NCBI RefSeq assembly: GCF_003585925.1
Contig: NZ_NRJH01000003.1
Coordinates: 1 to 64,000, forward strand
Origin: Psittacicella melopsittaci
GTDB lineage: Bacteria > Pseudomonadota > Gammaproteobacteria > Enterobacterales > Psittacicellaceae
Direction: 5' to 3'
Length of the DNA: 64,000 nt
Shown here: positions 1-64,000 of the stretch, piece by piece
Layout of the letters: each line of letters starts with the position of its first letter
How positions within the stretch are numbered: position 1 is the stretch's first letter
The notes under the pieces: model-generated
What the model saw: the letters and a program-made list of their open reading frames with translations, nothing else
Databases searched by the model: none
Told to the model about the DNA's origin: nothing
Translations under genes and position numbers: made by a program

Positions 1-20
1 ACCACCTGAGCTATAGTCCC
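1..20 (-). tRNA. 5' end of a tRNA gene, cut by window edge
   Basis: Read on the minus strand, the first 20 bases give a seven-base acceptor strand (GGGACTA), the invariant TA at positions 8-9, and the D-arm start GCTCAGGTGGT. Only the 5' third is inside the window, so the anticodon is not visible. The GGTGGT D-loop is common in tRNA-Ile, but this is a weak guess. Confidence 0.7.
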
Positions 21-703
21 GGAAAAAATATATAACTTTATCTTTAGCGTTGGTTAAGTAACCTTTTGCTTGCTTGGTATAACCAATATTAAACTAAAAA
101 TAAAATCCCGTCAAGGGGCGTATATAGGCATTTAACTATATAAATAACTCTATGATTTTTCTTCAACTTATATAATCTTAGTCTAGCTTTTTATATAAGT
201 TATATAAGATCGAGAGGTGGCTTTTTCCATCAAACTTTACCTGAAAAAAGACAAATAAAACAGAGAGAAATCAATCACTTATCTTGCTAGTTGCTTAAAT
301 TAGTTAGTTATACATATGTATAAGATAAATTGACCCCGTGATGCTTATATAAAAAGAGCTGGCATTTTTTTAATAAAGGTGGGCAAAATTTTTTTTAAAT
401 TTTTTTTCATTTGGGGGCAAGAATTTGTAATTTATTTTTTCTTTACCGCAGAATTTAGCATCTTGAGCTTAGTTTTAGGATTTTTTATCGATGTTTATTT
501 ATTTTTTTATTTACAGGTGGCTTTAGTTTTTTTTATGTAAGTAGCTGGCTTTATTTTTTTACCCCACCTTACTCCTTTATATTCTTTTTTCTTTTCTCGC
601 GAGCCTGTCTCTAGTATTACTACTTGCTCTTGCTTCATCCCTTGCCAAGCCTTGACAACTTCGGTAGAATAGAAGAAAAAGCTTTTAAGTATAGGAAACA
701 ATT
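21..703. other. Intergenic region without a credible gene
   Basis: AT-rich sequence between the tRNA and the reductase gene. The one clear structure is an 11-bp inverted repeat (165-175 with 191-201, built on CTTATATAA) that could be an operator or hairpin in the tRNA control region. A 64-codon minus-strand reading frame at 507-701 has no ribosome-binding site and is lysine-rich low-complexity sequence, so it is left out. Confidence 0.6.
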
Positions 704-1591
704 ATGGGGCAATTAAACCAAGGTCAATGGAGTGCCGTTGACTCTCCATTAAAACAAGCTGATTCTTTTAAAACAGCTCCTCTGCCACAAGCTGGACGTT
801 ATCATTTATATATGTCTTATGCTTGTCCTTGGGCACATCGTGTCTTCTTAACACTCAGTTATCTGGGCTTACTTGATAAAGTAAGTGTCTCTAGTGTTGA
901 TCCGCATGTTCTCGATGACGGTTGGCCATTTAGTGAAGCCTATCCAGATCCACTGTATAATTTGCCTTATCTAAGAGATGTCTATCTTAAAGCCAAAGCT
1001 GATTACACAGGACGAGTAGATGTACCATGCTTTTGGGATAAGCAAGAACAAACTATTGCCAGCAATGATTCAGCCTTTTTGGCAGTTACCCTTGCTCAAG
1101 ACTGGCTCGAACTAGCAAGCAATCCTGTTGAGCTTGTACCAGCTGCTCTTAAAGAACAAATTCTCGAACTTAACCAATGGCTAAATGCAAATATTACCAG
1201 TAAAGTATATGCTGTAGGTGTCTTTGCAGGTAACCAAGCCACTTATGATAAAAGAGTAGAAGAACTCTTTGCTAGTCTTGCTGAATTAGACCAACGTCTT
1301 AGTCAACAAAAATATCTATTTGGCGAAGAGATTACTGTAAGTGACTTTTTCCTTTTCCCTACTTTAATTCGTTTTGAGGCTGTTTACGCTGATCTCTTTA
1401 AATGTAACCTCAAACCTCTAAGTTCTTTTACCAATCTATATCGCTATATGCTTGATCTTTATTCTATTCCAAGCATTAAAGCAACCGTAGATATTGCCTA
1501 TATAAAAGAACACTATTACTTTAGATTTAATAAAGTTAATCCAAGTCGAATAGTTCCTGCTGGTCCTTATTTACCTTGGTTAGAAAAATAA
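704..1591 (+). CDS. yqjG: Glutathionyl-hydroquinone reductase (xi-class glutathione transferase)
   Basis: A 295-residue cytoplasmic enzyme of the YqjG/ECM4 family, which reduces glutathionylated hydroquinones back to free hydroquinone and disulphide glutathione. The catalytic motif CPWA with Cys41 sits in the thioredoxin-like N-terminal domain. The all-alpha C-terminal domain ends with the family pattern of Tyr/Phe residues and NPSRIVPAGP. It is somewhat shorter than the roughly 330 residues usual for E. coli YqjG, mostly through a shorter N-terminus. The ATG at 704 keeps the whole domain. The gene is monocistronic and followed by a hairpin and an intrinsic terminator. The family call is secure; the physiological substrate here is not known. 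Confidence 0.9.
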   Translation: MGQLNQGQWSAVDSPLKQADSFKTAPLPQAGRYHLYMSYACPWAHRVFLTLSYLGLLDKVSVSSVDPHVLDDGWPFSEAYPDPLYNLPYLRDVYLKAKADYTGRVDVPCFWDKQEQTIASNDSAFLAVTLAQDWLELASNPVELVPAALKEQILELNQWLNANITSKVYAVGVFAGNQATYDKRVEELFASLAELDQRLSQQKYLFGEEITVSDFFLFPTLIRFEAVYADLFKCNLKPLSSFTNLYRYMLDLYSIPSIKATVDIAYIKEHYYFRFNKVNPSRIVPAGPYLPWLEK

Positions 1592-1607
1592 AAAATCGTC
1601 GTTTTTT

Positions 1608-1632
1608 AAGCCTTAGGCCGAGCCTAAGGCTT
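1608..1632. repeat. Perfect 11-bp hairpin downstream of the reductase gene
   Basis: AAGCCTTAGGC (1608-1618) is repeated inverted at 1622-1632 with a 3-base loop. There is no T-run on either strand next to it, so it is not a terminator by itself. It may stabilise the 3' end of the reductase mRNA. Confidence 0.5.
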
Positions 1633-1647
1633 AGGCTGTTAACAAAG

Positions 1648-1685
1648 TCCTTCGAACATTTTAATAAGTTCGAAGGATTTTTTTC
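1648..1685 (+). terminator. Intrinsic terminator after the reductase gene
   Basis: A 10-bp stem (1648-1657 with 1668-1677, TCCTTCGAAC) is followed by an eight-base T-run. Plus-strand orientation fits the upstream gene. Confidence 0.85.
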
Positions 1686-1790
1686 TATAGAACTTCTGGT
1701 TAGTTTTATAAATTTTAAGCATAGTATCCTTTCCCCAATCCATGCGAATTAGGGGAAGATTACATAAATAAAAATGTGTTATACTAAATG

Positions 1791-1880
1791 CGATATATTG
1801 GACAAACCCAACTAAATATCTCAATGATATTAAGTTGTTTTTGTATTGCCACTAGCCTGATTATTTAGGCTAGTTTTTTT
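1791..1880 (+). ncRNA. Candidate small RNA with two hairpins and terminator
   Basis: A TATACT box at 1780-1785 precedes about 90 bases without a reading frame. The first hairpin pairs the CAACT...AGTTG region around a TCAAT loop. The second is an 8-bp stem (ACTAGCCT, 1851-1858 with 1867-1874) followed by a T-run to 1880, which is a good intrinsic terminator. No clear -35 box is visible. This is the shape of an Hfq-type small RNA, but it matches no family I recognise. It could also be a second terminator of the upstream gene. Confidence 0.35.
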
Positions 1881-1904
1881 ATGCAAAAAATAACCTATAC
1901 CATT

Positions 1905-2260
1905 ATTTTTTCTTTTTTTTGGGGTTAATTTTTTATTTATTTCTCTTCAAATTTTTTTTATTTTTTCTTCACTTACCCTTTCTCTCTTTTGCTACAACAT
2001 TTCTCATTTCTTTTCTATTTTTTTCATTTTTTCTCTTCCTCGTCAATTTATATATTTTTTCTTTACTTTTTACTCTTTTTTCTATTTTATTTCTCTTTTT
2101 TCTCTATTTTTTCCTTTATATTTCTCTTTTTTTCTTCTGATTTTCTCTGCAAATTTCTTATTTTTCTCTCTGACTCTTTTGCCCTTTGATTATTTAACTC
2201 TCTTGCCTCGATTTACCATTTTTTTCTTCCCGTTTTTTCTCCTTTAATTTTGTTACTTTA
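1905..2260. repeat. Pyrimidine-only low-complexity tract
   Basis: About 350 bases are almost entirely T and C on the plus strand. Reading frames inside it translate as Phe/Leu/Ser polymers and are not genes. The tract lies between the candidate small RNA and the adhesin promoter. Similar tracts recur in other gaps of this window. Confidence 0.75.
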
Positions 2261-2416
2261 CGACGATTTTTTGCTTTTTATCGCTTATTTCTTCGGTAAA
2301 TTTTTCATTTTTAGCTACTTTACATAAAGACGGCTATTCATTTAATAAACAATTTTTTCAAAAAGATTCACAAAAACTCTTACAAAAGCAAAAAAATTGC
2401 TATACTTATATATTAA

Positions 2417-2439
2417 GAGGTAATTAATTCCCTCTTATT
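2417..2439 (+). promoter_or_regulatory. Leader hairpin of the adhesin mRNA
   Basis: AAGAGG and CCTCTT enclose a TAATTAATTC loop just after a TATACTT box near 2400. The position suggests the 5' part of a ~130-base untranslated leader of the adhesin gene. Its role is unknown. Confidence 0.35.
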
Positions 2440-2549
2440 TAAGACTTTAAATTTCTCAAACCTAAAAGAATTGGTAATTTTTACTTTTGAGAAGTATCCA
2501 CTAAAAATTATTCTTTTGGCAGAAGAATAAAATAAAATACTTAATAAAT

Positions 2550-5500
2550 ATGAATAAAATTTTTAAACTCAAATTTAACCGCCAGACTAAGCAAATGAAT
2601 GCAGTTTCCGAAATTGCTACTAATGCTATTTCTGGGTCAGGTAACAATCTTAAACTCTCTACACGTCTAGCTAAATTAGCCAGCCTACTTCTTCCTCTAA
2701 CTTTTTCATTTGGCCAAGCTCTGGCACAAACTCCATTTCAAGTTGTTGCAGGAAATGCGAATTTAGTTACTAATGGTTTGGTGACCACCATTACCAATAG
2801 TAAAAATGCCATTCTCGAATGGGATAAATTCAACATTAATAGCAATGAATTAGTAAGATTTATCCAAGAAAGTTCTGACTCTGCGGTTTTAAACCGTGTG
2901 TTAGGCGGAAGTGTATCGCAAATTCTTGGTACTTTAGAATCAAACGGTAAAGTATTTATCGTAAACCCTGCAGGTATTGTTTTTGGGGAAAACTCTGTAG
3001 TTAATGTGCAGTCTTTAGTGGCATCGACCCTTGATATTAGCAACGAAGACTTTATCAACGGCAACTATGTGTTTAACCAAGGCAAAGACCAAGCTCTGGC
3101 TCAAGTTCTGAACCAAGGGGTTATTAAAGTAAACGATGATGGCACTCTAGCTCTGGTAGGGGGTCAAGTAGTAAATACAGGCGTTCTTGAAGCAAAAAAT
3201 GGTACTGTGTACTTACTGGCAGGTCAGTCAATTACCATTCAAGATTTAGATAACCCATTAATCTCTTATAAAGTAACGGCAGACAATAAAGCGGTTAACC
3301 TTGGGGAAATTGTTAGTAAAAAAGCAAGACTAGCAGCTAACCATGTGGCACATGGTTATACTACAGCAAAACCTTTTGCTGATCTTGTAGCAGGAGCTGA
3401 CTCAGCTAAAACTGCTACTATTAGTGCCCAAGGACATGTTACTCTCGATGGTGGGGATACAAGCCTTGTAAATGGTGCTATTGTTGCAGGACAAATTGAT
3501 GTTCTAGCAAATGGTGTAGTAGCTGTAGAAAGTAATGCTCACCTTAAAGCTAACCAACTGGTACGTATCGGTGGTGATGCTCTCGGTAAAGGCGAAGTTA
3601 AACTCGCAAGTAAAACTCTAGTGCAAGCAGGAGCTGTAGTTGACACTTCAGCAACTGGTGATGCTGGAGATATAGTTGTATGGGGAAATCAAGCTGCAGT
3701 AGCAGGTAAATTCCTTGCTACTTCAGAAACTGGTCAAGGTGGTCTGGTTGAAACCTCAGGGAAAGTAATTCGTCTGGATGGGGTAGATGTAGATACACGC
3801 AGTACTCTTGGTACCCAAGGGACTTGGTTAATTGACCCGCATGAGCTACAAGTTCTTAATAGCACTGCTTACGACAAAATCAAGGAAGAAAATTCGATTT
3901 TTGCCGAGTTTTATGACTTTGGGGATAGTGAAGACCTTAAATCTGGTTCATACACTGTTGCCCAAGACGAGTCAAAACTCTTCTCTTACTTAAAAGACGA
4001 TGATCTCACTGCTCAACTTAAACAAACCAATGTAGTTCTGCAGATTAACCCTGAAGCTGGTGTAGACTCAACCATTAAGTTTGATAATGCTAACGTTGAA
4101 GGGAATCATCTCTATGGTTTAACTTTACATGCTAATAATTTAGAGTTACAAGATACTAATATTTACGATTTAGCTTACTTTAACTTCACTAGTACAACTG
4201 GCGTACAAAGTAAAAATGCTAGATTTACCTCTTCAACTTTACTTGAAGTAAAAGAACTTAAAGTAGATGTAAACGCAAATATTACAAGTAGAAATTCAAC
4301 TTTTATTGTTGATAAAGTAGCACTAGTAGCAGCTAACCTCACTGCAAATGGCTCTCTATTTACCTTAAGTAGAGATACAGGTACTACTTCTACCCTAACG
4401 GTAAGCCAAGCTCTTATCCTCAATCAAACCACAGTAGATACAGGTGGCAGTCTTGTAACTAACGGTAAAGGGGCAGTAACTCTAACGCGTAACTCAAGAG
4501 TAGAGGCTCGTAGCCTTAAACTAGAGTCTGATGCTACAGTTAACTTACAAAACTCTATTCTTAATGCAACTGAAGGTAACCTTGAGCTTAAAGCTAACCA
4601 AGTGAGCTTAAACCAAGCTACCTTAAAAGCAGCAAATGGTAAGCTTGATCTACAAGCAACAACTGCTTTAACAAGTACTTGTTCAACTCTAACAGCAGGA
4701 CAAGCTGCGAGCTTAACTAGTACAGGTACTTTAACTCTTAATCAAGATACAATTGAAACCCCTGAGACTTTAACTATTACAGGGCAAGATAAAGTAACTC
4801 TAACTAATCCTGATTTAACAGTAGAAAAAGATATTTCTGTTAAATCTAGCCAAGGTAGTGTAACTGTAGAAAACCTAGAGTTAAACCCAGAAGCTGATCT
4901 AAACCTTGAAGCTAAAACTGACTTAAATGTTCGTGGATCTACGCTTCTAAGCATGAGCGATGATATTAATCTAACGGCAGCTAACCTAAAACTCGAAGGT
5001 TCGCATCTCACTCTATTTGCTGGAGCGTTAAATGTTTCAGCTACAGGTACAGCGACGTTAAAAGATAATACTATTACTCTTCTAGAAAACAATTTAAATC
5101 TAACTGGTACTAGCCAAGCAGAGTTAAGTAACAACTCTTTAAGTGCTAAAAACATAAATCTAGAAGCTGACAGCTTAACTAGTAAAAAAGACAGCTTTAC
5201 GGCAACGGATTTAAATGTAACGACAAAACAAGCATTTACGAGTCAAGATTCAAGTTATGCGATTAGAAACAATGCTAGTTTAACTTCTGAATTTAAGTTA
5301 ACTATTAGCAATACTGACTCGACTAAAGCTGTAAATGCTACTAATGCTTTAAGCGTTAAAGGTTATAACGTTGACCTTACTAATGCGAACCTAACTGCTA
5401 ATAACGGTCTTCTTAAAGTAGAAGGTACAGGTAGCATTAACCTTACCAAGGTTAATTTAAATGCCACAGCTGATGAGCTCCAAGTAGTAGGAGGAAAACT

Positions 5501-7997
5501 CACTGCTACTGACAGTGTTCTAAAAGCTAAAGATGATTTAACTTTAGCAACGAAAACTGCGATCCTAAATAACACTACCCTTGAATCACAAGCGAACCTA
5601 AATCTACGTGGTGACAGTGCTACGGCAGAGCAAGGAACAAGCTTTACAGGGGAAAATGTATATCTTGATACAAAAACTACTAAATTAGATGACGCAGATA
5701 TTAGTGCAACAGGTGAAGTAGCCTTCACTAATAAAGAAGCTGGGGCAAGCCTAACTCTTGAAGATACGGAAATTACCGCAACTGACGGTTTAAGATTTGC
5801 CTTAGATCAAGGTGAAGTAACCCTTGAAAAAGCACATCTTACAGTTTATCAAGGTGATCTTGATGTCAAAGCAAAAGACCTTAAAGTAGGTAGTACTACC
5901 GTAACTGCTTTTGCTGGTAACATCAACCTAGATACTGATACGGCTAATTTAAATGCTTTAACTACGTACACTAAAGAACTCGAAATTAATGCTAGTGAGC
6001 AATTAACGGTAGCAGGTTCTCAACTCAATGCTGAAAACGCACAAATTAGCACGGAAAACCTTAACCTGCAAGGCTCTACTATTTATTCTGATCTTGCACC
6101 TTTAGCGATAAATGCGACTACAGCAACACTAAATAATGCAAATCTCAGAAGTTATGGTAGTGCCGTTAACCTAAAATCTGACAGCTTAACTGCTGATCAG
6201 TTAAGTGTTACAGGTAGAGCTCTTAACCTTGATAAGGTTAACTCTGACAATACTCAAGCTCAACTAAGCCTTAGTCACACTAGTCTCGTTACCCAAGGGG
6301 AAACTAATATCAATCATGGTACAGTAAACCTTGAAGATATTAGTATCACTAGTAGAGATCTTGCGGTTAAAGCAACTGACCTCACAACCTCTGGTAGCAC
6401 TAATGTCTTTGCTCAAAATAGCGGAACAACTAGTATTGAGACTACAGGTGACCTCAAGTTAGCTAATACCTTTACTACTACTAAAGATCTCAGCTTAAAT
6501 GCAGGTAATGACCTGACTTTAGAAAATAACGTGCTCAATGCTCCACAAATTGAACTGGTAGCTACAAACGAAGTTAAAAGTGAAGGTTCAATCTTTGACG
6601 GAGATGGTTCAAGTAAACTAAGCATTAAAGCAGCAACTACTACTATTGCCTCTGGTGAAATTGATAACTTTGAGAATCTAGAAGTAGATGCAAAAGAAGT
6701 TAATCTAACTGGAAATAAACTACAACTTGATGCTATAACTATTACTGGTACTGAAACTACTCCAAATCTTTCAGGTAATGAAGGTGAAGTGAAAAACACT
6801 CCAACCATCAATGGTGAGAGAATTAGTGACGAAGAGTTAGCAAAATCTAACCCTACACTAGTTAACAAAGATGAAAATCCACCTGAAGAAACTAAACCAG
6901 TAGAGCCAGAACCAGAGCCGGAACCAGCTCCAGCTCCTGCGGAACCAGTTGAGCCTGCACCAGCAGATCCAACTACCCCAGGTACGGAACCTGCAACAGA
7001 TCCTAAAGATCCTGGTACTGGTGAGACTACAAATCCTTCTACTCCAGCGGATCCAGGTACAACACCAACAGATCCAAGCACAACTGAGCCTGTAGATCAA
7101 CCTACAGAACCAGGTGAGCAAGCAAAAGATCCAAGTGAAACTCAACCTACTGATCCTGTTGCAGAACCTAAAGAGCCAGTTGTAGATCCTGATCCAGCTC
7201 CTGTTGAGCCTGATCCAGTTGAAGAACCTGCTCCAGCTCCAGTAGATCCTAAAGATCCAGGTACTACAACTCCAACAGAACCAGGTACAAGTGAACCTGT
7301 AGAGCCTGCTCCTGTAGATCAACCTACAGAACCAGTTGAGCAACCTAAAGAACCAGGTGAAACTCAACCTACAGTTCCAGTTGAAGATCCTAAAGATCCA
7401 AGTGAAACTAAACCTGCTGAGCCTGTAGAACCTGAACCTACTACTCCAGTAGAACCAGCTCCAACTGAGCCAGTAGTACCTGCTCCAACTGATCCTGTAG
7501 ATCAACCTACTGATCCAGTTGAGCAACCAACAGATCCTGTTGAGCCAGTAGTTCCAACTCCTGTTCAGCCTGTTGAGCCTGCTCCAACTCCAGTTCAACC
7601 TGTAGAGCCAGCTCCGACTCCAGTTCAGCCTGCTCCAGTAGAACCAGGTGAAGGTCAACCAGGTTTAGATTTACCACCATTACCGGCAAACTTTGAAGCA
7701 CCAGATGCTTTCCGTGAGCCAAATCGTTACTGGTTTGTGCAAAGTAATGCAGATATACGTAACCTCAACCGTGGTTATGCTAACTTCTCACCAAATGCTC
7801 AAGACTTACCAGTAGCTCCATTAACCTTACCTACGCAAACAATTACTATTACAGGTAATTTAACTGCAACTCAGGTAATTGATCAAGTTTCTCGAGAACT
7901 TAATTTAGATCCTCGTACCCAAACGATCCAATCTTTATTAAGTAACCCTGATTTAACCTCAGAACAACGTCAATTACTTGAACAAGTAGGTCAATAA
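2550..7997 (+). CDS. Two-partner secretion adhesin, filamentous haemagglutinin-like (TpsA)
   Basis: An 1815-residue secreted adhesin. The N-terminus (MNKIFKLKFN...AVSEIA) is a typical extended signal peptide region, followed by a hydrophobic core ending near residue 60. Residues about 60-300 form the TPS secretion domain, with the NPAG signature (139-142) and the usual strand pattern. Residues about 430-1440 consist of degenerate beta-helix repeats rich in Asn, Thr and Leu. Residues about 1443-1703 are a Pro/Glu/Asp/Thr-rich repeat tail (EPVEP, DPTDP), and about 110 residues follow. Export would need an outer-membrane TpsB transporter; none is in the window. There is no good Shine-Dalgarno at the ATG. 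HMW-type adhesins of Haemophilus are the nearest concept. The binding target cannot be read from sequence. Confidence 0.88.
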   Translation: MNKIFKLKFNRQTKQMNAVSEIATNAISGSGNNLKLSTRLAKLASLLLPLTFSFGQALAQTPFQVVAGNANLVTNGLVTTITNSKNAILEWDKFNINSNELVRFIQESSDSAVLNRVLGGSVSQILGTLESNGKVFIVNPAGIVFGENSVVNVQSLVASTLDISNEDFINGNYVFNQGKDQALAQVLNQGVIKVNDDGTLALVGGQVVNTGVLEAKNGTVYLLAGQSITIQDLDNPLISYKVTADNKAVNLGEIVSKKARLAANHVAHGYTTAKPFADLVAGADSAKTATISAQGHVTLDGGDTSLVNGAIVAGQIDVLANGVVAVESNAHLKANQLVRIGGDALGKGEVKLASKTLVQAGAVVDTSATGDAGDIVVWGNQAAVAGKFLATSETGQGGLVETSGKVIRLDGVDVDTRSTLGTQGTWLIDPHELQVLNSTAYDKIKEENSIFAEFYDFGDSEDLKSGSYTVAQDESKLFSYLKDDDLTAQLKQTNVVLQINPEAGVDSTIKFDNANVEGNHLYGLTLHANNLELQDTNIYDLAYFNFTSTTGVQSKNARFTSSTLLEVKELKVDVNANITSRNSTFIVDKVALVAANLTANGSLFTLSRDTGTTSTLTVSQALILNQTTVDTGGSLVTNGKGAVTLTRNSRVEARSLKLESDATVNLQNSILNATEGNLELKANQVSLNQATLKAANGKLDLQATTALTSTCSTLTAGQAASLTSTGTLTLNQDTIETPETLTITGQDKVTLTNPDLTVEKDISVKSSQGSVTVENLELNPEADLNLEAKTDLNVRGSTLLSMSDDINLTAANLKLEGSHLTLFAGALNVSATGTATLKDNTITLLENNLNLTGTSQAELSNNSLSAKNINLEADSLTSKKDSFTATDLNVTTKQAFTSQDSSYAIRNNASLTSEFKLTISNTDSTKAVNATNALSVKGYNVDLTNANLTANNGLLKVEGTGSINLTKVNLNATADELQVVGGKLTATDSVLKAKDDLTLATKTAILNNTTLESQANLNLRGDSATAEQGTSFTGENVYLDTKTTKLDDADISATGEVAFTNKEAGASLTLEDTEITATDGLRFALDQGEVTLEKAHLTVYQGDLDVKAKDLKVGSTTVTAFAGNINLDTDTANLNALTTYTKELEINASEQLTVAGSQLNAENAQISTENLNLQGSTIYSDLAPLAINATTATLNNANLRSYGSAVNLKSDSLTADQLSVTGRALNLDKVNSDNTQAQLSLSHTSLVTQGETNINHGTVNLEDISITSRDLAVKATDLTTSGSTNVFAQNSGTTSIETTGDLKLANTFTTTKDLSLNAGNDLTLENNVLNAPQIELVATNEVKSEGSIFDGDGSSKLSIKAATTTIASGEIDNFENLEVDAKEVNLTGNKLQLDAITITGTETTPNLSGNEGEVKNTPTINGERISDEELAKSNPTLVNKDENPPEETKPVEPEPEPEPAPAPAEPVEPAPADPTTPGTEPATDPKDPGTGETTNPSTPADPGTTPTDPSTTEPVDQPTEPGEQAKDPSETQPTDPVAEPKEPVVDPDPAPVEPDPVEEPAPAPVDPKDPGTTTPTEPGTSEPVEPAPVDQPTEPVEQPKEPGETQPTVPVEDPKDPSETKPAEPVEPEPTTPVEPAPTEPVVPAPTDPVDQPTDPVEQPTDPVEPVVPTPVQPVEPAPTPVQPVEPAPTPVQPAPVEPGEGQPGLDLPPLPANFEAPDAFREPNRYWFVQSNADIRNLNRGYANFSPNAQDLPVAPLTLPTQTITITGNLTATQVIDQVSRELNLDPRTQTIQSLLSNPDLTSEQRQLLEQVGQ
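6880..7660 (+). repeat. Proline-rich coding repeats in the adhesin tail
   Basis: Short imperfect DNA repeats encode EP, DP, PVEP and PTDP units for about 260 residues. Such tails often span the cell wall or periplasm, or hold a passenger at the surface. The repeats make the region prone to length change by slippage. Confidence 0.8.
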
Positions 7998-8001
7998 ACT
8001 A

Positions 8002-8036
8002 AAAGCCCTTAAAGCGCATGCTTTAAGGGCTTTCCT
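8002..8036 (+). terminator. Hairpin terminator after the adhesin gene
   Basis: A perfect 14-bp stem (8002-8015 with 8020-8033) with a 4-base loop. The following T-run is short and broken by C, so termination may be partial. Confidence 0.65.
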
Positions 8037-8040
8037 CTGT

Positions 8041-8046
8041 TATAAT
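8041..8046 (+). promoter_or_regulatory. -10 box of tsaD
   Basis: TATAAT lies 41 bases upstream of the tsaD start, directly after the adhesin terminator. No convincing -35 box is visible. Confidence 0.5.
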
Positions 8047-8086
8047 AAACAACACAAAAGTAATAGAGACAGAACAGATTATTTTT

Positions 8087-9223
8087 ATGCAAACTACTTA
8101 TCCAAACCTCGAGCAAGTAAATATCCTTGCTATCGAGTCTTCCTGTGATGAAACAGGAGTAGCTATTTATAACGGGGCTAAAGGTCTAGTAGCCAATCAA
8201 CTCTTTTCTCAAGTTGATTTACACGCTCTTTATGGTGGGGTAGTACCTGAACTCGCTTCCCGTGACCATGTTAAACGTGTGCAGCCTTTAGTAGACGCAG
8301 CCCTAGCCCAAGCAGGCATAGGTTTAGAAGACCTTAGTGCAGTAGCCTATACTTCGGGTCCTGGACTAATTGGAGCTTTATTAGTTGGTTCTACTTACGC
8401 TAAAACTCTTGCTCTGGGCTTAAATATTCCTGCTCTGGCGATTAACCACCTTGAAGGTCACTTACTTGCACCTTTTCTTGAAGAAGAAAAACCAGAGTTT
8501 CCTTTACTGGGCGTGTTAATCTCTGGCGGACACAGTCAATTTGTTTATGCTCGTAGTTACCATGACTATCAAGTTCTAGGACAATCTGTTGATGATGCTG
8601 TAGGTGAGGCTTTTGATAAGACGGCTAAACTTCTTGGCTTACCTTACCCAGGCGGACGTTTACTTTCTGAGCTAGCACAAAAAGGTAATCCAGACTTTAG
8701 TTTTGCAGCTCCGATGATTAATCGTCCAGGTGTAGACCTGAGCTTTTCAGGCTTAAAAACGGCAGCTCTCAATAAAATTCTTGAACTCCAAGCTCAACGT
8801 CCTGATGGGCAACTTAGCGAGCAAGATAAAGCTGACGTAGCTCGTGCCTTTGAGAATACGGTAGTACGTACCTTTTTAATTAAAATCAAACGCTGTGTAG
8901 AACAAATCCACAAAGAACATGGCTTTTGGATTAAGAATATTCTCATGGTAGGTGGAGTATCAGCAAATCGTACTCTTCGTGCTGAGCTTTCCCAAGAGTT
9001 TAACCGCAAAGGCGTAAAACTCTTTTATGCTCGTCCAAGTTTTTGCGTTGACAATGGAGCTATGATTGCTATAGCTGGCTTTGCTAAATACATCCGTAGC
9101 TTTGGGGTGCAACAAGAAACAAAACCTACTTATGCTCAAGGAGAAAAATTTAACCTTGGCGATATTAGATCACGTTGGTCGTTAGAAGAATTAAAAGACG
9201 AACCTTCGGCAACTAATGCCTAA
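8087..9223 (+). CDS. tsaD: tRNA N6-threonylcarbamoyladenosine synthase subunit TsaD
   Basis: A 378-residue cytoplasmic ASKHA-fold enzyme that transfers the threonylcarbamoyl group to A37 of ANN-decoding tRNAs together with TsaB, TsaE and TsaC. The iron-binding pair of the HLEGH motif is at 121-125. SGGHSQ, and the C-terminal GGVSAN and CVDNGAMIA motifs, are all present. It is about 40 residues longer than E. coli TsaD because of short additions at both ends. The partners are not in the window. A bidirectional terminator follows. Confidence 0.97.
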   Translation: MQTTYPNLEQVNILAIESSCDETGVAIYNGAKGLVANQLFSQVDLHALYGGVVPELASRDHVKRVQPLVDAALAQAGIGLEDLSAVAYTSGPGLIGALLVGSTYAKTLALGLNIPALAINHLEGHLLAPFLEEEKPEFPLLGVLISGGHSQFVYARSYHDYQVLGQSVDDAVGEAFDKTAKLLGLPYPGGRLLSELAQKGNPDFSFAAPMINRPGVDLSFSGLKTAALNKILELQAQRPDGQLSEQDKADVARAFENTVVRTFLIKIKRCVEQIHKEHGFWIKNILMVGGVSANRTLRAELSQEFNRKGVKLFYARPSFCVDNGAMIAIAGFAKYIRSFGVQQETKPTYAQGEKFNLGDIRSRWSLEELKDEPSATNA

Positions 9224-9290
9224 TGCAAGTTAGTAACAGCTTAATGCACAGGCAAAAGTATAATTTGCACAAAGCAAAACTTAAACATAA

Positions 9291-9324
9291 AAATGAACCT
9301 CTAGTCCCAACTAGAGGTTCATTT
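9291..9324. terminator. Bidirectional terminator between tsaD and a DUF805 gene
   Basis: A perfect 14-bp stem (9291-9304 with 9311-9324, arm AAATGAACCTCTAG) around a 6-base loop, with A-rich and T-rich flanks. It serves two convergent genes. Confidence 0.85.
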
Positions 9325-9870
9325 TTAATGATCATGTTTACGCGTGTCACCGTGGAAACTATAAGTGTTTCGTTGACCGTAAGCATGCTTAAACCATTCT
9401 TCATCTTCTTTGATGTAGTAAGAATAGGCAGGTTTTGTTTTATAAGGGTTATTTTCTCGTTTTGATGGTCTGAAGCAGAGGTAGAAAAGTAAAAATAGCC
9501 CAATTAGAGGCAATACAAAAGAGAATATATACCATCCGCTTAGCCCAGAATCATGTAAACGTCTAACCATTAGGGCAGCATTACTGAAAAGATAAGCTAG
9601 CCAAATTACAGCAAAGACTAGATTAAATAAACTCATAGCTACCGCACTTGCCTGCTCTTGTCCTAATGAGGTAAAAGGCAGTAAAAAGTACGAAAGAAGA
9701 TAAGTCGAGACAAACCAAATCACGGTTAATCCCCAAGAAATGAGTATTTTTAAGTTATATTCACGACGACGTTCATAACCATTAAAGTCAAGCGCTTGGC
9801 GATACACATCTTTAAATAACGTACCAATGGTCGGTTGTTCTTCTTCCGTTGGTGTTTGTTTAAAGTCCAT
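9325..9870 (-). CDS. DUF805 inner-membrane protein (first of three)
   Basis: A 181-residue integral membrane protein with a cytoplasmic N-terminus and about four hydrophobic segments. It carries the DUF805 signature RRLHDSGLSGWY between segments and ends in a polar, charged tail. An upstream in-frame ATG (9937-9939) would add 23 residues, but the ATG at 9870 is preceded by AGGAAC at a suitable distance and starts like the paralogues, so I prefer it. Two more DUF805 genes lie at 10090 and 12319. The family has no established biochemical function (E. coli YhaH and YhaI are members). Confidence 0.82.
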   Translation of the reverse strand: MDFKQTPTEEEQPTIGTLFKDVYRQALDFNGYERRREYNLKILISWGLTVIWFVSTYLLSYFLLPFTSLGQEQASAVAMSLFNLVFAVIWLAYLFSNAALMVRRLHDSGLSGWYIFSFVLPLIGLFLLFYLCFRPSKRENNPYKTKPAYSYYIKEDEEWFKHAYGQRNTYSFHGDTRKHDH

Positions 9871-10089
9871 AGTTGTTATGTTCCTATTGTGTTGGAGTCT
9901 ACTTTTTGTTTTAAGACAAATAGATTTAACAAAAATCACACAAACAAGAGAGAAATTCGGTAAAACCTTGCAGGTTAGGCTCGCAGTATTCGAGAGCTTT
10001 ATAAGCCTCGAAACTAGTCATTTAAAAAGCAAAAATTATTTGTAGAATTATTTATATTATACCCTAAGATCGCCCGTTCCTTGTGTTTT

Positions 10090-10503
10090 TTAGCGAGATT
10101 GCTCTTGCGGGAATAAAGGTACTGTGCGATATTTATTATCTTGGTCTTTACTTGGAAAACACATGCAAGCTATAACAAAAAGTAAATGAGCTGCTGGAAT
10201 AAAGAAAAGTAGTACCCAGAGAGGATGTTGCCCAGCATCTCTTAAACGACGAGCTAAAGCACTTATTACCCCAATTACAAGGTATACATTAATAAAAACA
10301 AAAGCTACAAGGCACGATTGTTGAAAGCCAGGAAAAAGTCTAGCTAGAACCCCAAGAGTAATTCCCACTCCTAGTGTAACTAGAATATAAAAAAGCAAAT
10401 ATAAGTTTAACTCTCTACGCTTTTGGTAGGCATAAAAGTTTAGTGGATTTCTCCAGTTGACAGCAATTATTTCCTGCCATGTAGGTTGCGTTGTTTGTGA
10501 CAT
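10090..10503 (-). CDS. DUF805 inner-membrane protein (second of three)
   Basis: 137 residues with four predicted membrane segments. The family core is seen in the N-terminal NPLNFYAYQKRRELN motif and the central ARRLRDAGQHPLW motif. It is the shortest of the three copies and lacks the long polar C-terminus of the first. It is transcribed in the same direction as the first copy, but 219 bases separate them, so independent promoters are likely. Function unknown. Confidence 0.82.
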   Translation of the reverse strand: MSQTTQPTWQEIIAVNWRNPLNFYAYQKRRELNLYLLFYILVTLGVGITLGVLARLFPGFQQSCLVAFVFINVYLVIGVISALARRLRDAGQHPLWVLLFFIPAAHLLFVIACMCFPSKDQDNKYRTVPLFPQEQSR

Positions 10504-10818
10504 AAAAATGAATTATCTAAATGTAGCGTTAATTAAAGTCTTTTGCTCTTATTATAAAATAAAGAGCAAGAGAAAGGAAATAACTCTAGAGAACAATTAT
10601 GATATTTTCGGGTAAATGAGAAAAAATTTAGGTTATTTTGAGGAAATTAGTTGGGCTTTTTTTAAAGCGAGCAAGACAAAAATTGCAAAAGAGCTAGTCT
10701 AGAACTCTAGACTAGCTCTTAGTTTTTGCTATTTTTTTGTGAAATAGCCAAGAGTTATCTTTGCTAAAAATAAGGCTGAGAGCTTTACATGCAAGAAATA
10801 GCTCTTTATGGCAAAGCT
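10504..10818. other. Gap between a DUF805 gene and the zinc exporter
   Basis: Contains the hairpin terminator at 10689-10727 and otherwise no recognisable element. Confidence 0.5.
10689..10727 (-). terminator. Strong hairpin terminator downstream of the cation exporter
   Basis: A 14-bp stem (10689-10702 with 10707-10720, centred on GAGCTAGTCTAGA). On the minus strand it is followed by a T-rich run, which fits the exporter gene. The plus side is also T-rich. Confidence 0.75.
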
Positions 10819-12045
10819 TTACTCTTTTGCTTGGGTATTAGCGGGGTGGGCTTGCTGTTCTTTAGTTGCAGCATGTTCACCCTCGGAGACATTCTCACCC
10901 TCGTGAGCGTCCTCGTGAGAATGTTTGTGCTCCTGTGCATGCTCGTCCTCCTGTGCATGCTCGTGCTCGTGAGCATGTTCATGCTCGTGAGCATGTTCGT
11001 GCTCGTGAGCATGTTCGTGCTCGTGTGCATGTTCGTGCTCGTGTGCGTGTTCGTGCTCGTGTGCATGTTCGTGCTCGTGCTCATGCTCCTGCCCATAATG
11101 ATCATCATGAGCATGTTCATGTTCCGTACCACAGTTACATTCCTCACACCCTAGAGATTCACCTTGGTTGGTGATTTGCCCTTCCACTTGAATAGTTGCA
11201 TGATAAATACCATAGCCTTGTAGGCTTTGGTTAATGCGAGCTATTAGTTCTTGGGCTTGAGCCACGGTGAGATTTGGGTTTACTACCACATGACAAGTAC
11301 AAAGATGAATGCCACTACTTAGCGACCAAAGGTGTAAATGATGAACTGAGTTAACTCCCTCTACGCTTTTAATAGCCTCTTCCACTTTAGCTGGTTTTAG
11401 CTGTTTGTCTACACCCTCTAGGAGGATATTGCCAGCTTCGCCACAAATTTTCCAGCCACTAGAAAAAACTAAACTTGCTACTATTATACTTGCTACGGGG
11501 TCTGCCCAGTACCATGAAAAAGCTAACATCAGTAAAGCAGCTACTATAGCCCCTAGCGAACCAAGTAAGTCGCCTATTACATGTAAATAAGCTCCTCGCA
11601 TATTGAGGTTGGCATGGGTATCGCCATGGAGTAGCATATAGGTTGCCACTGCCAGATTTACAATTAAACCAATTACGGCAATAATTAGCATTCCCACACT
11701 AGCTATTTCTGGTGGCTTAATAAAACGGTCAATTGCCTCAATAAAAATAAAAACGGCAATTACTATCAGAGCTATACCATTGAGCAGGGCAGTAAGCGTT
11801 TCAAGGCGTTTATAGCCATAGGTGCGCGTTATGTCCGAAGGGCGTTCGGCAAATTTAAATGCTAGTAAGGCTGCCCCTAAGGCAAAGGCATCACTAAACA
11901 TATGCCCAGCATCAGAAAGTAAAGCCAGAGACCCTGTGAGCCATCCCCCTATAGCCTCCACGAACATATAAGAGGCAATTATCACAAAAGAGACAAGTAG
12001 GACTTTTTTATTTTGCGTATGATGATGGTGATGATGATCTGACAT
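10819..12045 (-). CDS. zitB: Cation diffusion facilitator, zinc exporter with histidine-rich tail
   Basis: A 408-residue inner-membrane CDF antiporter that exports zinc (possibly other divalent ions) in exchange for protons. There are six membrane segments between residues about 15 and 210. The zinc sites HxxxD are H48/D52 and H155/D159, both intact. The cytoplasmic dimerisation domain spans about 215-300. The N-terminus has HHHHHH and the C-terminus carries an unusually long run of HEHEHA repeats (about residues 318-375) that should bind several metal ions. The symbol is by similarity to ZitB/CzcD; ion specificity is not proven by sequence. There is no Zur- or ZntR-like operator that I can identify. 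Confidence 0.88.
   Translation of the reverse strand: MSDHHHHHHTQNKKVLLVSFVIIASYMFVEAIGGWLTGSLALLSDAGHMFSDAFALGAALLAFKFAERPSDITRTYGYKRLETLTALLNGIALIVIAVFIFIEAIDRFIKPPEIASVGMLIIAVIGLIVNLAVATYMLLHGDTHANLNMRGAYLHVIGDLLGSLGAIVAALLMLAFSWYWADPVASIIVASLVFSSGWKICGEAGNILLEGVDKQLKPAKVEEAIKSVEGVNSVHHLHLWSLSSGIHLCTCHVVVNPNLTVAQAQELIARINQSLQGYGIYHATIQVEGQITNQGESLGCEECNCGTEHEHAHDDHYGQEHEHEHEHAHEHEHAHEHEHAHEHEHAHEHEHAHEHEHAHEHEHAQEDEHAQEHKHSHEDAHEGENVSEGEHAATKEQQAHPANTQAKE
10924..11095 (-). repeat. 18-bp tandem coding repeat of the metal-binding tail
   Basis: About eight near-identical 18-bp units, each encoding HEHEHA or HAHEHE. Near-identity at the DNA level suggests recent slippage or selection for copy number. 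Unit gain or loss keeps the frame. Confidence 0.85.
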
Positions 12046-12259
12046 AATCCTAATCCTTATAACTTAGCCTTTTTGCTAAAAGAGTGATTTTTATACCCCC
12101 TTTTCTATTATTATACGCAAATAAAATTCTCCTTTCTTTTTTTCTGCACCTTTAGTTACCCTTGAATAGTGTGGGGGATTTAAACTAACTTTTTCCTAAA
12201 GATCATTAACTTATTTACCTGACAATAGCGAGCCTTTGTCACAAAAGACTTGCTAATAG

Positions 12260-12268
12260 TGCTATAAT
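12260..12268 (+). promoter_or_regulatory. Extended -10 promoter of the third DUF805 gene
   Basis: TGCTATAAT is an extended -10 element, 50 bases upstream of the start codon. The same element precedes uup and the BspA-like gene. Confidence 0.6.
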
Positions 12269-12318
12269 AGATAGCATCATTAAAGTTTTATCATGTTCTC
12301 TACAATAAGGGGGGAGAG

Positions 12319-12846
12319 ATGGAAGAAGCTGGTTTCCTTAAAGTTATAGGTTTGAGTTACAAGAACCTCTTTAATTTTTACGGCCATCAATCTCGTCGTA
12401 CTTTTGTGTACTTTATTGTTGGTTGTTTTATTCAAGTAATCTTTGCTTCGGCTTTAGCAGTTTTTGTTTTTCATATTAAACGCTTTGTAAGTAATCCTAC
12501 TCTTGCTATCTTACTTACATTACTCTTTGGGGTAATTCTCCTTGCCTTTTCTTTTGCGATAATTCTTGCTACCTTTAGTTCATATGTAAGACGCTTACAT
12601 GATATGGGCTACTCGGGTGCTTTTTTCCCAATAGTTGTAGCTATTACCGCACTCTTTGTTATTCTTGGCCATAATTCGGTAGTCCTTGTAACTCTTGGCT
12701 TTACGATTAGTGGCTTATTTACCCTAATACTCATTCTTGCTCAAGGGCAAGAAGAGGATAATAAATATCGTACTAAAGACCCATTTTTAGTTCGTCCTGC
12801 TTTTGTTGAAGAAATCTTCAAAATTGAAGAGGAAGAGGAAAATTAA
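12319..12846 (+). CDS. DUF805 inner-membrane protein (third of three)
   Basis: 175 residues with four predicted membrane segments, the N-terminal NLFNFYGHQSRR motif and the YVRRLHDMGYSG signature. It ends in an acidic tail (EEEEEN). A strong purine-rich Shine-Dalgarno (AAGGGGGGAG) precedes the ATG. It lies on the opposite strand from the other two copies with the zinc exporter in between. Function unknown. Confidence 0.84.
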   Translation: MEEAGFLKVIGLSYKNLFNFYGHQSRRTFVYFIVGCFIQVIFASALAVFVFHIKRFVSNPTLAILLTLLFGVILLAFSFAIILATFSSYVRRLHDMGYSGAFFPIVVAITALFVILGHNSVVLVTLGFTISGLFTLILILAQGQEEDNKYRTKDPFLVRPAFVEEIFKIEEEEEN

Positions 12847-12852
12847 AATCTA

Positions 12853-12883
12853 TCCCTTAACTTGAGTTGAGGGAGTTTTTTTT
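12853..12883 (+). terminator. Terminator after the third DUF805 gene
   Basis: A 10-bp stem with one G-U pair (12853-12862 with 12865-12874) is followed by a T-run. Confidence 0.75.
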
Positions 12884-12884
12884 G

Positions 12885-13032
12885 CCCTAAAAAAGCCAAT
12901 TAGCAGGTATCTAAAAAAAAGGACACCCCCCTAGTACCTTCTTACCCTAAAAAAGGCAATTACTGAAGGATTTTATTATCCTAAAAAATGCCAATTATCA
13001 AAGAATTTTTCTTGCCCTAAAAAAGACAATTC
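12885..13032. repeat. Four dispersed copies of an 18-bp intergenic motif
   Basis: The motif CCTAAAAAAnGCCAATTA occurs at 12885, 12945, 12980 and 13015 with one or two changes per copy. Spacing is 60, 35 and 35 bases. It does not form hairpins. It could be a binding-site cluster for the small gene downstream or a decayed duplication. The rest of this 365-base gap shows nothing else. Confidence 0.6.
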
Positions 13033-13214
13033 CCTTAAATCCCTCTATTTTGTGTAGCAGTTAGCAAAATTTTATCCCCTAAATATCAATTACTTAAACT
13101 AATCAAACTATTTTTCCAGTATCTCCTTTGCTATAAAAGCATCTTAATTTGTTTATAATAAAATTATTATGGTTTAGGTTTTTTTGTAATTTAATAACAG
13201 ACGAGAAAAATATA

Positions 13215-13469
13215 ATGAGCGAAAGTAAGTTTAGTAAAGATTTTGCGGCTTTTAATTTTGATGCACTAACTCTCGAGGTTGAACCAGAGGATCGCCAAGC
13301 TTTTGAGCAGTTTCTCCGACAAAGAGAAGAACAGTTCCAGAATCTAATTAAAAAAAATCCAATCTTCTATGATGCCACTCCTCAGGATCCTCTCTATAAA
13401 AAGACACGGAAAAAATATTTGGGTACCTTTCTAAATATTGACGAACTCTTACGGCAAAAATTTAAATAG
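13215..13469 (+). CDS. Small soluble protein of unknown function
   Basis: 84 residues, acidic N-terminal half and basic C-terminus (KKTRKKYLGTFLNIDELLRQKFK), no membrane segment or signal peptide. An upstream ATG at 13149 would add 22 hydrophobic residues, but 13215 has a purine-rich GACGAGAAA ahead and yields a compact, charged protein. I do not recognise the family. It sits alone between a DUF805 gene and hpt. Confidence 0.55.
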   Translation: MSESKFSKDFAAFNFDALTLEVEPEDRQAFEQFLRQREEQFQNLIKKNPIFYDATPQDPLYKKTRKKYLGTFLNIDELLRQKFK

Positions 13470-13567
13470 ACACCTATACTTTCCCCTATTTTTTTACCAA
13501 AATTATTTTCATTTGCTATATAATATTAGGTAATAATCGCGCTAATCAATCGATCTGGACTTTTATA

Positions 13568-14125
13568 ATGAAACTAAAACAATTTACTCCTGAAAATTTC
13601 CATGTATGGTTTAACCACGAAGAAATTAAAAAACGTAATGCCGAACTAGGGGAAGAAATTTCTCGTTTTTATAACGAAAACTACCCAGGTGAAGAAGTAT
13701 TATGTGTAGGTCTATTACGTGGTGCAGTATACTTTTTAGTTGATTTAACTCGTGAAATGACAATTCCATTAACAATTGATTTCATGACTGTTTCATCATA
13801 CGGTGACGGTACTGAGTCAACTTTAAATGTAAAAATCTTAAAAGATTTAGATACTGACATTTCAGGTAAACACGTGTTAATTATTGAAGATATTATCGAT
13901 ACAGGTCATACTTTAAATAAAGTACGTAAATTATTACTTGACCGTAATCCAAAATCTTTACATATTGTTACATGTGCGGATAAACCAGCTCGCCGTTTAG
14001 TTGACGTTCCTGTTGATTGGGTTGGCTTTGAAGTAGAAAACCGTTTCACTGTAGGTTACGGTTTTGAGATTGCACAAAAATATCGTAATGTAACTGCTAT
14101 TGGTTACATCGAAGATAGTAAATAA
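13568..14125 (+). CDS. hpt: Hypoxanthine phosphoribosyltransferase
   Basis: A 185-residue cytoplasmic purine-salvage enzyme that makes IMP (and to a lesser extent GMP) from the free base and PRPP. The PRPP-binding loop EDIIDTGHT is at 107-115. The upstream LRGA loop and the C-terminal WVGFEVENRFTVGYG segment are typical of Hpt. Length is normal. A -10-like TATAAT at 13519-13524 precedes it. Codon use is strongly biased to T/A-ending codons, like the outer-membrane protein genes here, which suggests high expression. Confidence 0.96.
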   Translation: MKLKQFTPENFHVWFNHEEIKKRNAELGEEISRFYNENYPGEEVLCVGLLRGAVYFLVDLTREMTIPLTIDFMTVSSYGDGTESTLNVKILKDLDTDISGKHVLIIEDIIDTGHTLNKVRKLLLDRNPKSLHIVTCADKPARRLVDVPVDWVGFEVENRFTVGYGFEIAQKYRNVTAIGYIEDSK

Positions 14126-14157
14126 TTTTTTAGTTTAATAATTATTTTCTTTTTTAA

Positions 14158-14262
14158 ATTTGTATTGTATAATACAAACATCGTTATCAAAATCGTCGTA
14201 AACTTTCGTTAAATAAATATGGTCATTTTGATTTTTCGTAAGTTTATTATGCTTTTTTTTCC
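14158..14262 (+). ncRNA. Candidate structured RNA between hpt and uup
   Basis: TTTGTATT and AATACAAA form an inverted repeat around 14158-14177 that includes a TATAAT box. Downstream, 14186-14193 can pair with 14225-14232 (ATCAAAAT) and 14199-14205 with 14240-14246 (TAAACTT). The two helices interleave as an H-type pseudoknot. Two terminators follow. It may be a small RNA or just the hpt 3' untranslated region. Confidence 0.3.
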
Positions 14263-14263
14263 T

Positions 14264-14300
14264 AATCCTCTAAACTCACCTAGTTTAGAGGATTTTTTTT
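14264..14300 (+). terminator. First of two tandem terminators after hpt
   Basis: A 13-bp stem (14264-14276 with 14282-14294, core TCCTCTAAACT) is followed by an eight-base T-run. Confidence 0.85.
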
Positions 14301-14309
14301 GTTTTGCCC

Positions 14310-14346
14310 ATCTTCTAAACTCTGAGTTTGGAAGATCTTTTTTTTT
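14310..14346 (+). terminator. Second tandem terminator, related to the first
   Basis: A 12-bp stem with one G-U pair (14310-14321 with 14325-14336) and a T-run. The arms resemble the first terminator (CTAAACT), so it probably arose by duplication. It ends just at the uup promoter. Confidence 0.8.
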
Positions 14347-14354
14347 GCTATAAT
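14346..14354 (+). promoter_or_regulatory. Extended -10 promoter of uup
   Basis: TGCTATAAT lies 35 bases upstream of the uup start, directly after the tandem terminators. Confidence 0.65.
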
Positions 14355-14388
14355 ATTTAACAAAAAAACCTTAGCAAGTAAAATTTTT

Positions 14389-16305
14389 ATGTCTTTAATA
14401 AGATTAACTGATGCTAATTTATCTTTTGGGAATCATGTTATTCTCGACCAGATAAATCTTAGTATCGAAGCACATGAACGTGTATGTATTGTGGGGCGCA
14501 ATGGCTCGGGCAAGTCGACGCTCCTTAAAGTAATTCTTGGTAGTGAAGACCTAGACTCAGGCAGTCGCATTTTAGAAAACCAAGTGCAAATTGCCTACTT
14601 ACGCCAAGATCCGCCAGAGCGTTTAGATATTACTACCCTAGAATATGTAAGCCAAGGGGCACAAAGAGCCTATCAAGTGCTGAGCCTACACCAGCAGGCT
14701 CTCGAAGACTTTAGTCATACCTCAAGCCCTGAACTAGCAGCTACTATTTCTCGTCTTGAAGAAGAAATCACTGCCCATGACTACTGGTCTATCGGACAAC
14801 GCATTACTGCTACTTTAGAGCAACTGGGCATACCTGCCGATCGTAAACTACAAGAATTTTCTGGCGGTTGGTTACGTCGCATAGAACTTGCCAAAGCCTT
14901 TGTGAGCAACCCAAATGTCCTCTTGCTTGATGAGCCAACTAACCATCTAGATATTAGTTCAATTCAGTGGTTAGAAACTACTTTACAAAGTTTTCCAGGG
15001 GCAATAGTCTTTATTTCCCATGACCGTGCCTTTGTTGATCATATGGCAACACGTATTGTCGAACTTGACCGTGGGCACATCTATGACCACCCTGGGAGCT
15101 TTAACTCTTACCTCGAAGGACGCAACAAACGCCTCGAAGATGAGAAAAAACAAGTAGCTCTCTTTGAGAAAAACCTTGCCGAAGAAGAAAAATGGATTCG
15201 TAAAGGCATCGAAGCGCGCCGTACTCGTAATGAAGGACGCGTTAGAGCCCTAAAAGCTATGCGTGTTGAAGCACAAAACATGCGTAAGCTCAGTGACTTT
15301 GGTAGTATCAATGTGCAAGCTACGCGTTCGGGCAAACTGGTATTTGAGATAGAGAACCTCGGCTTAGAACTAGGCGGACGCACTATTTTCTCTGGCTTTA
15401 CCAATCGCGTTTCTGCCAAAAGTCGCATTGCCATAGTCGGAGACAATGGTTGCGGTAAGAGTTCGCTTATTAAGGTAATGCTGCATGAACTCCCAGCGAG
15501 TCAAGGTTCAGTGCATATAGGCACTAACCTACAAGTAGCCTACTTTGATCAACTCCGTGCTGAACTAGATCTAGAAAAAACCGCTATAGATAATGTGTTT
15601 GATGGGAAAGTGGAAGCTAATGTGCATGGACATATGCGTCATGCCATAGGTTATTTAGCTGACTTTATGTTCACAGCTGATAAGGCTCGCTCTAAGGTAG
15701 CTAGCCTCTCGGGGGGAGAAAGAAACCGTCTCCTTTTAGCAAAAATTCTTGCTAAACCTTCCAACCTGCTCGTACTCGATGAGCCAACCAATGACCTAGA
15801 TATAGAAACTCTAGAACTGCTCGAAGATCTAGTAAGTGAATATCAAGGTACTATTCTTATAGTTTCGCATGACCGTCAGTTTATTGACAATGTTGCGGTG
15901 GAAACTTGGTTTATGCAAGACGGTAAGATCTATCCGTATGTTGGTGGCTATAGCGACAATATTGCTCTGCATGAGCAACTCTTAGCCCCACAAGAGCCAG
16001 TTAAAACTCAGGCTCCTGAAGTTGCTCCAACACCTGCACCACAAAGAGTACAAAACCGTAGCGAACGTTTATCTTACAAAGAAAAACAAGACTTACGTAA
16101 TATCCCGATCCAACTCGAGGAAACTGAAAGCAAAATTGCTGAGCTTACCGCAAAAATTGAAAGTCTAAGTATGGATCCAAATGGCTATCTTGAACTTGAT
16201 AAAGTAACGCAAGAGCTCACAGCCCAAGAACAACTTGCAGAACAACTGCAAGAACGTTGGTTAGAACTCGAAGAAAAACGGGAAAGAACTGGAGAAGTTA
16301 TTTAG
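14389..16305 (+). CDS. uup: ABC-F ATPase Uup
   Basis: A 638-residue cytoplasmic ABC-F protein with two ATPase domains. Walker A motifs are GRNGSGKST (about 36-44) and GDNGCGKSS (about 350-358). Signatures are SGGWLRRIE and SGGERNRLL, each with a DEPTNHLD/DEPTNDLD Walker B. The C-terminal coiled coil (about 560-630, rich in Glu and Leu) is the Uup DNA-binding-type extension. The start MSLIRLTDANLSFG matches E. coli Uup, whose loss raises transposon excision and affects ribosome-associated functions. No membrane partner is expected. The gene ends in TAG. It stands alone between terminators. Confidence 0.93.
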   Translation: MSLIRLTDANLSFGNHVILDQINLSIEAHERVCIVGRNGSGKSTLLKVILGSEDLDSGSRILENQVQIAYLRQDPPERLDITTLEYVSQGAQRAYQVLSLHQQALEDFSHTSSPELAATISRLEEEITAHDYWSIGQRITATLEQLGIPADRKLQEFSGGWLRRIELAKAFVSNPNVLLLDEPTNHLDISSIQWLETTLQSFPGAIVFISHDRAFVDHMATRIVELDRGHIYDHPGSFNSYLEGRNKRLEDEKKQVALFEKNLAEEEKWIRKGIEARRTRNEGRVRALKAMRVEAQNMRKLSDFGSINVQATRSGKLVFEIENLGLELGGRTIFSGFTNRVSAKSRIAIVGDNGCGKSSLIKVMLHELPASQGSVHIGTNLQVAYFDQLRAELDLEKTAIDNVFDGKVEANVHGHMRHAIGYLADFMFTADKARSKVASLSGGERNRLLLAKILAKPSNLLVLDEPTNDLDIETLELLEDLVSEYQGTILIVSHDRQFIDNVAVETWFMQDGKIYPYVGGYSDNIALHEQLLAPQEPVKTQAPEVAPTPAPQRVQNRSERLSYKEKQDLRNIPIQLEETESKIAELTAKIESLSMDPNGYLELDKVTQELTAQEQLAEQLQERWLELEEKRERTGEVI

Positions 16306-16390
16306 TTAGGATCATTAGTTTATAGTTTTTAGCTTTTTTGCTAATAAACAATTTAATCTAAACAACTAAATTCTTTTCTTCCCAAACGTA

Positions 16391-16426
16391 AAAAACCTAG
16401 AAAGCAGTGCTTCCTAGGTTTTTTTT
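16391..16426 (+). terminator. Terminator after uup
   Basis: A 14-bp stem with one mismatch (core CCTAGNAAG) is followed by an eight-base T-run. Confidence 0.8.
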
Positions 16427-16539
16427 CGTCTTGGCAGAAAAAAAGTGAAGTCAAATTAAGAAATAAATTAGACTCCACCGCGGGCATTTAAATAATAAAA
16501 AAACATAAATATTTATTAAACTTTTATGTTGAGAGGCGT

Positions 16540-16600
16540 ATGAGGCAGAAGTTGGCGCTTCTGTTAAATCCTCATGCAATAAAATAGGTTATTTTTTTAT
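16540..16600. ncRNA. Nested hairpin element, possible RNA structure
   Basis: The outer stem is ATGAGG/CCTCAT (16540-16545 with 16570-16575) and directly abuts an inner stem CAGAAG/CTTCTG (16546-16551 with 16558-16563). A second, AT-only hairpin and a T-run follow (16576-16600). Compact and GC-richer than its surroundings. It could be a short RNA on the plus strand. No promoter was identified. Confidence 0.3.
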
Positions 16601-16922
16601 TGTTACTTAATATTATATACCTCTTAAAAAGATTATTTATTAAAGATTAAGAAAAATTTAATAAAAAATTTACTTTTTTAAGGTTAGCTTACAGTAGATG
16701 GTTAATTTTTCTTAATAATCAATCTCTTACAATAGCAAAATAAAAACAAAATAAACTAAAACTTAGCTTTGAGCAAGAAAAAGCTTTTAATAGGCAACTA
16801 AATTAAAGGGTTATTATACTTTTTTAGGCACTCAAGCAAGGCTAAAAATAGTTTAAAAGCTTATTTTTTGCCTTAAAAAACAAAAAAAATAAATAGCAAA
16901 AAAATAAATCGCAAAAAAATGA

Positions 16923-16943
16923 GCTTAGAGAATTTCTCTAAGC
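16923..16943 (-). terminator. Terminator of the secreted hydrolase gene
   Basis: A 9-bp stem (GCTTAGAGA) with a 3-base loop. On the minus strand it runs into a long T-rich stretch. Confidence 0.8.
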
Positions 16944-16986
16944 CCACTCAACTTGTTTAATAAAATTATGAATTTTTTGTGTTTAG

Positions 16987-18081
16987 TTATTTAACTAAGT
17001 TAGTTTGATAGAACTCAACTAATTTAGCAAATGGGATTTTGTTTACATTGTCGTAAAGATCAACGTGGTTAGCTCCAGGAACAATTAGAAGTTCTTTATT
17101 TTTAGCACCTACTTCTTTGAAAGCATCTTCAGAGAAGTAACGTGAGAAAGCAACTTCACCCGCAACAATTAAAGTTGGAGCTGTAATTTCATAAGTTTTA
17201 CTTAAAGTTGGGAAGTTAATAAAGCTATTAGCATTAGTTAAAGCCCAACCTGCATTAGAGTTAATTGAACGCTCGTGGAATCCACGCTCAGTAGCATAGT
17301 AGCTTGCATACTCTAATAATACAGGATCATTATTCATATCGCCTTTAAATGCGTTTGGCATGTAAGCTGGTGTACGGTTTGTAAAGTCTTGGTAACGTTG
17401 TGTAGCTATACCTTCTTTCATTTGTTGACGTACTTCAGTACCGTATAAGTCTCCACCTGAACCCATACCATAACCAATAGCACGGCTCATGTCGTACATT
17501 ACTGTAGTAGCTACTGCTTTAACACGTGTATCAGCTGAAGCTGCACTTAAAGCAAAGCCACCCCAACCACAAATACCTAGGATACCAATTTGCTCACGAT
17601 TTACAAAAGCTTGGCTACCTAAAAAGTCTACAGCAGCATAAAAGTCTTCAGTGTTTACATCTGGAGAAGAGATATTGCGTGGGAAACCGCCTGACTCACC
17701 TGTATATGAAGGATCAAAAGCAATAGTCACAAAACCGCTAGCTGCTAAAGTTTGAGCATATAAACCTGAAGATTGTTCTTTAATTGCTCCAAATGGACCT
17801 GATACAGCAATTGCAGGATATTGACGACTAGGATCTAAATCTTTTGGATAATATAAATCAGCTACAATTGAAATACCGTAGCGATTTTTGAAAGTAACTT
17901 TTTGGTGAGCTACATTAGCATTTTCAGCAAAGGTTTTGTCCCAATTTGAAACTAAAGATACAGGAGCTAAAGCTTCTGCGCCCACAGCTACATTAGAGTT
18001 AGTTACAATGCTTAAATCCGCAAAAGCTGTTGAACTTAAAGCACCAGCAATTAAAGTAGCAAGAATTCGTTTTTTTAACAT
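16987..18081 (-). CDS. Secreted alpha/beta hydrolase (dienelactone-hydrolase-like, COG1073 type)
   Basis: 364 residues with a Sec signal peptide (MLKKRILATLIAGALSSTAFA, cleavage near 21), so it is probably periplasmic. The alpha/beta hydrolase core begins about residue 60. The nucleophile-elbow region reads CGWGG (171-175), with Trp173 where a Ser is normally expected, and Cys171 two residues before it. The acid/His region ends with GANHVDLYD (His339). The start has AAGGAAAA at good spacing. Homologues with the same CGWGG stretch are, to my recollection, common in gut bacteria, so this is a subfamily trait and not damage. Substrate unknown. A 17-bp palindrome lies upstream. Confidence 0.75.
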   Translation of the reverse strand: MLKKRILATLIAGALSSTAFADLSIVTNSNVAVGAEALAPVSLVSNWDKTFAENANVAHQKVTFKNRYGISIVADLYYPKDLDPSRQYPAIAVSGPFGAIKEQSSGLYAQTLAASGFVTIAFDPSYTGESGGFPRNISSPDVNTEDFYAAVDFLGSQAFVNREQIGILGICGWGGFALSAASADTRVKAVATTVMYDMSRAIGYGMGSGGDLYGTEVRQQMKEGIATQRYQDFTNRTPAYMPNAFKGDMNNDPVLLEYASYYATERGFHERSINSNAGWALTNANSFINFPTLSKTYEITAPTLIVAGEVAFSRYFSEDAFKEVGAKNKELLIVPGANHVDLYDNVNKIPFAKLVEFYQTNLVK

Positions 18082-18293
18082 AATGTTTTTTCCTTAAAAG
18101 ATGATAAGTTGTTTTTCTTCTGTTGTTTTTGTTTTGAGTTTAGGTAAAAAATATATCTAGGAAGTTAACTTAAATTAGATCAAGCTAACTTGAATAAAGT
18201 AAGAATAATATTTAACTTTTTTATCTTGCTTTATCTGTGATCTATTATAGTAAATTTATATTAGTTGATAAACTACGAAAATCGTAAAAGTAT

Positions 18294-18310
18294 GTTGAGT
18301 TGAACTCAAC
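18294..18310. promoter_or_regulatory. Perfect palindrome, possible operator
   Basis: GTTGAGTT-G-AACTCAAC lies 213 bases upstream of the hydrolase start and 430 upstream of the kinase. The symmetry suggests a dimeric repressor site. No regulator gene is adjacent. Confidence 0.4.
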
Positions 18311-18627
18311 AATACCGCAAGACCTTGCGAGATTGGGGTTATCTTCTATCTTCTCTTTTTTTCTCTTGTTCTTTACTTTTTCTTGCTTACTTTTTTGCTA
18401 ACGCTTTTTTGTTTACTTTTTTTGCTAACTATTTCTTGCTTACTTTTTTTCTTTCTTATCTTTTCCTTCTTAGCTTTTTTCTCACCCTATATCCATTCTA
18501 AAAAAGTCCAAGACAAAAGTACTAACTCTACCTAGGAACTAAAAGTACTTATTCTCTGTTCATTTTTCTTATATCTAAATGCAGTAGTTTAAAAATAAAA
18601 ACTTTAGAAACCTCGGTCTGATTCCTG

Positions 18628-18633
18628 TATAAT
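18628..18633 (+). promoter_or_regulatory. -10 box of the PfkB-family kinase gene
   Basis: TATAAT preceded by TG, with TAGAAA 17 bases upstream as a weak -35. The predicted start near 18640 gives a ~98-base leader. Confidence 0.5.
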
Positions 18634-18676
18634 TAACACGACTAGACACACATCTAAAAATTTTTTATTCAGGCGT

Positions 18677-18710
18677 TAGTCGGTAGGGGAATAGCTATTA
18701 AGACCGACTA
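18677..18710 (+). promoter_or_regulatory. Leader hairpin upstream of the sugar kinase
   Basis: TAGTCGGT (18677-18684) pairs with ACCGACTA (18703-18710). The loop contains the self-complementary AATAGCTATT. It ends 12 bases before the GGAG ribosome-binding site. A translational control element is possible. Confidence 0.4.
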
Positions 18711-18737
18711 TGCTAAATAATCGGAGAAACTAAGACA

Positions 18738-19706
18738 ATGGCTATTGTACATATTGGTCTATCTTGTTATGATCAATTTTTCTTTATTGATCAAACACCA
18801 GCCGAAAACGTAAAAACCTTCTCTACGCAATTCCTAGAGTCAGGTGGTGGCCCAGCTGGTAATGCAGCTTATGTAACAGGAAAATGGAAAACTCCTACTT
18901 ACATTCTTACTACCTTAAAAGATGACATCTACGGACGTAAGATTAATCAAGAACACAATGAAGTTGGAGTTAATACAGATTACGTGATTATGAACGATAA
19001 TCAAGTATCTCCACTTTCAGCAGTATGGGTAAGTGCTGAAACAGCTGCTCGTACTATTGTGACCCACAAAAACAACGGTAGCAAAGTATTAACTGCAGAA
19101 GACTACGCTTTATTAAACGAGCTTGCAGATAAACTAAATGCTCAACCTGAAACTCACATTATCCTTCTTGATGGTCACGAACTTGAAATCAGTAAATACT
19201 TTATTCCACGTGTACACAATAAAATCGTTATCATTGATGCCGATGCTGTACGTGAACCAGTATTAGATTTATTACACCTTGTTGACTATTGTGTAGCTTC
19301 AGAAGAGTTTGCCCAAAAACTTATTAACGAAAACGATCTTCACCCAGGCAACTTTGCTCGTGCTTTAGAAGCTATGGAAAAACTTTGTGCTCCAGGTAAT
19401 AAACCAGTAATCACTTTAGGTGAACGTGGTGGTATTTACCTTGACGATGGTTTACTCCATGCATATCCAGCTTATGATGTACGTGCTGTTGATACTACAG
19501 GTGCTGGGGATATTTTCCACGGAGCATTCTGCTACGGTATTGCTCAAGGTTGGGAACTATCTAAAATCGTACGCGTTGCTGCTTTAACTTCAGCAATTAA
19601 AATTCAAGAACAAGGTGTGCGTAATGCTATCCCTGATATTGATTTTGTGCTTAACGCTTACGAAAAGAAAACTATCCCTGTAAAAGCTTTAGATACAATT
19701 AACTAA
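18738..19706 (+). CDS. PfkB-family carbohydrate kinase
   Basis: 322 residues, ribokinase fold, cytoplasmic. The N-terminal substrate-loop signature GGGPAGNAA is near 36-44, and the C-terminal PfkB signature DTTGAGD is at 252-258 with catalytic Asp258 and an intact anion hole. CGGAG lies upstream of the ATG. It transfers phosphate from ATP to a sugar or nucleoside. The C-terminal block DTTGAGDIFHGAF resembles YihV (sulphofructose kinase) more than RbsK, but no transporter or isomerase gene is adjacent to fix the substrate. Expression looks strong from codon use. Confidence 0.85.
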   Translation: MAIVHIGLSCYDQFFFIDQTPAENVKTFSTQFLESGGGPAGNAAYVTGKWKTPTYILTTLKDDIYGRKINQEHNEVGVNTDYVIMNDNQVSPLSAVWVSAETAARTIVTHKNNGSKVLTAEDYALLNELADKLNAQPETHIILLDGHELEISKYFIPRVHNKIVIIDADAVREPVLDLLHLVDYCVASEEFAQKLINENDLHPGNFARALEAMEKLCAPGNKPVITLGERGGIYLDDGLLHAYPAYDVRAVDTTGAGDIFHGAFCYGIAQGWELSKIVRVAALTSAIKIQEQGVRNAIPDIDFVLNAYEKKTIPVKALDTIN

Positions 19707-19713
19707 TTTACTT

Positions 19714-19740
19714 AAGGACCAGCAACTGCTGGTCCTTTAG
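19714..19740 (+). terminator. Terminator after the sugar kinase
   Basis: A 10-bp stem AAGGACCAGC (19714-19723 with 19728-19737) with an AACT loop. The T-run is short. Confidence 0.7.
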
Positions 19741-20264
19741 CTTTACTAGACAAATAGACAAGATTAACTTGAGACAAGATTGGTCTTTTCTTTTTTCTCT
19801 TATTCTTCCTTTGGCATTCCCTGCTAAATAAACTTCTTTATCTTTGCCTTTTACCTTCTCTTTACCTCTTCTTTTTTTGCTTTATTCTTTCTTTGCCTTT
19901 TTATGATTTTTTCTTTGCCTTTTCTTTTTTTCCTTTTATTTTTTTCTTGCTTAATTATTTTTTTGCATTTTTCTCGAGTTTTTCAGGAGTTTTCTTTTTT
20001 CTACACGCTTTTATTTGCAGAACTCAAGTAAAATAATTAACTTAATTGCCTTTACCCTTACAACAAAAAAAAGACTAATTCTCATAGTAAATAGTCAGGG
20101 AATAAAATTAGTTCCAACCTTCGCCTCGCCCCAAATTCCGTTATCTAACTTTTACAAGAAAATTATTTCGCACAAAACTCCTTCCAAAGCAAAATATTTA
20201 TGCTATCTTAAATAGTATATAGCTTTAATCAATCAAACATCACTATAACAATTGGGAATAATTT
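19741..20264. other. Pyrimidine-rich gap before the exported-protein cluster
   Basis: About 220 bases (19780-20000) are nearly pure T/C with repeated CTTTGCC words. A 66-codon frame at 20015-20215 lacks a ribosome-binding site and has no recognisable features. Nothing else is seen. Confidence 0.6.
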
Positions 20265-20495
20265 ATGTGCACCTTACAACAAAAAGCTGCCTTACTAGAT
20301 TTTGCCTTGCTTACCGAAAGCATGGTAAAAAAGCGTCTCCGCTTGCCTTCAAATCGTGATCAAAGATACCTCGCTCGCTTGAGTGTGTATATTTCTCGTA
20401 CTCCTTGTGAGCAGTTAGATTACCCGAATCTTGTTCAACAAATTCAAGAAATCAAATTGAAATATCATCACTTACCAGAGACAAGTGATATCTAA
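20265..20495 (+). CDS. Small protein of unknown function
   Basis: 76 residues, basic and soluble (LRLPSNRDQRYLARLSVYISRTPCEQ), with two cysteines and no signal peptide. A weak GGGAA lies ahead of the ATG. It precedes the exported-protein cluster by 64 bases, so it may share a promoter. I do not recognise it. Confidence 0.5.
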   Translation: MCTLQQKAALLDFALLTESMVKKRLRLPSNRDQRYLARLSVYISRTPCEQLDYPNLVQQIQEIKLKYHHLPETSDI

Positions 20496-20559
20496 GCTTC
20501 TCCTTTTGTAGAAAACACGCAATGAAACTCTCTCTTAAACTCTATTAGGTCGTAGCATT

Positions 20560-21147
20560 ATGAAATTAAGAAATATTTTCCTAGCTCTTCTGCTAGCAAC
20601 TCCTCTAGTAGCTTGTGGTGGCGAGGATAACAAATAGGGTGAAACAGCTTCAACAAGTCAATCAGCTCCATATAATCTAGATCCAAACAAGATTACCGAA
20701 GTTGATGATGCTGTTGTCGCAAAATTCAATCAGCTTACTAAAGACTTTCTTAAAAATGAACCTGAGAAAAAGCTTGAAAATGATTTTGCTAAGCTCAATG
20801 ACAGACTTGCAACTTATCAAAAACTGAACCAAGGAACTAAAGCTGTTTTCCAAAATGGCAACTATGTTCTTCCACAACGCTACTCAAACTTTGAGTTCTA
20901 CGCTAACTTTTGTCAATCTAAAGATGCAAAAGCTCTAGCTGTTCTTAATGGACCAGATCCAGATATAATCTCTTACTGCTTCTTAACTTCGGCAATTATT
21001 GAAACAACCAACCGAGGTTTAACGCGTGAGCAAATTTTAAGTTACAATGCTTATACGCAAAAAGATAGCATGAGTGAAAAAGAATGGAATGCAATTGTGA
21101 ATAACCAAGATGGTTTCACATATGTAGATCCTACAGCAGGAAAATAA
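20560..21147 (+). pseudogene. Lipoprotein of the local paralogous family, interrupted by an amber codon
   Basis: The ATG at 20560 starts a clear lipoprotein signal (lipobox LVAC, Cys19), but codon 26 is TAG (20635-20637). The same frame then continues open for 169 codons to TAA at 21145-21147 with no other defect. The downstream part is a clear relative of the next gene: C-x21-C, LTREQILSYNAY, and a final W...DGFTYV. No internal start with a ribosome-binding site restores it. TAG serves as a normal stop elsewhere in the window, so this is most simply a recent point mutation. Readthrough by a suppressor tRNA or a base-call error are alternatives. Confidence 0.8.
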
Positions 21148-21167
21148 AAACAAATTTGCACTTTTTT

Positions 21168-21194
21168 ACCCTCAACTGTAAAGTTGAGGGTTTT
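21168..21194 (+). terminator. Terminator after the interrupted lipoprotein gene
   Basis: A 10-bp stem ACCCTCAACT (21168-21177 with 21182-21191), GTAA loop, short T-run. Confidence 0.8.
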
Positions 21195-21258
21195 GCTTGC
21201 TCAATTCATAGTATACTATTAGAGAAAAACACTCTCCCAATAATCATAAGGATTAGAT

Positions 21259-21924
21259 ATGAATTTTAGCAAATACCTCCTCGTTGTGGGGACAGCTACA
21301 CTTCTTGCTGCTTGTGGCGAGCAACAACAAACTGTTGCTACTAATAATTTAGACCCAAACAAGGTAACTTCTTTAGATGAAAAAACTTTACGCAAATTTG
21401 GGCAAATGACTAGCTCCATTGTTGATGATGGTGGTGCTTTAGATTATCTTGGCAATAACCTAGAAAAACTCAACCTTGAAGATATTGATCAAGAAAACCC
21501 TGATCCAGAAGCTGTAGTTAATCTGCTCGTAGACTACTATAAAGTACTTAATGGCGATGTTCCTGCGGTATTTGTGCAAGGAAACTACCAGCTTCCAGAA
21601 CGCTTTTCTGAATTAGAGTTCTACACTAATGTTTGTCTTTTCCCGCAAGATGACAAAGAGTTTGAGGTACTAGAAAAAGCCAATGAAAACGCCATGGGCG
21701 TGTGCTTTATGGCTGTATCTATGGTAACTCCTTTTACCGCTGGCTTATCACGCGAAGAAATTTATAGTCTCAATGCACTCTCGCAAAAAGACTATATGAC
21801 CGCTGCTCAATGGCAAGCAATAGTTGAGAACAAAGCAGGCTTTACTTATATTGCCCCAAATCAAGACTATCTGCTTAAACTGGGCTTAATTGACAGTGGT
21901 CTACCTCCTCAAGGTGAAGAATAA
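21259..21924 (+). CDS. Lipoprotein, local C-x(17-23)-C paralogous family, member 2
   Basis: 221 residues. Lipoprotein signal with Cys19 (LLAAC), then a low-complexity Gln/Thr spacer. The mature part is mostly alpha-helical with the family elements in order: an acidic helix, 'GNYQLPERFSELEFY', two cysteines 23 residues apart (C-x22-C), 'LSREEIYSLNAL', 'W..IV', and GFTYI. It is closest to the interrupted upstream copy and ends with an extra polar tail. AAGGA precedes the ATG. It is probably anchored in the outer or inner membrane and periplasm-facing. No known domain is recognised. Confidence 0.8.
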   Translation: MNFSKYLLVVGTATLLAACGEQQQTVATNNLDPNKVTSLDEKTLRKFGQMTSSIVDDGGALDYLGNNLEKLNLEDIDQENPDPEAVVNLLVDYYKVLNGDVPAVFVQGNYQLPERFSELEFYTNVCLFPQDDKEFEVLEKANENAMGVCFMAVSMVTPFTAGLSREEIYSLNALSQKDYMTAAQWQAIVENKAGFTYIAPNQDYLLKLGLIDSGLPPQGEE

Positions 21925-21989
21925 ATACATTAAATAAATACTTATTCTCTGAGGCTATGCCTCACCTAATAAAGTAAAAAATAGTAACA

Positions 21990-22607
21990 ATGGCAAAGAA
22001 AACTCTCATTTTTCCTATAATTATTACCTCAGCCCTGATGTTAGGAGCTTGTGATCAAGCTCCTAAAACCCTCTCGCTTGCTGAGGTCGAAGAATTTAGC
22101 CAAATTTATGACAACCAAAGTCTAAGTTGGAATGCAGGTTATTTAATTCTCTCGGTAACAGGACTAGATTACACTACTCCTGCTAAGCCTCTAGCAAGTC
22201 CTCATGCAATCTTAGATCGCTATGTTAAAGGCTTTTACATTGCCCTTAACTCTAACTCTACCCCTGAATTTAAAGACGGAAAATTTATTGCTCCTCACTT
22301 TGCCGAGTTTGCTCAAGCGGCAAAAACTTGCCAAGTGGCATTAAAATACCCTGAGCAAATGAATAAGCTCACGCAAATTTCTGACAATGTTGAAAAATTT
22401 TGTCGCAATACTACTTTCTACTATAAATTAATGGTAGAGAGTTTTAGTGCCGATCAAGTAGCTTCACTAAATGCTTGGTCATTAAAACGTTATATTCCTA
22501 CGGACAAATGGGTCGAGCTCGTTGATGGTAAGTATGGCTTTACCTATGCTTTACCAACCACGGCGGACTTAACTAAGAGTAATCTTTCTCCTTACGTGAC
22601 TAAATAA
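21990..22607 (+). CDS. Lipoprotein, local paralogous family, member 3
   Basis: 205 residues, lipobox LGAC with Cys21. Family elements: L..EVEEFSQIYD..S.SWNAGY, then YVKGFYIALNSN, a GKFIAPHFAEF block, C-x23-C (TCQVAL to KFCRNT), FYYKLMVESFS, QVASLNAW, W..LVDGKYGFTYALP, and a terminal YVTK. The two conserved cysteines could form a disulphide in the periplasm. It overlaps the next gene by one base (TAATG), which implies translational coupling. Function unknown. Confidence 0.82.
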   Translation: MAKKTLIFPIIITSALMLGACDQAPKTLSLAEVEEFSQIYDNQSLSWNAGYLILSVTGLDYTTPAKPLASPHAILDRYVKGFYIALNSNSTPEFKDGKFIAPHFAEFAQAAKTCQVALKYPEQMNKLTQISDNVEKFCRNTTFYYKLMVESFSADQVASLNAWSLKRYIPTDKWVELVDGKYGFTYALPTTADLTKSNLSPYVTK

Positions 22608-23185
22608 TGCAAAAGAAATTTCTTCTCTTGGCTCTGGTGGCTATGCTTAGTGCCTGTTCTACATCACCACCCCTTACGCCAAATGAAGTAGCTAACCTAG
22701 AGGCAAGAGCACAAAAGTACAATCATAGTTGGTATGCCTTGATCTCTTTTTCCCAACTCGATTTTGCGAAAAAGCCCGCTCCTCTAGCCAGTGCTCAAGA
22801 CTTGATCGATAAATATGTCAAAGGCTTTTACATAGCTCTCAATAGCAACTCTCAAGCCCAAGTGCAAGAAGGAAAACTCTTGGCACCTCACTTTGAGGAG
22901 TTTGTCTTGACCCAACAAAGTTGTAGTCGAGCTTTAGAGAGTAAGCAAGTTCTTGCTCCCGCACTGCAAATGTTTTGTCAAAAAACTGTTTTTTACTATC
23001 AACTGATGGTTGAAAGCTTTAGTCCTGAGCAAGTAGCCTCGCTTAATCTTTGGGCATTACGGAGAAGCTCGCCTCAAGTTTGGCAACTGGGGCAAAAGAA
23101 TCAACTGGGCTTTAACTATGCTTTACCTCAAGCTAGCGAATTAAAAAGTACTAGATTTGCTCCCTATATTTTAGAGCACGAATAA
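22607..23185 (+). CDS. Lipoprotein, local paralogous family, member 4
   Basis: 192 residues, lipobox LSAC with Cys17. It is very similar to the preceding gene (YVKGFYIALNSN, FYYQLMVESFSPEQVASLN, LGFNYALPQASELKS), which points to a tandem duplication. Its cysteine spacing is shorter (C-x17-C). Translation is coupled to member 3 by the TAATG overlap. A bidirectional terminator follows. Confidence 0.82.
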   Translation: MQKKFLLLALVAMLSACSTSPPLTPNEVANLEARAQKYNHSWYALISFSQLDFAKKPAPLASAQDLIDKYVKGFYIALNSNSQAQVQEGKLLAPHFEEFVLTQQSCSRALESKQVLAPALQMFCQKTVFYYQLMVESFSPEQVASLNLWALRRSSPQVWQLGQKNQLGFNYALPQASELKSTRFAPYILEHE

Positions 23186-23212
23186 AAAACCTCGGCAAAC
23201 GCCGAGGTTTTT
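23185..23212. terminator. Bidirectional terminator, lipoprotein operon and methyltransferase
   Basis: A 12-bp stem AAAAACCTCGGC (23185-23196 with 23201-23212) with an AAAC loop. It has A and T flanks and serves both convergent genes. Confidence 0.85.
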
Positions 23213-25447
23213 CTAGTAATTGGTAATAAGCACTTCTATAGTTTGGTGCTTGCCCGCTTGGGACTGATAATTGGAATTATTATAGTGGTGCTCTAAATAG
23301 TGAATCTTGTACTTTTGTGCCCACTGTTGCAAATGAGTATTTTCTTTGCCCTTGTGCGCTAGCACATTAGAAAGAGCAAATTTTACCCCACGAGCATTAA
23401 GCTCATCTAGAGCTTCTAGTAAAGCAAGTTCGTTGTCGAGTGTCCAACCTTGTCCTTCATTATAACTAGCCGTAGAAATAAGATAAGGCGGATCAAGATA
23501 AACAAAATCCTGAGGATTATCAATTTGCTCTAATAAAGCTATGCCGTCTTGGCACTTAATATGCAATTGCTTGTTATCTAAAGCTTGCTTAAAGAGCTTA
23601 AACTTTTTCTCCATTTGCACATTAAAATCACGCTTGCCAGGAGGCATATTAAACAGTCCTTTGGCATTAAAGCGAATTTGGTTATTAAAGGCATAGACAA
23701 GAAGCACATAAAACACTAGCTCAGGATCTGTTTTAAACTTGCCCTGATTATAATCAGCTCGCAATTGTAAATAGGCTTGTTGGTTAACTTCTTTTAAACC
23801 AGCTGAAGAGTTAGCTTGATAAAAGTCATAGCCTTTTTCTTTTGTATTGGAAAGCTCGTAAGTAGCTATAAGCTCTTCAATTTGCTTGAGCATAGTCTCA
23901 AGATCATGCTCTTGCATATAAGCAAAAAGCTTCATTACCTCTTGCTCGCGATCACAAATAATAGTTTGCTCGGCATCCACATTAACAGCTACATTAGCTC
24001 CACCCGCAAAAACATCATAGAAGTGACGGATTTGTTTAGGGAAGAGAGGAAGAATTTGTTTTAGGAGTTTATACTTGCCTCCCGAGTAGTTAATTGGTGA
24101 AGCTATATACTCAGGGGTATTTGCTTTAGTTGCTCTTGTAGCTTTAGTTGGCTCTGAGGCATTAGTTGCTCCAGAGGTTTTCTCTGGTTCTGGATTTTTA
24201 GATTCCTCAGAATCTTTAGTTAGCTCTGGCTCTTTAAATACCTCAGAGGCTTTCGCTAGTTCAGGCTCTTTAGTTATCTCTGAATCTTGAGATGCCTCAG
24301 ATGCTTTAGCAGGTTCTTCTGCTTTAGCTACTTCTGCAGCTTTAGCAACTGCAACTAACTCCTCTTGGGCTGTTACTTTTGTATCTGTTGTCAGATCTAA
24401 AGAGCTAGCCTCAACTCCAGTTCTTTCTTCTTTTGCCTCTACAGTGCAAAGATATAAAAGTTCTTGGTGATCGTCAATCTGCGATTTACCTGTGGTAAAA
24501 GCTTTAAAAGCTTGAGAAAAAACTTCTACCTTGCCTCGCGTAGCTAAAGTAGCAATTATCTCTTCTGCCGAGATTTTAGCATTAGAACGCCCATCTCCTT
24601 TTTGTGCCATATTGCTATAAGAAACGAGAATATACTTGGCAACTATATGCTTGATTAACTCCGCAAAAGCTTTTGGAGCAGCTTTAGTTGAGTATTTTGA
24701 TTTGGTTGCTTGTCGGTCAACCATTTTTCGGGCAACTCCCTCAACTTGAGGTTTTTGCCAAGTAATAATATTTTCTAGTAAATGGTAGGCATCACCATAT
24801 TGACGCGAGTTATAGGGAGTATCTATATAAACTAAATCTGCTTGGATCTTTTGCACTAAACTATTGGCATCTTCACAATAGATTTGGGCTTGAGATTGCT
24901 CTAAAAGCTCGGGCATCTTTAATTGCAGAGCTTGCCAAGAATCCATTTTCTTGCGATAGGCATCATAATGCCCTACCGTATTAGCAACTCTATCCATGGC
25001 ATAGAGTAAGGAAGTTAATAAAATTGCCTTCTCGCGGGCATTTACCTCTAGGGTTTCTATCTGTTCACGAATAGCTCCAATTTTACGGGCATTAGCTAAA
25101 GAAAAATACTTGTCACCAAAGTTTTGAGAGACATAGTTTTCTTGCTCGGCAGGTAAGGCATTGAGCTCGGCAATGAGCTTTTCTAGTTTGGCTTGTTCTA
25201 CTTCTTGCTCCCCAAACCAAGCTTGATAAATCATGTGGTTAGCTTGCAAAATATCATTGACAATAATCTGTTTGCCTTGCTTGGCAAAGTAGTTAGCTAC
25301 CACGCCCGTACCCGCAAAGATATCAGCCAAGCTCTGTACATTTTGGGTGTGTTGGTTGATTACTTGGGCAATAAAAGGCAAGAGCTTTTGTTTGGAGCCT
25401 AGATATCGACGTTGTTCGAGCTTAAACTTTTCTTTCTCAATTTGCAT
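23213..25447 (-). CDS. Fused two-domain D12-class adenine-N6 DNA methyltransferase (M.FokI-like)
   Basis: 744 residues with two methyltransferase domains. The first (about 1-340) has RRYLGSKQKLL, the AdoMet loop DIFAGTGVV (42-50) and the catalytic DTPY (209-212) followed by NSRQY, like the N-terminal half of M.FokI. The second (about 447-744) is Dam-like, with INYSGGKYKLL, FYDVFAGGANVAVN and DPPY (652-655). They are joined by a ~100-residue Ala/Glu/Lys/Pro/Ser linker of seven-residue repeats (AKASE, KEPEL). Such fusions methylate both strands of an asymmetric site, each domain acting on one strand. No endonuclease gene is adjacent, so it may be an orphan epigenetic modifier. The recognition site cannot be read from sequence. 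Confidence 0.85.
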   Translation of the reverse strand: MQIEKEKFKLEQRRYLGSKQKLLPFIAQVINQHTQNVQSLADIFAGTGVVANYFAKQGKQIIVNDILQANHMIYQAWFGEQEVEQAKLEKLIAELNALPAEQENYVSQNFGDKYFSLANARKIGAIREQIETLEVNAREKAILLTSLLYAMDRVANTVGHYDAYRKKMDSWQALQLKMPELLEQSQAQIYCEDANSLVQKIQADLVYIDTPYNSRQYGDAYHLLENIITWQKPQVEGVARKMVDRQATKSKYSTKAAPKAFAELIKHIVAKYILVSYSNMAQKGDGRSNAKISAEEIIATLATRGKVEVFSQAFKAFTTGKSQIDDHQELLYLCTVEAKEERTGVEASSLDLTTDTKVTAQEELVAVAKAAEVAKAEEPAKASEASQDSEITKEPELAKASEVFKEPELTKDSEESKNPEPEKTSGATNASEPTKATRATKANTPEYIASPINYSGGKYKLLKQILPLFPKQIRHFYDVFAGGANVAVNVDAEQTIICDREQEVMKLFAYMQEHDLETMLKQIEELIATYELSNTKEKGYDFYQANSSAGLKEVNQQAYLQLRADYNQGKFKTDPELVFYVLLVYAFNNQIRFNAKGLFNMPPGKRDFNVQMEKKFKLFKQALDNKQLHIKCQDGIALLEQIDNPQDFVYLDPPYLISTASYNEGQGWTLDNELALLEALDELNARGVKFALSNVLAHKGKENTHLQQWAQKYKIHYLEHHYNNSNYQSQAGKHQTIEVLITNY

Positions 25448-25523
25448 TCTTGTTCCTCAAGGTGTGGTTAATTATTTAGACTCTACTATTATACTTTTTT
25501 TAGAGGTATTTTGCTCAAAGCAA

Positions 25524-25547
25524 AGACCCCCGCCAAGGCGGAGGTCT
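25524..25547 (-). terminator. Hairpin after rho
   Basis: An 11-bp GC-rich stem with one mismatch (25524-25534 with 25537-25547), T-rich on the minus side. The loop is only two bases, so the inner pair probably opens. Confidence 0.65.
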
Positions 25548-25551
25548 AAGG

Positions 25552-26913
25552 TTATTTTCCAACAGCTTTTTGAGCTTCTTTAAACAGTTCAGGTTCTACG
25601 TATTTTTTCTTTAAAAGTTCAAGCATTTGTTCGTTAGTGCTTGTTTCTTCAATAGCTGTACGCAGAATTTGTAAACGTTCAATATCATTCGGGATGTCAG
25701 AAAGAATTTTACGCATTTCCCATTGTACATTTACATCATCTTGAGGCACCATGAGGTTTTCCTTACGAGTTGATGATGGAAGTACATCGATAGCAGGGAA
25801 AATACGACGTTCAGCAATACGGCGACTGAGGTGTAACTCCATGTTACCTGTACCTTTGAACTCTTCGTAAATTACATCATCCATTTTTGACCCCGTATCA
25901 ACTAAAGCGGTAGCAATAATTGTTAAAGAGCCACCTTCTTCAATGTTACGAGCTGCCCCGAAAAAGCGTTTTGGACGGTGTAGAGCTGTAGCATCTATAC
26001 CACCAGAAAGCACTTTACCTGAAGCTGGAGTTACAGTGTTGTAAGCACGAGCTAAACGCGTAATTGAATCTAAGAGAATTACTACGTCTTTACGGTGCTC
26101 AACTAAACGTTTTGCTCTTTCGATTACCATTTCTGCCACTTGTACGTGACGTGCTGCTGGCTCATCAAAAGTTGAAGCTACTACTTCGCCCTTAACCGTA
26201 CGAATCATTTCTGTTACCTCTTCTGGACGTTCGTCAATCAGAAGAACAATAATTTTTGTATCAGGAGAGTTTTGGGCAATAGAAATAGCAATAGATTTTA
26301 ACAGCTCGGTTTTACCTGCTTTTGGTGGAGCAACAATTAGACCACGTTGACCGCGTCCAATTGGGGCTAAAAAGTCAATTAAACGTGGGGTAATGTTTTC
26401 GCTTTCTTCTTTAACTACTTTGCGCTCTAAGACAAATCTTTCATTAGCATAAAGCGGCGTTAAGTTTTCAAAGAGAATTTTGTTTTTTGCTTTTTCTGCT
26501 TCTTCACCGTTGATTTCATCAACGCGTAATAAAGCAAAATAACGTTCACCTTCTTTAGGTGGACGAATCAAACCATTTACCGTGTCCCCTGTACGTAAGT
26601 TAAAACGGCGAATTTGGTTTGGAGATACATATATATCATCTGGTCCTGCCAGATAAGAAAAATCGGCACTTCTTAAGAAACCAAAACCATCTGCATGTAA
26701 TTCAAGAACTCCCGAACCTTTAACCTCAACACCTTGATCAGCTTGGTGTTTTAAGATTTTAAACACTACTTCTTGGCGGGCTGAGCGGTCAAGTTCAGAA
26801 GTATCCATGCCTAACGCCTCAGCAATATCATATAATTGCTTTACGGTTAGTTGTTTCATTGCTTCAAGGCTTGGGTTTTTTTTAAGTGTTGCTACTGAAG
26901 GTTTTCTTGGCAT
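25552..26913 (-). CDS. rho: Transcription termination factor Rho
   Basis: 453 residues. The N-terminal helical domain is followed by the RNA-binding cold-shock domain (about 65-145, DGFGFLR), the Walker A loop APPKAGKT (195-202), the Q-loop region and the C-terminal hexamer interface. It unwinds RNA and ends transcription in the cytoplasm. It is about 34 residues longer than E. coli Rho, partly by a basic N-terminal extension ([15 protein letters not shown]). The alternative ATG at codon 19 would give a more standard start; neither has a strong ribosome-binding site. The next gene upstream is 68 bases away. Confidence 0.96.
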
Positions 26914-26981
26914 AGAGGGCTGGATTATTATTCTGAAGGGTTGATTAAGGAGACACTAAGGAAAACCTATTCCTTAGCAGT

Positions 26982-27674
26982 TTATTTGGCAAATATTGGG
27001 CGTTGAGCTAAAGCTTGTTTAATTTGCTCGATATTCTCATAGTCGCGAGCGTAATAGAATCTATTATGAACTACATCAAAAGCATCCATGCCACAAGCTA
27101 AGGCACCGATTATCCCAAAAGCGCCATCTTCAAAAACTAAAGTATGCTGAGGCTCAATCTGTAAACTTTGAGCTACTTTTAACCAGGTTTCCGGATCTGG
27201 TTTATGGCGGGTTACATCTTCCATGGTAACTGTGTGTTCTCTACCAAAAATTTGGTAAATATCGAACTTACGATCAAGATGATCAACAAATTGACGATAG
27301 GTTCCTGTACCTATACCAATTGGTTTTTTGCCTTGATATTGACGGGCTAACTCATACGCCGGTAAGGCTTCGGTAAGATCTACTAAAAGATGATCAACGA
27401 GTTCAACTTTAGTTTGTAGTACCTTGTCTACTAAACTTGGATCTAAGCCCGAATCTTCTACCATGCCTTGAGCAATAGTACGAGGGGAGGCTCCTGTAAG
27501 TTTAATCATCACATCTACATCAAACTTTTTGCCAAAATGTTCCCCTGTGAGCTCCCAAGCTTTACCATGAGCGACTAAGGTATTTAACAGTGTACCGTCC
27601 ATATCAAAGATTAACCCTTGATATTTGTCTATAACTTCTGGTGTTAAAATACTTGTAAATTCTTTATCTGACAT
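26982..27674 (-). CDS. yqaB: HAD-family phosphatase, YqaB/beta-phosphoglucomutase-like
   Basis: 230 residues, cytoplasmic HAD subfamily IA. The catalytic motif FDMDGT has nucleophile Asp24 and acid/base Asp26. GTGTYR is motif II, the Lys of HKPDPETW is motif III and FEDGAFGI is motif IV. The cap domain is alpha-helical (about 38-100). The closest named relative is YqaB, a fructose-1-phosphate phosphatase; beta-phosphoglucomutase activity is an alternative. The symbol is tentative. A stem CTAAGGA lies between it and rho. Confidence 0.8.
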   Translation of the reverse strand: MSDKEFTSILTPEVIDKYQGLIFDMDGTLLNTLVAHGKAWELTGEHFGKKFDVDVMIKLTGASPRTIAQGMVEDSGLDPSLVDKVLQTKVELVDHLLVDLTEALPAYELARQYQGKKPIGIGTGTYRQFVDHLDRKFDIYQIFGREHTVTMEDVTRHKPDPETWLKVAQSLQIEPQHTLVFEDGAFGIIGALACGMDAFDVVHNRFYYARDYENIEQIKQALAQRPIFAK

Positions 27675-28383
27675 AATAAAATTCTACCTTATATATTCTT
27701 GTTTATTTATTTTAGAGAAAAGAAAGTAGCAACAACAAAAGTATGAAAAACAAACGGCTAGAAAAAAATGAGATTATGTAAATTAGAGTGTGAGATTAGT
27801 CAATAGAGTTGAAAACTCTATTTTGCAGAAAGCAGAGGAAATATCCATGAACACAGATATTTTTTTGGCTATTAGAACCTCTTATTATAATTAATTTATT
27901 ATATAATTGCAAGTAGTACAACCCTAGGAAATTAGGGATAAATAAAGAGTTTACTTAAATTTACCGATATCTAAATATATAAAGACAATCCAACAATTAA
28001 CCTCTGTTTAGAGGGTTAACTTCGCAAAAATTATCACTTTATTTTTTTTGCAGTTGGGGGAGATTTTTTATCTTTTTTGGGTTTGCTTTTTGTCTTTTGT
28101 GTTGGCTTTTTTTAGTTTAGGCTTTTGTGTTTTAGCTTTTGAGTTTTAGCTTTTGAGTTTTAGCTTTTGTGTTTTAGCTTTTGTGTTTGAGATTCTCTTT
28201 TTCGTTTGAGTTTCTCTTTTTAGTTTTCTCTTTTGAGGTTCTCTAAGGCAAGGAAAAAGGCAAATCGACTTTTTTCCATGTTTGCTACTTGAAGTTTGCT
28301 CTTATAACCTTGAGTTGGCTTTTGTGTCTTGAGTTTGCGTTGGCTTTTGTGCCTTGAGTTTGCGTTGGCTTTTGTGCCTTGAG
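27675..28383. other. Gap with hairpins and two short tandem repeats
   Basis: Two plus-strand hairpins stand close together: AATAGAGTT (27802-27810 with 27814-27822) followed by four Ts, and AAATATC (27839-27845 with 27856-27862) followed by a T-run. Together they could be a ~70-base small RNA. The right half is G/T-rich low-complexity sequence with the two tandem repeats listed separately. No gene. Confidence 0.5.
28122..28191. repeat. 14-bp tandem repeat, five copies
   Basis: Unit CTTTTGTGTTTTAG with one or two base changes per copy. Noncoding; on the minus strand it is an A/C-rich run downstream of an exported-protein gene. Confidence 0.8.
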
Positions 28384-28385
28384 TT
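28328..28385. repeat. 25-bp tandem repeat abutting a stop codon
   Basis: Two identical 25-bp units (28328-28352 and 28353-28377) plus a partial third. The partial unit runs into the stop codon of the minus-strand gene at 28384. Slippage here could alter the end of the protein or its 3' untranslated region. Confidence 0.8.
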
Positions 28386-28995
28386 ATTTCAGAGCTATAA
28401 CATATTTGCCTAAACGCGTAGAATGTAAGTCACTAGTTTTTAAAGGACGATAGCTAAAACCATAACGCCCTCGGGTTAAAGATTGCCATTGTTGTTGGGT
28501 AAAAAACTTACGACTAGCTAAAGCATTTAAGCTATTTACTTGCTCGCTTTTAAAGTCCGCAACAAAGAGACCATAGTAAAAAGTAGTGTACTCACAAAAC
28601 TTCTTTGCCACAAAATTACTTTTTTCTAGCTTTGTCATCTGAGCAGGTGACTTTTGGGCAATACGACAAACTTGTTGGGCAAAGGTAAAATCATTAAAGG
28701 CAGGAAAAGTATACTTGCTTTGTTTTAACTGCGGACGTTTATTGGCATTAATTGTGCGGTAAAAAGAAATTACCACCTCATTTACCATAGTCCGAGAGTT
28801 AACTACAGGGCGAGCTCCAGTACCTGGAGAAATGTTTTTGGTTAAGAGTTCACGATAGCCTGCGAGCCATTGCTTACCATAGGTTTGGTAAATTTGGTTA
28901 AAGCGTTTGAGATCATTATTAGTTAGGGTAGTCTTACTGTACGCAGGAGCCAGTAGCACTACGCCAAGAGCTAGCGAAAATATAGATTTGTACAT
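28384..28995 (-). CDS. Exported protein, local paralogous family, member 5
   Basis: 203 residues. The signal peptide (MYKSIFSLALGVVLLAPAYS) has no lipobox cysteine, so this copy is probably soluble in the periplasm or secreted, unlike the lipoprotein copies. Family elements are complete: LKRFNQIYQTYGKQWLAGY, SFYRTINANKRP, C-x23-C (VCRIAQ to KFCEYT), FYYGLFVADFKSEQVNSLNA, W..L..GRYGFSY and a terminal YVIALK. The mature protein is basic. It follows member 6 by 46 bases on the same strand with a terminator-like hairpin between. Confidence 0.8.
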   Translation of the reverse strand: MYKSIFSLALGVVLLAPAYSKTTLTNNDLKRFNQIYQTYGKQWLAGYRELLTKNISPGTGARPVVNSRTMVNEVVISFYRTINANKRPQLKQSKYTFPAFNDFTFAQQVCRIAQKSPAQMTKLEKSNFVAKKFCEYTTFYYGLFVADFKSEQVNSLNALASRKFFTQQQWQSLTRGRYGFSYRPLKTSDLHSTRLGKYVIALK

Positions 28996-29009
28996 GCTGG
29001 TATAAAAAA

Positions 29010-29033
29010 AGGCAACAAAAAAGAGAGTTGCCT
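29010..29033 (-). terminator. Hairpin between two exported-protein genes
   Basis: Stem AGGCAAC (29010-29016) with GTTGCCT (29027-29033), followed by seven Ts on the minus strand. Probably a partial terminator in the two-gene unit. Confidence 0.65.
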
Positions 29034-29041
29034 CTCTTTTT

Positions 29042-29668
29042 TTAGTATCTGTCTTTTGGCGAAGTTTTTTCTAAATCGGCAGCTGTTAAATTAACATAAA
29101 TGAATCCCGCTTGATTACTTTGGATTTTTTCCCATAAACGAGGCGGAATCTTATTCGCATAAATGCTTGCCGTTATAGATTTTACTAAATCTTCACTAAA
29201 ATTACTAATAAATAATCGATAATAGTAGTTGGTATTCTGACAAAATTGCTTAATATCAGGAATACGAGCTAATTTATCCATTTGCTCGGTGTCATCTAAC
29301 ACTAGATTACACACTTGATAAGCAAAACGATAATTGTCTAGAGCAGGAGCAACAAACTCTTCATCCTTGTTAAATACCTTAGATCCTATATCAGGAACAT
29401 TTAACATCATGTAGAACATATACACTGAGTTTTCGCTAACTGGACCATTGAGGCGATTTGCGTCTAGACCGAACATATTATATAAAGTATAGATGTCTAT
29501 CCAAGCTGGACCATATTTGGCATAAACCTTTTCAAATTTTTGCACTTGTGGGGGAGTTAAATTAGAACCAATTTGTTCTGGATTTCCCTTATTACAACCA
29601 GCTAAGACCAAGCTCGCAAGGGTTATACAACAAACTACTAACCAATGCTTGATATTTTTTGTGGTCAT
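29042..29668 (-). CDS. Lipoprotein, local paralogous family, member 6
   Basis: 208 residues, lipobox LAGC with Cys25. Family elements: QVQKFEKVYAKYGPAWIDIY, a C-x22-C pair (VCNLVL to QFCQNT), YYYRLFISNFSEDLV, W..IQSNQAGFIYV. It is more diverged than members 3-5: the SLN motif is replaced by SITAS and the tail is short. A 20-bp palindrome lies about 50 bases upstream and may control it. Function unknown. Confidence 0.8.
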   Translation of the reverse strand: MTTKNIKHWLVVCCITLASLVLAGCNKGNPEQIGSNLTPPQVQKFEKVYAKYGPAWIDIYTLYNMFGLDANRLNGPVSENSVYMFYMMLNVPDIGSKVFNKDEEFVAPALDNYRFAYQVCNLVLDDTEQMDKLARIPDIKQFCQNTNYYYRLFISNFSEDLVKSITASIYANKIPPRLWEKIQSNQAGFIYVNLTAADLEKTSPKDRY

Positions 29669-29715
29669 AGTTTTCCTTGAGATAAAAAATTCTGGACTAT
29701 GCTTTGCTATAGTCT

Positions 29716-29735
29716 ATATAAGCAATTGCTTATAT
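29716..29735. promoter_or_regulatory. 20-bp perfect palindrome, possible operator
   Basis: Arms ATATAAGCAA and TTGCTTATAT without spacer, 48-67 bases upstream of the member-6 lipoprotein start and overlapping its likely promoter. It looks like a dimeric repressor site. Confidence 0.5.
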
Positions 29736-30158
29736 TATTTATATAACTAACTTTAAGTTTTTCCAGTCAAAGCCCTAAATTTTTTCTCTTGGGATTAGAA
29801 AAAGAACTAGATTTTAGGGAAGAGAAAAGATTAATTTTTTAGCAGAGAAAACTAACTTTGAGAAGAAAAAGAACCAGTTTAGTTTCTTACTCTTGAGCTA
29901 GATAGCAAAAATTTGCTTGAGCTTACTTTATTTTGTTTGTCCTTGTCTTTGTTTGCTATCACTGTCTTTTTTACTTGCCCTTGTCTTAGAGTCTTACTCT
30001 TGCCTCTGTAAAGTGTAAAGATCTTCGTTTGCTTGCCTTTGCTTCTCTTAATCGTCTTGAACCAGTTTTCTGATCTGAGGCAAAATAATAATTTTCTTCT
30101 TTATCTCTTTCTTACCAAGCTCTTTTTTACATTTGCTCATTTATTTAGCTGTAATTTT

Positions 30159-30167
30159 TGCTACAAT
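30159..30167 (+). promoter_or_regulatory. Extended -10 promoter of the basic protein gene
   Basis: TGCTACAAT ends 33 bases before the ATG at 30201. A start near 30174 excludes the more upstream ATG at 30033 and so fixes the start codon. Confidence 0.6.
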
Positions 30168-30200
30168 AATAATGCTCATTCTTTCTTTACAGGAATACTT

Positions 30201-30869
30201 ATGCCGAAAAACAAACTTGCTTCTTTTCTGCTACGGGTAGAATTGCTTTTTATCATAAAGTATATTCAAGCTATGGAGAAAAGACATCTCGATACCCATG
30301 GCTCGCCGATTAAAATTACTAGCGTTAATTACAAGCGGCACTTAAACCTCAGTGAGCTTCATCGCGGTTTAACCAATTATATTAATCGGGTAAACCAAGA
30401 AAAAAATCTCGACCTCAAGTGTTCTTCAAATAAAACCATGAGTTATCGCGTCCAAGCGGTATTACGGAATAACCTCAATGTTGAAGCTTGCTTAGAAGAA
30501 ATGCAAGCAAACATGTCACGTCGAGGACGTAAACCTTTTACTATCTATCGTGAACTTGCCGAAGACTTTGAGAATGTAGCTCGACGTTATAAGAACTTTT
30601 TACGAGCGGTAGTAGAAATGGATTTAGTACGTAAGCATGGCATGGCTTATGATTCGCTAGAAAAGCTCTATGAACGTTGGTTAGATGAAGATACCCCAGT
30701 GTATGAGTATCCCTATCGTCCTCGTCGTGCAGTAAAGCCAGAAACGCAAAGACAACGCCAACTGGAAAAAGCACGCAAGAGAACTTCTAAGACCAATCGA
30801 GCTCGTGCTGTTAGCGAACGTCGTCAACGTATTGAGGCTATGAAAGCTGATCTAAAAAAAGAAATTTAA
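30201..30869 (+). CDS. Basic protein of unknown function
   Basis: 222 residues, cytoplasmic, strongly basic. The N-terminal and central parts are helical (ELHRGLTNYINRVNQEKN, AVLRNNLNVEACLEEMQANMSRRGRKPFTIYREL). The last 45 residues are an Arg/Lys-rich tail (RKRTSKTNRARAVSERRQ) typical of nucleic-acid or ribosome contact. The ATG at 30201 has an AGGAA ahead and fits the promoter; a longer frame back to 30033 is only hydrophobic low-complexity sequence. I do not recognise a family. It is followed after 69 bases by another exported-family gene. Confidence 0.7.
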   Translation: MPKNKLASFLLRVELLFIIKYIQAMEKRHLDTHGSPIKITSVNYKRHLNLSELHRGLTNYINRVNQEKNLDLKCSSNKTMSYRVQAVLRNNLNVEACLEEMQANMSRRGRKPFTIYRELAEDFENVARRYKNFLRAVVEMDLVRKHGMAYDSLEKLYERWLDEDTPVYEYPYRPRRAVKPETQRQRQLEKARKRTSKTNRARAVSERRQRIEAMKADLKKEI

Positions 30870-30938
30870 TTATAATAATCTTGTATTATTATATTAAGTA
30901 TATGGATCTATTTTTTATGCAAGTCAAGGAGACTTGTT

Positions 30939-31565
30939 ATGCAAAAAAAGCTAGTTAAAATCTTATCGCCCGTAGCTTTACTGGTAGCATTTGTGCTAAT
31001 TTTTTACTTTAAAGGCACTAATTCATTTTCTGCCGAACAGTTAAAGCAATTTAATCGAGAAATGACTCAGCATGATTTATATTTACGTCAGTTAGATACC
31101 AGCTTGCAAAATAGTAATGTAACTCTGCGTAATCCAGATCCACAACGTTACATTTATAAAAGTAATGTTGCTGAGCTTTATCAACAGGTATTTACCACTT
31201 TAAATGCCAACCAAGCCCCTGTAGTAGAAGGTGATACTCTTCTTTTTCCAGGTTATACTGGCTTTAAGTTTCTCTTTGACACCTGTACTCAAGCAAAACC
31301 TCATGTCGACCTTTTAAAAGAACTGGCTGCTACCTATCCTGAGGCAAGTTACCTCTGTGATTTAGTCTTAGCCGTAGACCGCGTGTTCTTAACAGGTTTA
31401 ACGCCTGAGCAAGTATTTAGTCTAAATGTGCAAGCAGGAAAAAACCTACTTCCAAGTAGTGAGTTAGAAAAAGCTCAAAATGGAGGCTATGGTTATAGCT
31501 ATACTCTGCCAAGTTTAGAAGACTATTTAAAACTTCCAGTATTTAAAAAATATGTTATCCAGTAA
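30939..31565 (+). CDS. Membrane-anchored protein, local paralogous family, member 7
   Basis: 208 residues. The N-terminal hydrophobic helix (about 8-25) has neither lipobox nor clear cleavage site, so it is probably an uncleaved inner-membrane anchor. Family elements: SAEQLKQFNREM, LYQQVFTTLNANQAPVVEG, C-x23-C (TCTQAK to YLCDLV), LTPEQVFSLNVQ, GGYGYSYTLPSLEDY and a terminal YVIQ. A Shine-Dalgarno AAGGAG is well placed. It is the most diverged copy in its first half. Confidence 0.78.
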   Translation: MQKKLVKILSPVALLVAFVLIFYFKGTNSFSAEQLKQFNREMTQHDLYLRQLDTSLQNSNVTLRNPDPQRYIYKSNVAELYQQVFTTLNANQAPVVEGDTLLFPGYTGFKFLFDTCTQAKPHVDLLKELAATYPEASYLCDLVLAVDRVFLTGLTPEQVFSLNVQAGKNLLPSSELEKAQNGGYGYSYTLPSLEDYLKLPVFKKYVIQ

Positions 31566-31570
31566 AGAAA

Positions 31571-31601
31571 AAAGCTAGGCTCTTGGAGCTTAGCTTTTTT
31601 T
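31571..31601. terminator. Bidirectional terminator, member 7 and cytosine methyltransferase
   Basis: A 12-bp stem with one G-U pair (31571-31582 with 31586-31597), T-run on the plus side and A-run before it for the minus side. Confidence 0.8.
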
Positions 31602-31607
31602 GTGGAG

Positions 31608-32633
31608 TTATATTTTTTTGAGGGAGTCGAGAGTTAGTTTAATTTGCTCCCCAACAGCACGAGCAAGATTACAAGGTACAGCATTGCCAATTTGCTTGTA
31701 CTTGGCTGCCATGGTTCCTGTAAACTCCCAATAATCAGGAAATGATTGAATTCTTGCACTTTCGCGAACAGTAAAAGGTCTAACTTGGCTAGGATGACAA
31801 CGATCAGTTTGTTTCATTTGGGGGGTAGTTAGAATGGTTAAACTCGGCTCATCCATACTTAAGCGACGCAAAATCCCTGTGCGTCCTCCTTCCATATCCC
31901 AACAGCTTTTCATGTAGGCTTTAGCTATAGCTGGATCTATATCTCGCCAATAGCCTCCAGGAGGAACTAGCTGAAAGATTTTTGCTTTGGCTTCGGAATA
32001 TTTGGCTCCTTCACTTGGAGGTACGTCTTGTAAGATATCACCTAAGACAAGTTGCTTTGCTTGTTTTGCAGGAAAAGTAAAAGAGGTGTGCTCTGCTAAG
32101 TCATTGCGAATACCAATAACAATAAGTCTTTCTCGTTTTTGCGCCACACTATAATCAAGAGCATTGAGCACTTGGTAACTAACTTGATACCCCTGTTGCG
32201 CAAAAATATCGAGAATCGTTTGGAAAGTTCTTCCTTTGTCGTGACTAAGTAATCCTTTTACATTCTCAAAAAGAAACATTTTGGGTTGTAGCTTTGCTAA
32301 AAATGTTGCGTAATGGTAGAACATAGTACCACGCGTATCCTCTAAGCCCAGTCTTTTACCTGCATAACTAAAGCTTTGGCAAGGAGAACCACCCGTGAGA
32401 AGATCTAATTGGTACTTTTCGATACCAAACTCAGCTTCAAGATCACGTTCCGCTACCTTAGCTATATCCTCACAAAGGACATGCCACTGCGGGCGATTGT
32501 GCTTTAAGGTATTAGCTGCATGCTTATCAAATTCTACTAAGCCAAGATGCTTAAACCCTGCCATTTCTAAACCTAGAGCTAGTCCCCCAGCTCCAGCAAA
32601 TAATTCAATACTAGTATAATTTTTATCATTCAT
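31608..32633 (-). CDS. dcm: C5-cytosine DNA methyltransferase
   Basis: 341 residues with all core motifs: FAGAGG (12-17, AdoMet), catalytic PCQ (Cys85), ENV (123-125), QKRER (165-169), a target-recognition segment (about 190-275) and the C-terminal QIGNAV motif X region. It methylates C5 of cytosine in a specific site. There is no endonuclease or Vsr gene nearby, so it appears to be an orphan. The symbol refers to the family only. It is close to the seven-member exported-protein family but with no functional link that I can see. Confidence 0.9.
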   Translation of the reverse strand: MNDKNYTSIELFAGAGGLALGLEMAGFKHLGLVEFDKHAANTLKHNRPQWHVLCEDIAKVAERDLEAEFGIEKYQLDLLTGGSPCQSFSYAGKRLGLEDTRGTMFYHYATFLAKLQPKMFLFENVKGLLSHDKGRTFQTILDIFAQQGYQVSYQVLNALDYSVAQKRERLIVIGIRNDLAEHTSFTFPAKQAKQLVLGDILQDVPPSEGAKYSEAKAKIFQLVPPGGYWRDIDPAIAKAYMKSCWDMEGGRTGILRRLSMDEPSLTILTTPQMKQTDRCHPSQVRPFTVRESARIQSFPDYWEFTGTMAAKYKQIGNAVPCNLARAVGEQIKLTLDSLKKI

Positions 32634-33066
32634 ATATAAGTTCTCATTACTGTTGTTAGAAAAAGTAATATTATTTTTTTTCTATATAACCAAGCTTCTA
32701 TTTTAACGGAAAAGCAAGTTATTTGCGATAAACTTTTTAGTAGTTTACAAAGCTCGTTTTTTGTTTTTAGAAAAACTCTTTATCCTCACTAATCCAGTCA
32801 AATTCTCCTAGACAAACTGCAGATAAATACTAAACCTTTCTTTTGCAGTTTTTTTCTAAAAAAATCATTATAAATCCTCACTGAGTTTGCCTCAGATTTG
32901 CTTGTATCTTGCTATAATAAAAGTAAGATTCTAGAAAATTTGAGAAGAATATTTCTGCTACTCTTTTACCAAACTTTTTCCGCATTTTTACATCTCTTCT
33001 TCTCAGTTTTAGAGCATTTCCTGTTAACTATATATTCTCAACTTAAATTTCTCAACTTAAATACAT
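32634..33066. other. Divergent gap, methyltransferase and BspA-like genes
   Basis: AT-rich. It contains a small hairpin CTGAG/CTCAG (32881-32895) and the extended -10 promoter of the BspA-like genes. A 64-codon frame at 32898 overlaps the promoter and next start and is not credible. Confidence 0.6.
32910..32918 (+). promoter_or_regulatory. Extended -10 promoter of the BspA-like pair
   Basis: TGCTATAAT, about 148 bases upstream of the first start codon. The leader contains the direct repeat CTCAACTTAAAT just before the ATG. Confidence 0.6.
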
Positions 33067-34863
33067 ATGAAACTAAAAAACATAATTATTAGCCTAGGGG
33101 TTATTGGCTCTGCTTTAGCTGTTGGTGCAGCTGCTTACTATAACTATCAATTTAGAGACACAGGAGCTAACCCAAACTACAATTATCAATATAAACTCAA
33201 AGATGTTACATTTGATCAGCTTCCTGAAGAAATCAAAGGACAAAGAATAGACCCAACTAATGTAAGATTAACCTTTACTACAACTGAGAACCTAAAAAGA
33301 TTCTTAGATGTTTATGTACAAAAGTTTAATGATCAATTCGGAGAACCTTTAGATTTAAGCTTTATTAATATGGCTTATATTAGAAACATTGACTTTCTTT
33401 TTGCTGGAAATCTAAAAAAACATAAATTCGATGATGGTACAGTTTACTATACATGCGACTATTTTTCTGATGTTAAGAGATTCAATATCGACTTGTATAC
33501 TTTAGATATTAGCCGAGTAAAATCTATGCAAGGAACCTTTGCTTGTACTCTTTTCTCTAATGATATCTCAAAATTAGATATCTCCAATGTCACTGACATG
33601 AGTCATCTATTTAGTAATAATCTTATTCTTCATAAAGATATTAGTGATTGGAATGTCTCTAATGTCCAAAATATGGCATTTATGTTCTTTAAGGCAGAGG
33701 TATTTAATCAAGATATAAGTAATTGGGATGTATCTCAAGTCAAAAATATGGATGGGATGTTTGCAGGTGCAATTCTCTTTAATCAAGATCTCAGCAAATG
33801 GAATGTGGCAAATGTTACAAACATGAGAAATATGTTTGATGGAGCAACAAGTTTTACTAGTGATCTGAGTAAATGGAATGTGAGCAAAGTTACTAATATG
33901 TATTGTATGTTTAACAAAGCAACAAACTTTACTAGTGATCTGAGTAAATGGAATGTGAGCAAAGTTACTAATATGCTTGGTATGTTTAACGAAGCAAAAA
34001 AATTTAATAGTGACTTAAGCCAATGGGATGTTTCTAATGTTACAGATATGTATGCTATGTTCAGTGAAGCAGAAAACTTTACTAGTGATCTAAGTAAGTG
34101 GAATGTGAGTAAAGTTTCTGATATGGCATTTATGTTTGAAGGAGCAAAAAAATTTAATAGTAACTTAAGTCAATGGAATGTGAGTAAAGTTACTAATATG
34201 AAATTTATGTTTAACAAAGCAAAAAAATTTAATAGTGACTTAAGTCAATGGAATGTTTCTAATGTTACAGATATGAATACTATGTTCCAATTAGCAGAAA
34301 ACTTTACTAGTGATCTTAGTAAATGGAATGTGAGTAAAGTTACTGATATGAAATTTATGTTTAACGGAGCAAAAAAATTTAACAGTAACTTAAGCCAATG
34401 GGATGTTTCTAATGTTACAAATATGGAAGCTATGTTTAATTTGGCGGAAAACTTTACTAGTGATCTAAGTAAATGGAATGTGAGCAAAGTGACTAATATG
34501 GCATATATGTTTAACCAAGCAAAAAAATTTAATAGTAACTTAAGCCAATGGGATGTTTCTAATGTTACAAATATGAAAGCTATGTTCGGTGACGCTCAAA
34601 ACTTTACTAGTGATCTAAGTCGATGGAATGTGAGTAAAGTTACTGATATGTCATATATGTTTGAAGGAGCAAAAAAATTTAACAGTGATCTAAGCCGTTG
34701 GAATGTATCTAATGTTACTGATATGACTCATATGTTCGCATTAACAGATAATTTTAGAAGTGATTTAAGAAATTGGAATGTAGGCAAGGTTAAAGAATTT
34801 GGTGGAATAATATATGAAGCTAAAGCTTTTAATATTTACCATTTTCCAAGATTCAAGAACTAA
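33067..34863 (+). CDS. BspA-like (DUF285) repeat surface protein, copy 1
   Basis: 598 residues. The N-terminal hydrophobic helix (about 5-22) is a signal or anchor. After a ~120-residue unique domain come about 16 repeats of 25 residues with the pattern W-[ND]-V-S-x-V-T-x-M-x-x-M-F-x-x-A-x-x-F-[NT]-S-D-L-S. This is the BspA/DUF285 type seen in Mycoplasma, lactobacilli, Bacteroidetes and some gammaproteobacteria, usually surface-exposed and often adhesive. The DNA of the repeats is nearly identical, so recombination between units is likely. Horizontal origin is plausible but not shown. Confidence 0.85.
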   Translation: MKLKNIIISLGVIGSALAVGAAAYYNYQFRDTGANPNYNYQYKLKDVTFDQLPEEIKGQRIDPTNVRLTFTTTENLKRFLDVYVQKFNDQFGEPLDLSFINMAYIRNIDFLFAGNLKKHKFDDGTVYYTCDYFSDVKRFNIDLYTLDISRVKSMQGTFACTLFSNDISKLDISNVTDMSHLFSNNLILHKDISDWNVSNVQNMAFMFFKAEVFNQDISNWDVSQVKNMDGMFAGAILFNQDLSKWNVANVTNMRNMFDGATSFTSDLSKWNVSKVTNMYCMFNKATNFTSDLSKWNVSKVTNMLGMFNEAKKFNSDLSQWDVSNVTDMYAMFSEAENFTSDLSKWNVSKVSDMAFMFEGAKKFNSNLSQWNVSKVTNMKFMFNKAKKFNSDLSQWNVSNVTDMNTMFQLAENFTSDLSKWNVSKVTDMKFMFNGAKKFNSNLSQWDVSNVTNMEAMFNLAENFTSDLSKWNVSKVTNMAYMFNQAKKFNSNLSQWDVSNVTNMKAMFGDAQNFTSDLSRWNVSKVTDMSYMFEGAKKFNSDLSRWNVSNVTDMTHMFALTDNFRSDLRNWNVGKVKEFGGIIYEAKAFNIYHFPRFKN

Positions 34864-34946
34864 CCTCAAAATAATAGCTTTTATGTAAACTTTGAAAAAC
34901 TCCATAGAGTTTGCTTATAAACAATATTTTCTCAACTTAAATGCAT

Positions 34947-36671
34947 ATGAAACTAAAAAACATAATTATTAGCCTAAGTATTATTGGCTCTGCTTTAGCT
35001 ATTGGAGCTAGTGTTTACTATAATTACTATCAATTTAGAGACACAGGAGCTAACCCAAACTACAATTATCAATATAAGCTTAAAGATGTTACATTTGATC
35101 AGCTTCCTGAAGAAATCAAAGGACAAAGAATAGACCCAACTAATGTAAGATTAACTTTTACTACAACCGAGAACCTAAAAAGATTCTTAGATGTTTATGT
35201 AGAAAAGTTTAATGATGAAGAAGGAGAACCTTTAGATTTAAGCTTTATTAACATGGCTTACATTAGAAACATTGACTTTCTTTTTGCTGGAAATCTAAAA
35301 AAACATGAATTCGATGATGGTACAGTTTACTATACGTGCAACTATTTTCTTGAAGTTAGGAAATTTAATATCGACTTATACACTTTAGATATTAGCCGAG
35401 TAAAATCTATGCAAGGCACCTTTGCTTGTTCTTACTTCCCAAATGATATCTCAAAATTAGATATCTCCAATGTCACTAACATGAGTCATCTATTTAGTAA
35501 TAATCTTATTCTTCCTAAAGATATTAGTGATTGGAATGTATCGCATGTCCAAAACATGGCATTTATGTTCTTTAGTACATATTTTAATCAAAATATAAGT
35601 ATAAGTAAGTGGGATGTTTCTCAAGTCAAAAATATGACTGGGATGTTTGCTCTTTCTAACTTTAACCAAGATCTGAGTAAATGGAATGTAGCAAATGTTA
35701 CAAACATGAAAAATATGTTTGATGGAGCTAAAAGTTTTACTGGTGATCTGAGTAAATGGAATGTAAGCAAAGTTACTGATATGAAAGGTATGTTTAACGG
35801 AGCAAATAATTTTAATAGTGACTTAAGCCAGTGGAATGTGAGAAAAGTTACTAATATGTCATTTATGTTTAGCGAGGCAAAAAAATTTAATAGTGACTTA
35901 AGCCAATGGGATGTATCTAATGTTACGAATATGTATGCTATGTTCAGTGAAGCGGAAAACTTTACTAGTGATCTAAGTAAATGGAATGTCAGTAAAGTTA
36001 CTAATACGGAACTTATGTTTAACAAAGCAAAAAAATTTAATAGTAACTTAAGTCAATGGGATGTTTCTAAGGTAACAACTATGAGAGGAATGTTCCAAGA
36101 TGCGGAAAACTTTACTAGTGATCTTAGTAAATGGAATGTAAGCAAAGTCACTGATATGAGTGCCATGTTTAACAAAGCAAAAAAATTTAACAGTAACTTA
36201 AGCCAATGGGACGTTTCTAATGTTACAAATATGCATGTAATGTTCAATGACGCTCAAAACTTTACTAGTGATCTAAGTAAATGGAATGTTAGCAAAGTTA
36301 CTAATATGAAAGCCATGTTTTATAGAGCGAAAAAATTTAATAGTAACTTAAGCCAATGGGATGTTTCTAATGTTACAAATATGGCTGGAATGTTCATTGG
36401 AGCGGAAAACTTTACTAGTGATCTAAGTAAGTGGAATGTGAGTAAAGTTACTGATATGGCATTTATGTTTAACGGAGCGAAAAAATTTAACAGTGATCTA
36501 AGCCGTTGGAATGTATCTAATGTTACTGATATGAGTTATATGTTCGCATTTACTGGAAATTTTATAAGTGATTTAAGAAATTGGAATGTAGCCAAAGTTA
36601 CAGAATATAAGGGAATACTATTTGGAGCTGCGGCTTTTAATCCTAACTATGCCCCAAGATTCAAGAACTAG
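34947..36671 (+). CDS. BspA-like (DUF285) repeat surface protein, copy 2
   Basis: 574 residues, a tandem paralogue of the preceding gene. The first 170 residues are almost identical, including the upstream CTCAACTTAAAT leader word. An ATG six bases earlier (34941) exists only because one leader base differs from copy 1 (ATGCAT for ATACAT), so I place the start at 34947. It has about 15 repeats, one or two fewer than copy 1. A gap of 83 bases without a terminator suggests cotranscription. Confidence 0.85.
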   Translation: MKLKNIIISLSIIGSALAIGASVYYNYYQFRDTGANPNYNYQYKLKDVTFDQLPEEIKGQRIDPTNVRLTFTTTENLKRFLDVYVEKFNDEEGEPLDLSFINMAYIRNIDFLFAGNLKKHEFDDGTVYYTCNYFLEVRKFNIDLYTLDISRVKSMQGTFACSYFPNDISKLDISNVTNMSHLFSNNLILPKDISDWNVSHVQNMAFMFFSTYFNQNISISKWDVSQVKNMTGMFALSNFNQDLSKWNVANVTNMKNMFDGAKSFTGDLSKWNVSKVTDMKGMFNGANNFNSDLSQWNVRKVTNMSFMFSEAKKFNSDLSQWDVSNVTNMYAMFSEAENFTSDLSKWNVSKVTNTELMFNKAKKFNSNLSQWDVSKVTTMRGMFQDAENFTSDLSKWNVSKVTDMSAMFNKAKKFNSNLSQWDVSNVTNMHVMFNDAQNFTSDLSKWNVSKVTNMKAMFYRAKKFNSNLSQWDVSNVTNMAGMFIGAENFTSDLSKWNVSKVTDMAFMFNGAKKFNSDLSRWNVSNVTDMSYMFAFTGNFISDLRNWNVAKVTEYKGILFGAAAFNPNYAPRFKN

Positions 36672-36719
36672 TAATCTTACTATTTTAAATCCCACATAAC
36701 TTTCATATTAAGCTTAAAT

Positions 36720-36753
36720 AAGGTACCTCTAAAAATTTTAGGGGTACCTTTTT
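36720..36753 (+). terminator. Terminator after the BspA-like pair
   Basis: A stem of up to 15 bp (36720-36734 with 36736-36750, core AAGGTACC) followed by a T-run. Confidence 0.8.
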
Positions 36754-37470
36754 AGGGTCTAAGTTTAATTTTACCTTTATTAGTCTTATCTAGTATTGAG
36801 ATTGTTATTCTAGGGTAATTTCATTTTAAGCTATTTGTTGAGTTCTGTATATAATCTTACCCCTTGAATTTAAGCTTTGAATTTTATTTTTTCCAGGGAT
36901 TTAATTCATTTAATAAACAATTTTCTTCAGTAAAATTTACTCTAATTATTAACAATTTAAAGAATTTTTCTCTTTAAATCATTTTTTCTAGGGGTATAAA
37001 AGGCACGTAAACAATTCATAAAGCAAATGCATTCAAACAACAGAAATTATTCTAGCACTCTAAAAATAAAGAACTAAAGAGAAATAGCTTGTGATTCCAA
37101 GTCTTGCACAAGCTGAATATAGTTTTTTACGTCTTAATTTAGAATAAGTTAGCAAAACTATGCAATTTTCTCTCTTTACTTTTTTCATTTTAGAGGAATA
37201 TAATTAGCAAGCATTTACTCAACCATAGCTTTTAACCCTAGGCTAGAGTTTAGTAAGAAAAGCTAAGTAACACAACAAAACAACAGGAGAATGATTAATT
37301 AAGTTAAGTTCGAGGTAACTTAATTAAACATTCTACAATTTAATCCGACAACATAGTTGTCTAGAGAAATCTAGATACTTTTGCATAATGAGGTTGTGAC
37401 TTCATTATTCAATCCCCCTTACCTTAGGGTAAGAAAAAACATATAAAGCAAAACACATAAGGAAAAAATT
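36754..37470. other. Long control region and leader of the first barrel protein
   Basis: AT-rich. The distal half holds no recognisable element; the last 180 bases are the structured leader listed separately. No gene. Confidence 0.5.
37289..37435 (+). promoter_or_regulatory. Multi-hairpin mRNA leader of the first outer-membrane protein
   Basis: Successive stems: a 17-bp hairpin with one A-A mismatch (37289-37306 with 37316-37333), GACAAC/GTTGTC (37347-37352 with 37356-37361), TCTAGA closing a GAAA tetraloop (37360-37375), ATAATGA/TCATTAT near 37386-37410, and CTTACC/GGTAAG near 37418-37433. Such leaders stabilise ompA-type mRNAs. No T-runs follow the stems, so they are not terminators. Confidence 0.5.
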
Positions 37471-38010
37471 ATGAAAAAATTATTAGCTTTATCAGCAACA
37501 GCTTTAACAGCAGCTGCACTAGTTGCTCCTTCATTTGCTAATGCTGCATCATTAAACCAACAATTTGGTACAGTTCACGGTGTAATCGGTGGTCAACGCG
37601 TTTTAGGTGAAAACGTACAATCATACGGTTTAAACGGTGACTACAACTACCGTGTATTCAATGACTACGGTTGGTACGTAGGTGCTGAAGGTTTCTTCAA
37701 CTACGGTCGTCAAAACTCAGTTAACTACTACAACTACGGTGTAGGTGCTAAAACTAAATACTTATGGGAAACAGCAACTGACTTTACTCCATACGCAGGT
37801 TTAGCTATTGGTTACCAACAAACTCGTGCTTCTGACGAATTCAGCAAACACACAGGTGGTGTTTACGGTGCATTAGAAGTTGGTTCATTATACGGTCAAC
37901 ACTTTGACTTCGGTTTACGTGTACAAACAGCATCTCTATCTAAAGGATTTGCTGACAGTGCTTCACGTGCACAATACACTTACGCTCTATACGCTGGTGT
38001 TAAATTCTAA
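37471..38010 (+). CDS. Small beta-barrel outer-membrane protein, copy 1
   Basis: 179 residues. A Sec signal peptide ends near residue 25 (FANA). The mature part has alternating aromatic strands and ends in Phe (YAGVKF), the outer-membrane insertion signal. Length fits an eight-stranded barrel like OmpA-N, OmpX or OmpW; the strand pattern (GGQRVLGENVQSYGLNGDYNYRV, YVGAEGFFNYGRQ) suggests the generic porin-like beta-barrel family. Codon use is very biased, so it is probably abundant. AAGGA precedes the ATG. Confidence 0.78.
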   Translation: MKKLLALSATALTAAALVAPSFANAASLNQQFGTVHGVIGGQRVLGENVQSYGLNGDYNYRVFNDYGWYVGAEGFFNYGRQNSVNYYNYGVGAKTKYLWETATDFTPYAGLAIGYQQTRASDEFSKHTGGVYGALEVGSLYGQHFDFGLRVQTASLSKGFADSASRAQYTYALYAGVKF

Positions 38011-38028
38011 TCAAACTGATTTAAAAAT

Positions 38029-38060
38029 AAAAGCACTTGGTCAAGACCAAGTGCTTTTAT
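38029..38060 (+). terminator. Terminator after barrel gene 1
   Basis: A 12-bp stem AAAAGCACTTGG (38029-38040 with 38047-38058) with weak T flank. Confidence 0.8.
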
Positions 38061-38271
38061 TATTGTTCAAATTCTATGGAACGTTTTAAAGTCTGAGGAA
38101 TTTTTTTATTTGCGGTGCTTTTAGTTAGGAGTAATTTAAATAGTTAATAGCTATTTAGATTAATTAGTTATCTAGTTAATGTTTGGTTAATTATTTAAAT
38201 AGTTAACTTAAAGAGAGTTTGAGTTATTTTTTTCCTGAACTTAGATTGCTTTTTTATTTGACTTATTTTAT

Positions 38272-38475
38272 CTACCTGAGCTTATCATCTTTGCTTTATC
38301 TATCTAAGCTTACTTTCCTTAGTTTACCTACCTCTTCCTAACTTTCTCTAACTTTGGATCAATTTTTCTTTGTCTCCCTGAGCTTATCACCTTTGCTTTA
38401 TCTATCTGGACTTACTTTCCTAGCTTTACCTACCTCTTCCTAACTTTCTCCAACTTTGCCTCAACTTTTGTTTAA
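38272..38475. repeat. 102-bp imperfect tandem duplication in a T/C-rich tract
   Basis: Two copies start at 38272 and 38374 and share words such as TTTGCTTTATCTATCT and CTACCTCTTCCTAACTTTCT. A few substitutions per copy show that it is not brand new. Noncoding. Confidence 0.75.
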
Positions 38476-38528
38476 TATTGCTCGCGATCTTATTTTTCTC
38501 TGCTAAAAAATACAAAAACCTATTTAAT

Positions 38529-38542
38529 TAAGTGTACACTTA
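38529..38542. promoter_or_regulatory. 14-bp perfect palindrome, possible operator
   Basis: TAAGTGTACACTTA lies about 125 bases upstream of the second barrel gene's -10 box. A regulator is not evident. Confidence 0.35.
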
Positions 38543-38666
38543 GTTAAACACTCTCATTTGCAAGATTTTTTCTAAAATAAAACTTGCAAATGTAAGAATT
38601 TCTTAAAAAATTGCATTTTTTTAGAAAAATTTTTCTTTTTTGCTTTATTTTTATTTTTTGCTGGTC

Positions 38667-38672
38667 TATAAT
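38667..38672 (+). promoter_or_regulatory. -10 box of barrel gene 2
   Basis: TATAAT; a start near 38679 would place the leader hairpins at the very 5' end of the mRNA. No clear -35. Confidence 0.55.
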
Positions 38673-38676
38673 CATA

Positions 38677-38769
38677 AGTGAGTAATCACTCAAGCAAGCA
38701 AAAAATAAGAAATGAAAAAAATACAAACATTTAAATATAAAGTTCTCAACCACACTTGCTTGAGCGATT
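38677..38769 (+). promoter_or_regulatory. Structured 5' leader of barrel gene 2
   Basis: AGTGA/TCACT forms a 5-bp hairpin at 38677-38690. Overlapping it, a 15-bp stem with one mismatch pairs 38684-38698 with 38755-38769 (AATCACTCAAGCAAG), enclosing 56 bases. The two are mutually exclusive, so a switch is possible, but an mRNA-stabilising role is simpler. Confidence 0.5.
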
Positions 38770-38828
38770 AGTCCACAACTAATTATTTGTTTTAAACACA
38801 ACTTAAACAAAACAAAAGGATTTATATT

Positions 38829-39362
38829 ATGAAAAAACTATTAGCAGTTTCAGTAGCAGCATTATCAGCAGCTTTAGTTCCAACATTAGCTAACGCTACT
38901 TCTTTAGATAAACACTTTGGTACAGTACACGGTGTAGTAGGTGGTCAACGTGTTCTAGGTGAAAACGTACAATCATACGGGGTAAATGCAGACTACAATT
39001 ACCGCGTATTCAATAACTACGGTTGGTACGTAGGTGGTGAAGCTTTCTTCAACTACGGTCGTCAAAACTCAGTTAACTACTACAACTTTGGTGCGGGTGC
39101 AAAAACTAAATACTTATGGGAAACTTCAACTGACTTTACTCCATATGCAGGTTTTGCTTTAGGTTACCAACAAACTCGTGCTTCTGATGAATTCAGCAAA
39201 CACACAGGTGGTGTTTACGGTGCTTTAGAAGTAGGTTCACTTTACGGTAAATACTTAGACTTTGGTGTACGTGTACAAGCAGCTTCTTTATCTAAAGACT
39301 TTGCTTCATCAGAAAACCGTGGTCAATATACTTACGCACTATACGCTGGTGTTAAATTCTAA
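38829..39362 (+). CDS. Small beta-barrel outer-membrane protein, copy 2
   Basis: 177 residues, about 80-85% identical to copy 1 by eye, with signal peptide to about residue 23 (LANA) and terminal YAGVKF. Differences cluster in predicted loops. The upstream regions of the two copies are unrelated, so they are probably expressed under different conditions. AAAGGA is placed 8 bases before the ATG. Confidence 0.78.
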   Translation: MKKLLAVSVAALSAALVPTLANATSLDKHFGTVHGVVGGQRVLGENVQSYGVNADYNYRVFNNYGWYVGGEAFFNYGRQNSVNYYNFGAGAKTKYLWETSTDFTPYAGFALGYQQTRASDEFSKHTGGVYGALEVGSLYGKYLDFGVRVQAASLSKDFASSENRGQYTYALYAGVKF

Positions 39363-39411
39363 TCATCCTTATGAAAATCTGTGGTTAGTTGGGGATATCT
39401 AACTACAGTGG

Positions 39412-39442
39412 TACCACTGCCTTTGGGCAGTGGTATTTTTTT
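39412..39442 (+). terminator. Terminator after barrel gene 2
   Basis: A 10-bp stem TACCACTGCC (39412-39421 with 39426-39435) followed by seven Ts. Confidence 0.85.
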
Positions 39443-39445
39443 GTC

Positions 39446-39483
39446 AAAAAAAAAGAGCAGGGGAATAATTCCTCTGCTCTTTT
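39446..39483 (-). terminator. Terminator of giant gene A
   Basis: A long stem (39451-39466 with 39468-39483, outer arm AAAAGAGCAG). On the minus strand it is followed by a T-run of at least ten. It ends the thiI operon. Confidence 0.85.
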
Positions 39484-39504
39484 AAGTTATTGCTTTTTAT
39501 TAAG

Positions 39505-42500
39505 TTATTGTTCTTTATCAGTCTTGTCCTTAGGCTTAGGCTTAGCAAATTCTTCTTGCCATTTTTCCCAAACCTCTTGTGCCGTAGCTGAAGGAGTTGA
39601 ATTTCTCTCAAACTTACGACGATGAGAAAGATATCTTTGGATCCGGGCACCCTGATCCTCAAAGACCGATTTTTGCCAGTTAAAGTAAGCAACAAGATCA
39701 GCATAATTGCCTTGACGTCTATTAACAGGAACAATAATTTGCGTTAAATCAATACTATTCCAGTAATAAGGACTAGTATACAAGTTATTTACCTTGTCTT
39801 TAAAGCGGTAAAGACTACCAAAAGCTAGGTTAAAGTCCTTGTAGCCCAGCTTGTCTTTTAAGCTAACCCAGTGCACTAAAGCAGTGTAAGCTTGCCCTTG
39901 CCAGAATTGCTCTTGTAAGTATTGAGCAAAGTCAGCATAGAGGGCTGGATACTGCTCAGGCTTGAGTTTAAAGCGTTCGGCAAATACTGCTGGTATTTGT
40001 TTGGCAAAAGCTTTTTGCTTAAGTTGGTATTTGTTACTTGCTTTAAGAGCAAATAAAACAAACGCATTGCTCTTAAACTCATCTGGCATGCTCACAAATC
40101 TTCTTGCATCAAAAGTATCTAACTCCCGTAAGGCAGCTACAGGATACTCAAGTTGCGGTGGAGCTATGCGTTGGTGTCCTTTACCTCCTTGAGCTAAATG
40201 TTGGTATTGTCGTTGTAAATAGGTATAGTCAACACTAAACTCACGATAGAAGGTTAAAAACTCAGGGTGAGCAACACTTGCATATACCAGACCATAGTTT
40301 AATTTAGTTAAACTCGCAATTAACCAAGCGAGTAAAGCATGGGTAAAGCCCGCATGACTCCGACCTAAGCTCAGGTTGAGTTTACACATTTGCAACCAGT
40401 TTTCTAGACTGAATTCAGTTTTTCCAGCTAGAATTTGTTTGAGTAACTCTTGCCCTTGCTCATAATCAGCAAAAGGATTGTCTTCGAGCTGAGTAAGAAT
40501 TTGCCGATAGACTGTGGCTATGGCATCATCTCTTTCTTGCTCAGGTGCCAGTTGCCAAATCCCTTGATTTGGGGCTTGCGGTTGCTCTTGTTGCATGCGT
40601 CCTAAGAGCAGGGCATTAAAACTCGCAAAATCTAAAGGTCGCACTTGGGCTAACTCTTGTTCACTAATCGGGTTAATTAACAAGAGAAGATGTTGCAGTT
40701 TGTAATGCTCTTTTAAGTAAGGAGCTATTTCCACTTGGCTTAGTTGGGCTTGCTTAGCTTCTAGCTCAGCATCGCTAATATTGTAAGCTACTTGCATAAA
40801 CTTACGATAGTTAGCAATTTGCTCTTTTATTTGCTCTACTTTCTCAGCAACTATATATTGATGCAGGTTGTAGAACTGCATATTATCTAAAGTAGCATCT
40901 TGGAGACTCTGACGATAGCGTTTTACTAACTCATACTCGAGTCTTGGCACCGGATCGAGAGTAAACTTGCGTACTTTAGTTAAATGCTTGAGCGTGTAGT
41001 TAGCTTGGTTAAGAGCTAAATCTTGCATGTGCTCATCTAAGCCTTCTAGAGCTTTAGTCTCGAGTTGCTTGAGCTTTTTCTTAGCTTTAACTAAGGAAGC
41101 TTGCTCTTTGTCATACTTTTTGCTTAAGAAGGCATAGGCCTCTTCTTTGGCTTGCGCAAGTTGCTCTTTGACAATAATATTTACTCTATTGAACTGCTTG
41201 AACTCTTGCTCTACTTCATCTACAGCCTCATGAATAAAGCCAATGAGTTTGTCGAGCACTTGATGATGCACTTGTAACCTCTGCCATGGCGTAAACATGC
41301 GCATTTTGGCATCATTGAGCATTATCTCTTGCGAGTAATAGAGCTCATCAAGCAGGTTATAGAACACTCTTAACCAGTTGTGGGCATAGAGCAGAGGATC
41401 GGCAACATGAACTTTGCAACCATGCTGATGATAAGTGCGACAGAACTTAAAGAGATGTCGCATTAAAGTATTAGCTAAAATCTCTTTGAGCAATGGCGTA
41501 TCAAAATCGAACCAACGCGAAACTATGCGATTATAGATCCTTGGCTCTAAGAGCAAGGCCTTGATGCGTTCGAGAGGCAAATCTAAAAAGTCGTCTAAAC
41601 TAATTTCTATTTCACTTAAACCCTCGAGCACTTGTGCCATGACGTTTTCCAGATTGAAATCATCAAAGGCGTCTTTGGTATCGTGATAATTACGATTAAA
41701 AACTCGCTCATAGGTTTGTTCATAGAAAAAGTCTTCAATACGATCGCGATACGAGCGATACTTGCGCTCTCTTGGCGTCGCTCGAGGTTTTACTGGCTCA
41801 TCATACTGACTAAGCACTTGCTCTCGGCTTGGTACATTTGCTCCATCGCGCTTAAAGGATTGATACTCGCGTAAAGAACGACTAAGAGCTTCACGTAAGG
41901 CTTTATTGCGGCGATACGCACTTTTATGGGGGATAAAGCTCTTTTCGAGAATTTCAATTGCCGTAATAAACTTACGCGTGCCCATATAGTCACGTACCGT
42001 TTTTTCTACCTGCGCTACTAAATAAGGGCGCATGCCTGCATGTAAGGCATAGTTAAAGAACTCAGGACGTAGTTCTTTTTGGCTTGCTCCCATACAAACA
42101 AAACGAGCAATTAAACGACACCAATCGAGCTCTAAATCCCAGATCTTGTCTTCGAGAGCATGAATGCGCACAGCATAAAGCTCAGGACGCTGAGCTGCCA
42201 CCATTTGCCGTTTTTCTAGATTACAGAGCAGTACTTTACGATAGAGATCACGTAAAGCACGACGACAGTTATCTTTGAGTTCGTTAATCGTTTGTTGGGA
42301 AATTTCTTCGACAAACTCGCGCACAGGAGCAAACTCAGGCACATGCTTAATGAGAGGCAAGTTATGTAAATTAACATATTGCTCAGCCTTGGTATTGATC
42401 TTGAGAATCTCTTCGAGCACTTTTTGGCTAATTTGCTTTTGTTTTAAGCGGGCAGCCTTATCTAAAATATGCGTTGGTGGCTCAAGAGGTACTTCAATAT

Positions 42501-45500
42501 GCGGCTGATTGCGTAATCTTGCCCGAATTTTAGCAATGGCTAACTCATGAGCAGCAGCCTCAGGGCTTTTTGCTTTCTCTTTACCTGGAACTGGATACCC
42601 CAGAGCATGAAGTTTATGAGCTAGAGCTGTATACTGCCCTGCAATGCCTGCGTAAAAATGGCGTAAGTACTTGCGCGTACTCTTAGCCTTGCCATAAGCA
42701 GTTTTAATATGAGTTACAATTTTCTCATAATGTTGATATTGCTCATAAATCGCTTTTTGCTCGCGTTCACCATTTACTGGCAGGGGCGGAGCTATTTGTC
42801 CTTTGGCACCACTTTGCTCCCCAGTAAAATAATACTCAACCTTTTGCTTGCTATACCAAGAGTTATAGAGTTTATTAATTTTTTCCAGTAAGCCTAAATA
42901 GTGAATGGTTGTAGCATGGTGATTAGGTAAAGCATAAGGCTGAACCAATTGCTCTACTTGGTAATAAAGCAAGTTACCAAAGTTTTGTAAAATATGGCGT
43001 CCTTGCTCGAGACTAAACTGCTCGTTACCTTTTTTAATCTCACGCTCTTGGGCAAAATGGCTAAGAGCTTGCCCTAAAGCCTCACCATAACTTGGAAAGC
43101 TCTTAAAAGCTTGCTTGCCTGGGTACTTTTGCTGCAAGCGTTTTAGCACTTGAGAGCAGGTTTTTGCTCCCATCGCATAGGCTTTGCTTGCTTGTGTTAG
43201 TTGTACCGAAGCTATTTCCCGCATGCCATAATCTAGGGTAAGAAAATCTATTTCTTCGGGAATATAAACTTGATAGGTATAGAGGCGATCTCTATCGGCA
43301 AAGTGCCCGAGGCGATTGCGTAATAGAGCACTGCCAATTACCGAACCTGCATAGTTGTAGGCCAGATTTTGTAAATGCCCCATAGGCAGTTGCGCTTGCA
43401 CCTTATAAGGAGCTAAAGCTTGCTCTGTACCTTGGAAAATAGCCTCACTATTCGTTGGCACGGTATAGAGCTCAGGATATTTACTTGGATTAGTAAAGGT
43501 TGAAATTCTTTTTGGTAAATAACTTAAAAGCTCAACCCCGACATAGATTTTTATCTCTAAATCTTTTAAGCCCGCAACATCTCTTAATGAGAGTAAACCT
43601 ATAGGGTTTACCACCCGTGAACTATCAGCAAATGGCTGTTGTAAAAAGCTTACTTTGGCATCTTGCTGACGCTTGAGATTTAAAAAGGTCAGGAGATTAC
43701 GCTTAATAAAGTTAAGATCAATAATTTCCTCGCCTCGCTCGCCCAGTTCAGCAAAAGTTGGCAAGTCTTGTTCTGGCTCTGGGAGAGGTTGCACTTGAGG
43801 TTCGATTTTCTTTATCTGCTTAACGTCAGTGATTTTTGTTACTTTCACTCCCTCAGGCACTTGTCCTTCGAGTGCTAGGGCAATCCAAGATTTTGCTTTT
43901 GGTTCAGCTTCAACCACCACTGGCTTAACTTCTTGCCCAATGCGAGGCAAAATATAATCTAAGCGCTGTGGACTCGGAAGCCCTAAGTCAAGCTCTTGTC
44001 GCAGCACTTGCGGGCGCGGGCTTAATTGACGTAAAGCCTGTGCCAGTGTTTTACCGAGAATGCCCTCTTGCTTAAATTGAGCATAGAGAGCTCTTACTAA
44101 AGGAGCTACTTTGTCATTCAGGTAGCCGTCACTTAAAGCCAGAGCATAAGGATCAACTTTTTTAGCAGCTTTAACTTTAGTTTTGCTTTTTTCTTTGTTG
44201 AGGCTCAGAGCATAAGCAACTTCGAGACCACGTAAACGAGCGACAAAATAAGCATTGAGATTTAAATAACCTAAAGCAAACTGCAAGGTTAAGTAGCGAT
44301 TATAGAACTCAAGTTGAGCATTGTTTAAACTCAGCTCTTGTTCGAGATAACGCAAGTGAGCAAAAGCGTGCGGATCATCACTTTGTAAATAAGCAAAGTA
44401 ACGAGCAAAAGGTTGATTTTCGCTAGCATCTTTATAGCTTAAAAAGCTATTACCTTGAGCAGCACTGAGAATGTGCTCTAGGTGCTCTTGAATGCCTGGA
44501 GCTAAGTCCTCGCTATTCTTGCCTAGCAGGCTTAGATTATTATGCGTTTGGCTATATTGCCCAGGTAAAGAAGCAAACTCCTCGAGCTTATAGCGACTTG
44601 CTTCTAGTTTTAAGGCAAATAAACTTTCGAGTTGGAGGATTACGTCATCTAAGCGCTTGTTAAACTTTTGCACTACTAGTCTTGGGGCATGGGCAGGTAA
44701 AACAGCCTGGGCAAAACTTTGTTCTTTGGCAGAGGCAGGAAGTTTTAACCAAGAGTTAAAATCAAGCAGAGTTGGCTTTTCTTCTCGCTCATGGGCTAAA
44801 GCCTCGAGATACTCATAAGCACCTAACTCAGGAGCAGGAGCAAATGGAGAAACATAATCTTGCCCTAAATCACGCGTGAGTTCGGCAAAGCTCAGTTGCT
44901 TGTCTTTGCCTTTTTTACGCCCATAACAAGTTTTTATTTGCTCGTCTATGCAGGTAATAAAGTCTGCAATTAAATCTTGCGCTTTAGCTTTGAGTTGTTC
45001 AGGGCTCGGAAGCTTGCTTGATTTTTTCTCGCTAGTTGCCTGAGCATAAATTTGCTGGCCCAGACGAGCTAATAAATTAGCAAAAGGAGCTAACTCTTCT
45101 TGCCCTAGGTTCGCTAGGGCTTCGAGAATATCTCCACTTAGCACCATAGCAGCGGTATAAGGATGCTCCAGGTCTTTACTTTTTTCTATATCTTTGAGAG
45201 CTTTACTGCTTGTCGTTACCCCTAAATACTGCCCGAGGCTGGCATAGGCTTGCTCTGGAAATAATAAAGCACCTTCGGCATTAATAGTGTTACTTAAGTA
45301 AGGAGCAAAACTATACTTGCTTACATCAAATAGGGCATATACCTCATTCCCCCAATAGTAGCGGGCAAGGTCGCCATTAAATGTAGGTAAACTCTGGCGA
45401 TCTTTATAAGGAATTAACCAATTAATGCTCGGCAGATTAGGAACTTTCTCATAATCAAAATGTAAATCGTAAGACGAACCTACAGTTATATTGGGAGCAC

Positions 45501-46269
45501 AAAAGCCTTTGCAACTAAAGTTAAGATGTAAAATCCGTAAGCAGATGCCTAGCGTTGGTGGGGCAGAAGTAAACTCCGAGGCAAGATACTGCTTTATTTG
45601 CTCAGCAAAGCCCAGCATTTTACCTAAAGCAGGTTTACTACTTAAAAACGGAGCCGCTTCATTCCAACTTGTACGTTGGCGTTTACTTAACTCTTGTAAG
45701 CGTTTTTTACTGGTTTGTAAATTATGTAAATAGCCACGTGCCTCTTGTTTTATTACCTTGCTTTTGGCTTTAAAGGCAGGGCACTTTTGGCTTTTTTGGT
45801 ATAAACGCACAAGCTTACGCGCATCATAACCTAGAGTTCTTACTCTTTGGTCATACTGCAGGCAATATCTGCGAATTGCTCCTAAAAAAAGTAGAGTTTG
45901 TTTTTGTTCGAGAAAATAGGTTGCTTGTGCTCCCTTGTCGTAAACCATGAGGTTTATTTCTCGTCCGCGGCCACCACGGTAAAGAGGAATTTGGTTGAGG
46001 TTAGTCCCTGCATGAGCTGCCAAATTAGGGTCTACATGCAGGTTAAAAGTAGATTTTGTTTTTTGGTTGAGACGAACGGCAAGATACCTTTGCGGCTGCT
46101 GGAAAAAGCTTGCACTAGCAAAGCTATTTACTCCCGCGGCATCTTGACCTTTTTGCCGATAGTTGCGCTCAAGTTGATTGCTGACAATTAAATAATAATG
46201 ATCTTCTTTGAGGGCAAAGTTAGCTGCTGAATACCGAAAAACAAAATACTTATTTAAGACATTTTGCAT
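39505..46269 (-). CDS. Giant protein of unknown function (A), last gene of the thiI operon
   Basis: 2254 residues from the ATG at 46269. A TTG nine codons earlier (46296) overlaps rsmE and has no better ribosome-binding site. No signal peptide or membrane segment is visible, so it is probably cytoplasmic. It is predicted almost wholly alpha-helical, rich in Leu, Gln, Tyr, Lys and Glu. The N-terminal ~300 residues have more strand-like segments and clustered cysteines (FSCKGFCAPN). The last ~20 residues are Lys/Asp/Pro-rich. A Pro/Glu-rich linker near 840-900 suggests two large halves. I recognise no domain. It is GC-richer than the noncoding surroundings. It follows rsmE by 13 bases or less, so it is surely cotranscribed. 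It is not obviously alignable with giant gene B. Confidence 0.7.
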   Translation of the reverse strand: MQNVLNKYFVFRYSAANFALKEDHYYLIVSNQLERNYRQKGQDAAGVNSFASASFFQQPQRYLAVRLNQKTKSTFNLHVDPNLAAHAGTNLNQIPLYRGGRGREINLMVYDKGAQATYFLEQKQTLLFLGAIRRYCLQYDQRVRTLGYDARKLVRLYQKSQKCPAFKAKSKVIKQEARGYLHNLQTSKKRLQELSKRQRTSWNEAAPFLSSKPALGKMLGFAEQIKQYLASEFTSAPPTLGICLRILHLNFSCKGFCAPNITVGSSYDLHFDYEKVPNLPSINWLIPYKDRQSLPTFNGDLARYYWGNEVYALFDVSKYSFAPYLSNTINAEGALLFPEQAYASLGQYLGVTTSSKALKDIEKSKDLEHPYTAAMVLSGDILEALANLGQEELAPFANLLARLGQQIYAQATSEKKSSKLPSPEQLKAKAQDLIADFITCIDEQIKTCYGRKKGKDKQLSFAELTRDLGQDYVSPFAPAPELGAYEYLEALAHEREEKPTLLDFNSWLKLPASAKEQSFAQAVLPAHAPRLVVQKFNKRLDDVILQLESLFALKLEASRYKLEEFASLPGQYSQTHNNLSLLGKNSEDLAPGIQEHLEHILSAAQGNSFLSYKDASENQPFARYFAYLQSDDPHAFAHLRYLEQELSLNNAQLEFYNRYLTLQFALGYLNLNAYFVARLRGLEVAYALSLNKEKSKTKVKAAKKVDPYALALSDGYLNDKVAPLVRALYAQFKQEGILGKTLAQALRQLSPRPQVLRQELDLGLPSPQRLDYILPRIGQEVKPVVVEAEPKAKSWIALALEGQVPEGVKVTKITDVKQIKKIEPQVQPLPEPEQDLPTFAELGERGEEIIDLNFIKRNLLTFLNLKRQQDAKVSFLQQPFADSSRVVNPIGLLSLRDVAGLKDLEIKIYVGVELLSYLPKRISTFTNPSKYPELYTVPTNSEAIFQGTEQALAPYKVQAQLPMGHLQNLAYNYAGSVIGSALLRNRLGHFADRDRLYTYQVYIPEEIDFLTLDYGMREIASVQLTQASKAYAMGAKTCSQVLKRLQQKYPGKQAFKSFPSYGEALGQALSHFAQEREIKKGNEQFSLEQGRHILQNFGNLLYYQVEQLVQPYALPNHHATTIHYLGLLEKINKLYNSWYSKQKVEYYFTGEQSGAKGQIAPPLPVNGEREQKAIYEQYQHYEKIVTHIKTAYGKAKSTRKYLRHFYAGIAGQYTALAHKLHALGYPVPGKEKAKSPEAAAHELAIAKIRARLRNQPHIEVPLEPPTHILDKAARLKQKQISQKVLEEILKINTKAEQYVNLHNLPLIKHVPEFAPVREFVEEISQQTINELKDNCRRALRDLYRKVLLCNLEKRQMVAAQRPELYAVRIHALEDKIWDLELDWCRLIARFVCMGASQKELRPEFFNYALHAGMRPYLVAQVEKTVRDYMGTRKFITAIEILEKSFIPHKSAYRRNKALREALSRSLREYQSFKRDGANVPSREQVLSQYDEPVKPRATPRERKYRSYRDRIEDFFYEQTYERVFNRNYHDTKDAFDDFNLENVMAQVLEGLSEIEISLDDFLDLPLERIKALLLEPRIYNRIVSRWFDFDTPLLKEILANTLMRHLFKFCRTYHQHGCKVHVADPLLYAHNWLRVFYNLLDELYYSQEIMLNDAKMRMFTPWQRLQVHHQVLDKLIGFIHEAVDEVEQEFKQFNRVNIIVKEQLAQAKEEAYAFLSKKYDKEQASLVKAKKKLKQLETKALEGLDEHMQDLALNQANYTLKHLTKVRKFTLDPVPRLEYELVKRYRQSLQDATLDNMQFYNLHQYIVAEKVEQIKEQIANYRKFMQVAYNISDAELEAKQAQLSQVEIAPYLKEHYKLQHLLLLINPISEQELAQVRPLDFASFNALLLGRMQQEQPQAPNQGIWQLAPEQERDDAIATVYRQILTQLEDNPFADYEQGQELLKQILAGKTEFSLENWLQMCKLNLSLGRSHAGFTHALLAWLIASLTKLNYGLVYASVAHPEFLTFYREFSVDYTYLQRQYQHLAQGGKGHQRIAPPQLEYPVAALRELDTFDARRFVSMPDEFKSNAFVLFALKASNKYQLKQKAFAKQIPAVFAERFKLKPEQYPALYADFAQYLQEQFWQGQAYTALVHWVSLKDKLGYKDFNLAFGSLYRFKDKVNNLYTSPYYWNSIDLTQIIVPVNRRQGNYADLVAYFNWQKSVFEDQGARIQRYLSHRRKFERNSTPSATAQEVWEKWQEEFAKPKPKDKTDKEQ

Positions 46270-46282
46270 GGCAATTTCTCGT

Positions 46283-47026
46283 CTATAAGTCTCCAAGTTG
46301 AGCTTGGAGAATCGCTAGGGCAGTAAGCCCAGCTGTTTCTGTCCGTAAAACGCGCGGTCCTAAATTGAAATCGGTAAAACCTACCTCGCTTGCTTGGGCA
46401 ATTTCTTGCTCGGATAAGCCACCTTCTGAGCCTATGAGCAGATTAATTTGCTCATACTCAGGAGCTATATTGCGTAAGCGTTGCCCCGCAAAAGGATTTA
46501 AATTAACATAGAGGCACTTATCCTGAGGTTTTACTTGGGCAAAGTACTCTTTTATGCTAATGGCTGGATTTAAACGAGGAATGCTATCGCGATAACTCTG
46601 CAAACAAGCAGCAACGATAATTGCTTGCCAGTGTGCCATTTTTTTAGCGAGGCGTTCGCCGCTCAGGCTTACCCCACAACGCTCGGTAAAAATAGGGGTA
46701 ATTTCTTTTACCCCTAATTCTACTGCTTTTTGGATAGTAAGATCCATGCGATCACCACGGGAAATACCTTGAATTAAATGCAAATGTAGAGGCGACTCAT
46801 TGTTTGCCACCACATATTCATGCAGTTCTACTTGGGCAGATTTTTTTGCCACATTAACTAGAGTACCCACATAGTGACCACCCGAGCCATCAACAACATG
46901 AATTTGTTCGCCGTCAGTTAAACGTAACACTTTGCATAGATGCTGAAAAGAATCATCGCTCAAGGTTAAAGTATAAGGTAGGCTTACTTCAAGCACTTGC
47001 GGGTGATAGGTACGATATAAACGCAT
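46283..47026 (-). CDS. rsmE: 16S rRNA m3U1498 methyltransferase RsmE
   Basis: 247 residues, SPOUT-class dimeric enzyme. The N-terminal PUA-like domain has the RxYH start (MRLYRTYH). The C-terminal knot carries the AdoMet motifs IGSEGGLSEQE and NLGPRVLRTETA. It methylates N3 of U1498 on assembled 30S subunits. It starts 3 bases after thiI ends and is directly followed by giant gene A. Confidence 0.95.
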   Translation of the reverse strand: MRLYRTYHPQVLEVSLPYTLTLSDDSFQHLCKVLRLTDGEQIHVVDGSGGHYVGTLVNVAKKSAQVELHEYVVANNESPLHLHLIQGISRGDRMDLTIQKAVELGVKEITPIFTERCGVSLSGERLAKKMAHWQAIIVAACLQSYRDSIPRLNPAISIKEYFAQVKPQDKCLYVNLNPFAGQRLRNIAPEYEQINLLIGSEGGLSEQEIAQASEVGFTDFNLGPRVLRTETAGLTALAILQAQLGDL

Positions 47027-47029
47027 AAT

Positions 47030-48565
47030 CTATTTGTATTTCGAAGTTAAGGAAGAGGTAGTGTCGTCAGCTTGTCCTTTAACTAAAGGATCCTCAAAGC
47101 TAAAGTCTTTAGCCAGCACTACAACATTTTTATGACCATTTTCAATGAGATTTACTGCCTGAATCCGGCTTAGTAAGCCTTTAGTACAGTAAAGCACATA
47201 ACGTTTGCTTTGATCTAATTCAGCAAACTTTTCTCCTAAAGCAAAGAAAGGTATATTAAGCACGCTTACTGGCCATGGATTATTAGCTTGCTCAAAAGTC
47301 TCAGCGTCACGTACATCTATTACCACGTCAGTAGCAGGATTTAAGTGATGCACAAAAGTTAATTGCGTCGACTCTATGTGAGCTAAATCTTGACTGGCAA
47401 TGTCACGTAAACTTTCTACTTTAGCTGAATCTAAAGCTTGAGCTACTAGAGCTTCTATATCAAGTTTACTTTCTTCTTGCTCTAAAGTAGCACGGTCGGC
47501 AGCTATGGTTGGTTTTTTCCCCATAATGCCACAGAACTCTTGCACGCGTGCCGAGATTTCGGCAGTTTGGATTTGCTGGGCAATGCGAATAATTTCTTCT
47601 TTGTCCATGGCAATTAATGGACGTAAGACTGGTATTTCACTTACACGTTCAATTTCGGCAAGGTTTTTTAGTGTTTGCGAACTTACTTGCCCTAGAGCTT
47701 CACCTGTTACCAGACCATCGATGCGTAAACGACGGGCAATGGCATTAGCCACGCGATAGAACATACGTTTTAAGCACACGCCTGTATAACCATCACTTAC
47801 GGCATTGGCAATATTGAGCATAATTGGGTAAAAGTCTACGGTAACAAATTTTACATTATGCGAAGCTGAGTAGCCTTGCCAAATTTTTCTCGCAATACGT
47901 TTTACATAATACTCATGCTCTTGTCCCCCGAGATTGAAAAAGACATAATGCAGTTTACAGCCTCGACGAATCATTTGCCATGAAGATACTGCTGAGTCGT
48001 AACCCCCAGAAATCATTGAGAGTACGGCATCTTGAGTACCAATTGGGAAGCCCCCTAAACCAGAAAAACTATGCTCAATTAAAAAAGCTTGCTCATTGTC
48101 AATTTCAATTTGTACGGTTTCTTCAGGCTTGGTAAGGTTTACACTAGCCCCAGGAATATTTTGTCGTAAGCCACCACCAACGTAGCGTTCGATATCGATT
48201 GAACGTACTTGGTGTTTACCTTTACGTTTTACCCGCACACAAAAAGTTTTATTTTGCAGACGTTGAGCATTAAGTTTTAACACTTCCTCAAATAATTGAT
48301 GCATATCCACAAAAGGCACGAGCTTAATTTTTAGGATCTTCTGAATTCCAGGTACTTGACGCAGAATCTGCACAAATACAGGATATAACGCTGGATCACA
48401 TTTTGCTCGCACGAGAATATTGTCCCAGTTAGGTTGAATGGAACAATCAAGATTATAAGTTTTTAAACTTTGACGTATGTTTGATGAAAGAATTTTTACA
48501 AAACGCTTGCGTACTGAGTCTGACTTGGTCACTATCTCAGGATGCAGTTTAATGCGCAAATACAT
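47030..48565 (-). CDS. thiI: tRNA 4-thiouridine synthase / thiamine sulphur transferase ThiI
   Basis: 511 residues. N-terminal ferredoxin-like and THUMP domains (about 1-165), PP-loop SGGYDS (186-191), Cys345 in EFCGIM, and a C-terminal rhodanese domain with catalytic Cys460 in LYCTKG. The rhodanese extension is the gammaproteobacterial form. It relays sulphur from IscS for s4U8 in tRNA and for the thiamine thiazole. A ~40-residue insertion near 355-400 makes it slightly longer than E. coli ThiI (482). First gene of the thiI-rsmE-giant A operon. Confidence 0.96.
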   Translation of the reverse strand: MYLRIKLHPEIVTKSDSVRKRFVKILSSNIRQSLKTYNLDCSIQPNWDNILVRAKCDPALYPVFVQILRQVPGIQKILKIKLVPFVDMHQLFEEVLKLNAQRLQNKTFCVRVKRKGKHQVRSIDIERYVGGGLRQNIPGASVNLTKPEETVQIEIDNEQAFLIEHSFSGLGGFPIGTQDAVLSMISGGYDSAVSSWQMIRRGCKLHYVFFNLGGQEHEYYVKRIARKIWQGYSASHNVKFVTVDFYPIMLNIANAVSDGYTGVCLKRMFYRVANAIARRLRIDGLVTGEALGQVSSQTLKNLAEIERVSEIPVLRPLIAMDKEEIIRIAQQIQTAEISARVQEFCGIMGKKPTIAADRATLEQEESKLDIEALVAQALDSAKVESLRDIASQDLAHIESTQLTFVHHLNPATDVVIDVRDAETFEQANNPWPVSVLNIPFFALGEKFAELDQSKRYVLYCTKGLLSRIQAVNLIENGHKNVVVLAKDFSFEDPLVKGQADDTTSSLTSKYK

Positions 48566-49051
48566 ATCTATCCTTGTAGAGGTTTTTAAATACTAACTTA
48601 AATATCAATTTCCTTGAGTTAGAAAATAACTTCAAGTATTGTCTATTATACCGCGTTTAGCCAATCCCCGCAAAAGCATTTTGTCGCATTTTCCGCGACT
48701 TTAGCTCGCTTTTTTGCCTTAGCCAACTTGCCTTAGCAAGCAAGAAAACCCGGAGCTAAAACCTAGGCAAGGCTTTAACAAAAAAGAGAGCAAGTTCTTA
48801 GCAAAATTCTGAATCAACTGTACCTTAAAATAAAACTCTAAACCCGCCGTTACCAAATCCCAAATACAAACTGCTCCCTAACTTCATTTTTCTTAGTTCA
48901 AGCTTATTTTTATATTCTTGCTTTAAGTTGTTTTTTATTTTCTTATTTCAAGTTATTTTTCTACTTCCTTGCTTTAAGCTGAATTTTATCTCCTTGTTTT
49001 AAGCTGATTTTTAGGTTTTTTTTGCCAATAATGTTCATTTTTTTCTCAGAA

Positions 49052-49113
49052 AGTGTGATCTAGGTCACATTTTGACAAAAAAACAAAATAAAACTTGCAT
49101 TTACTCTCTATAA
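49052..49113 (+). promoter_or_regulatory. CRP-dependent promoter driving a noncoding transcript
   Basis: TGTGATCTAGGTCACA (49054-49069), flanked by A and T, is almost the perfect CRP consensus. A TATAAT box at 49108-49113 predicts a start near 49120, which puts the site centre about 58 bases upstream, close to the class I spacing of -61.5. The direction is plus, away from thiI and into sequence without a protein gene. No -35 box is seen, as expected for an activated promoter. Confidence 0.65.
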
Positions 49114-49431
49114 TGAGATTAGAGGATAAGGATAATATTTTAGTCCTTAACCAATAATAAATAATAAAAAATCAGCCTCAGCTAAAAAAGCTAAAGCATC
49201 CTCTCGAGCTAAAACAGACTTAATAACTCCCCAGAGCTAAAAATCTATAATTCCCCTCAAGAGAGATACTACCCCTATACTTCTTCTCACAAGCCAAGAT
49301 AATTCTTCTCACGAGCAAAATAATCTCCCTAAGCTAACAACAAAAATGTTTGCCCTTTAAGCTATTTAGCAATATCTCCCTTGAGATAGCTAGTTGCTGT
49401 ACGTCCATTGCTTACCAATAGTACGTATACA

Positions 49432-49600
49432 AGATAGTAATAATGCCTCTACAAGATAACCACAGTACCTATGTAAAATAGTAATTGTGCCTATGCTAGA
49501 TAACAAGTACAAATCTAGCTAAATAACAAGTACAAATCAGGAAAGATAACAAGTACTAGTCTGGCTAGTTAACAAGTATAAATCTGCCTAGATAACAAGC
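49432..49600. repeat. 22-23-bp tandem array, about eight units
   Basis: Units with consensus AGATAACAAGTACnAATCTnnCT begin at about 49432, 49454, 49476, 49498, 49521, 49544, 49567 and 49590 (last partial). The first three are 22 bp and more diverged, the rest 23 bp. No spacers, so it is not a CRISPR array. It lies in the predicted transcript from the CRP promoter. Confidence 0.8.
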
Positions 49601-49734
49601 CTCGCAAAGTATTTTGTTTTAGTTAGGTACAACTTAGCTCGCAGAGACTGGCAAGTTAAATTCGGCACGGCAAGCTTTAGTTACTTAAACTCAGATGGCT
49701 GCCTGCATACCTCTTGCCTTACCTTATATCTCAA

Positions 49735-49881
49735 TGTGTAGCCTCTAGGATATTTAAAAAAAATTGGTAGCTCCCAATTTTTTTGAGAGATTCGGCTCAC
49801 ATACTGTCACCTACGAGGCTACACACCTAAAATAGTATGTGAATTGCAAATACCAAGAGTGACCTGCTCTTGGTTTTTTTC
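49735..49881 (+). ncRNA. Pseudoknotted structured RNA with intrinsic terminator
   Basis: Helix A is 11 bp (TGTGTAGCCTC, 49735-49745 with 49815-49825). Inside it, hairpin B is 11 bp (49757-49767 with 49774-49784, arm ending ATTGG). Helix C is 9 bp (TCACATACT, 49797-49805 with 49834-49842) and crosses helix A, giving an H-type pseudoknot. A terminator with 8-bp stem ACCAAGAG (49852-49859 with 49867-49874) and T-run closes it. A TTATAT box sits six bases before helix A. It may be an independent RNA, the 3' end of the CRP transcript, or a riboswitch-like leader of the LpxH gene 54 bases downstream. It matches no RNA family I know. Confidence 0.6.
49852..49880 (+). terminator. Terminator of the pseudoknotted RNA
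   Basis: An 8-bp stem ACCAAGAG/CTCTTGGT with a 7-base loop and a T-run to 49880. Confidence 0.85.
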
Positions 49882-49934
49882 TCTTATGTTAAAATAATTG
49901 CGTAATAATCTATTTTTTATCCCGTAAAAAAGCT

Positions 49935-51305
49935 ATGGCCTTACCTTTTGTTACTCAGGTTGAACGTGAAAACTACGCCAACCTTTGGATTTATAATTTT
50001 TTTATAAGTGATTTACACTTACAAGAATCAACTGCTGAACTAAATCAGCAGTTTGCTGCTTTTATCCAGCAACTACTTACCCTAGCCCAAAACAATAAAA
50101 GGGAAAATACTAAACGCCATTTACGCCTTTATATCCTCGGTGACTTTCTCGCCCTCGGCATTGGCGACTTTATTCCCGATTGGTTTAAACCCTATCAAGA
50201 AAGCTTACAAACTCTAGCCCAGGCTGGAGTAGAAATTTTCTTTATGGTAGGCAACCGCGATTTTCTCTTAGGGAAAAAATTTAGTCAAGGCATAGGAGCT
50301 ACTTTTTTGCCAGAAAACACTATAGTTGACTTTAGTACTAATGCAACTGGAGCTCAGGCTTACTACCAGTATTTATCTCCTAGTCTGACCAGTATTGTCA
50401 GCAATGAACAAACCTATAGCAAGCGTGAACAACTGTGTGCCGAGTTTAAGCACCGCTTACAAGAGCATGCCCCTCTTGCCAAAACTGAGGATAGTTTACG
50501 CCTCTGGTTATGTCATGGCGATAACCTCTGCCTTAGCGATGAAGCCTACCAAAAATATCGTCGCTTTATTCGTTCGGGCTTAATGCAAGGAGTGGAAAAA
50601 CTGATCCCAACTTGGTTGGTAAAAAAAATTGCCCAAAGAATTTCAGCAGCATCGCAGCGTAAACGTCAAGAGCACGAAGAACGCCAAACCCAAATTACCG
50701 CAACTTGGGGCGAGCTCTCAAGTCTGGATATGGCAGATATCGACTTAAACTACACCCATTTTTTAGCCCAGTTAAGTCAAGCTAATCTCCTTGTCTATGG
50801 TCATGTTCATCGACAAAGAATTCTTAGTTGGAACCTTGCCGACCCCCAAGTGCAAGCTTATGCTAGTGGGGAACAAAAAATTGCTTTTGGTAACCTAAAC
50901 CAGGTTAATACCCCAAGCATTTACACCGAAGTAGATGATCTTTACCCTATTCCCGTGGGTAAAATTCGTACTTTTACTGCGGGAATTAAGCAAGAACCTG
51001 ATGCATCTGAGCAAGCTTGGGCTAAACTTGACGCTCTAAGCCAAAATCTTTTACCTCTTACTCGCCAAGATTTTTACACCGCTTCTATGGCAGACTGGCT
51101 CAGTGAGGCAGATCTTGCCCACCAAGAGCAACTCCAAGCCCAAGCGGTTAAATCTTGGCAACAGCAAGCCCAAGAACAAGTAAGACAAAAAGTAGCTTGG
51201 ACACAAACCAAGCAAAGTCCAACCTCAATTGGCTTGCTTGTGCAGCAAGCTTATAGCCAAGAACAAATAGTTAATACTTTTGCTTTTGCCTTTATTAGCC
51301 TTTAA
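49935..51305 (+). CDS. lpxH: LpxH-like metallophosphoesterase, enlarged
   Basis: 456 residues. All LpxH metal ligands are recognisable: D26 and H28 (ISDLHL), D70 (LGD), N107 (GNRD), H194 (CHGDNLCLSDEAYQKYRR) and H290/H292 (GHVH). LpxH hydrolyses UDP-2,3-diacylglucosamine to lipid X on the inner face of the inner membrane in lipid A synthesis. E. coli LpxH has 240 residues; here there is a ~45-residue insertion (about 135-185) and a ~160-residue Gln/Ala-rich C-terminal extension with no known domain. It lies 113 bases before giant gene B, so probably the same operon. Family call firm, exact role likely. Confidence 0.82.
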   Translation: MALPFVTQVERENYANLWIYNFFISDLHLQESTAELNQQFAAFIQQLLTLAQNNKRENTKRHLRLYILGDFLALGIGDFIPDWFKPYQESLQTLAQAGVEIFFMVGNRDFLLGKKFSQGIGATFLPENTIVDFSTNATGAQAYYQYLSPSLTSIVSNEQTYSKREQLCAEFKHRLQEHAPLAKTEDSLRLWLCHGDNLCLSDEAYQKYRRFIRSGLMQGVEKLIPTWLVKKIAQRISAASQRKRQEHEERQTQITATWGELSSLDMADIDLNYTHFLAQLSQANLLVYGHVHRQRILSWNLADPQVQAYASGEQKIAFGNLNQVNTPSIYTEVDDLYPIPVGKIRTFTAGIKQEPDASEQAWAKLDALSQNLLPLTRQDFYTASMADWLSEADLAHQEQLQAQAVKSWQQQAQEQVRQKVAWTQTKQSPTSIGLLVQQAYSQEQIVNTFAFAFISL

Positions 51306-51418
51306 CTTAGTTTAAGGGCTTTTTTTTCCCCTTAAAGCGAGTAGAACTGGTAAAATAGAGATATGGCTTACCGCTAAGTCTAAGCCTAAAAAGAAAAATA
51401 ACTATTTCCCAAATTTTT

Positions 51419-54400
51419 ATGTCGAAACAATCTTTACCGCGCTTAAAAGTCTTTGTTTTACATGGGCAAAACTCTTTAACTGACCTAAAAGAGTTATTAA
51501 ATGCCAATACTATTCAAAGTCTTGATTTTAAGCAAGCCTATACTTACCGTGGGATAGAGAACATTCGCTTCCATAGTATGCCGTTTGTTTTTGAACTCGG
51601 GGTAGATAATTATCCGCAAATAGTGGAATTTAACTTTATTGCCAGCAATGCCTTTCCCTCACAATTGCTTGACTATCAATTAGTGCAGGGCGGTCCGTTT
51701 GGTAAAGAGGCAACTCGTAAAGTAATTCCTTTTGCCCAATTAGCAAGTTCAACCTATAACCTGAGCCTCTATCGTCTGGTATATGACAACCTCTACCAAA
51801 ATGTGCCAGCAAGTTTAATGCCAACCTATGAGAGTTTGCCTTTACCTGTAAAATATGACGCTCTTCCTGCTCTGGTTGCTAAACCTTATCGTGTTTCTTT
51901 TTACCATACCGAGTTAAATAATCTATTTGATCCTAACTCTTATAGCTCGAGCCTTAAGGGTATGGCACCGCGCGAAAGACGTTGGCAACACGACAATAAA
52001 TACCATAATCCAGGTAATCCGCCAGAAAAGGGTGATATTTTCGCGGCATATATGGAGTTAGCGCGCAAGAAAAATACTATTGAGCCCCCATTTTACTTTG
52101 GGGACGCTGTTTCTTATGCCATTTATCAGCGCTTTATTACTAACCCGATTGCCAAAAATATCCAGGATCCTGTAAAAGTTCTCTATCACCTGCGTCCTAA
52201 CCAAACTCAAGAGGACTTAGTGACGGTGTATCAACGCAGTGAAACTAAGTTCAGACACCATAATCGCGTGGAAAAAATGGTCAATGACTATATTATTGGT
52301 GCTGTAAAAAACAACCTCAAATACTGGTCGGTAGATGACCTTTCTGAGTTTTTACGCGATAAAGCTCCGCTGGTTGAGGATATGACAGGTATGGATCCTA
52401 AACTCAGTAAAGAGTTTAAAGCTGCTGACTTACCTTGGTTAGGAACCTATGAGCGTACTGCCTTTGCTGTCGACTATGAAAACACTGGGGGTGTAAAATC
52501 TCTGTCTCGAGCTTATGGCGAGCGTTTAACTTACAGTACAACGCCAATTAATCTCGCTCTGAGTGACGCGAGTTTTGCGAAAAAACTTACGAGCCAAGAA
52601 AAAGAAAAGTTCCCTGGTTTTGCGCACGCGGCTAAAGAGTATCTCCAGCTTTACTATCAGCAAAAAATTACCTTACAGACGGCATCTGACAAGATTTTTA
52701 ATGATCTCAATCTAGCTAACGCCTTTGCTCTAAAACAAGGTGGGGAATTACGCTTTAATGCGAGCCTTAAACTGCCAGAACCTGCTTTAGAGCGAGCAAA
52801 AAGTGTCGCTCCTTATTTAACTCCGCGTCCGTTTTATGGTAAAGATGTCTTAAAAGATCTCGACTCTTATCTTTACTTTATGGAACTGGCACACCTAGAG
52901 CAAGAGCCAATTGCTCCTGCTAAAGAGCCAATTAACTTTAAGCGCACCGCAAACTTACCACGAGCTTTAGTGGATTTTGCTCCTTTTACTAATTATGTCA
53001 CTACCCAAATTAGCCAAATTGGCATTCGCTATGCTTATTTAGATCTGCTTGATCTCGTCCTTAAAAAAGTAAACACTCCGCTTACGTTTAGACAACTAGG
53101 CAGAGGCTTTAAACATGCAAGCAAACTAATTCAAGGTTTTTGGGCAAGAAGAGGCAATAGCCTTGAAGAGCGTCAAGTAGCTCAAGCTTATCAAGAAGCT
53201 TTAATTGGCGAAGAGCAACGTACGCGTTTACAACAGCTAGTGAACCTGAGTCAGTATAGCCATTTTCTTACTTGGGCAAATCAGTTTGGTCCAATAGGTA
53301 AATATGACCTCGACCCAGCCTTATTAGCAAAACGCAGTAAAGACTTTACTCTGGGCATTATGCTTGAGTCTAACTATGACTCAAGTAAGGATATGTACAA
53401 GCAGTTTAGTAAAGGCTTTTATCTCCTCAACCCTGCAACCTTTGCCGTAACTTCGCGTTTATTTGGGGAGTACAATTATCCAGGCTTTACTAACTATAAT
53501 GCGGCCTACTATAACCCGTATGAGCCTATGCTCATTACAGGTAGTGCTCGCCTGCGTCTGCGTCTCGAGCAGTATAAGGCAATGCAAGAAGACTTACGTC
53601 TGACCCCTTTAAATATTCCTGCTTATTTAGAAGAGCCAAGACAACTGGCTTATGAGCAAATTATTTACCGCAGTGCTTTAGCAAATATTTTCTTAGCTCG
53701 CGAGTACAAGCAAAGCTTTAGTCCAATGAGTAGCAATAACCTTGCGACCATAAGTGCACGCTTAAATCCGCACTTAGCTCCAGAGCAACGTCTGCAAGTG
53801 AGCTTGAGCCCGCTCGTTAATCAGGATCCGGCTGACTTCCCTTATGCTTATCAAGAGCCTGAGTTTGTCGCTCAGACGCAACGCCCTATGGAGCTGGTTG
53901 AGCTTAAAAAGCAAAAAGATGCTTCTTACCCAGTACGCAAACTGCAAGTGAGCACTCAAGATCCAACCGTAGCTGCGGTAATGCAGGAAATCGAACACGA
54001 GTATCAAGCGCAAATTAAACGCAATAAAATTAGTTACCTCGAAGAACCTGAGCGCATGCTTGAGTCTTTTGCCAGTGAAGAGGCTATTCTCAAGGCTCCA
54101 TTACAAGCTTGGATGCAAATGTTCCCGCAATTAATTTGGCGTTATAACACTGCCAAAGAATACTTTAAAGCAGGAGGCAAGGGCTTTGGGGCACTAGGTA
54201 ATGTTTACTATCACTTAAGTACGAACACTCTACCTTCGTTAGAGTACCCAAATCTTGCTGATAAGTTCAAGCAATACTTTGCATTTGCTCACAACCAAAT
54301 TCGTGGCGTAGGTCTAGGTTTACCACCGCGTAAGAGCTATGAGAATATTCTCATGAAAGCCCTGTATAACCGCGTTTACTATATTATGGAAAATGTGGAT

Positions 54401-57400
54401 CTCTACTTAATGCGTCCACAAAACCTAACCTACTTTGTTAGTCTGGGACTCGATAGCTTTAGTCGCGGCAAATACAATCGTAAAGAAAACCAACTCTATC
54501 TTGATGTTTTTGCTCAAGAAGTTAAACTACAAAAAGCAAGTAACTTCAAAGCTAAAACTCTGGGGCAAGCTTCGCTTAGCCTTGCCAAAAGACAAAAAAC
54601 CAAGGTTGGGCAAGTATTTGCTGACTTTAGTTCGCCAGCTGAGTTACAAAATAGCTATAACTTACCAACCACGCGTTGGCAATATATTGCTAGTGCTACA
54701 CTGGATCCGCAAGTTTATACCTATGATGCTGATCCTGCGGTGAACATGCTTCGCTTCCGCAATAACACTAATTTATTTGCCTATGACGAACAGCCGTTAA
54801 TGCGTAATGCTTCGGATGTGTTTGCTAACTATGTGCATTTAAATGAGTTCTATGAGCGTCTCCGTTTAGATCTCACGGTGACTAACAGTGTGTTTATTGC
54901 GAGCAAGGCAGCTGCCGATGGCTTTTTCACTACTCTAGCTCAAGAGCTCGAAGACAAATTAAGCTTTATGAGCGAGCATCTGCGCAAGGCTTTATTAATT
55001 CCAGCCTTAAACGAACGCAGTGCTTTATATGCCCAACAAGATACACACCTTTTTGTGGTGCCTATTCCAATTGAGCATAAACCAACTCTATTAGAGCAAG
55101 ATTTAGAAAGCTATCAACAAAAATGGCGTCATAATCTCCAAGCGCAAGACTTTGAGCAAGCAAGAGAACAAGCCCAAAAACAAGGGCAAATTTTACCTTA
55201 CCCAGTAGATCCAACGAGTTTAGAACTCTGGTTCGTTTATCAGCTCTTTGGCGATCGCTTAGACTTTATTAACTCTAAACTAGATCGCATTAACCTCGCT
55301 CTTTACTTAAAAGCTCTTGAACCTGCGGTTAAAGTAGCCTATGACCTCAGTGAGGCACAGCTCCAAGATTATAAAGTCCCTCTTAGTCAAATGCTTACTT
55401 ACTTTAATCCAGGGGAAAACCTCGAAGAGCTCTTTAAGCGTTTAACTAAGTTTAGTCAAACTGAACTCGCTGATTTTGTGAAAAAGGCTCGTCTGTTAGT
55501 GCGACCTCAACACAAAACTCGACGCCCTACAGGCAAACTAGCATGGTTAAATCAGTTAACTAGCAGTGGGGTGCCAGATAACCTCGAGCAACTGGTGCAA
55601 CAACTGAGCACCAAACAACTAGAGCAGGCTCTTGATTATATTGCCCAACTTGATGGGCAACTTCTCTGGTTAGCTAACCTTAACCTAGAGCAAGAGCCAA
55701 GCACCTATGCCTTTGCCGTAGACACAGTTAATGCCTTTAGTGCTTATTTACCTAGCGGGGTGCGCTTGGCTCCAAGTGCAAGCTATGCCCTTGAATCTAT
55801 CGCTCAGGCGCAAGATCCAGCTTATGTAGGCAATAAAAACCTCAAACTGGCAAGCTTAGAACAATTTGCTCAAAGCAAAGAGCCTCTGCTCTGGCAAAGC
55901 CTAGAAAAATTCTTTGCCCAAGAAAAGGAACTGCTTGAAAGTGCAAGATACCAACTGCAATTGTCACTAACTCAGGGGGTATTTACTCCAGGTAAGGGCA
56001 CCAGTGCCTACTGTGTGCGTTGGTTAAAAGCCTTAGTGCAACATCTGAACCTTAAAGCCCAAACTGGTCTAGCCTGTCGTTTTCTTTCGACTCATCCAAG
56101 CCGTGTCTTTGCTTCGAGCTTGGCAATGCTCTATCCTGAGTTTGGTTATAGAGGCGATGATGCTATTGCCGAAGGGATCTTTAGTCGTTTTTACATTGCT
56201 GGACAAGCGACTGCTCCACAGCTAGTGCCTACTTTAGCAGGCGAGCTTGACTTAAATAGCCCAGCTGCTCCATTGCTTTACCTCTGGCAGCAAGCTGGTC
56301 TAAGCCGAGCTCAACTCGAAGAAGTGCTCGCAACAGATCCAGAAACTGCAAAATTGTTAGAGCAAGCTCCAAGCAATGGCTTTAATGCCAACTTTAAAGC
56401 TTACCTCTACTTTACTATTTTGCCTCAGCTCTTAAATACGCCAGTATTTAACCTCGAGCAAATGCAAAAACAACTTGATAAAGTAGTTAAAGCTTTAGAG
56501 CAAGAAACTAATTTAGCTCCTTGGCATGCTTTAGAGTACACGCCAATTGATTTATTCTATAAATCTTTTGCTAAATACTTTAGTAGCTTAGCTCCTTACT
56601 TAAGTAAAGACAAAGAGCCAAGCAAGCAATTAGGTCTGCACCTCGAGCAAACCCTGGATAATCTGTATCATCAAGGCAAACTCGAGTTAGGTCGTCAAGG
56701 TGATGCCCATATAGATCCTAATCGCGAACTTGGCGTGCGTTATGATGTGCTCTTAAGTCAGCACCTGAATAATACTTTCTTTAACCTAACCTATGCTTAT
56801 GCTACTTATAACCCGGAAGAGCTAGCTAAACGTGCAAGTACAGCATTGCTCGACCCTGAGTATCACTTATTTAAAGGTACGCCTGCCATTGTCCATGCTT
56901 TCCATAAAGACTATGACAATGATGTAGACGAACAAGATAAGCTCCAACTCAATTTAAGTGTGCTTAAGTATAAAGAAGACCCTATGTACAAACAGGCGCG
57001 TCGTATTCACTATCAATATAACGAGTACCTGAAAAACAAACACTTGGCTCCATTTATCCCTCTCTATCTCCCACTTGCGAGTATAGAGAATCAGGTAATC
57101 CAAGTTGACCCAAGTGTACCAGGTCTTCTTAGCGCTCCACAAATTGCTCAACTGCAAAAAGGTTGGTATAAAACTCTGCCATACTTTTTTGAAGGGAAAA
57201 AACGTAACGCCGATCCACGCGTGTTCGATTTAACCTATGTAGCTAACTACAACTGGCAACAAGTGGGCAGTGTTTGGGATCTATTCCTCAGTAAAAACCC
57301 AGGCAAGGATCTCTATAGCCTGCAACAGCTGTACCTTGCTCATGCCTTTAGTGAGCGTGAAGTAGCTCGTAATCTGGTGACCCTGCGTCTGCAAGATAAA

Positions 57401-58831
57401 GTGCCACAAGCTCTTTATTTACCAGCTCGTCCTTTACACTTACTTTATGCTACGAGCGAAGAAAGTACTTATTTAGGCAAACAAAGTCATGAACTTTTAG
57501 CTACCTTTAGGGCTCATGCCCAAATCTTGCAACAAAAACTTTTCAATGCCTTAATGCGTCAGTATCATGTATTGGAAAAACTGCAAGATCTGCCAAGAGT
57601 AGCCAAAGGACAAATAACCTTGCCGTTTGAGTCGCTAAATACTTGGCGTACAACCATCACCAAAACGCCATTCTATTCGGCGCGTTTAGAATCTGAGCTC
57701 TTAAATAAATTCTTAGCTGAGTTTGTTTGTGAGCATGGCATGGATAATATCGAAGCGGAAAAAGCTTTAGATAACTTTATTCTGCAAACTAAAGTGTATC
57801 GCTCTTTACCAGAAAAACGTGAACAAACTGTCCTCAAGTACTACCATGAAGCAGGACTTGATTATGTTCTCAATGCCCAAGCTCCACGAGATGTAAATTT
57901 TGAGCAAGAGTTAAATCTGCACCAATACGGCGTAAGCCGCATTCGTAATAACCCAGAAAAACTCTTTGCTGATGCTCTACTCCGTAAATGGGCAATTGCT
58001 GATCGCAAACGTGTTCCACTCGACGAAGAGCAACTCTTTGCCGATACTGATTTTGAGGCACTTGAGCGCAATCACCTCGCAGCTCTAAATTACCCTAGCT
58101 CAGAGCAACAAGAGTTCTCTTTTGCTCCAGTTAAAGAATTAGAGCCTACGCTAGGTTGGCAAGAGCTTACTACTGCAACTTTTACTGCTTTAGAACTGCT
58201 CTATAAAGACTTTTATATCACCTATCCAAGGTTAAGTGCTTCACAAGCTAAAGCCCAAAGCTTAAGCCCAGTAGCACCAGCTAGTTATGATTTAAGAGCT
58301 TTACAAGAGGCTTTTGCAAGTAAAGAAAAAGTAACGCACCAGCTTATAGCTCGCATTTTAGGCATTAAGCCTAACTGGAAGTTTAAAGCGGGAGATTACA
58401 ACTTTAAAGCACGTTGTGAGCAACTGGCACAAGTGTTAATGCATACTTTAGTAAGGGTTAACCAAGCTTCGGCACAGCCGTTACATCTCGCAGATCTTTG
58501 CCAACTCTTTGTCAACACCTATCGCGTGTTTATGCAAGTCAAAGTAATGGTAATTGCAGATCAACGCTTACTCGAAGCAACCACGGCAATGAATCCTGAA
58601 CTTTTAGATTCACCTTATGTGTATGTTCTCAATAACACCTCAAGTTTCCAAACTTGGGCAGAGCAACATCCACAAGTATCAGTGATCTTTGCAAGTCAGA
58701 ATAAGTCACAAACTATAGCCCATATCTGTAATACTTTTGCTCAGGCACAACAGATAAGCCTAATGCAATTAGAAGAAACAGAATGGTATCCATACTTCCA
58801 AGCTTTAGTTAAAGCTTATACATATAAATAA
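51419..58831 (+). CDS. Giant protein of unknown function (B)
   Basis: 2470 residues, no signal peptide and no clear membrane segment, so presumably cytoplasmic. Mostly helical and rich in Leu, Tyr, Gln, Ala and Lys. The last ~120 residues look like a small alpha/beta domain (VKVMVIADQRLL, SPYVYVLNN, VSVIFASQNKS), possibly a Rossmann or Toprim-type fold, but no catalytic signature is secure. The rest matches nothing I know. It carries many near-repeated words (EQARE, QLxxL), but not strict repeats. It follows the LpxH gene and ends in a terminator. It is similar in size and composition to giant gene A, on the other side of the divergent region. Confidence 0.7.
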   Translation: MSKQSLPRLKVFVLHGQNSLTDLKELLNANTIQSLDFKQAYTYRGIENIRFHSMPFVFELGVDNYPQIVEFNFIASNAFPSQLLDYQLVQGGPFGKEATRKVIPFAQLASSTYNLSLYRLVYDNLYQNVPASLMPTYESLPLPVKYDALPALVAKPYRVSFYHTELNNLFDPNSYSSSLKGMAPRERRWQHDNKYHNPGNPPEKGDIFAAYMELARKKNTIEPPFYFGDAVSYAIYQRFITNPIAKNIQDPVKVLYHLRPNQTQEDLVTVYQRSETKFRHHNRVEKMVNDYIIGAVKNNLKYWSVDDLSEFLRDKAPLVEDMTGMDPKLSKEFKAADLPWLGTYERTAFAVDYENTGGVKSLSRAYGERLTYSTTPINLALSDASFAKKLTSQEKEKFPGFAHAAKEYLQLYYQQKITLQTASDKIFNDLNLANAFALKQGGELRFNASLKLPEPALERAKSVAPYLTPRPFYGKDVLKDLDSYLYFMELAHLEQEPIAPAKEPINFKRTANLPRALVDFAPFTNYVTTQISQIGIRYAYLDLLDLVLKKVNTPLTFRQLGRGFKHASKLIQGFWARRGNSLEERQVAQAYQEALIGEEQRTRLQQLVNLSQYSHFLTWANQFGPIGKYDLDPALLAKRSKDFTLGIMLESNYDSSKDMYKQFSKGFYLLNPATFAVTSRLFGEYNYPGFTNYNAAYYNPYEPMLITGSARLRLRLEQYKAMQEDLRLTPLNIPAYLEEPRQLAYEQIIYRSALANIFLAREYKQSFSPMSSNNLATISARLNPHLAPEQRLQVSLSPLVNQDPADFPYAYQEPEFVAQTQRPMELVELKKQKDASYPVRKLQVSTQDPTVAAVMQEIEHEYQAQIKRNKISYLEEPERMLESFASEEAILKAPLQAWMQMFPQLIWRYNTAKEYFKAGGKGFGALGNVYYHLSTNTLPSLEYPNLADKFKQYFAFAHNQIRGVGLGLPPRKSYENILMKALYNRVYYIMENVDLYLMRPQNLTYFVSLGLDSFSRGKYNRKENQLYLDVFAQEVKLQKASNFKAKTLGQASLSLAKRQKTKVGQVFADFSSPAELQNSYNLPTTRWQYIASATLDPQVYTYDADPAVNMLRFRNNTNLFAYDEQPLMRNASDVFANYVHLNEFYERLRLDLTVTNSVFIASKAAADGFFTTLAQELEDKLSFMSEHLRKALLIPALNERSALYAQQDTHLFVVPIPIEHKPTLLEQDLESYQQKWRHNLQAQDFEQAREQAQKQGQILPYPVDPTSLELWFVYQLFGDRLDFINSKLDRINLALYLKALEPAVKVAYDLSEAQLQDYKVPLSQMLTYFNPGENLEELFKRLTKFSQTELADFVKKARLLVRPQHKTRRPTGKLAWLNQLTSSGVPDNLEQLVQQLSTKQLEQALDYIAQLDGQLLWLANLNLEQEPSTYAFAVDTVNAFSAYLPSGVRLAPSASYALESIAQAQDPAYVGNKNLKLASLEQFAQSKEPLLWQSLEKFFAQEKELLESARYQLQLSLTQGVFTPGKGTSAYCVRWLKALVQHLNLKAQTGLACRFLSTHPSRVFASSLAMLYPEFGYRGDDAIAEGIFSRFYIAGQATAPQLVPTLAGELDLNSPAAPLLYLWQQAGLSRAQLEEVLATDPETAKLLEQAPSNGFNANFKAYLYFTILPQLLNTPVFNLEQMQKQLDKVVKALEQETNLAPWHALEYTPIDLFYKSFAKYFSSLAPYLSKDKEPSKQLGLHLEQTLDNLYHQGKLELGRQGDAHIDPNRELGVRYDVLLSQHLNNTFFNLTYAYATYNPEELAKRASTALLDPEYHLFKGTPAIVHAFHKDYDNDVDEQDKLQLNLSVLKYKEDPMYKQARRIHYQYNEYLKNKHLAPFIPLYLPLASIENQVIQVDPSVPGLLSAPQIAQLQKGWYKTLPYFFEGKKRNADPRVFDLTYVANYNWQQVGSVWDLFLSKNPGKDLYSLQQLYLAHAFSEREVARNLVTLRLQDKVPQALYLPARPLHLLYATSEESTYLGKQSHELLATFRAHAQILQQKLFNALMRQYHVLEKLQDLPRVAKGQITLPFESLNTWRTTITKTPFYSARLESELLNKFLAEFVCEHGMDNIEAEKALDNFILQTKVYRSLPEKREQTVLKYYHEAGLDYVLNAQAPRDVNFEQELNLHQYGVSRIRNNPEKLFADALLRKWAIADRKRVPLDEEQLFADTDFEALERNHLAALNYPSSEQQEFSFAPVKELEPTLGWQELTTATFTALELLYKDFYITYPRLSASQAKAQSLSPVAPASYDLRALQEAFASKEKVTHQLIARILGIKPNWKFKAGDYNFKARCEQLAQVLMHTLVRVNQASAQPLHLADLCQLFVNTYRVFMQVKVMVIADQRLLEATTAMNPELLDSPYVYVLNNTSSFQTWAEQHPQVSVIFASQNKSQTIAHICNTFAQAQQISLMQLEETEWYPYFQALVKAYTYK

Positions 58832-58837
58832 TAAAGT

Positions 58838-58874
58838 AAAACCTTCAGGGAGCTGATCCTTGAAGGTTTTTTTT
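58838..58874 (+). terminator. Terminator after giant gene B
   Basis: A 10-bp stem AAAACCTTCA (58838-58847 with 58861-58870) and an eight-base T-run. Confidence 0.85.
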
Positions 58875-59130
58875 GTAAGGAAAGAGAAGGAAAGGAAAGG
58901 AAAGGAAAGAGAAGGAAAGGAAAGGAAAGAGAAGGAAAGGAAAGGAAAGGAAAGGAAAGAGAAGGAAAGAGAAGGAAAGAGAAGGAAAGGAAAGCCGTTT
59001 TTTTATGTCTGGATTTTAGTTGATCACTAATTTAAATAATTAACCACAAAAGAAAGGAAAGCAAAGGAAAGCAAAGCAAAGCAAAGGAAAACAAAGGAAA
59101 GCAAGCAAAGCAAATGAAAGCAAAAGAAAA
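58875..59130. repeat. GGAAA/GAGAAGGAAA purine microsatellite
   Basis: Pure purine repeats of GGAAA and AGAGAAGGAAA to 58994, interrupted by the first 47-bp direct repeat, then GCAAA/GGAAA repeats to about 59130 grading into A-rich sequence. Noncoding and prone to slippage. Confidence 0.85.
58998..59044. repeat. 47-bp direct repeat, left copy
   Basis: Runs from TTTTTTATGTCTGG to TAATTAACC and matches the copy at 60327-60374 with one clear mismatch (G for T). The two copies bracket the CUGCCAA RNA locus. Confidence 0.85.
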
Positions 59131-59480
59131 ACAAAAGCAAAAAGGATATAAAAGAATTGAGCTGAAAAAGCAAAAATCCCCTCTTCTCAATAAAACAAAA
59201 AATCTCTTTTTAAAAAAGGCAAAAAATTACAATTAAATAAAAAAATTAAAGAGAATATCAGAGAAAAAATGATAAAAAAATAAAAAATAAATAAAAAAAT
59301 AAATAAAAAAATAAAAAAGTTTAAAAAAAATTTAAATTTTTTTTGTAACTTTTAGTTATGTAAAAATAGGCTAATTTTTACCTTTAAAATCTCCTGCCAA
59401 GCAAGAAAAAACGGCTAATTTACACAGTTTCTCATTTTGGTGCTTCCCGAACCTATCGCTATTGCAGAACAATATAAAGT

Positions 59481-59486
59481 TATAAT
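59481..59486 (+). promoter_or_regulatory. Candidate -10 box of the CUGCCAA-loop RNA
   Basis: TATAAT, with TTGCAG upstream at a short 13-base spacing. A start near 59493 is predicted. It is the only good -10 upstream of the first hairpins. Confidence 0.4.
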
Positions 59487-59492
59487 GCTATT

Positions 59493-60333
59493 TTCTTATT
59501 TATTTGGTGGTCGAGCTTTGCACTTATGCATTTTAATTCTAAGTTACGTTCTTCATATAGGCAAAGGACTAATTACTAAAATATTTTTTCCTTGAAAATA
59601 TTTTTTTAAACTTTATATCATAGTTAACAAATCAAGCCACACAAGATTCTCGAGAGACCAAGGGAATTATGATGAAGAAAGTTAAGGTCTGCCAAACTTA
59701 TACTTTCACTTGTAATTTTTAATCTGCCAATAAAAATTATTACGCCTTTAATATTTTCTGCCAAAAATATTAATTCAATTCATTGTAAAGAATTTGCTTA
59801 ATCGGATCTTGAGTTATATAAAGTTTTTTATAAAGTTGTTCGCAAATTATAAAAATCACTATAAACAAATACATTTCTATATTTATCTATATTAAGTTAT
59901 ATGCAAGTTCTTCTTGCTCTTCGCAAATTTTTTTACATTTGCCTATTGGTATATATTATCTAACACGATAATCTTTTGTTTCATAGTTAAAACTTAATTA
60001 CATGACTGCCAACATGTAACTAAGGATCTTTATAGATTTACGAATCAGTTTTACAAATAGTTTTATATAACTACCTGAAATGATCATCCAAGTAGTTTGA
60101 GAGTCTACTTCATTAAACAACCTGCCAATCTGTTTAAACTTTTAGCTGCCAACTAAAAGAGGATGAAAGTTTTAATGATTTGTAAATCTTATTCATATTC
60201 AAATCTGTTTTTTATTTTAACCACTAGAGAAGCCAACTCGAAAAAGGTAATACCTGCCTATATTGATTACCTTGTGGTTAAAACAAAAGTTATGCTGAGA
60301 ACTTAAAAAGACATCTTTTTAAGTTCTTTTTTT
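59493..60333 (+). ncRNA. Large RNA with repeated CUGCCAA-loop hairpins
   Basis: About 840 bases without a protein gene. Six hairpins carry CTGCCAA in the apical loop: stems 59677-59686/59697-59707, 59714-59721/59731-59738, 59749-59757/59764-59772, 59998-60004/60013-60019, 60113-60119/60131-60137 and 60139-60145/60153-60159. A seventh (60244-60251/60266-60273) has CTGCCTA and sits inside a 10-bp closing helix (60215-60224/60274-60283). The stems differ in sequence while the loop is constant, which is the signature of selection on the loop. Between 59773 and 59990 lie other hairpins without the motif. A strong terminator ends the unit. By analogy with CsrB or RsmZ it could titrate a loop-binding protein, but the loop is not GGA. 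Confidence 0.65.
60298..60333 (+). terminator. Terminator of the CUGCCAA-loop RNA
   Basis: A 14-bp stem (60298-60311 with 60314-60327, arm AGAACTTAAAAAGA) followed by seven Ts. It fixes the direction of the RNA as plus. Confidence 0.9.
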
Positions 60334-60374
60334 ATGTCTGTATTTTAGTTGATCACTAATTTAAATAATTAACC
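60327..60374. repeat. 47-bp direct repeat, right copy
   Basis: Begins in the T-run of the terminator and ends at TAATTAACC. Partner of 58998-59044. Confidence 0.85.
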
Positions 60375-60660
60375 TTACTTTTTTTTCTTTTATTATTCGG
60401 TATTACCTTCTTGGTTCTTTTGTTTTATTACTTTTTCCCTTATCTTCCTCTATCTATTCTCTACTTCCTATTTGCCTATACTCTCTATCTTTTACTTTCT
60501 TCTTGCTCTTCTTTATTTACCTATACTCGCAATCTCTTTACTATTCTTTTCTCTTCTTATTACTTATTGTCCTTATATAATTTTTAACTTTCTTTTTAAC
60601 TTGTATGCTTTTTAATTTCACGTAATCGTTGGTAAGATGTATTAAGTGTTTTGATGAGCT
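60375..60660. other. Pyrimidine-rich spacer
   Basis: T/C-rich low-complexity sequence with words such as TCTTTTACTTTCTTC. No gene or structure found. Confidence 0.6.
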
Positions 60661-60683
60661 AGGGGTTGCTTAAGGTGGGAATA

Positions 60684-60830
60684 GAGATTTAACTAGATTA
60701 GGGATTAGTACTTTAACAAGATTAAGGATAGAGCTTGAGCGAGGTATAGGAATGTAGCTTTAACGAGGTCTGGGATTATAGCTTTAGAACAAAGCTGAAG
60801 ATTGGAGCTTTAGAGCAAGATGAGGGATAG
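60684..60830. repeat. Degenerate 24-bp tandem repeat, six units
   Basis: Units with consensus AGCTTTAACnAGnTnnGGGATT begin near 60684, 60709, 60732, 60756, 60780 and 60806. Noncoding. It resembles the 22-23-bp array at 49.5 kb in period but not in sequence. Confidence 0.65.
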
Positions 60831-60867
60831 AAGGTAAAGAGAAAGATAAAGGAAAAAGTGATCTAAA

Positions 60868-60896
60868 TTGAAAGATAAGATGAGTTTTTTTACATA
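60868..60896 (+). promoter_or_regulatory. Promoter of the UGGUUAG-loop RNA
   Basis: TTGAAA (60868-60873) and TACATA (60891-60896) with 17-base spacing. A start near 60903 falls at the first hairpin of the RNA. Confidence 0.5.
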
Positions 60897-60902
60897 AAGC
60901 AA

Positions 60903-61285
60903 AAACCCATCCTAGATGATCTACCTAGTGATGGGTTTTAACCGTTGCCTAAGCGACAACAAAAACAGTCTGAACTCATATATTAATCCTTTGATTAGTT
61001 GGTTAAACTAGTTTGGACTAAAGGATTGTGGTTATTTTTTGGTTTTTGTCAATTTATGTTTATGAGGTTGGTTTTTTTCTATAGGCTAGTTCCTGTTAGA
61101 TTAATTTGTTTGAAGTTTTTAGTTTGTAGTTAGTGTCCTTGGTAGGGACAGTGTTTTCTCTTTAAGCTGGTTAGACTCTTAGAAGAAAACGGGAAAAAAG
61201 AAGAGGATCTTGGTTAGGGATCAGTCTTTTTTCAAAGGGATATATTATTTGTTTGTATAAAGTAATTGGTTAGATTACTTTTTTA
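60903..61285 (+). ncRNA. Structured RNA with UGGUUAG-type hairpin loops
   Basis: Starts with hairpin AAAACCCATC/GATGGGTTTT (about 60905-60937). Then a helix AATCCTTT/AAAGGATT (60985-60992 with 61020-61027) encloses an inner stem (60993-60999 with 61007-61013) with loop TGGTTAA. Further loops: TTGGTAG (61139-61145, stem TGTCC/GGACA), CTGGTTAG (61167-61174, weak stem TAAG/CTTA), TTGGTTAG (61210-61217, stem GATC/GATC) and TGGTTAG (61267-61273, 7-bp stem AAGTAAT/ATTACTT). The last hairpin is followed by a T-run and may be the terminator. No reading frame. Confidence 0.5.
61259..61285 (+). terminator. Probable terminator of the UGGUUAG-loop RNA
   Basis: A 7-bp stem (61260-61266 with 61274-61280) with loop TGGTTAG and a T-run. 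The stem is AT-rich, so termination may be incomplete. Confidence 0.6.
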
Positions 61286-61322
61286 TTCTCATTTAACTAA
61301 CAGTTAATGTTTTGTTAAACAG

Positions 61323-61395
61323 AAACTACTTTTGTAACCTACTGCTTTAGATTGAGCGATGTTTTTGGTTTAACAGCATGTTGCAAAGGTAGTTT
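61323..61395. ncRNA. Long hairpin downstream of the UGGUUAG RNA
   Basis: A 16-bp stem with two G-U pairs (61323-61338 with 61380-61395, AAACTAC...GTAGTTT) encloses 41 bases. It may be a 3' extension of the preceding RNA or its own element. The G-U pairs favour the plus strand as the folded one. Confidence 0.4.
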
Positions 61396-62062
61396 TGTTT
61401 TATTTCTCGATTTATGTTTATATTTTAGCCTAAAAAGAAATCTTTTTGCAAAGGTTACCATTTGGTTACTGCTTGAGACTATTTTTACAAAATCGTAAAT
61501 TTTTTACATTTTTGTTCTCAAGCTTTATATAAGTTATTGATAATTAAGCAGTACACTTTTTAATTAGTGATAGGCAAAGACTATCACTATTTGAAATATA
61601 TCCACATAACTAAGTCAAGAATATAGGTTTTTTCTTCATTTTTTCTTAAAAATTTAGCTACAAAAATGCAATTTTGAGGCTAAAAAATACTTTTTTTAGA
61701 AATAATTGCTCTATTTTACCCCTTTTGGGCTGAAAAAAATTTATTGATCAGTAAAAAATAAATAATATATTAGTAAAATGTAAGGGTATTATTACTATTT
61801 TTCTTAATTATCAATAAAAAGAAAAACTAACTTTTGCTAAAAAAAGTTAAAATTAATTTTATTTGCTTAAAAAAATATGGCTAAAATCTGCAATTTTTAT
61901 TATAAATTGCAATTTTAGCCATTTTCTCTTAAAATTTTTCTCCCTAATATTCAATAAGTTAAATTTTTAGGAAATTTTAGTTTTTTTTTACTTGTTAGGT
62001 TTTAATTTATTTGCTTGTTTACTTTCTCGTTTTTCCCCTTATCTCAAGCAAATCATTTTTTA
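61396..62062. other. AT-rich gap with isolated hairpins
   Basis: Holds AGTGATAG/CTATCACT (near 61567-61590), TTAGC/GCTAA around 61656-61686, and a near-perfect 18-bp hairpin at 61878-61921 (outer TGGCTAAAAT, inner TGCAATTT, one bulged C). A single DnaA-like box ATATCCACA lies near 61600. No gene. Confidence 0.5.
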
Positions 62063-62067
62063 GCCAC

Positions 62068-62101
62068 AAAAAAAAGAGTAGAAAAGTCAATCTCTACTCT
62101 T
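62068..62101 (-). terminator. Terminator of the minus-strand transcript
   Basis: A 9-bp stem AAGAGTAGA (62074-62082 with 62093-62101). On the minus strand it is followed by eight Ts. It ends the unit that contains the small membrane protein. Confidence 0.85.
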
Positions 62102-62224
62102 GGAGTCTTATACTCTCAAATCTCACAAGGAGCTTGAGGGTTAAGGAGAAGAAAAGTTTTAAGCAAAACAAAATTTGTCAACTGAGGTATTATGAATAAA
62201 AAGCTTAAAACCCTACAATAAAAG

Positions 62225-62362
62225 AGTTTACCCCAAAGACGTTAAGGGTGATCATTGAGGTAAACTAAGGGGGAAAAATATAAGAGTTTAACTAAAGATT
62301 AATCTTTAATTAAGCTTTAGTTAAATTCTTAAAGTAACCCCTTGGGGAGTAAACTCCCCAAG
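62225..62362 (-). ncRNA. Hairpins in the 3' part of the minus-strand transcript
   Basis: Three stems: AGTTTACC (62225-62232 with 62259-62266), a 16-bp helix with one G-U pair (62282-62297 with 62315-62330) and CTTGGGGA (62341-62348 with 62355-62362). They lie between the small gene's stop and the terminator. Confidence 0.45.
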
Positions 62363-62411
62363 AAGTTCAGATCATACTCAAACCCTAAAGTTCGAATATG
62401 GGAGGAAAAAA

Positions 62412-62717
62412 CTATTCAGTTGATGACAGAGCTAACACCACTAAAGAACTTACAAGAATTATAGCAGTGATCAAGCCACCCACTCCACGGGTAACACTTT
62501 TAACTATTGCTGAGTTGGTTAAAGTAGTTAAGCGGAGACGACGTCTTGGAGCTGGATGTACATCTTCAAAAGAGTCTAGAGCTAAGCGACCATGTGTATT
62601 GGTAGAAAACTCATGTTCATATTTTTCATCATCGATCGCTTCATCATAAGTTAACTCTGGTTCAGAATATTTAACCTTGCGAGGATCTGTTGAGGAAAAT
62701 CTTCTATCTAGCGTCAT
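62412..62717 (-). CDS. Small tail-anchored membrane protein of unknown function
   Basis: 101 residues. A polar, acidic N-terminal part (EPELTYDEAIDDEKYEHEF), then a basic stretch (RRRLRL), then one C-terminal membrane helix (about 79-97, GLITAIILVSSLVVLAL). A textbook TAAGGAGG is placed 5-6 bases before the ATG, which makes this a real gene despite its size. A hairpin (62729-62734 with 62742-62747) ends directly beside the Shine-Dalgarno and could affect access. It is the only protein gene in about 5 kb and sits in a transcript otherwise made of hairpins. No family recognised. Confidence 0.72.
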   Translation of the reverse strand: MTLDRRFSSTDPRKVKYSEPELTYDEAIDDEKYEHEFSTNTHGRLALDSFEDVHPAPRRRLRLTTLTNSAIVKSVTRGVGGLITAIILVSSLVVLALSSTE

Positions 62718-63307
62718 AAAGCCTCCTTACTAACTCAAGCGGTTAGTTGAAATATTTAACGTGCATTACAAGTAAACAAGTTACTTGCTCTGGGTTAAAT
62801 ATTTTTGTTTTAGAATTACTTCTGTTTGACTAGAAGTTTGGTGATAACGTTTAGTGTAAGCTAAACGTTAAGTTAAAAAGAACAGGGAAAAAGTATAACA
62901 ACAAACTTACAAGAGCAACTTATATCCCAGTGATAAAGCTACTGAGTTTCCCCCCTGTTCTCATCTTAGTTTCAGAAACTAAGACAATTTCACCTAAAGT
63001 AATAACTTAAAATTAAGTTACTTTTTGCAACTTAGGTGAATACAAATACTAATTTTTTTTATTCACCTAACTAAGTTAACTGTTCTTTATCTCAGAGAGT
63101 AAGAGCTTATACTCCAACCAAGTTAACTTAATAATAAATTATTAACTAAAAACCTAAAGCACCTAGCCAATACCAGCTTAATGCTTTAGGTACTTACTTT
63201 TTAAGACTAGATTTGAAAAAATAAACTTTTTAACGAACGGATATTCTAATATAGAAACTTAAACAATAATCGATTATATCTGAATATTGTAATACCTTTA
63301 TCCTTAT
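62718..63307 (-). ncRNA. 590-base hairpin-rich leader of the small membrane protein
   Basis: Read on the minus strand from a TATAAT box. Helices: 63153-63161/63182-63190, 63072-63081/63121-63130, 62990-62997/63032-63039, 62964-62972/62976-62984, 62880-62887/62953-62960, 62846-62854/62861-62869, 62751-62760/62794-62803 enclosing 62769-62775/62781-62787, and 62729-62734/62742-62747. Most are 7-10 bp and perfect. A separately stable RNA or a long regulatory leader are both possible. The strand is inferred from promoter, gene and terminator. Confidence 0.55.
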
Positions 63308-63313
63308 ATTTTT

Positions 63314-63319
63314 ATTATA
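63314..63319 (-). promoter_or_regulatory. -10 box of the minus-strand structured transcript
   Basis: TATAAT on the minus strand; start predicted near 63307. No -35 box of note. Confidence 0.45.
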
Positions 63320-63948
63320 GGAGATAAAAAAATAAATTTGTTACTTAAGTTTGTAAAAGTAGTCATAGGTCACACTTTTTCCAGAAAAACTGATCGTTTT
63401 TGAACAAAAGTGACATGCCAAGCACTAAAAAGAGCTAAAATTGCCAATTTGCTCTTAGGCAAAAATGAGAAAATAAGCGTCTTTATCAGAAAAATTATTT
63501 AAATAAAATTAAAATATTTAGCTCTAATTTAGCTAAAAAAATCCCAACTTAAAAATATATTTCCAGACTAAACAAGAAATTACAGCGGTGGTAGTATACT
63601 TTTTTTAGGAGATGAGAAAAAATGATCGTTTTGAGAAGAAACAGGGAAGTAAAGAAGTGATAAATGAAGAGCTAAGCTAGCAAGAAAGGCACCAGCAGAG
63701 CAAGAACGGCAATACAAAAAAGAAATGATATACGTGAGCTCCTTGAGAAAGAAGAAAGAGTAAGATAAATGAGAAAAGAAATGCAAAAAAGGAAGAAATA
63801 AAAGAATAACTAAGTTAGCTAGATAAGCAATAAGATAAGAGAGCTAAGCGAAACAGCTGGGTTAAAAAATTTACTAACTAAACGGAAAAGAAAATCCTAG
63901 CAAAAAGAAATCCCCCGCCCTAATAGGGCGGGGGATAAACTAATTATA
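63320..63948. other. AT-rich gap at the right end
   Basis: Holds an imperfect inverted repeat of CACTTTT/AAAAGTG (63373-63412) and purine-rich low-complexity sequence (63600-63850). A 68-codon minus-strand frame at 63580 lies in that tract and is not credible. Confidence 0.5.
63910..63936 (-). terminator. GC-rich terminator of the gene at the right edge
   Basis: A perfect 12-bp stem ATCCCCCGCCCT (63910-63921 with 63925-63936), loop AAT, T-rich on the minus side. It lies 12 bases after the stop codon of the partial gene. Confidence 0.9.
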
Positions 63949-64000
63949 TTAAACGTTTAAATAACCGTCTTCTCTTAAGTAAGCAAGGAAGTCATCACAA
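63949..64000 (-). CDS. C-terminal end of a gene cut by the window edge
   Basis: Sixteen codons ending ...DDFLAYLREDGYLNV and TAA at 63949-63951, followed by a strong terminator. The codon pattern and terminator support a real gene, but the fragment is too short to identify. Confidence 0.6.
   Translation of the reverse strand, partial: CDDFLAYLREDGYLNV

Follow-up and report, generated by a model that had tools for sequence, protein, structure and literature searches.

The described proteins closest in kind to those analysed here are Giant1-5 of Apilactobacillus kunkeei, which are very large, lineage-restricted and fast diverging, occupy a fixed chromosomal place and have few or no homologues (PMC12863079). 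Some members of this set were added later in the lineage (PMC12863079). The Giant1-5 proteins carry a Sec signal peptide, long internal repeats and DUF5776 C-termini, contain beta-solenoids, and have been found in culture supernatant (PMC12863079). A broader class, the bacterial giant genes, is surveyed in PMC11573180 (citing Reva and Tuemmler 2008) as longer than 5 kb, strain- or lineage-specific and mostly uncharacterised; according to the same survey, huge bacterial proteins fall mainly into two functional groups, surface proteins and NRPS/PKS.

We analysed a window of 64,000 nucleotides from Psittacicella melopsittaci (the whole stretch, positions 1 to 64,000 of contig NZ_NRJH01000003.1), in which a first-pass annotation had pointed out two giant genes, here called A and B. 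Psittacicella is placed in the Psittacicellaceae, Pasteurellales, and the three papers found to mention the genus deal with bird microbiomes or hospital wastewater. A and B share with Giant1-5 the very large size, the restriction to one lineage, the fixed chromosomal place, the scarcity of homologues and the fast divergence, but they differ in lacking a signal, a Pfam domain and, in this species, repeats, and in not forming a tandem cluster. They also resemble the bacterial giant genes in length, lineage specificity and lack of characterisation, but match neither of the two main groups named in that survey, by domain search or by signal.

Results

Two giant genes behind divergent housekeeping genes

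Both giant open reading frames are present where the first-pass annotation had put them, except that the start of A was shifted. Gene A had been given as 39505-46296 on the minus strand, which makes 2263 codons when counted from TTG, but alignment with three relatives showed that the TTG at 46296 is a non-conserved start, so the start was moved to the ATG at 46269 and gene A (39505..46269, minus strand) encodes an orphan protein of 2254 aa. It lies behind thiI (tRNA 4-thiouridine synthetase; 47030..48565, minus strand) and rsmE (16S rRNA m3U1498 methyltransferase; 46283..47026, minus strand), with 13 bp between rsmE and A (12 bp in the related genome G002). Gene B (51419..58831, plus strand; 2470 codons) encodes an orphan protein of 2470 aa and sits 113 bp behind lpxH (UDP-2,3-diacylglucosamine diphosphatase; 49935..51305, plus strand). 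NCBIfam and Pfam confirmed all three neighbours, and the layout, A-rsmE-thiI divergent from lpxH-B, was constant in three species. The stretch between A and B, which had been described as a noncoding RNA region, gave no Rfam match, and its length was different in every relative. A guess at function from the neighbours, RNA modification from ThiI and RsmE or lipid A from LpxH, would be weak, because ThiI/RsmE and LpxH do not form one pathway.

Several other features were observed around the locus. Directly 3' of B, at 58877-59141, there are purine-rich tandem repeats (AAGGAAAGAG, AAAGC units) within a gene-poor stretch of about 7.7 kb, and approximately 14 kb downstream of B (L030:8765-14760) a Type I restriction R subunit of 1045 aa is followed by two uncharacterised ORFs of 553 and 395 aa. 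Elsewhere in the window, two clusters at 21259-23185 and 28384-29668 together contain five related genes for short proteins (about 190-220 aa) that are lipoprotein-like or exported, with relatives in G002.

Length variation and selection

The genus sample consisted of four draft Psittacicella genomes (this one and G001, G002 and G003) with completeness of 86-92%. A was found in all four, with lengths of 2254, 2424, at least 2527 (the frame runs to the contig end) and approximately 3920 aa, and B was found in three (this genome, G001 and G002), with lengths from 2467 to approximately 2798 aa. The longest A is that of G003, pieced together from two contigs whose ends have exactly 54 nt in common, in frame, inside an Asp-rich repeat; the joined total is 11763 nt in a single frame throughout, and the figure of approximately 3920 aa assumes that both contigs join at the overlap, with a repeat number that may be collapsed. 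This tandem repeat (DYDFADDSDDR units) broke the assembly within A, at the tails of L032 and L033 (contigs C24 and C200 of G003).

Both frames are intact in the parrot-associated relatives, and chance is excluded as their origin because other genomes of the genus have open frames of such length at the same position. In the aligned codons of both A and B, conservation followed the order position 2 > 1 > 3 in every species pair, which means that both are translated and under purifying selection. The first-pass annotation had proposed strong selection over 4700 codons, which overstates the constraint. Purifying selection was indeed found, but it is concentrated in blocks: three-way identity was 78.5% for ThiI, 70.4% for RsmE and 41.4% for LpxH, against 24.6% for B and 10.9% for A, and each giant is a mosaic of conserved blocks and nearly unconstrained linkers.

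In A, the conserved N-terminal block (45655..46269, minus strand) covers about 205 aa with 33-37% identity, and its best part is the N-terminal 100 residues, with 38% three-way identity. In B, the best-conserved block is residues 1078-1177 (54650..54949, plus strand), which is 68% identical in all three species and contains SATLDPQVYTYDADP and RNASD; residues 2001-2050 reach 58%, and residues 201-450 are almost unconserved. The block at 1078-1177 has many invariant polar and aromatic residues, with invariant D, N, R, Y and T residues at high density, so we infer that it is the foremost candidate for an active site or a binding site.

Distribution outside the genus

The closest relatives, and the only matches in the named genome collection, were Psittacicella gerlachiana EEAB3T1 and Psittacicella hinzii B96_3, which carry orthologues of both genes. 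Profiles of A and B gave no match in 390 other genomes of the order, and none in an even sample of the class apart from one 18.6-bit match to the N-terminus of A (G608), which was judged to be chance, a helical tail, and rejected. The core of B had no match in a sample of the phylum. Altogether approximately 1,100 other proteobacterial genomes were sampled, and Psittacicella was the sole genus of its family among the genomes compared. Searches with tblastn against phages and plasmids gave no match to A or B, and viral contigs (IMG/VR) gave none either. As far as the collections searched show, A and B are thus genus-restricted orphans that resemble nothing described, phage and plasmid proteins included.

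Searches for domains, signals and folds

As the first-pass annotation had stated, no recognisable domain was found: neither protein gave a match above cut-off in Pfam, NCBIfam, PHROGs or PADLOC, no PHROG was found for A or B at E below 0.05, and profiles of their conserved parts matched no PDB chain, although the alignments of three to four sequences behind them are shallow and remote homology may lie below profile sensitivity. No known large protein family was matched in any of these collections. Weak domain matches (among them HxlR, Helicase_C_3, FliT, ferritin-like) were rejected since they were limited to a single protein or member or fell far below cut-off, as did the PLuB repeat model, which scored 23.8 bits where the cut-off is 250.

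The annotated lack of an export signal was borne out as well. The top 19-residue hydropathy was 1.27 in A and 1.15 in B, not above ThiI and LpxH, so no signal-like or transmembrane-like segment was present, and A and B are presumed cytosolic on the absence of a Sec signal and of a membrane segment. No internal repeats were found in either protein of this species. With no hydrophobic N-terminus, no internal repeats and no adhesin domain, the two do not look like giant surface proteins or adhesins; nor do they look like NRPS/PKS, as Pfam and NCBIfam found no condensation, adenylation, ketosynthase or carrier domains in A, B or their orthologues. For defence systems, PADLOC gave no match and the flanks are thiI, rsmE and lpxH.

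Segment-wise structure prediction with AlphaFold gave a mean pLDDT of 36 and pTM of 0.31 for A 1-991 (four sequences), and a pLDDT of 32 and pTM of 0.18 for B 890-1332 (three sequences). These low-confidence models weakly indicate the helical character that had been assigned to both proteins.

Other large proteins of the genus

LpxH of E. coli has about 240 aa and HrpA of E. coli about 1300 aa. LpxH is enlarged in Psittacicella, with 456 aa here and 485-584 aa in the relatives (L024:5362-6819, L025:17884-19599 and L027:5364-7118), and its between-species identity is just 36-52%, though that of its neighbour ThiI is 79-87%. An HrpA-type helicase ORF, identified by eye from the sequence, is also enlarged, to approximately 1917 codons. 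A third orphan giant of 1279 aa, P0003, lies beside a secA-like gene (L054:10815-14654). It has no Pfam family and 31-42% identity to its relatives. All four Psittacicella genomes carry it, in frames of 1312-1864 codons, and it was found in none of four other families (0/4). Like A and B, P0003 is genus-restricted as far as tested, without a Pfam family, variable in length and without apparent signal; unlike them, it is smaller and lies elsewhere in the genome, and it has no detected sequence relation to either. We had suspected P0003 to be an enlarged DciA, and this was dropped as the DciA profile did not match it; that profile gave only sub-threshold matches, within the HrpA-like helicase.

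Most other giant ORFs in about 437 kb of sampled sequence were recognisable, being two-partner-secretion-like surface proteins, DUF285 repeat proteins and a 1011-aa TraN protein. In the window itself, a two-partner-secretion exoprotein of 1815 aa (ESPR and TPS domain) with a Pro/Glu-rich repeat tail was seen at 2550-7997, and two tandem paralogous genes, both with repeats of a 75-bp unit, at 33067-36671, the second of which is a DUF285 protein (617 bits). More DUF285 proteins, with 8-24 matched stretches each, were seen on other contigs (L053 and L066). Within a tendency of the genus to large, fast-evolving cytosolic proteins, A and B seem to stand at the far end.

This tendency also bears on the alternative that A, B or both are ordinary housekeeping proteins, hugely enlarged and diverged, whose small conserved N-terminal or core block is the ancestral domain. 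The sizes of LpxH (up to 584 aa) and of the HrpA-type helicase are precedents in the same genus, and in A and B conservation is concentrated in small blocks. However, the N-terminal blocks searched alone at permissive E-values gave no Pfam family above cut-off, and the conserved parts had no counterpart among PDB chains, so we regard it as unlikely, if the best placed of the alternatives.

Relation between A and B

The first-pass annotation had suggested that A and B might be a two-component assembly, and in this alternative the two would act together in one assembly, for instance a large complex in the cytosol, and G003 would have lost B secondarily. The neighbourhood conserved in three species speaks for it, and so does the likeness of A and B in size. 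Their similar composition, which had also been pointed out, was confirmed: of 152 ORFs with 300 codons or more, no two are closer in amino-acid composition than A and B (distance 0.064). This likeness says little, because the HrpA-like helicase ORF lies nearly as close to A (0.070).

The phylogenetic profile points the other way, largely towards independence. G003 has A, but a profile search through the whole of its 86%-complete assembly did not find B at E up to 10, and in this genome the slot on the lpxH side was assembled with synteny kept on both sides; the genes past the slot, recognised by eye as an SgaT-like transporter ORF and kinase-like ORFs, match genes beyond B in the window contig. 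Beside lpxH the slot instead holds a 639-aa orphan ORF (L027:3305-5224). Neither a Pfam match nor a counterpart in the other three Psittacicella genomes was found for this ORF, and it was rejected as a substitute for B or a leftover of it. By RsmE, G003 has diverged furthest among the four genomes (57% identity, vs 75-80%), so B may be younger than A, or may have been lost there.

Further points against one assembly are that direct comparison of A with B gave no detectable homology, that the evolutionary rates are very different (25% identity for B, 11% for A), that the two genes lie in separate transcription units, and that a further orphan giant, P0003, occurs elsewhere in the genome. Thus A and B are probably not two halves of one machine, and the assembly is a less probable alternative than enlarged housekeeping proteins.

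Discussion

We consider A and B to be cytosolic proteins restricted to Psittacicella, unrelated to each other and inherited vertically, which are part of a tendency of the genus and not one two-part machine, and we would put the probability of this reading at roughly 55%. Each giant would be a large multi-domain protein in which a few conserved folded blocks do the work. The working blocks would be an N-terminal domain in both A and B and, in B, also the polar, aromatic-rich core as a putative catalytic or binding site. Between these blocks would run long linkers, helical or disordered, that change fast and can take up insertions, of which the Asp-rich repeat of A in G003 would be an example. 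As neither structure model was confident, this picture of blocks and linkers is drawn from conservation. A would probably be co-transcribed with thiI-rsmE, with B downstream of lpxH, and constitutive expression is predicted for both. If a division of roles were to be guessed, B would be an enzyme and A a scaffold. It is a long shot that A and B found two new folds and together build a cytosolic machine or cytoskeleton-like structure peculiar to Psittacicella, in which the B core would be a new type of enzyme site.

The weakest alternative, that A, B or both are large effectors or contact-dependent toxins secreted or injected by a signal-less exit route, would suit the large size, the rapid change, the variable linkers and the conserved N-terminus followed by a hypervariable stretch, but we think it very improbable given that in all species the genes keep one chromosomal position behind housekeeping genes, that no adjacent immunity or secretion genes were seen, that there were no matches to toxin or defence families and no RTX or other internal repeats, and that the C-terminal regions of B are conserved and not swapped ends.

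A and B alone overturn no current picture. Their interest lies in the fact that a bird-associated genus devotes approximately 14 kb, about 0.6% of the genome, to two signal-less giants outside both main classes, and that these change several times faster than their neighbours yet stay open. They are a clean case in which to study how proteins of the cytosol become larger and why giant orphan genes persist.

Follow-up and report, generated by a model that had tools for sequence, protein, structure and literature searches.

A noncoding RNA of about 0.7 kb, encoded on the plus strand at 59628..60333 of the window (the whole 64,000-nucleotide stretch of DNA analysed here, G000:C23:1-64000), is likely to be a trans-acting antisense RNA for the ESPR type V secretion adhesin family of Psittacicella, a genus of bird bacteria. 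On computational evidence, we give this reading a probability of about 0.74. The RNA, here called the GCCA-loop RNA, has conserved hairpins with GCC(A) loops and a conserved linear element, ends at a terminator, and contains no ORF of at least 60 aa, as expected from the initial annotation, which had seen no protein gene in the locus. Since the leaders and starts of adhesin genes are complementary to its loops and its antisense stretch, the RNA most likely controls this surface-protein family by RNA-RNA pairing. The window's genome is denoted G000, and the three other Psittacicella genomes compared are G001, G002 and G003. The genus belongs to the Psittacicellaceae, Pasteurellales in the NCBI taxonomy.

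A candidate promoter, TTGAAA-18-TATCAT, identified by consensus match only, is located on the plus strand at 59592..59621, and the RNA start would be near 59628. The initial annotation had begun the unit, with a candidate promoter, at 59493; with the site given here the start would lie further downstream and the RNA would be shorter. The loci of G001 and G003 have promoter-like sequence at a corresponding position, and the number of promoter-like matches in the region (10, with 10.9 expected from shuffles) shows no excess. The intrinsic terminator (60297..60328, plus strand) has a 14-bp stem followed by a T run and is present as previously described. No Rfam match was found for the region at the gathering threshold or at E <= 10, consistent with the earlier suggestion that the RNA may be undescribed. 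A DNA search of the phage collection with the RNA gave no match. A search for a second copy, using three spaced TGCCA motifs, produced no clear candidate and mainly coding or repeat matches, and it exposed clusters of TGGCA in adhesin leaders.

CTGCCAA occurs six times on the plus strand (59689, 59724, 59758, 60006, 60122, 60146), each time in the apical loop of a separate stem. Hairpin 1 (59679..59699), with CUGCCA(A) in the loop, has a weak 5-bp stem. Hairpins 2 (59712..59740, loop AUCUGCCAA) and 3 (59748..59773, loop CUGCCA(A)) have 10-bp stems. They are followed by hairpin 4 (59998..60019, loop ACUGCCAA), hairpin 5 (60113..60137, loop ACCUGCCAAUC) and hairpin 6 (60139..60159, CTTTTAG-CTGCCAA-CTAAAAG). 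The six hairpins on different stems described initially are thus all present, as is the one with CTGCCTA: this is hairpin 8 (60246..60271), GGTAAT-ACCTGCCTATATTG-ATTACC, with the G002 counterpart GTAAT-ACCCGCCTTTTTG-ATTAC. To these we add an eighth GCC loop, that of hairpin 7 (60227..60239), read by eye as GAG-AAGCCAA-CTC and corresponding to GAG-TTTGCCAG-CTC in G002. One more hairpin, AAGTAG-TTTGAGAGT-CTACTT (60090..60110), like all the others on the plus strand, is identical over 21 nt in G001; it was not found at up to 3 mismatches in G003 or in G002, where the RNA is incomplete.

The GCCA loops are far in excess of chance. Six were observed in the hairpin loops of the G000 RNA, the mean over 300 dinucleotide shuffles being 0.10; no shuffle reached six, and no tetramer whatever reached six in the loops of the shuffles. 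The RNA as a whole is also more stably folded than its shuffles (z -2.8). The automatic hairpin list contains four GCCA-loop hairpins in G001 and five in G003, and more can be seen by eye. Shuffles of these two RNAs average 0.11-0.13 GCCA loops and none equals the observed number. G001 alone is not decisive, because 13 of 300 shuffles of its RNA show some tetramer repeated four times.

The RNA was found by BLASTN and by a pattern made from the conserved 3' element in all four Psittacicella genomes; the G002 copy comprises only the 3' part, at a contig end. When genome contigs were scanned with this pattern, RNA-bearing matches came from Psittacicella hinzii only, and six others, judged by title, were taken as chance. 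Comparison of the hairpin lists of each genome, from which stem changes were read directly, demonstrates that the stems and the number of hairpins (four to nine) vary between species, and that the GCC(A) loops and the linear element are kept. For instance, the hairpin just 5' of the linear element (hairpin 6) is CCTTTAG-CTGCCA-CTAAAGG in G001 and ACCTTGT-CTGCCAA-ACAAGGT in G003, at the same place as in G000. Together with the excess over shuffles, this bears out the earlier proposal of selection that keeps the loop constant while the stems vary. Retention of CTGCCAA itself applies to the core, where GCC is invariant and nearly always GCCA; the exact heptamer is sometimes changed. The loci of G000 and G003 share a calcineurin-like phosphoesterase gene and a small membrane protein gene as neighbours, those of G000 and G002 agree on the ulaA/pfkB side, and the G001 locus adjoins a different gene.

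The linear element TTGTAAAT[C/A]TTATTCATAT (60178..60199, plus strand) is conserved in four of four genomes, and its flanks are not. It is antisense to the ESPR start region AUGAAUAARAUYUAYAA: the other strand of the element TTGTAAATCTTATTCATAT reads ATATGAATAAGATTTACAA, the start of ESPR genes (MNKIYK...). Genes of this family, defined by Pfam PF13018, number 13, 9, 9 and 6 in G000, G001, G002 and G003, respectively; in all leader and start comparisons, the gene start was taken as the first ATG of a long ORF. The best matches of the RNA to ESPR starts of its own genome are 30/31 nt in G002, 26/28 and 21/22 in G003, and twice 19/20 in G000. All of them fall on the same linear element, over the AUG. 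In each genome, the mean complementarity to the genome's own ESPR starts is higher for the real RNA than for any of 40 shuffled RNAs. No other 30-mer of the G000 RNA pairs as well with the 13 ESPR starts as the linear element does, and the duplex energy of the element is lower with these than with other starts (n = 321, p 1e-7). About a third of the ESPR genes have a start-codon match not above background. Many of the start matches are not independent, as the ESPR N-terminus is itself conserved and the starts are related by descent. A feature of trans-encoded base-pairing sRNAs is seen here: unpaired stretches that are conserved and complementary to mRNA start regions or their vicinity. The GCCA-loop RNA also has a terminator of its own, and its promoter is a candidate by consensus match only.

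UGCCAA, the motif of the loops, is exactly reverse-complementary to UUGGCA, and TTGGCA is the top enriched hexamer in the 400 nt before 36 ESPR genes (30 sites, with 5.2 expected from other G000 leaders). Its reverse complement TGCCAA occurs there three times. TTGGCA is present in 18 of the 36 ESPR leaders vs 18 of 181 others (p 2e-7), all control leaders being from G000. By genome, it is found in 10 of 13 ESPR leaders of G000 and in 8 of 23 of the other three genomes (p 0.003, with G000 genes as the background). The ratio of TTGGCA to TGCCAA is 19:0 in G000, 4:2 in G001 and 2:1 in G003; the pooled p is 0.03 for TTGGCA and 0.004 for TGGCA. The enrichment is strong in G000 and weak in G001 and G003, and outside G000 it is suggestive. 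TTGGCA is absent from the 400-nt leaders of approximately half of the ESPR genes. The sites extend to about -400, and further upstream the enrichment is at background. The full complement of the G000 loop CUGCCAA, TTGGCAG, occurs eight times in ESPR leaders, with 0.1 expected.

The leader sites tend to be in hairpin loops: this holds for 19 of 39 [TCA]TGGCA sites, compared with 9.1 (maximum 16) when the flanks are shuffled. An example from the window is the plus-strand hairpin TTATTCTT-TTGGCAG-AAGAATAA (2508..2530), whose loop is fully complementary to CUGCCAA. It lies 20 nt upstream of the predicted target, an ESPR/TPS-domain secreted adhesin gene on the same strand (2550..7997; Pfam PF05860 2.5e-29, PF13018 9.4e-7), whose start codon region (2547..2562, plus strand) is complementary to the linear element at 15/16 positions. 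Similar hairpins are AATAACT-TGGC-AGTTATT at -48 of the ESPR gene at G000:C42 and ATTGCAATCT-ATGGCAA-AGATTGCAAT at -114 of that at G001:C127. The ESPR leader at G000:C55 has five sites. Ten TTGGCA copies were also observed in a tandem array (L172:2377-2596, i.e. G000:C78:9376-9595) with a 47-nt period and about five copies. The array has no credible ORF, is not upstream of an ESPR gene, and folds no better than shuffles; it could be a decoy of the GCCA-loop RNA, or simple repeats.

In the long adhesin mRNA leaders, the UUGGCA loops would form kissing complexes with the repeated UGCCAA loops of the RNA. The single-stranded element UUGUAAAUCUUAUUCAUAU would then pair across the AUG and the following codons (MNKIYK...), and the resulting duplex should keep ribosomes from binding. 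With several identical loops, one RNA may grip a leader at several points; alternatively, the loops may serve many paralogous mRNAs that have only the loop in common. We infer that both RNAs are present in cells and that they pair. The GCCA-loop RNA probably acts as a repressor, with activation or decay as possible outcomes. If this model holds, a single RNA reaches an entire family of large, fast-evolving surface adhesins by means of a shared six-base loop code and of the ESPR signal codons, a stretch unable to drift. It would be an RNAIII-like regulator beyond staphylococci, with unusually many near-identical kissing loops, and a testable system for multivalent loop-loop pairing that coordinates a paralogous gene family.

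The kissing contacts and the start-codon duplex with repression are proposed by analogy with RNAIII of Staphylococcus aureus, which represses rot via two loop-loop contacts and coa via one such contact combined with a duplex at the ribosome site (PMC2837412). Both are long multi-hairpin RNAs with a repeated loop motif, and surface or secreted protein mRNAs are repressed by RNAIII (PMC2837412) and predicted to be repressed here. However, sequence and host are unrelated, and no delta-haemolysin gene is seen here. The loops of RNAIII are C-rich and anti-Shine-Dalgarno, whereas here they are UGCCAA, the target leaders carry UUGGCA loops, and the predicted duplex spans the AUG and codons 2-9. C-rich loops complementary to Shine-Dalgarno sequences were not encountered, the best pairing being with the UUGGCA loops and start codons, and the Rfam model of RNAIII had no match in the region at the gathering threshold or at E <= 10. 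Many hairpins sharing one loop motif and an intrinsic terminator are also features of CsrB, CsrC and RsmZ, but here there is no GGA-loop array and no RF00018 or UvrY match, and the partner appears to be mRNA. The loops of Listeria LhrC are CU-rich. This sRNA, too, has repeated loop elements, and it controls an adhesin mRNA (LapB; PMC4132741). LhrC is short and multicopy, whereas here a single long RNA has as many as eight GCC(A) loops.

The initial annotation suggested a titrated protein partner, as for CsrB/RsmZ; this is probably wrong. A sponge of this kind would sequester an RNA-binding protein, possibly a diverged CsrA whose preference had shifted from GGA to GCCA. Besides the CsrB-like build with many hairpins and a strong terminator, what speaks for it is CsrA itself. 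In all four genomes csrA adjoins alaS as in relatives (G000:C16:83356-83469, L073; also L071, L072, L074), and among the order's 386 positive genomes its product is the most diverged, with 25-37 bits vs mostly about 90 elsewhere. It has lost the C-terminal helix and R44, a residue that characterised CsrA proteins need to bind RNA (PMC7652899, PMC6692469), and has two small insertions; dN is well below dS, which implies purifying selection. The Rfam CsrB model (RF00018) has no match in the four Psittacicella genomes, nor was any match found in them to the family of UvrY, which with BarA controls CsrB/RsmZ RNAs, and GGA is present in none of the listed hairpin loops of the G000 RNA and in one of G001. 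Yet many relatives with ordinary CsrA likewise lack an Rfam CsrB match, and a sponge predicts neither the loop complement as the top hexamer in the leaders of one gene family nor an element antisense to start codons. Since these two observations indicate mRNA partners, the partner of the GCCA-loop RNA is probably RNA rather than protein, and we consider a sponge unlikely. A general CsrA-like GCCA regulon is disfavoured by the absence of enrichment at other gene starts of G000, sampled from stretches totalling about 488 kb, where there are 8 GCCA-loop hairpins and 10 with TGGC. Still less probable is a rewired Csr system, in which CsrA would read UUGGCA loops of adhesin leaders instead of GGA, the GCCA-loop RNA would displace it by base-pairing to these loops, and the G000:C78 array would act as a decoy; one loop motif would then be contested by a protein code and an RNA code.

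Read in opposite orientations, the loop and leader motifs are one and the same duplex sequence, so that a transcription factor might bind TTGGCA/TGCCAA as double-stranded DNA, and the antisense element might be left over from an inverted fragment of an adhesin gene. This is very doubtful given the strict orientation of both motifs (6:0 in the RNA and 19:0 in the leaders of G000), the location of sites in hairpin loops beyond chance, and the retention of the element in four species while its flanks change. The 7-nt anticodon loop of the G000 tRNA-Gly(GCC), UUGCCAA, coincides with CUGCCAA at six of seven positions, and the hairpins could mimic this arm as a decoy for an enzyme or nuclease that reads it. 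But the loops are of variable size (about 6 to 12 nt), and homologues often have A or C in place of U33 (AGCCAA, CGCCAA), which leaves such mimicry a highly improbable explanation. We find it equally hard to credit a structural RNA with internal tertiary loop contacts, like ROOL or GOLLD: the RNA is large and structured, but it matches nothing in Rfam even at the lax threshold, and it has four to nine hairpins depending on the species.

Several other features were observed in and around the locus. A tiny ORF, MMKKVKVCQTYTFTCNF*, follows a GGGA stretch in the 5' part of the RNA (59669-59722). The sequence TTGC[CA]TATTGGTATATATTATCT (59934-59962, within the RNA) recurs beside terminators elsewhere in G000 and G002 (L003, L006) and is possibly a promoter. 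The locus is flanked by a 48-nt direct repeat with 98% identity (58998-59045 and 60327-60374). It lies in a stretch of nearly 8 kb with almost no genes, from 58832 to the end of the window at 64000 and on to about 66.6 kb, which also contains low-complexity runs of the GGAAA type at 58.88-59.15 kb. A second conserved noncoding candidate, probably on the minus strand and with a terminator at its end, was found at 60895-61000 (AAAACCCATC...GATGGGTTTT); it is present in G002 (L005) and G003 (L054) as well.

Follow-up and report, generated by a model that had tools for sequence, protein, structure and literature searches.

A Psittacicella locus with repeated TGGTTA-loop hairpins: most likely a regulatory RNA gene, facing a putative repressor RNA of TpsA adhesins

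The segment at 60903-61285 of the window (the whole 64,000-nucleotide stretch of DNA analysed here) is most likely part of a Psittacicella-specific regulatory RNA gene, which we call RNA2. As predicted from its signals, RNA2 would carry a series of hairpins that are perfectly paired and have CUAACCA(A) loops; a 13-codon Cys-rich open reading frame and an intrinsic terminator would follow. Convergent with it is a second gene, RNA1, whose product most likely represses the family of giant TpsA adhesins. We regard the two as regulatory RNAs that act without Hfq and present identical kissing loops in arrays, a reading that is well supported at the sequence level for RNA1 and is extended by analogy to RNA2. 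The whole model, i.e., a minus-strand RNA2 array with a micro-ORF and a facing RNA1 that represses tpsA, both acting via kissing loops, seems to us evenly poised between right and wrong.

The five hairpins with TGGTT(A)-type loops that the earlier note had described are all present (Table 1). TGGTTA occurs five times in the region, against 0.37 expected from dinucleotide shuffles; counted only where it falls in a loop closed by a stem of 5 bp or longer (60903-61285), it occurs five times against 0.16 expected, a value equalled by none of 5000 dinucleotide shuffles. Since the motif was picked post hoc, with the sequence already seen, its recurrence in relatives is the decisive support. The wholly unbiased test on the commonest 6-mer, which is blunted by T-runs, gave more than five copies in about 4% of shuffles and exactly five in a further 3%. 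The segment as a whole folds modestly better than shuffles (z -2.5), and the hairpin at 61259-61281 reaches z -4.65. There are almost no wobble pairs in the stems on either strand.

The four genomes (G000-G003) of Psittacicella, a genus associated with birds, were compared, the G002 homologue being that of P. gerlachiana. All four have the RNA2 locus, which blastn and covariance models detected in each of the three relatives; it is more diverged in G003, where both RNAs are present and their order is unchanged. The locus has four TGGTTAG-type hairpins in G002 and at least six in G001, and the observation of a constant loop on differing stems is borne out, as the same loops stand there on unrelated stems. 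At the site of the 61259-61281 hairpin the stem is wholly changed yet kept in G002 (AAAGUAAU/AUUACUUU in the window versus AACGUAAA/UUUACGUU) and partly kept in G001; the loop of the 61161-61183 hairpin (AGCTGGTTAGACTC) is identical in G002, on another stem. The relatives also show two RNA genes, each with its own repeated loop, as had been proposed. Three genomes have these genes side by side, with about 110 nt between them in G002; in the fourth, G001, a 2-kb transporter gene lies in between. The stretch separating them in the window includes a purine-rich part with diverged direct repeats of about 30 nt (60640-60830), which is unconserved in the relatives. Close to RNA2, both here (62412-62717, minus strand) and in G002, lies a gene for a protein of 101 aa that has a hydrophobic segment at its C terminus and no Pfam match.

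Outside the genus, the R1 model gave matches among 295 genomes of the order with E values from 7.6e-5 to 1e-2; we rejected them as homologues, since they resemble ordinary terminators and carry no ORF. The window has no match in Rfam 15 at the gathering score, and permissive thresholds yield nothing but weak matches at chance level. No similar sequence was found in the phage and plasmid collections, and the conserved pattern has no match in viral contigs; a pattern scan of genome contigs returned one Psittacicella match and one apparent chance match in Nanopelagicus. Going by their titles, none of the three papers found to mention Psittacicella deals with its RNAs.

The strand, promoter and terminator of the first reading, which had placed the RNA on the plus strand, are probably wrong. 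The TTGAAA-17-TACATA promoter named there does exist (60868-60873 and 60891-60896); it is not conserved in the relatives and is probably not the right promoter. The terminal hairpin described as a perfect 7-bp stem with a T-run is also present and is followed by T6, though the stem has 8 bp and the T-run is specific to the window (TTTATTC in G002, TTTCTTGG in G001). On the minus strand, the Shine-Dalgarno site, the start of the 13-codon ORF, its TAA and the terminator are kept in all four genomes. A promoter of the form TTGSMA-18-TAAAAT stands at the homologous place in the window, G001 and G002, reading TTGGCA-18-TAAAAT in the latter two and being the best-scoring scan match in each; the candidate in G003 is not clearly homologous. 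The GTAACC repeat upstream of the promoter, direct in the window and G002 and inverted in G001, is possibly a response-regulator box.

The structure at 60902-60939, initially taken for a 5' hairpin, is better read as a minus-strand terminator after the 13-codon ORF; the T-tract beyond it is better on this strand. The corresponding terminator in G003 was picked up by the terminator scan. Wobble pairs valid solely on the minus strand occur in the G003 terminator stem and in the ORF hairpins of the window and G003 (one each). Those of the loop hairpins are balanced and leave the strand undecided, and the folding energy of whole strands is uninformative in this respect. Because the Shine-Dalgarno site, ORF and terminator are shared by four genomes and the minus promoter by three, while the plus-strand signals are unconserved, RNA2 is most likely a minus-strand RNA of about 520 nt. 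We hold the minus strand to be quite probable; its loops would then read CUAACCA.

The RNA had also been called noncoding, and the ORF with its Shine-Dalgarno site in 4/4 genomes speaks against this. This ORF and the minus promoter together argue that RNA2 is not purely noncoding and that its loops are most likely CUAACCA. By its predicted ORF signals (Shine-Dalgarno site, start and stop, kept in relatives), RNA2 is a candidate small mRNA or dual-function sRNA. No other gene start in this genome resembles that of the micro-ORF (M.SDC). Dual-function sRNAs of the SgrS type combine a regulatory RNA with a short ORF; here the Cys-rich ORF of 13 codons is at the extreme 3' end, with the hairpin array upstream.

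Table 1. Coordinates of the predicted features (window positions, except for csrA)
Feature	Position	Strand	Remarks
RNA2, predicted transcript of ~520 nt with CUAACCA-loop hairpins	60900..61416	-	start inferred from promoter; homologous loci 4/4
Predicted RNA2 promoter TTGCAA-18-TAAAAT	61422..61451	-	promoter scan and alignment, 3 genomes
Direct repeat GTAACC...GTAACC, just upstream of -35	61453..61470	-	alignment
Hairpin AAAGUAAU[CUAACCA]AUUACUUU	61259-61281	-	plus reading AAAGTAAT[TGGTTAG]ATTACTTT; 8 bp, then T6
Hairpin, loop CCUAACCAA (UUGGUUAGG on plus)	61206-61222	-	plus reading GATC[TTGGTTAGG]GATC
Hairpin, loop AGUCUAACCAG (CUGGUUAGACU on plus)	~61161-61183	-	plus reading TTTAAG[CTGGTTAGACT]CTTAGA
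Hairpin UGUCC[CUACCAA]GGACA	61134-61150	-	plus reading TGTCC[TTGGTAG]GGACA
Hairpin, UAACC/GGUUA loop	60993-61013	-	plus reading GATTAGTT[GGTTA]AACTAGTT
Shine-Dalgarno AAAGGA of the small ORF	60987..60992	-	4/4 genomes, 7-8 nt from ATG
13-codon Cys-rich ORF MSSDCFCCRLGNG*	60938..60979	-	relatives: MNSDCNCCLNDNC, MQNDCDCCCLSNC, MCSDCTGSGCSHC
RNA2 intrinsic terminator	60894..60939	-	fold with ORF hairpin -29.7 kcal/mol, z -4.15
RNA1, convergent neighbour RNA of ~700 nt, CUGCCAA-loop hairpins	59628..60335	+	start inferred from promoter
Predicted RNA1 promoter TTGAAA-18-TATCAT	59592..59621	+	scan; homologous match in G003
RNA1 conserved core, antisense to tpsA start (AUGAAUAAGAUUUACAAA = MNKIYK)	60178..60203	+	sequence comparison
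RNA1 intrinsic terminator	60297..60335	+	terminator scan
tpsA-type adhesin, predicted RNA1 target	2550..7997	+	ESPR PF13018 and TPS PF05860
tpsA leader hairpin UUAUUCUU[UUGGCAG]AAGAAUAA	2508..2530	+	loop complementary to RNA1 loops
csrA	L040:1797-1979, L041:64-249, L042:1453-1611, L043:1628-1792	-, -, +, +	follows alaS, as in E. coli

RNA1 ends in terminator hairpins of unrelated sequence, followed by T-runs, in all four genomes (the scan finds those of the window, G002 and G003). In its loops, again on stems no shorter than 5 bp, TGCCA occurs five times (0.13 expected from shuffles); the G001 loops are AUGCCAG/CUGCCAC. TpsA adhesins begin with AUGAAUAARAUUUACAAA, to which the conserved core of RNA1 is the reverse complement, and when the core was compared with 655 gene starts, the four best duplex energies all belonged to tpsA genes. 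In G002 the duplex of core and tpsA start comprises 31 pairs, 20 and 11 of them flanking one mismatch.

TpsA-type adhesins give 10-18 matches per genome in G000-G003, with open frames of up to about 10,000 aa (e.g., G000:C89:5032 and 2550-7997 of the window). An unbiased survey of hairpin loops over 1.26 Mb, which excluded the two RNAs themselves, ranked TTGGCA/TGGCAG first. UGGCA hairpin loops occur in 8 of 23 tpsA leaders versus 12 of 617 other genes (P=7e-8) and in 4 of 186 intergenic leaders; 15 of the 23 tpsA leaders are without a detected UGGCA hairpin. TGGCA tops the 320 5-mers in tpsA leader loops, and its complement TGCCA is found in one leader versus eight, so the signal is strand-specific and indicates RNA rather than DNA. 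The duplex of CUGCCAA with UUGGCAG is worth -9.4 kcal/mol. Two other long ORFs of the window, at 51419-58831 and 39505-46296 (2470 and 2263 aa), have no Pfam match; the former has relatives of 38-48% identity in two congeners. A further apparent cluster of UGGCA hairpins was discarded as an unrelated AT-rich repeat: it belongs to a tandem repeat (unit 47 nt) that contains TTTTGGCAAAGATATC palindromes and precedes VirB-like genes (L225:9376-9595).

RNA1 thus displays the features of a trans-acting antisense sRNA, namely conserved complementarity to target starts and repeated seed loops matching target leaders. The loop match and the start complementarity together suggest that RNA1 most likely kisses the leader loops of tpsA and masks the start. 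Specifically, its loops would contact the UUGGCAG hairpin loops of the leaders, and its core would pair with the start codon and the first ESPR codons, resulting in repression. Read on its minus strand, RNA1 looks equally like a tpsA leader and start and may thus be a mimic or a decoy. The repeated loops could also have no function in RNA and represent DNA-level palindromes or AT-rich noise; the nearly wobble-free stems on both strands are what DNA palindromes would give, yet the shuffles, together with the conservation across all four genomes, exclude chance, and the eight-to-one strand bias in tpsA leaders points away from DNA. We judge this explanation very unlikely.

As a model for RNA1 we take LhrC1-5 of Listeria monocytogenes: these sRNAs repress translation of an adhesin mRNA through redundant copies of a binding site, three per RNA, and bind the target independently of Hfq (PMC4132741). 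LhrC is a multicopy RNA whose sites are CU-rich and have no sequence relation to those of RNA1, which has six to eight loops and an additional antisense core directed against a whole gene family.

The two neighbours could also be connected directly, with a plus-strand RNA2 acting as a sponge whose UUGGU(U)AG loops pair with the CUGCCAA loops of RNA1. The loops are near-complementary (CUGCCAA with UUGGUAG, -7.4 kcal/mol) and the genes adjoin in three of four genomes; however, for UUGGUUAG, the common loop, the pairing with CUGCCAA is poor (-4.3 kcal/mol), and for this reason we rejected RNA1-RNA2 kissing as the main function. Moreover, no RNA2 loop is a perfect UUGGCAG, although selection could have reached it by one or two changes, and the transporter gene of G001 splits the pair. 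A sponge is, in our opinion, improbable.

None of the four genomes gave an Hfq match, and ProQ was detected in two, the more complete ones (G000:C40 and G001:C94), which fits an Hfq-free, loop-based pairing. CsrA of the four genomes scores 25-37 bits, where most of the order reaches about 90; in all four I replaces R44, a residue critical to CsrA-RNA binding (PMC7652899). CsrB (RF00018) is unmatched in G000, G002 and G003 and gives two weak matches below the cut-off in G001 (E 0.15 and 0.5); the cut-off was reached by 5 of 21 genomes searched. RNA2 might be a plus-strand decoy replacing CsrB/CsrC, with its UUGGU(U)AG loops, the minus reading of RNA1 and the UUGGCAG loops of tpsA leaders all bound by one protein, plausibly the diverged CsrA. 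The deviating CsrA, the lack of an above-cut-off CsrB match in the genus and the likeness of UUGGCAG, UUGGUAG and UUGGUUAG in plus orientation speak for this. CsrB/CsrC/RsmZ resemble the present pair in being arrays of small hairpins in which a single loop is conserved and the stems vary, with two such RNAs per genome. On the other hand, the repeated GGA typical of Csr/Rsm loops is absent (the loops are UGGUUAG/CUAACCA and UGCCA); further differences from those RNAs are the missing critical arginine of CsrA and the minus-strand ORF at the end of RNA2. The terminators at the facing ends, the ORF with its Shine-Dalgarno site and the conserved minus promoter favour convergent transcription; no conserved divergent promoters were seen, and the gap in G002 is only about 110 nt. 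We consider the decoy unlikely.

Finally, the loops could mimic parts of tRNA and titrate a tRNA-binding enzyme. CUGCCAA is identical to an anticodon loop of tRNA-Gly(GCC), and UUGGUUAG to a D-loop. The loops range in size from 5 to 13 nt, which makes this mimicry unlikely; the G001 loops of RNA1 are unlike a real anticodon loop, and RNA1 is better explained by the match to tpsA leaders. We can hardly credit this proposal.

We therefore return to RNA2 as a minus-strand RNA. Since the tpsA signal concerns RNA1, the function of RNA2 is proposed by analogy: it may be a second multivalent base-pairing RNA working like RNA1, in which a single kissing loop is repeated many times and Hfq is dispensed with, and its micro-peptide would perhaps provide a second function. 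Its partner would carry UUGGUUAG, for which the duplex with CUAACCAA amounts to -8.3 kcal/mol. No leader family with UUGGUUAG loops was found in the 1.26 Mb sampled, which is about 55% of the 2.29-Mb genome, and the comparison of RNA2 blocks with gene starts on both strands remained at noise level throughout. One weak RNA2-block match falls at L149:350-550, possibly another structured RNA, which has a terminator (CTCTAGAGACTGTCTAGAGGTTTTTTT). The sequences themselves show the hairpin arrays and their conservation, the ORF, the signals for promoters and terminators, and the complementarity between RNA1 and tpsA; transcription, the strand of the RNA2 hairpins, repression and the mode of action of RNA2 are what we infer from them.

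A broader proposal, which we offer as a tentative and rather doubtful one, is that Psittacicella lost Hfq and the classical CsrA/CsrB control and uses convergent array RNAs instead, one silencing the TpsA family through multivalent kissing of loops and through masking of the ESPR start codons that its members share, and the other being a dual-function RNA with a Cys-rich 13-aa peptide and a loop code of its own. If this is true, a signal-peptide code common to an adhesin family would be read by one RNA, and 10-18 giant surface proteins would be under a single regulator. Repeating one kissing loop many times, on stems that are free to drift, would then be a route to Hfq-free regulation, and a gammaproteobacterium without Hfq, whose CsrA lacks a key RNA-binding residue, would be a natural test of how such circuits are rebuilt.
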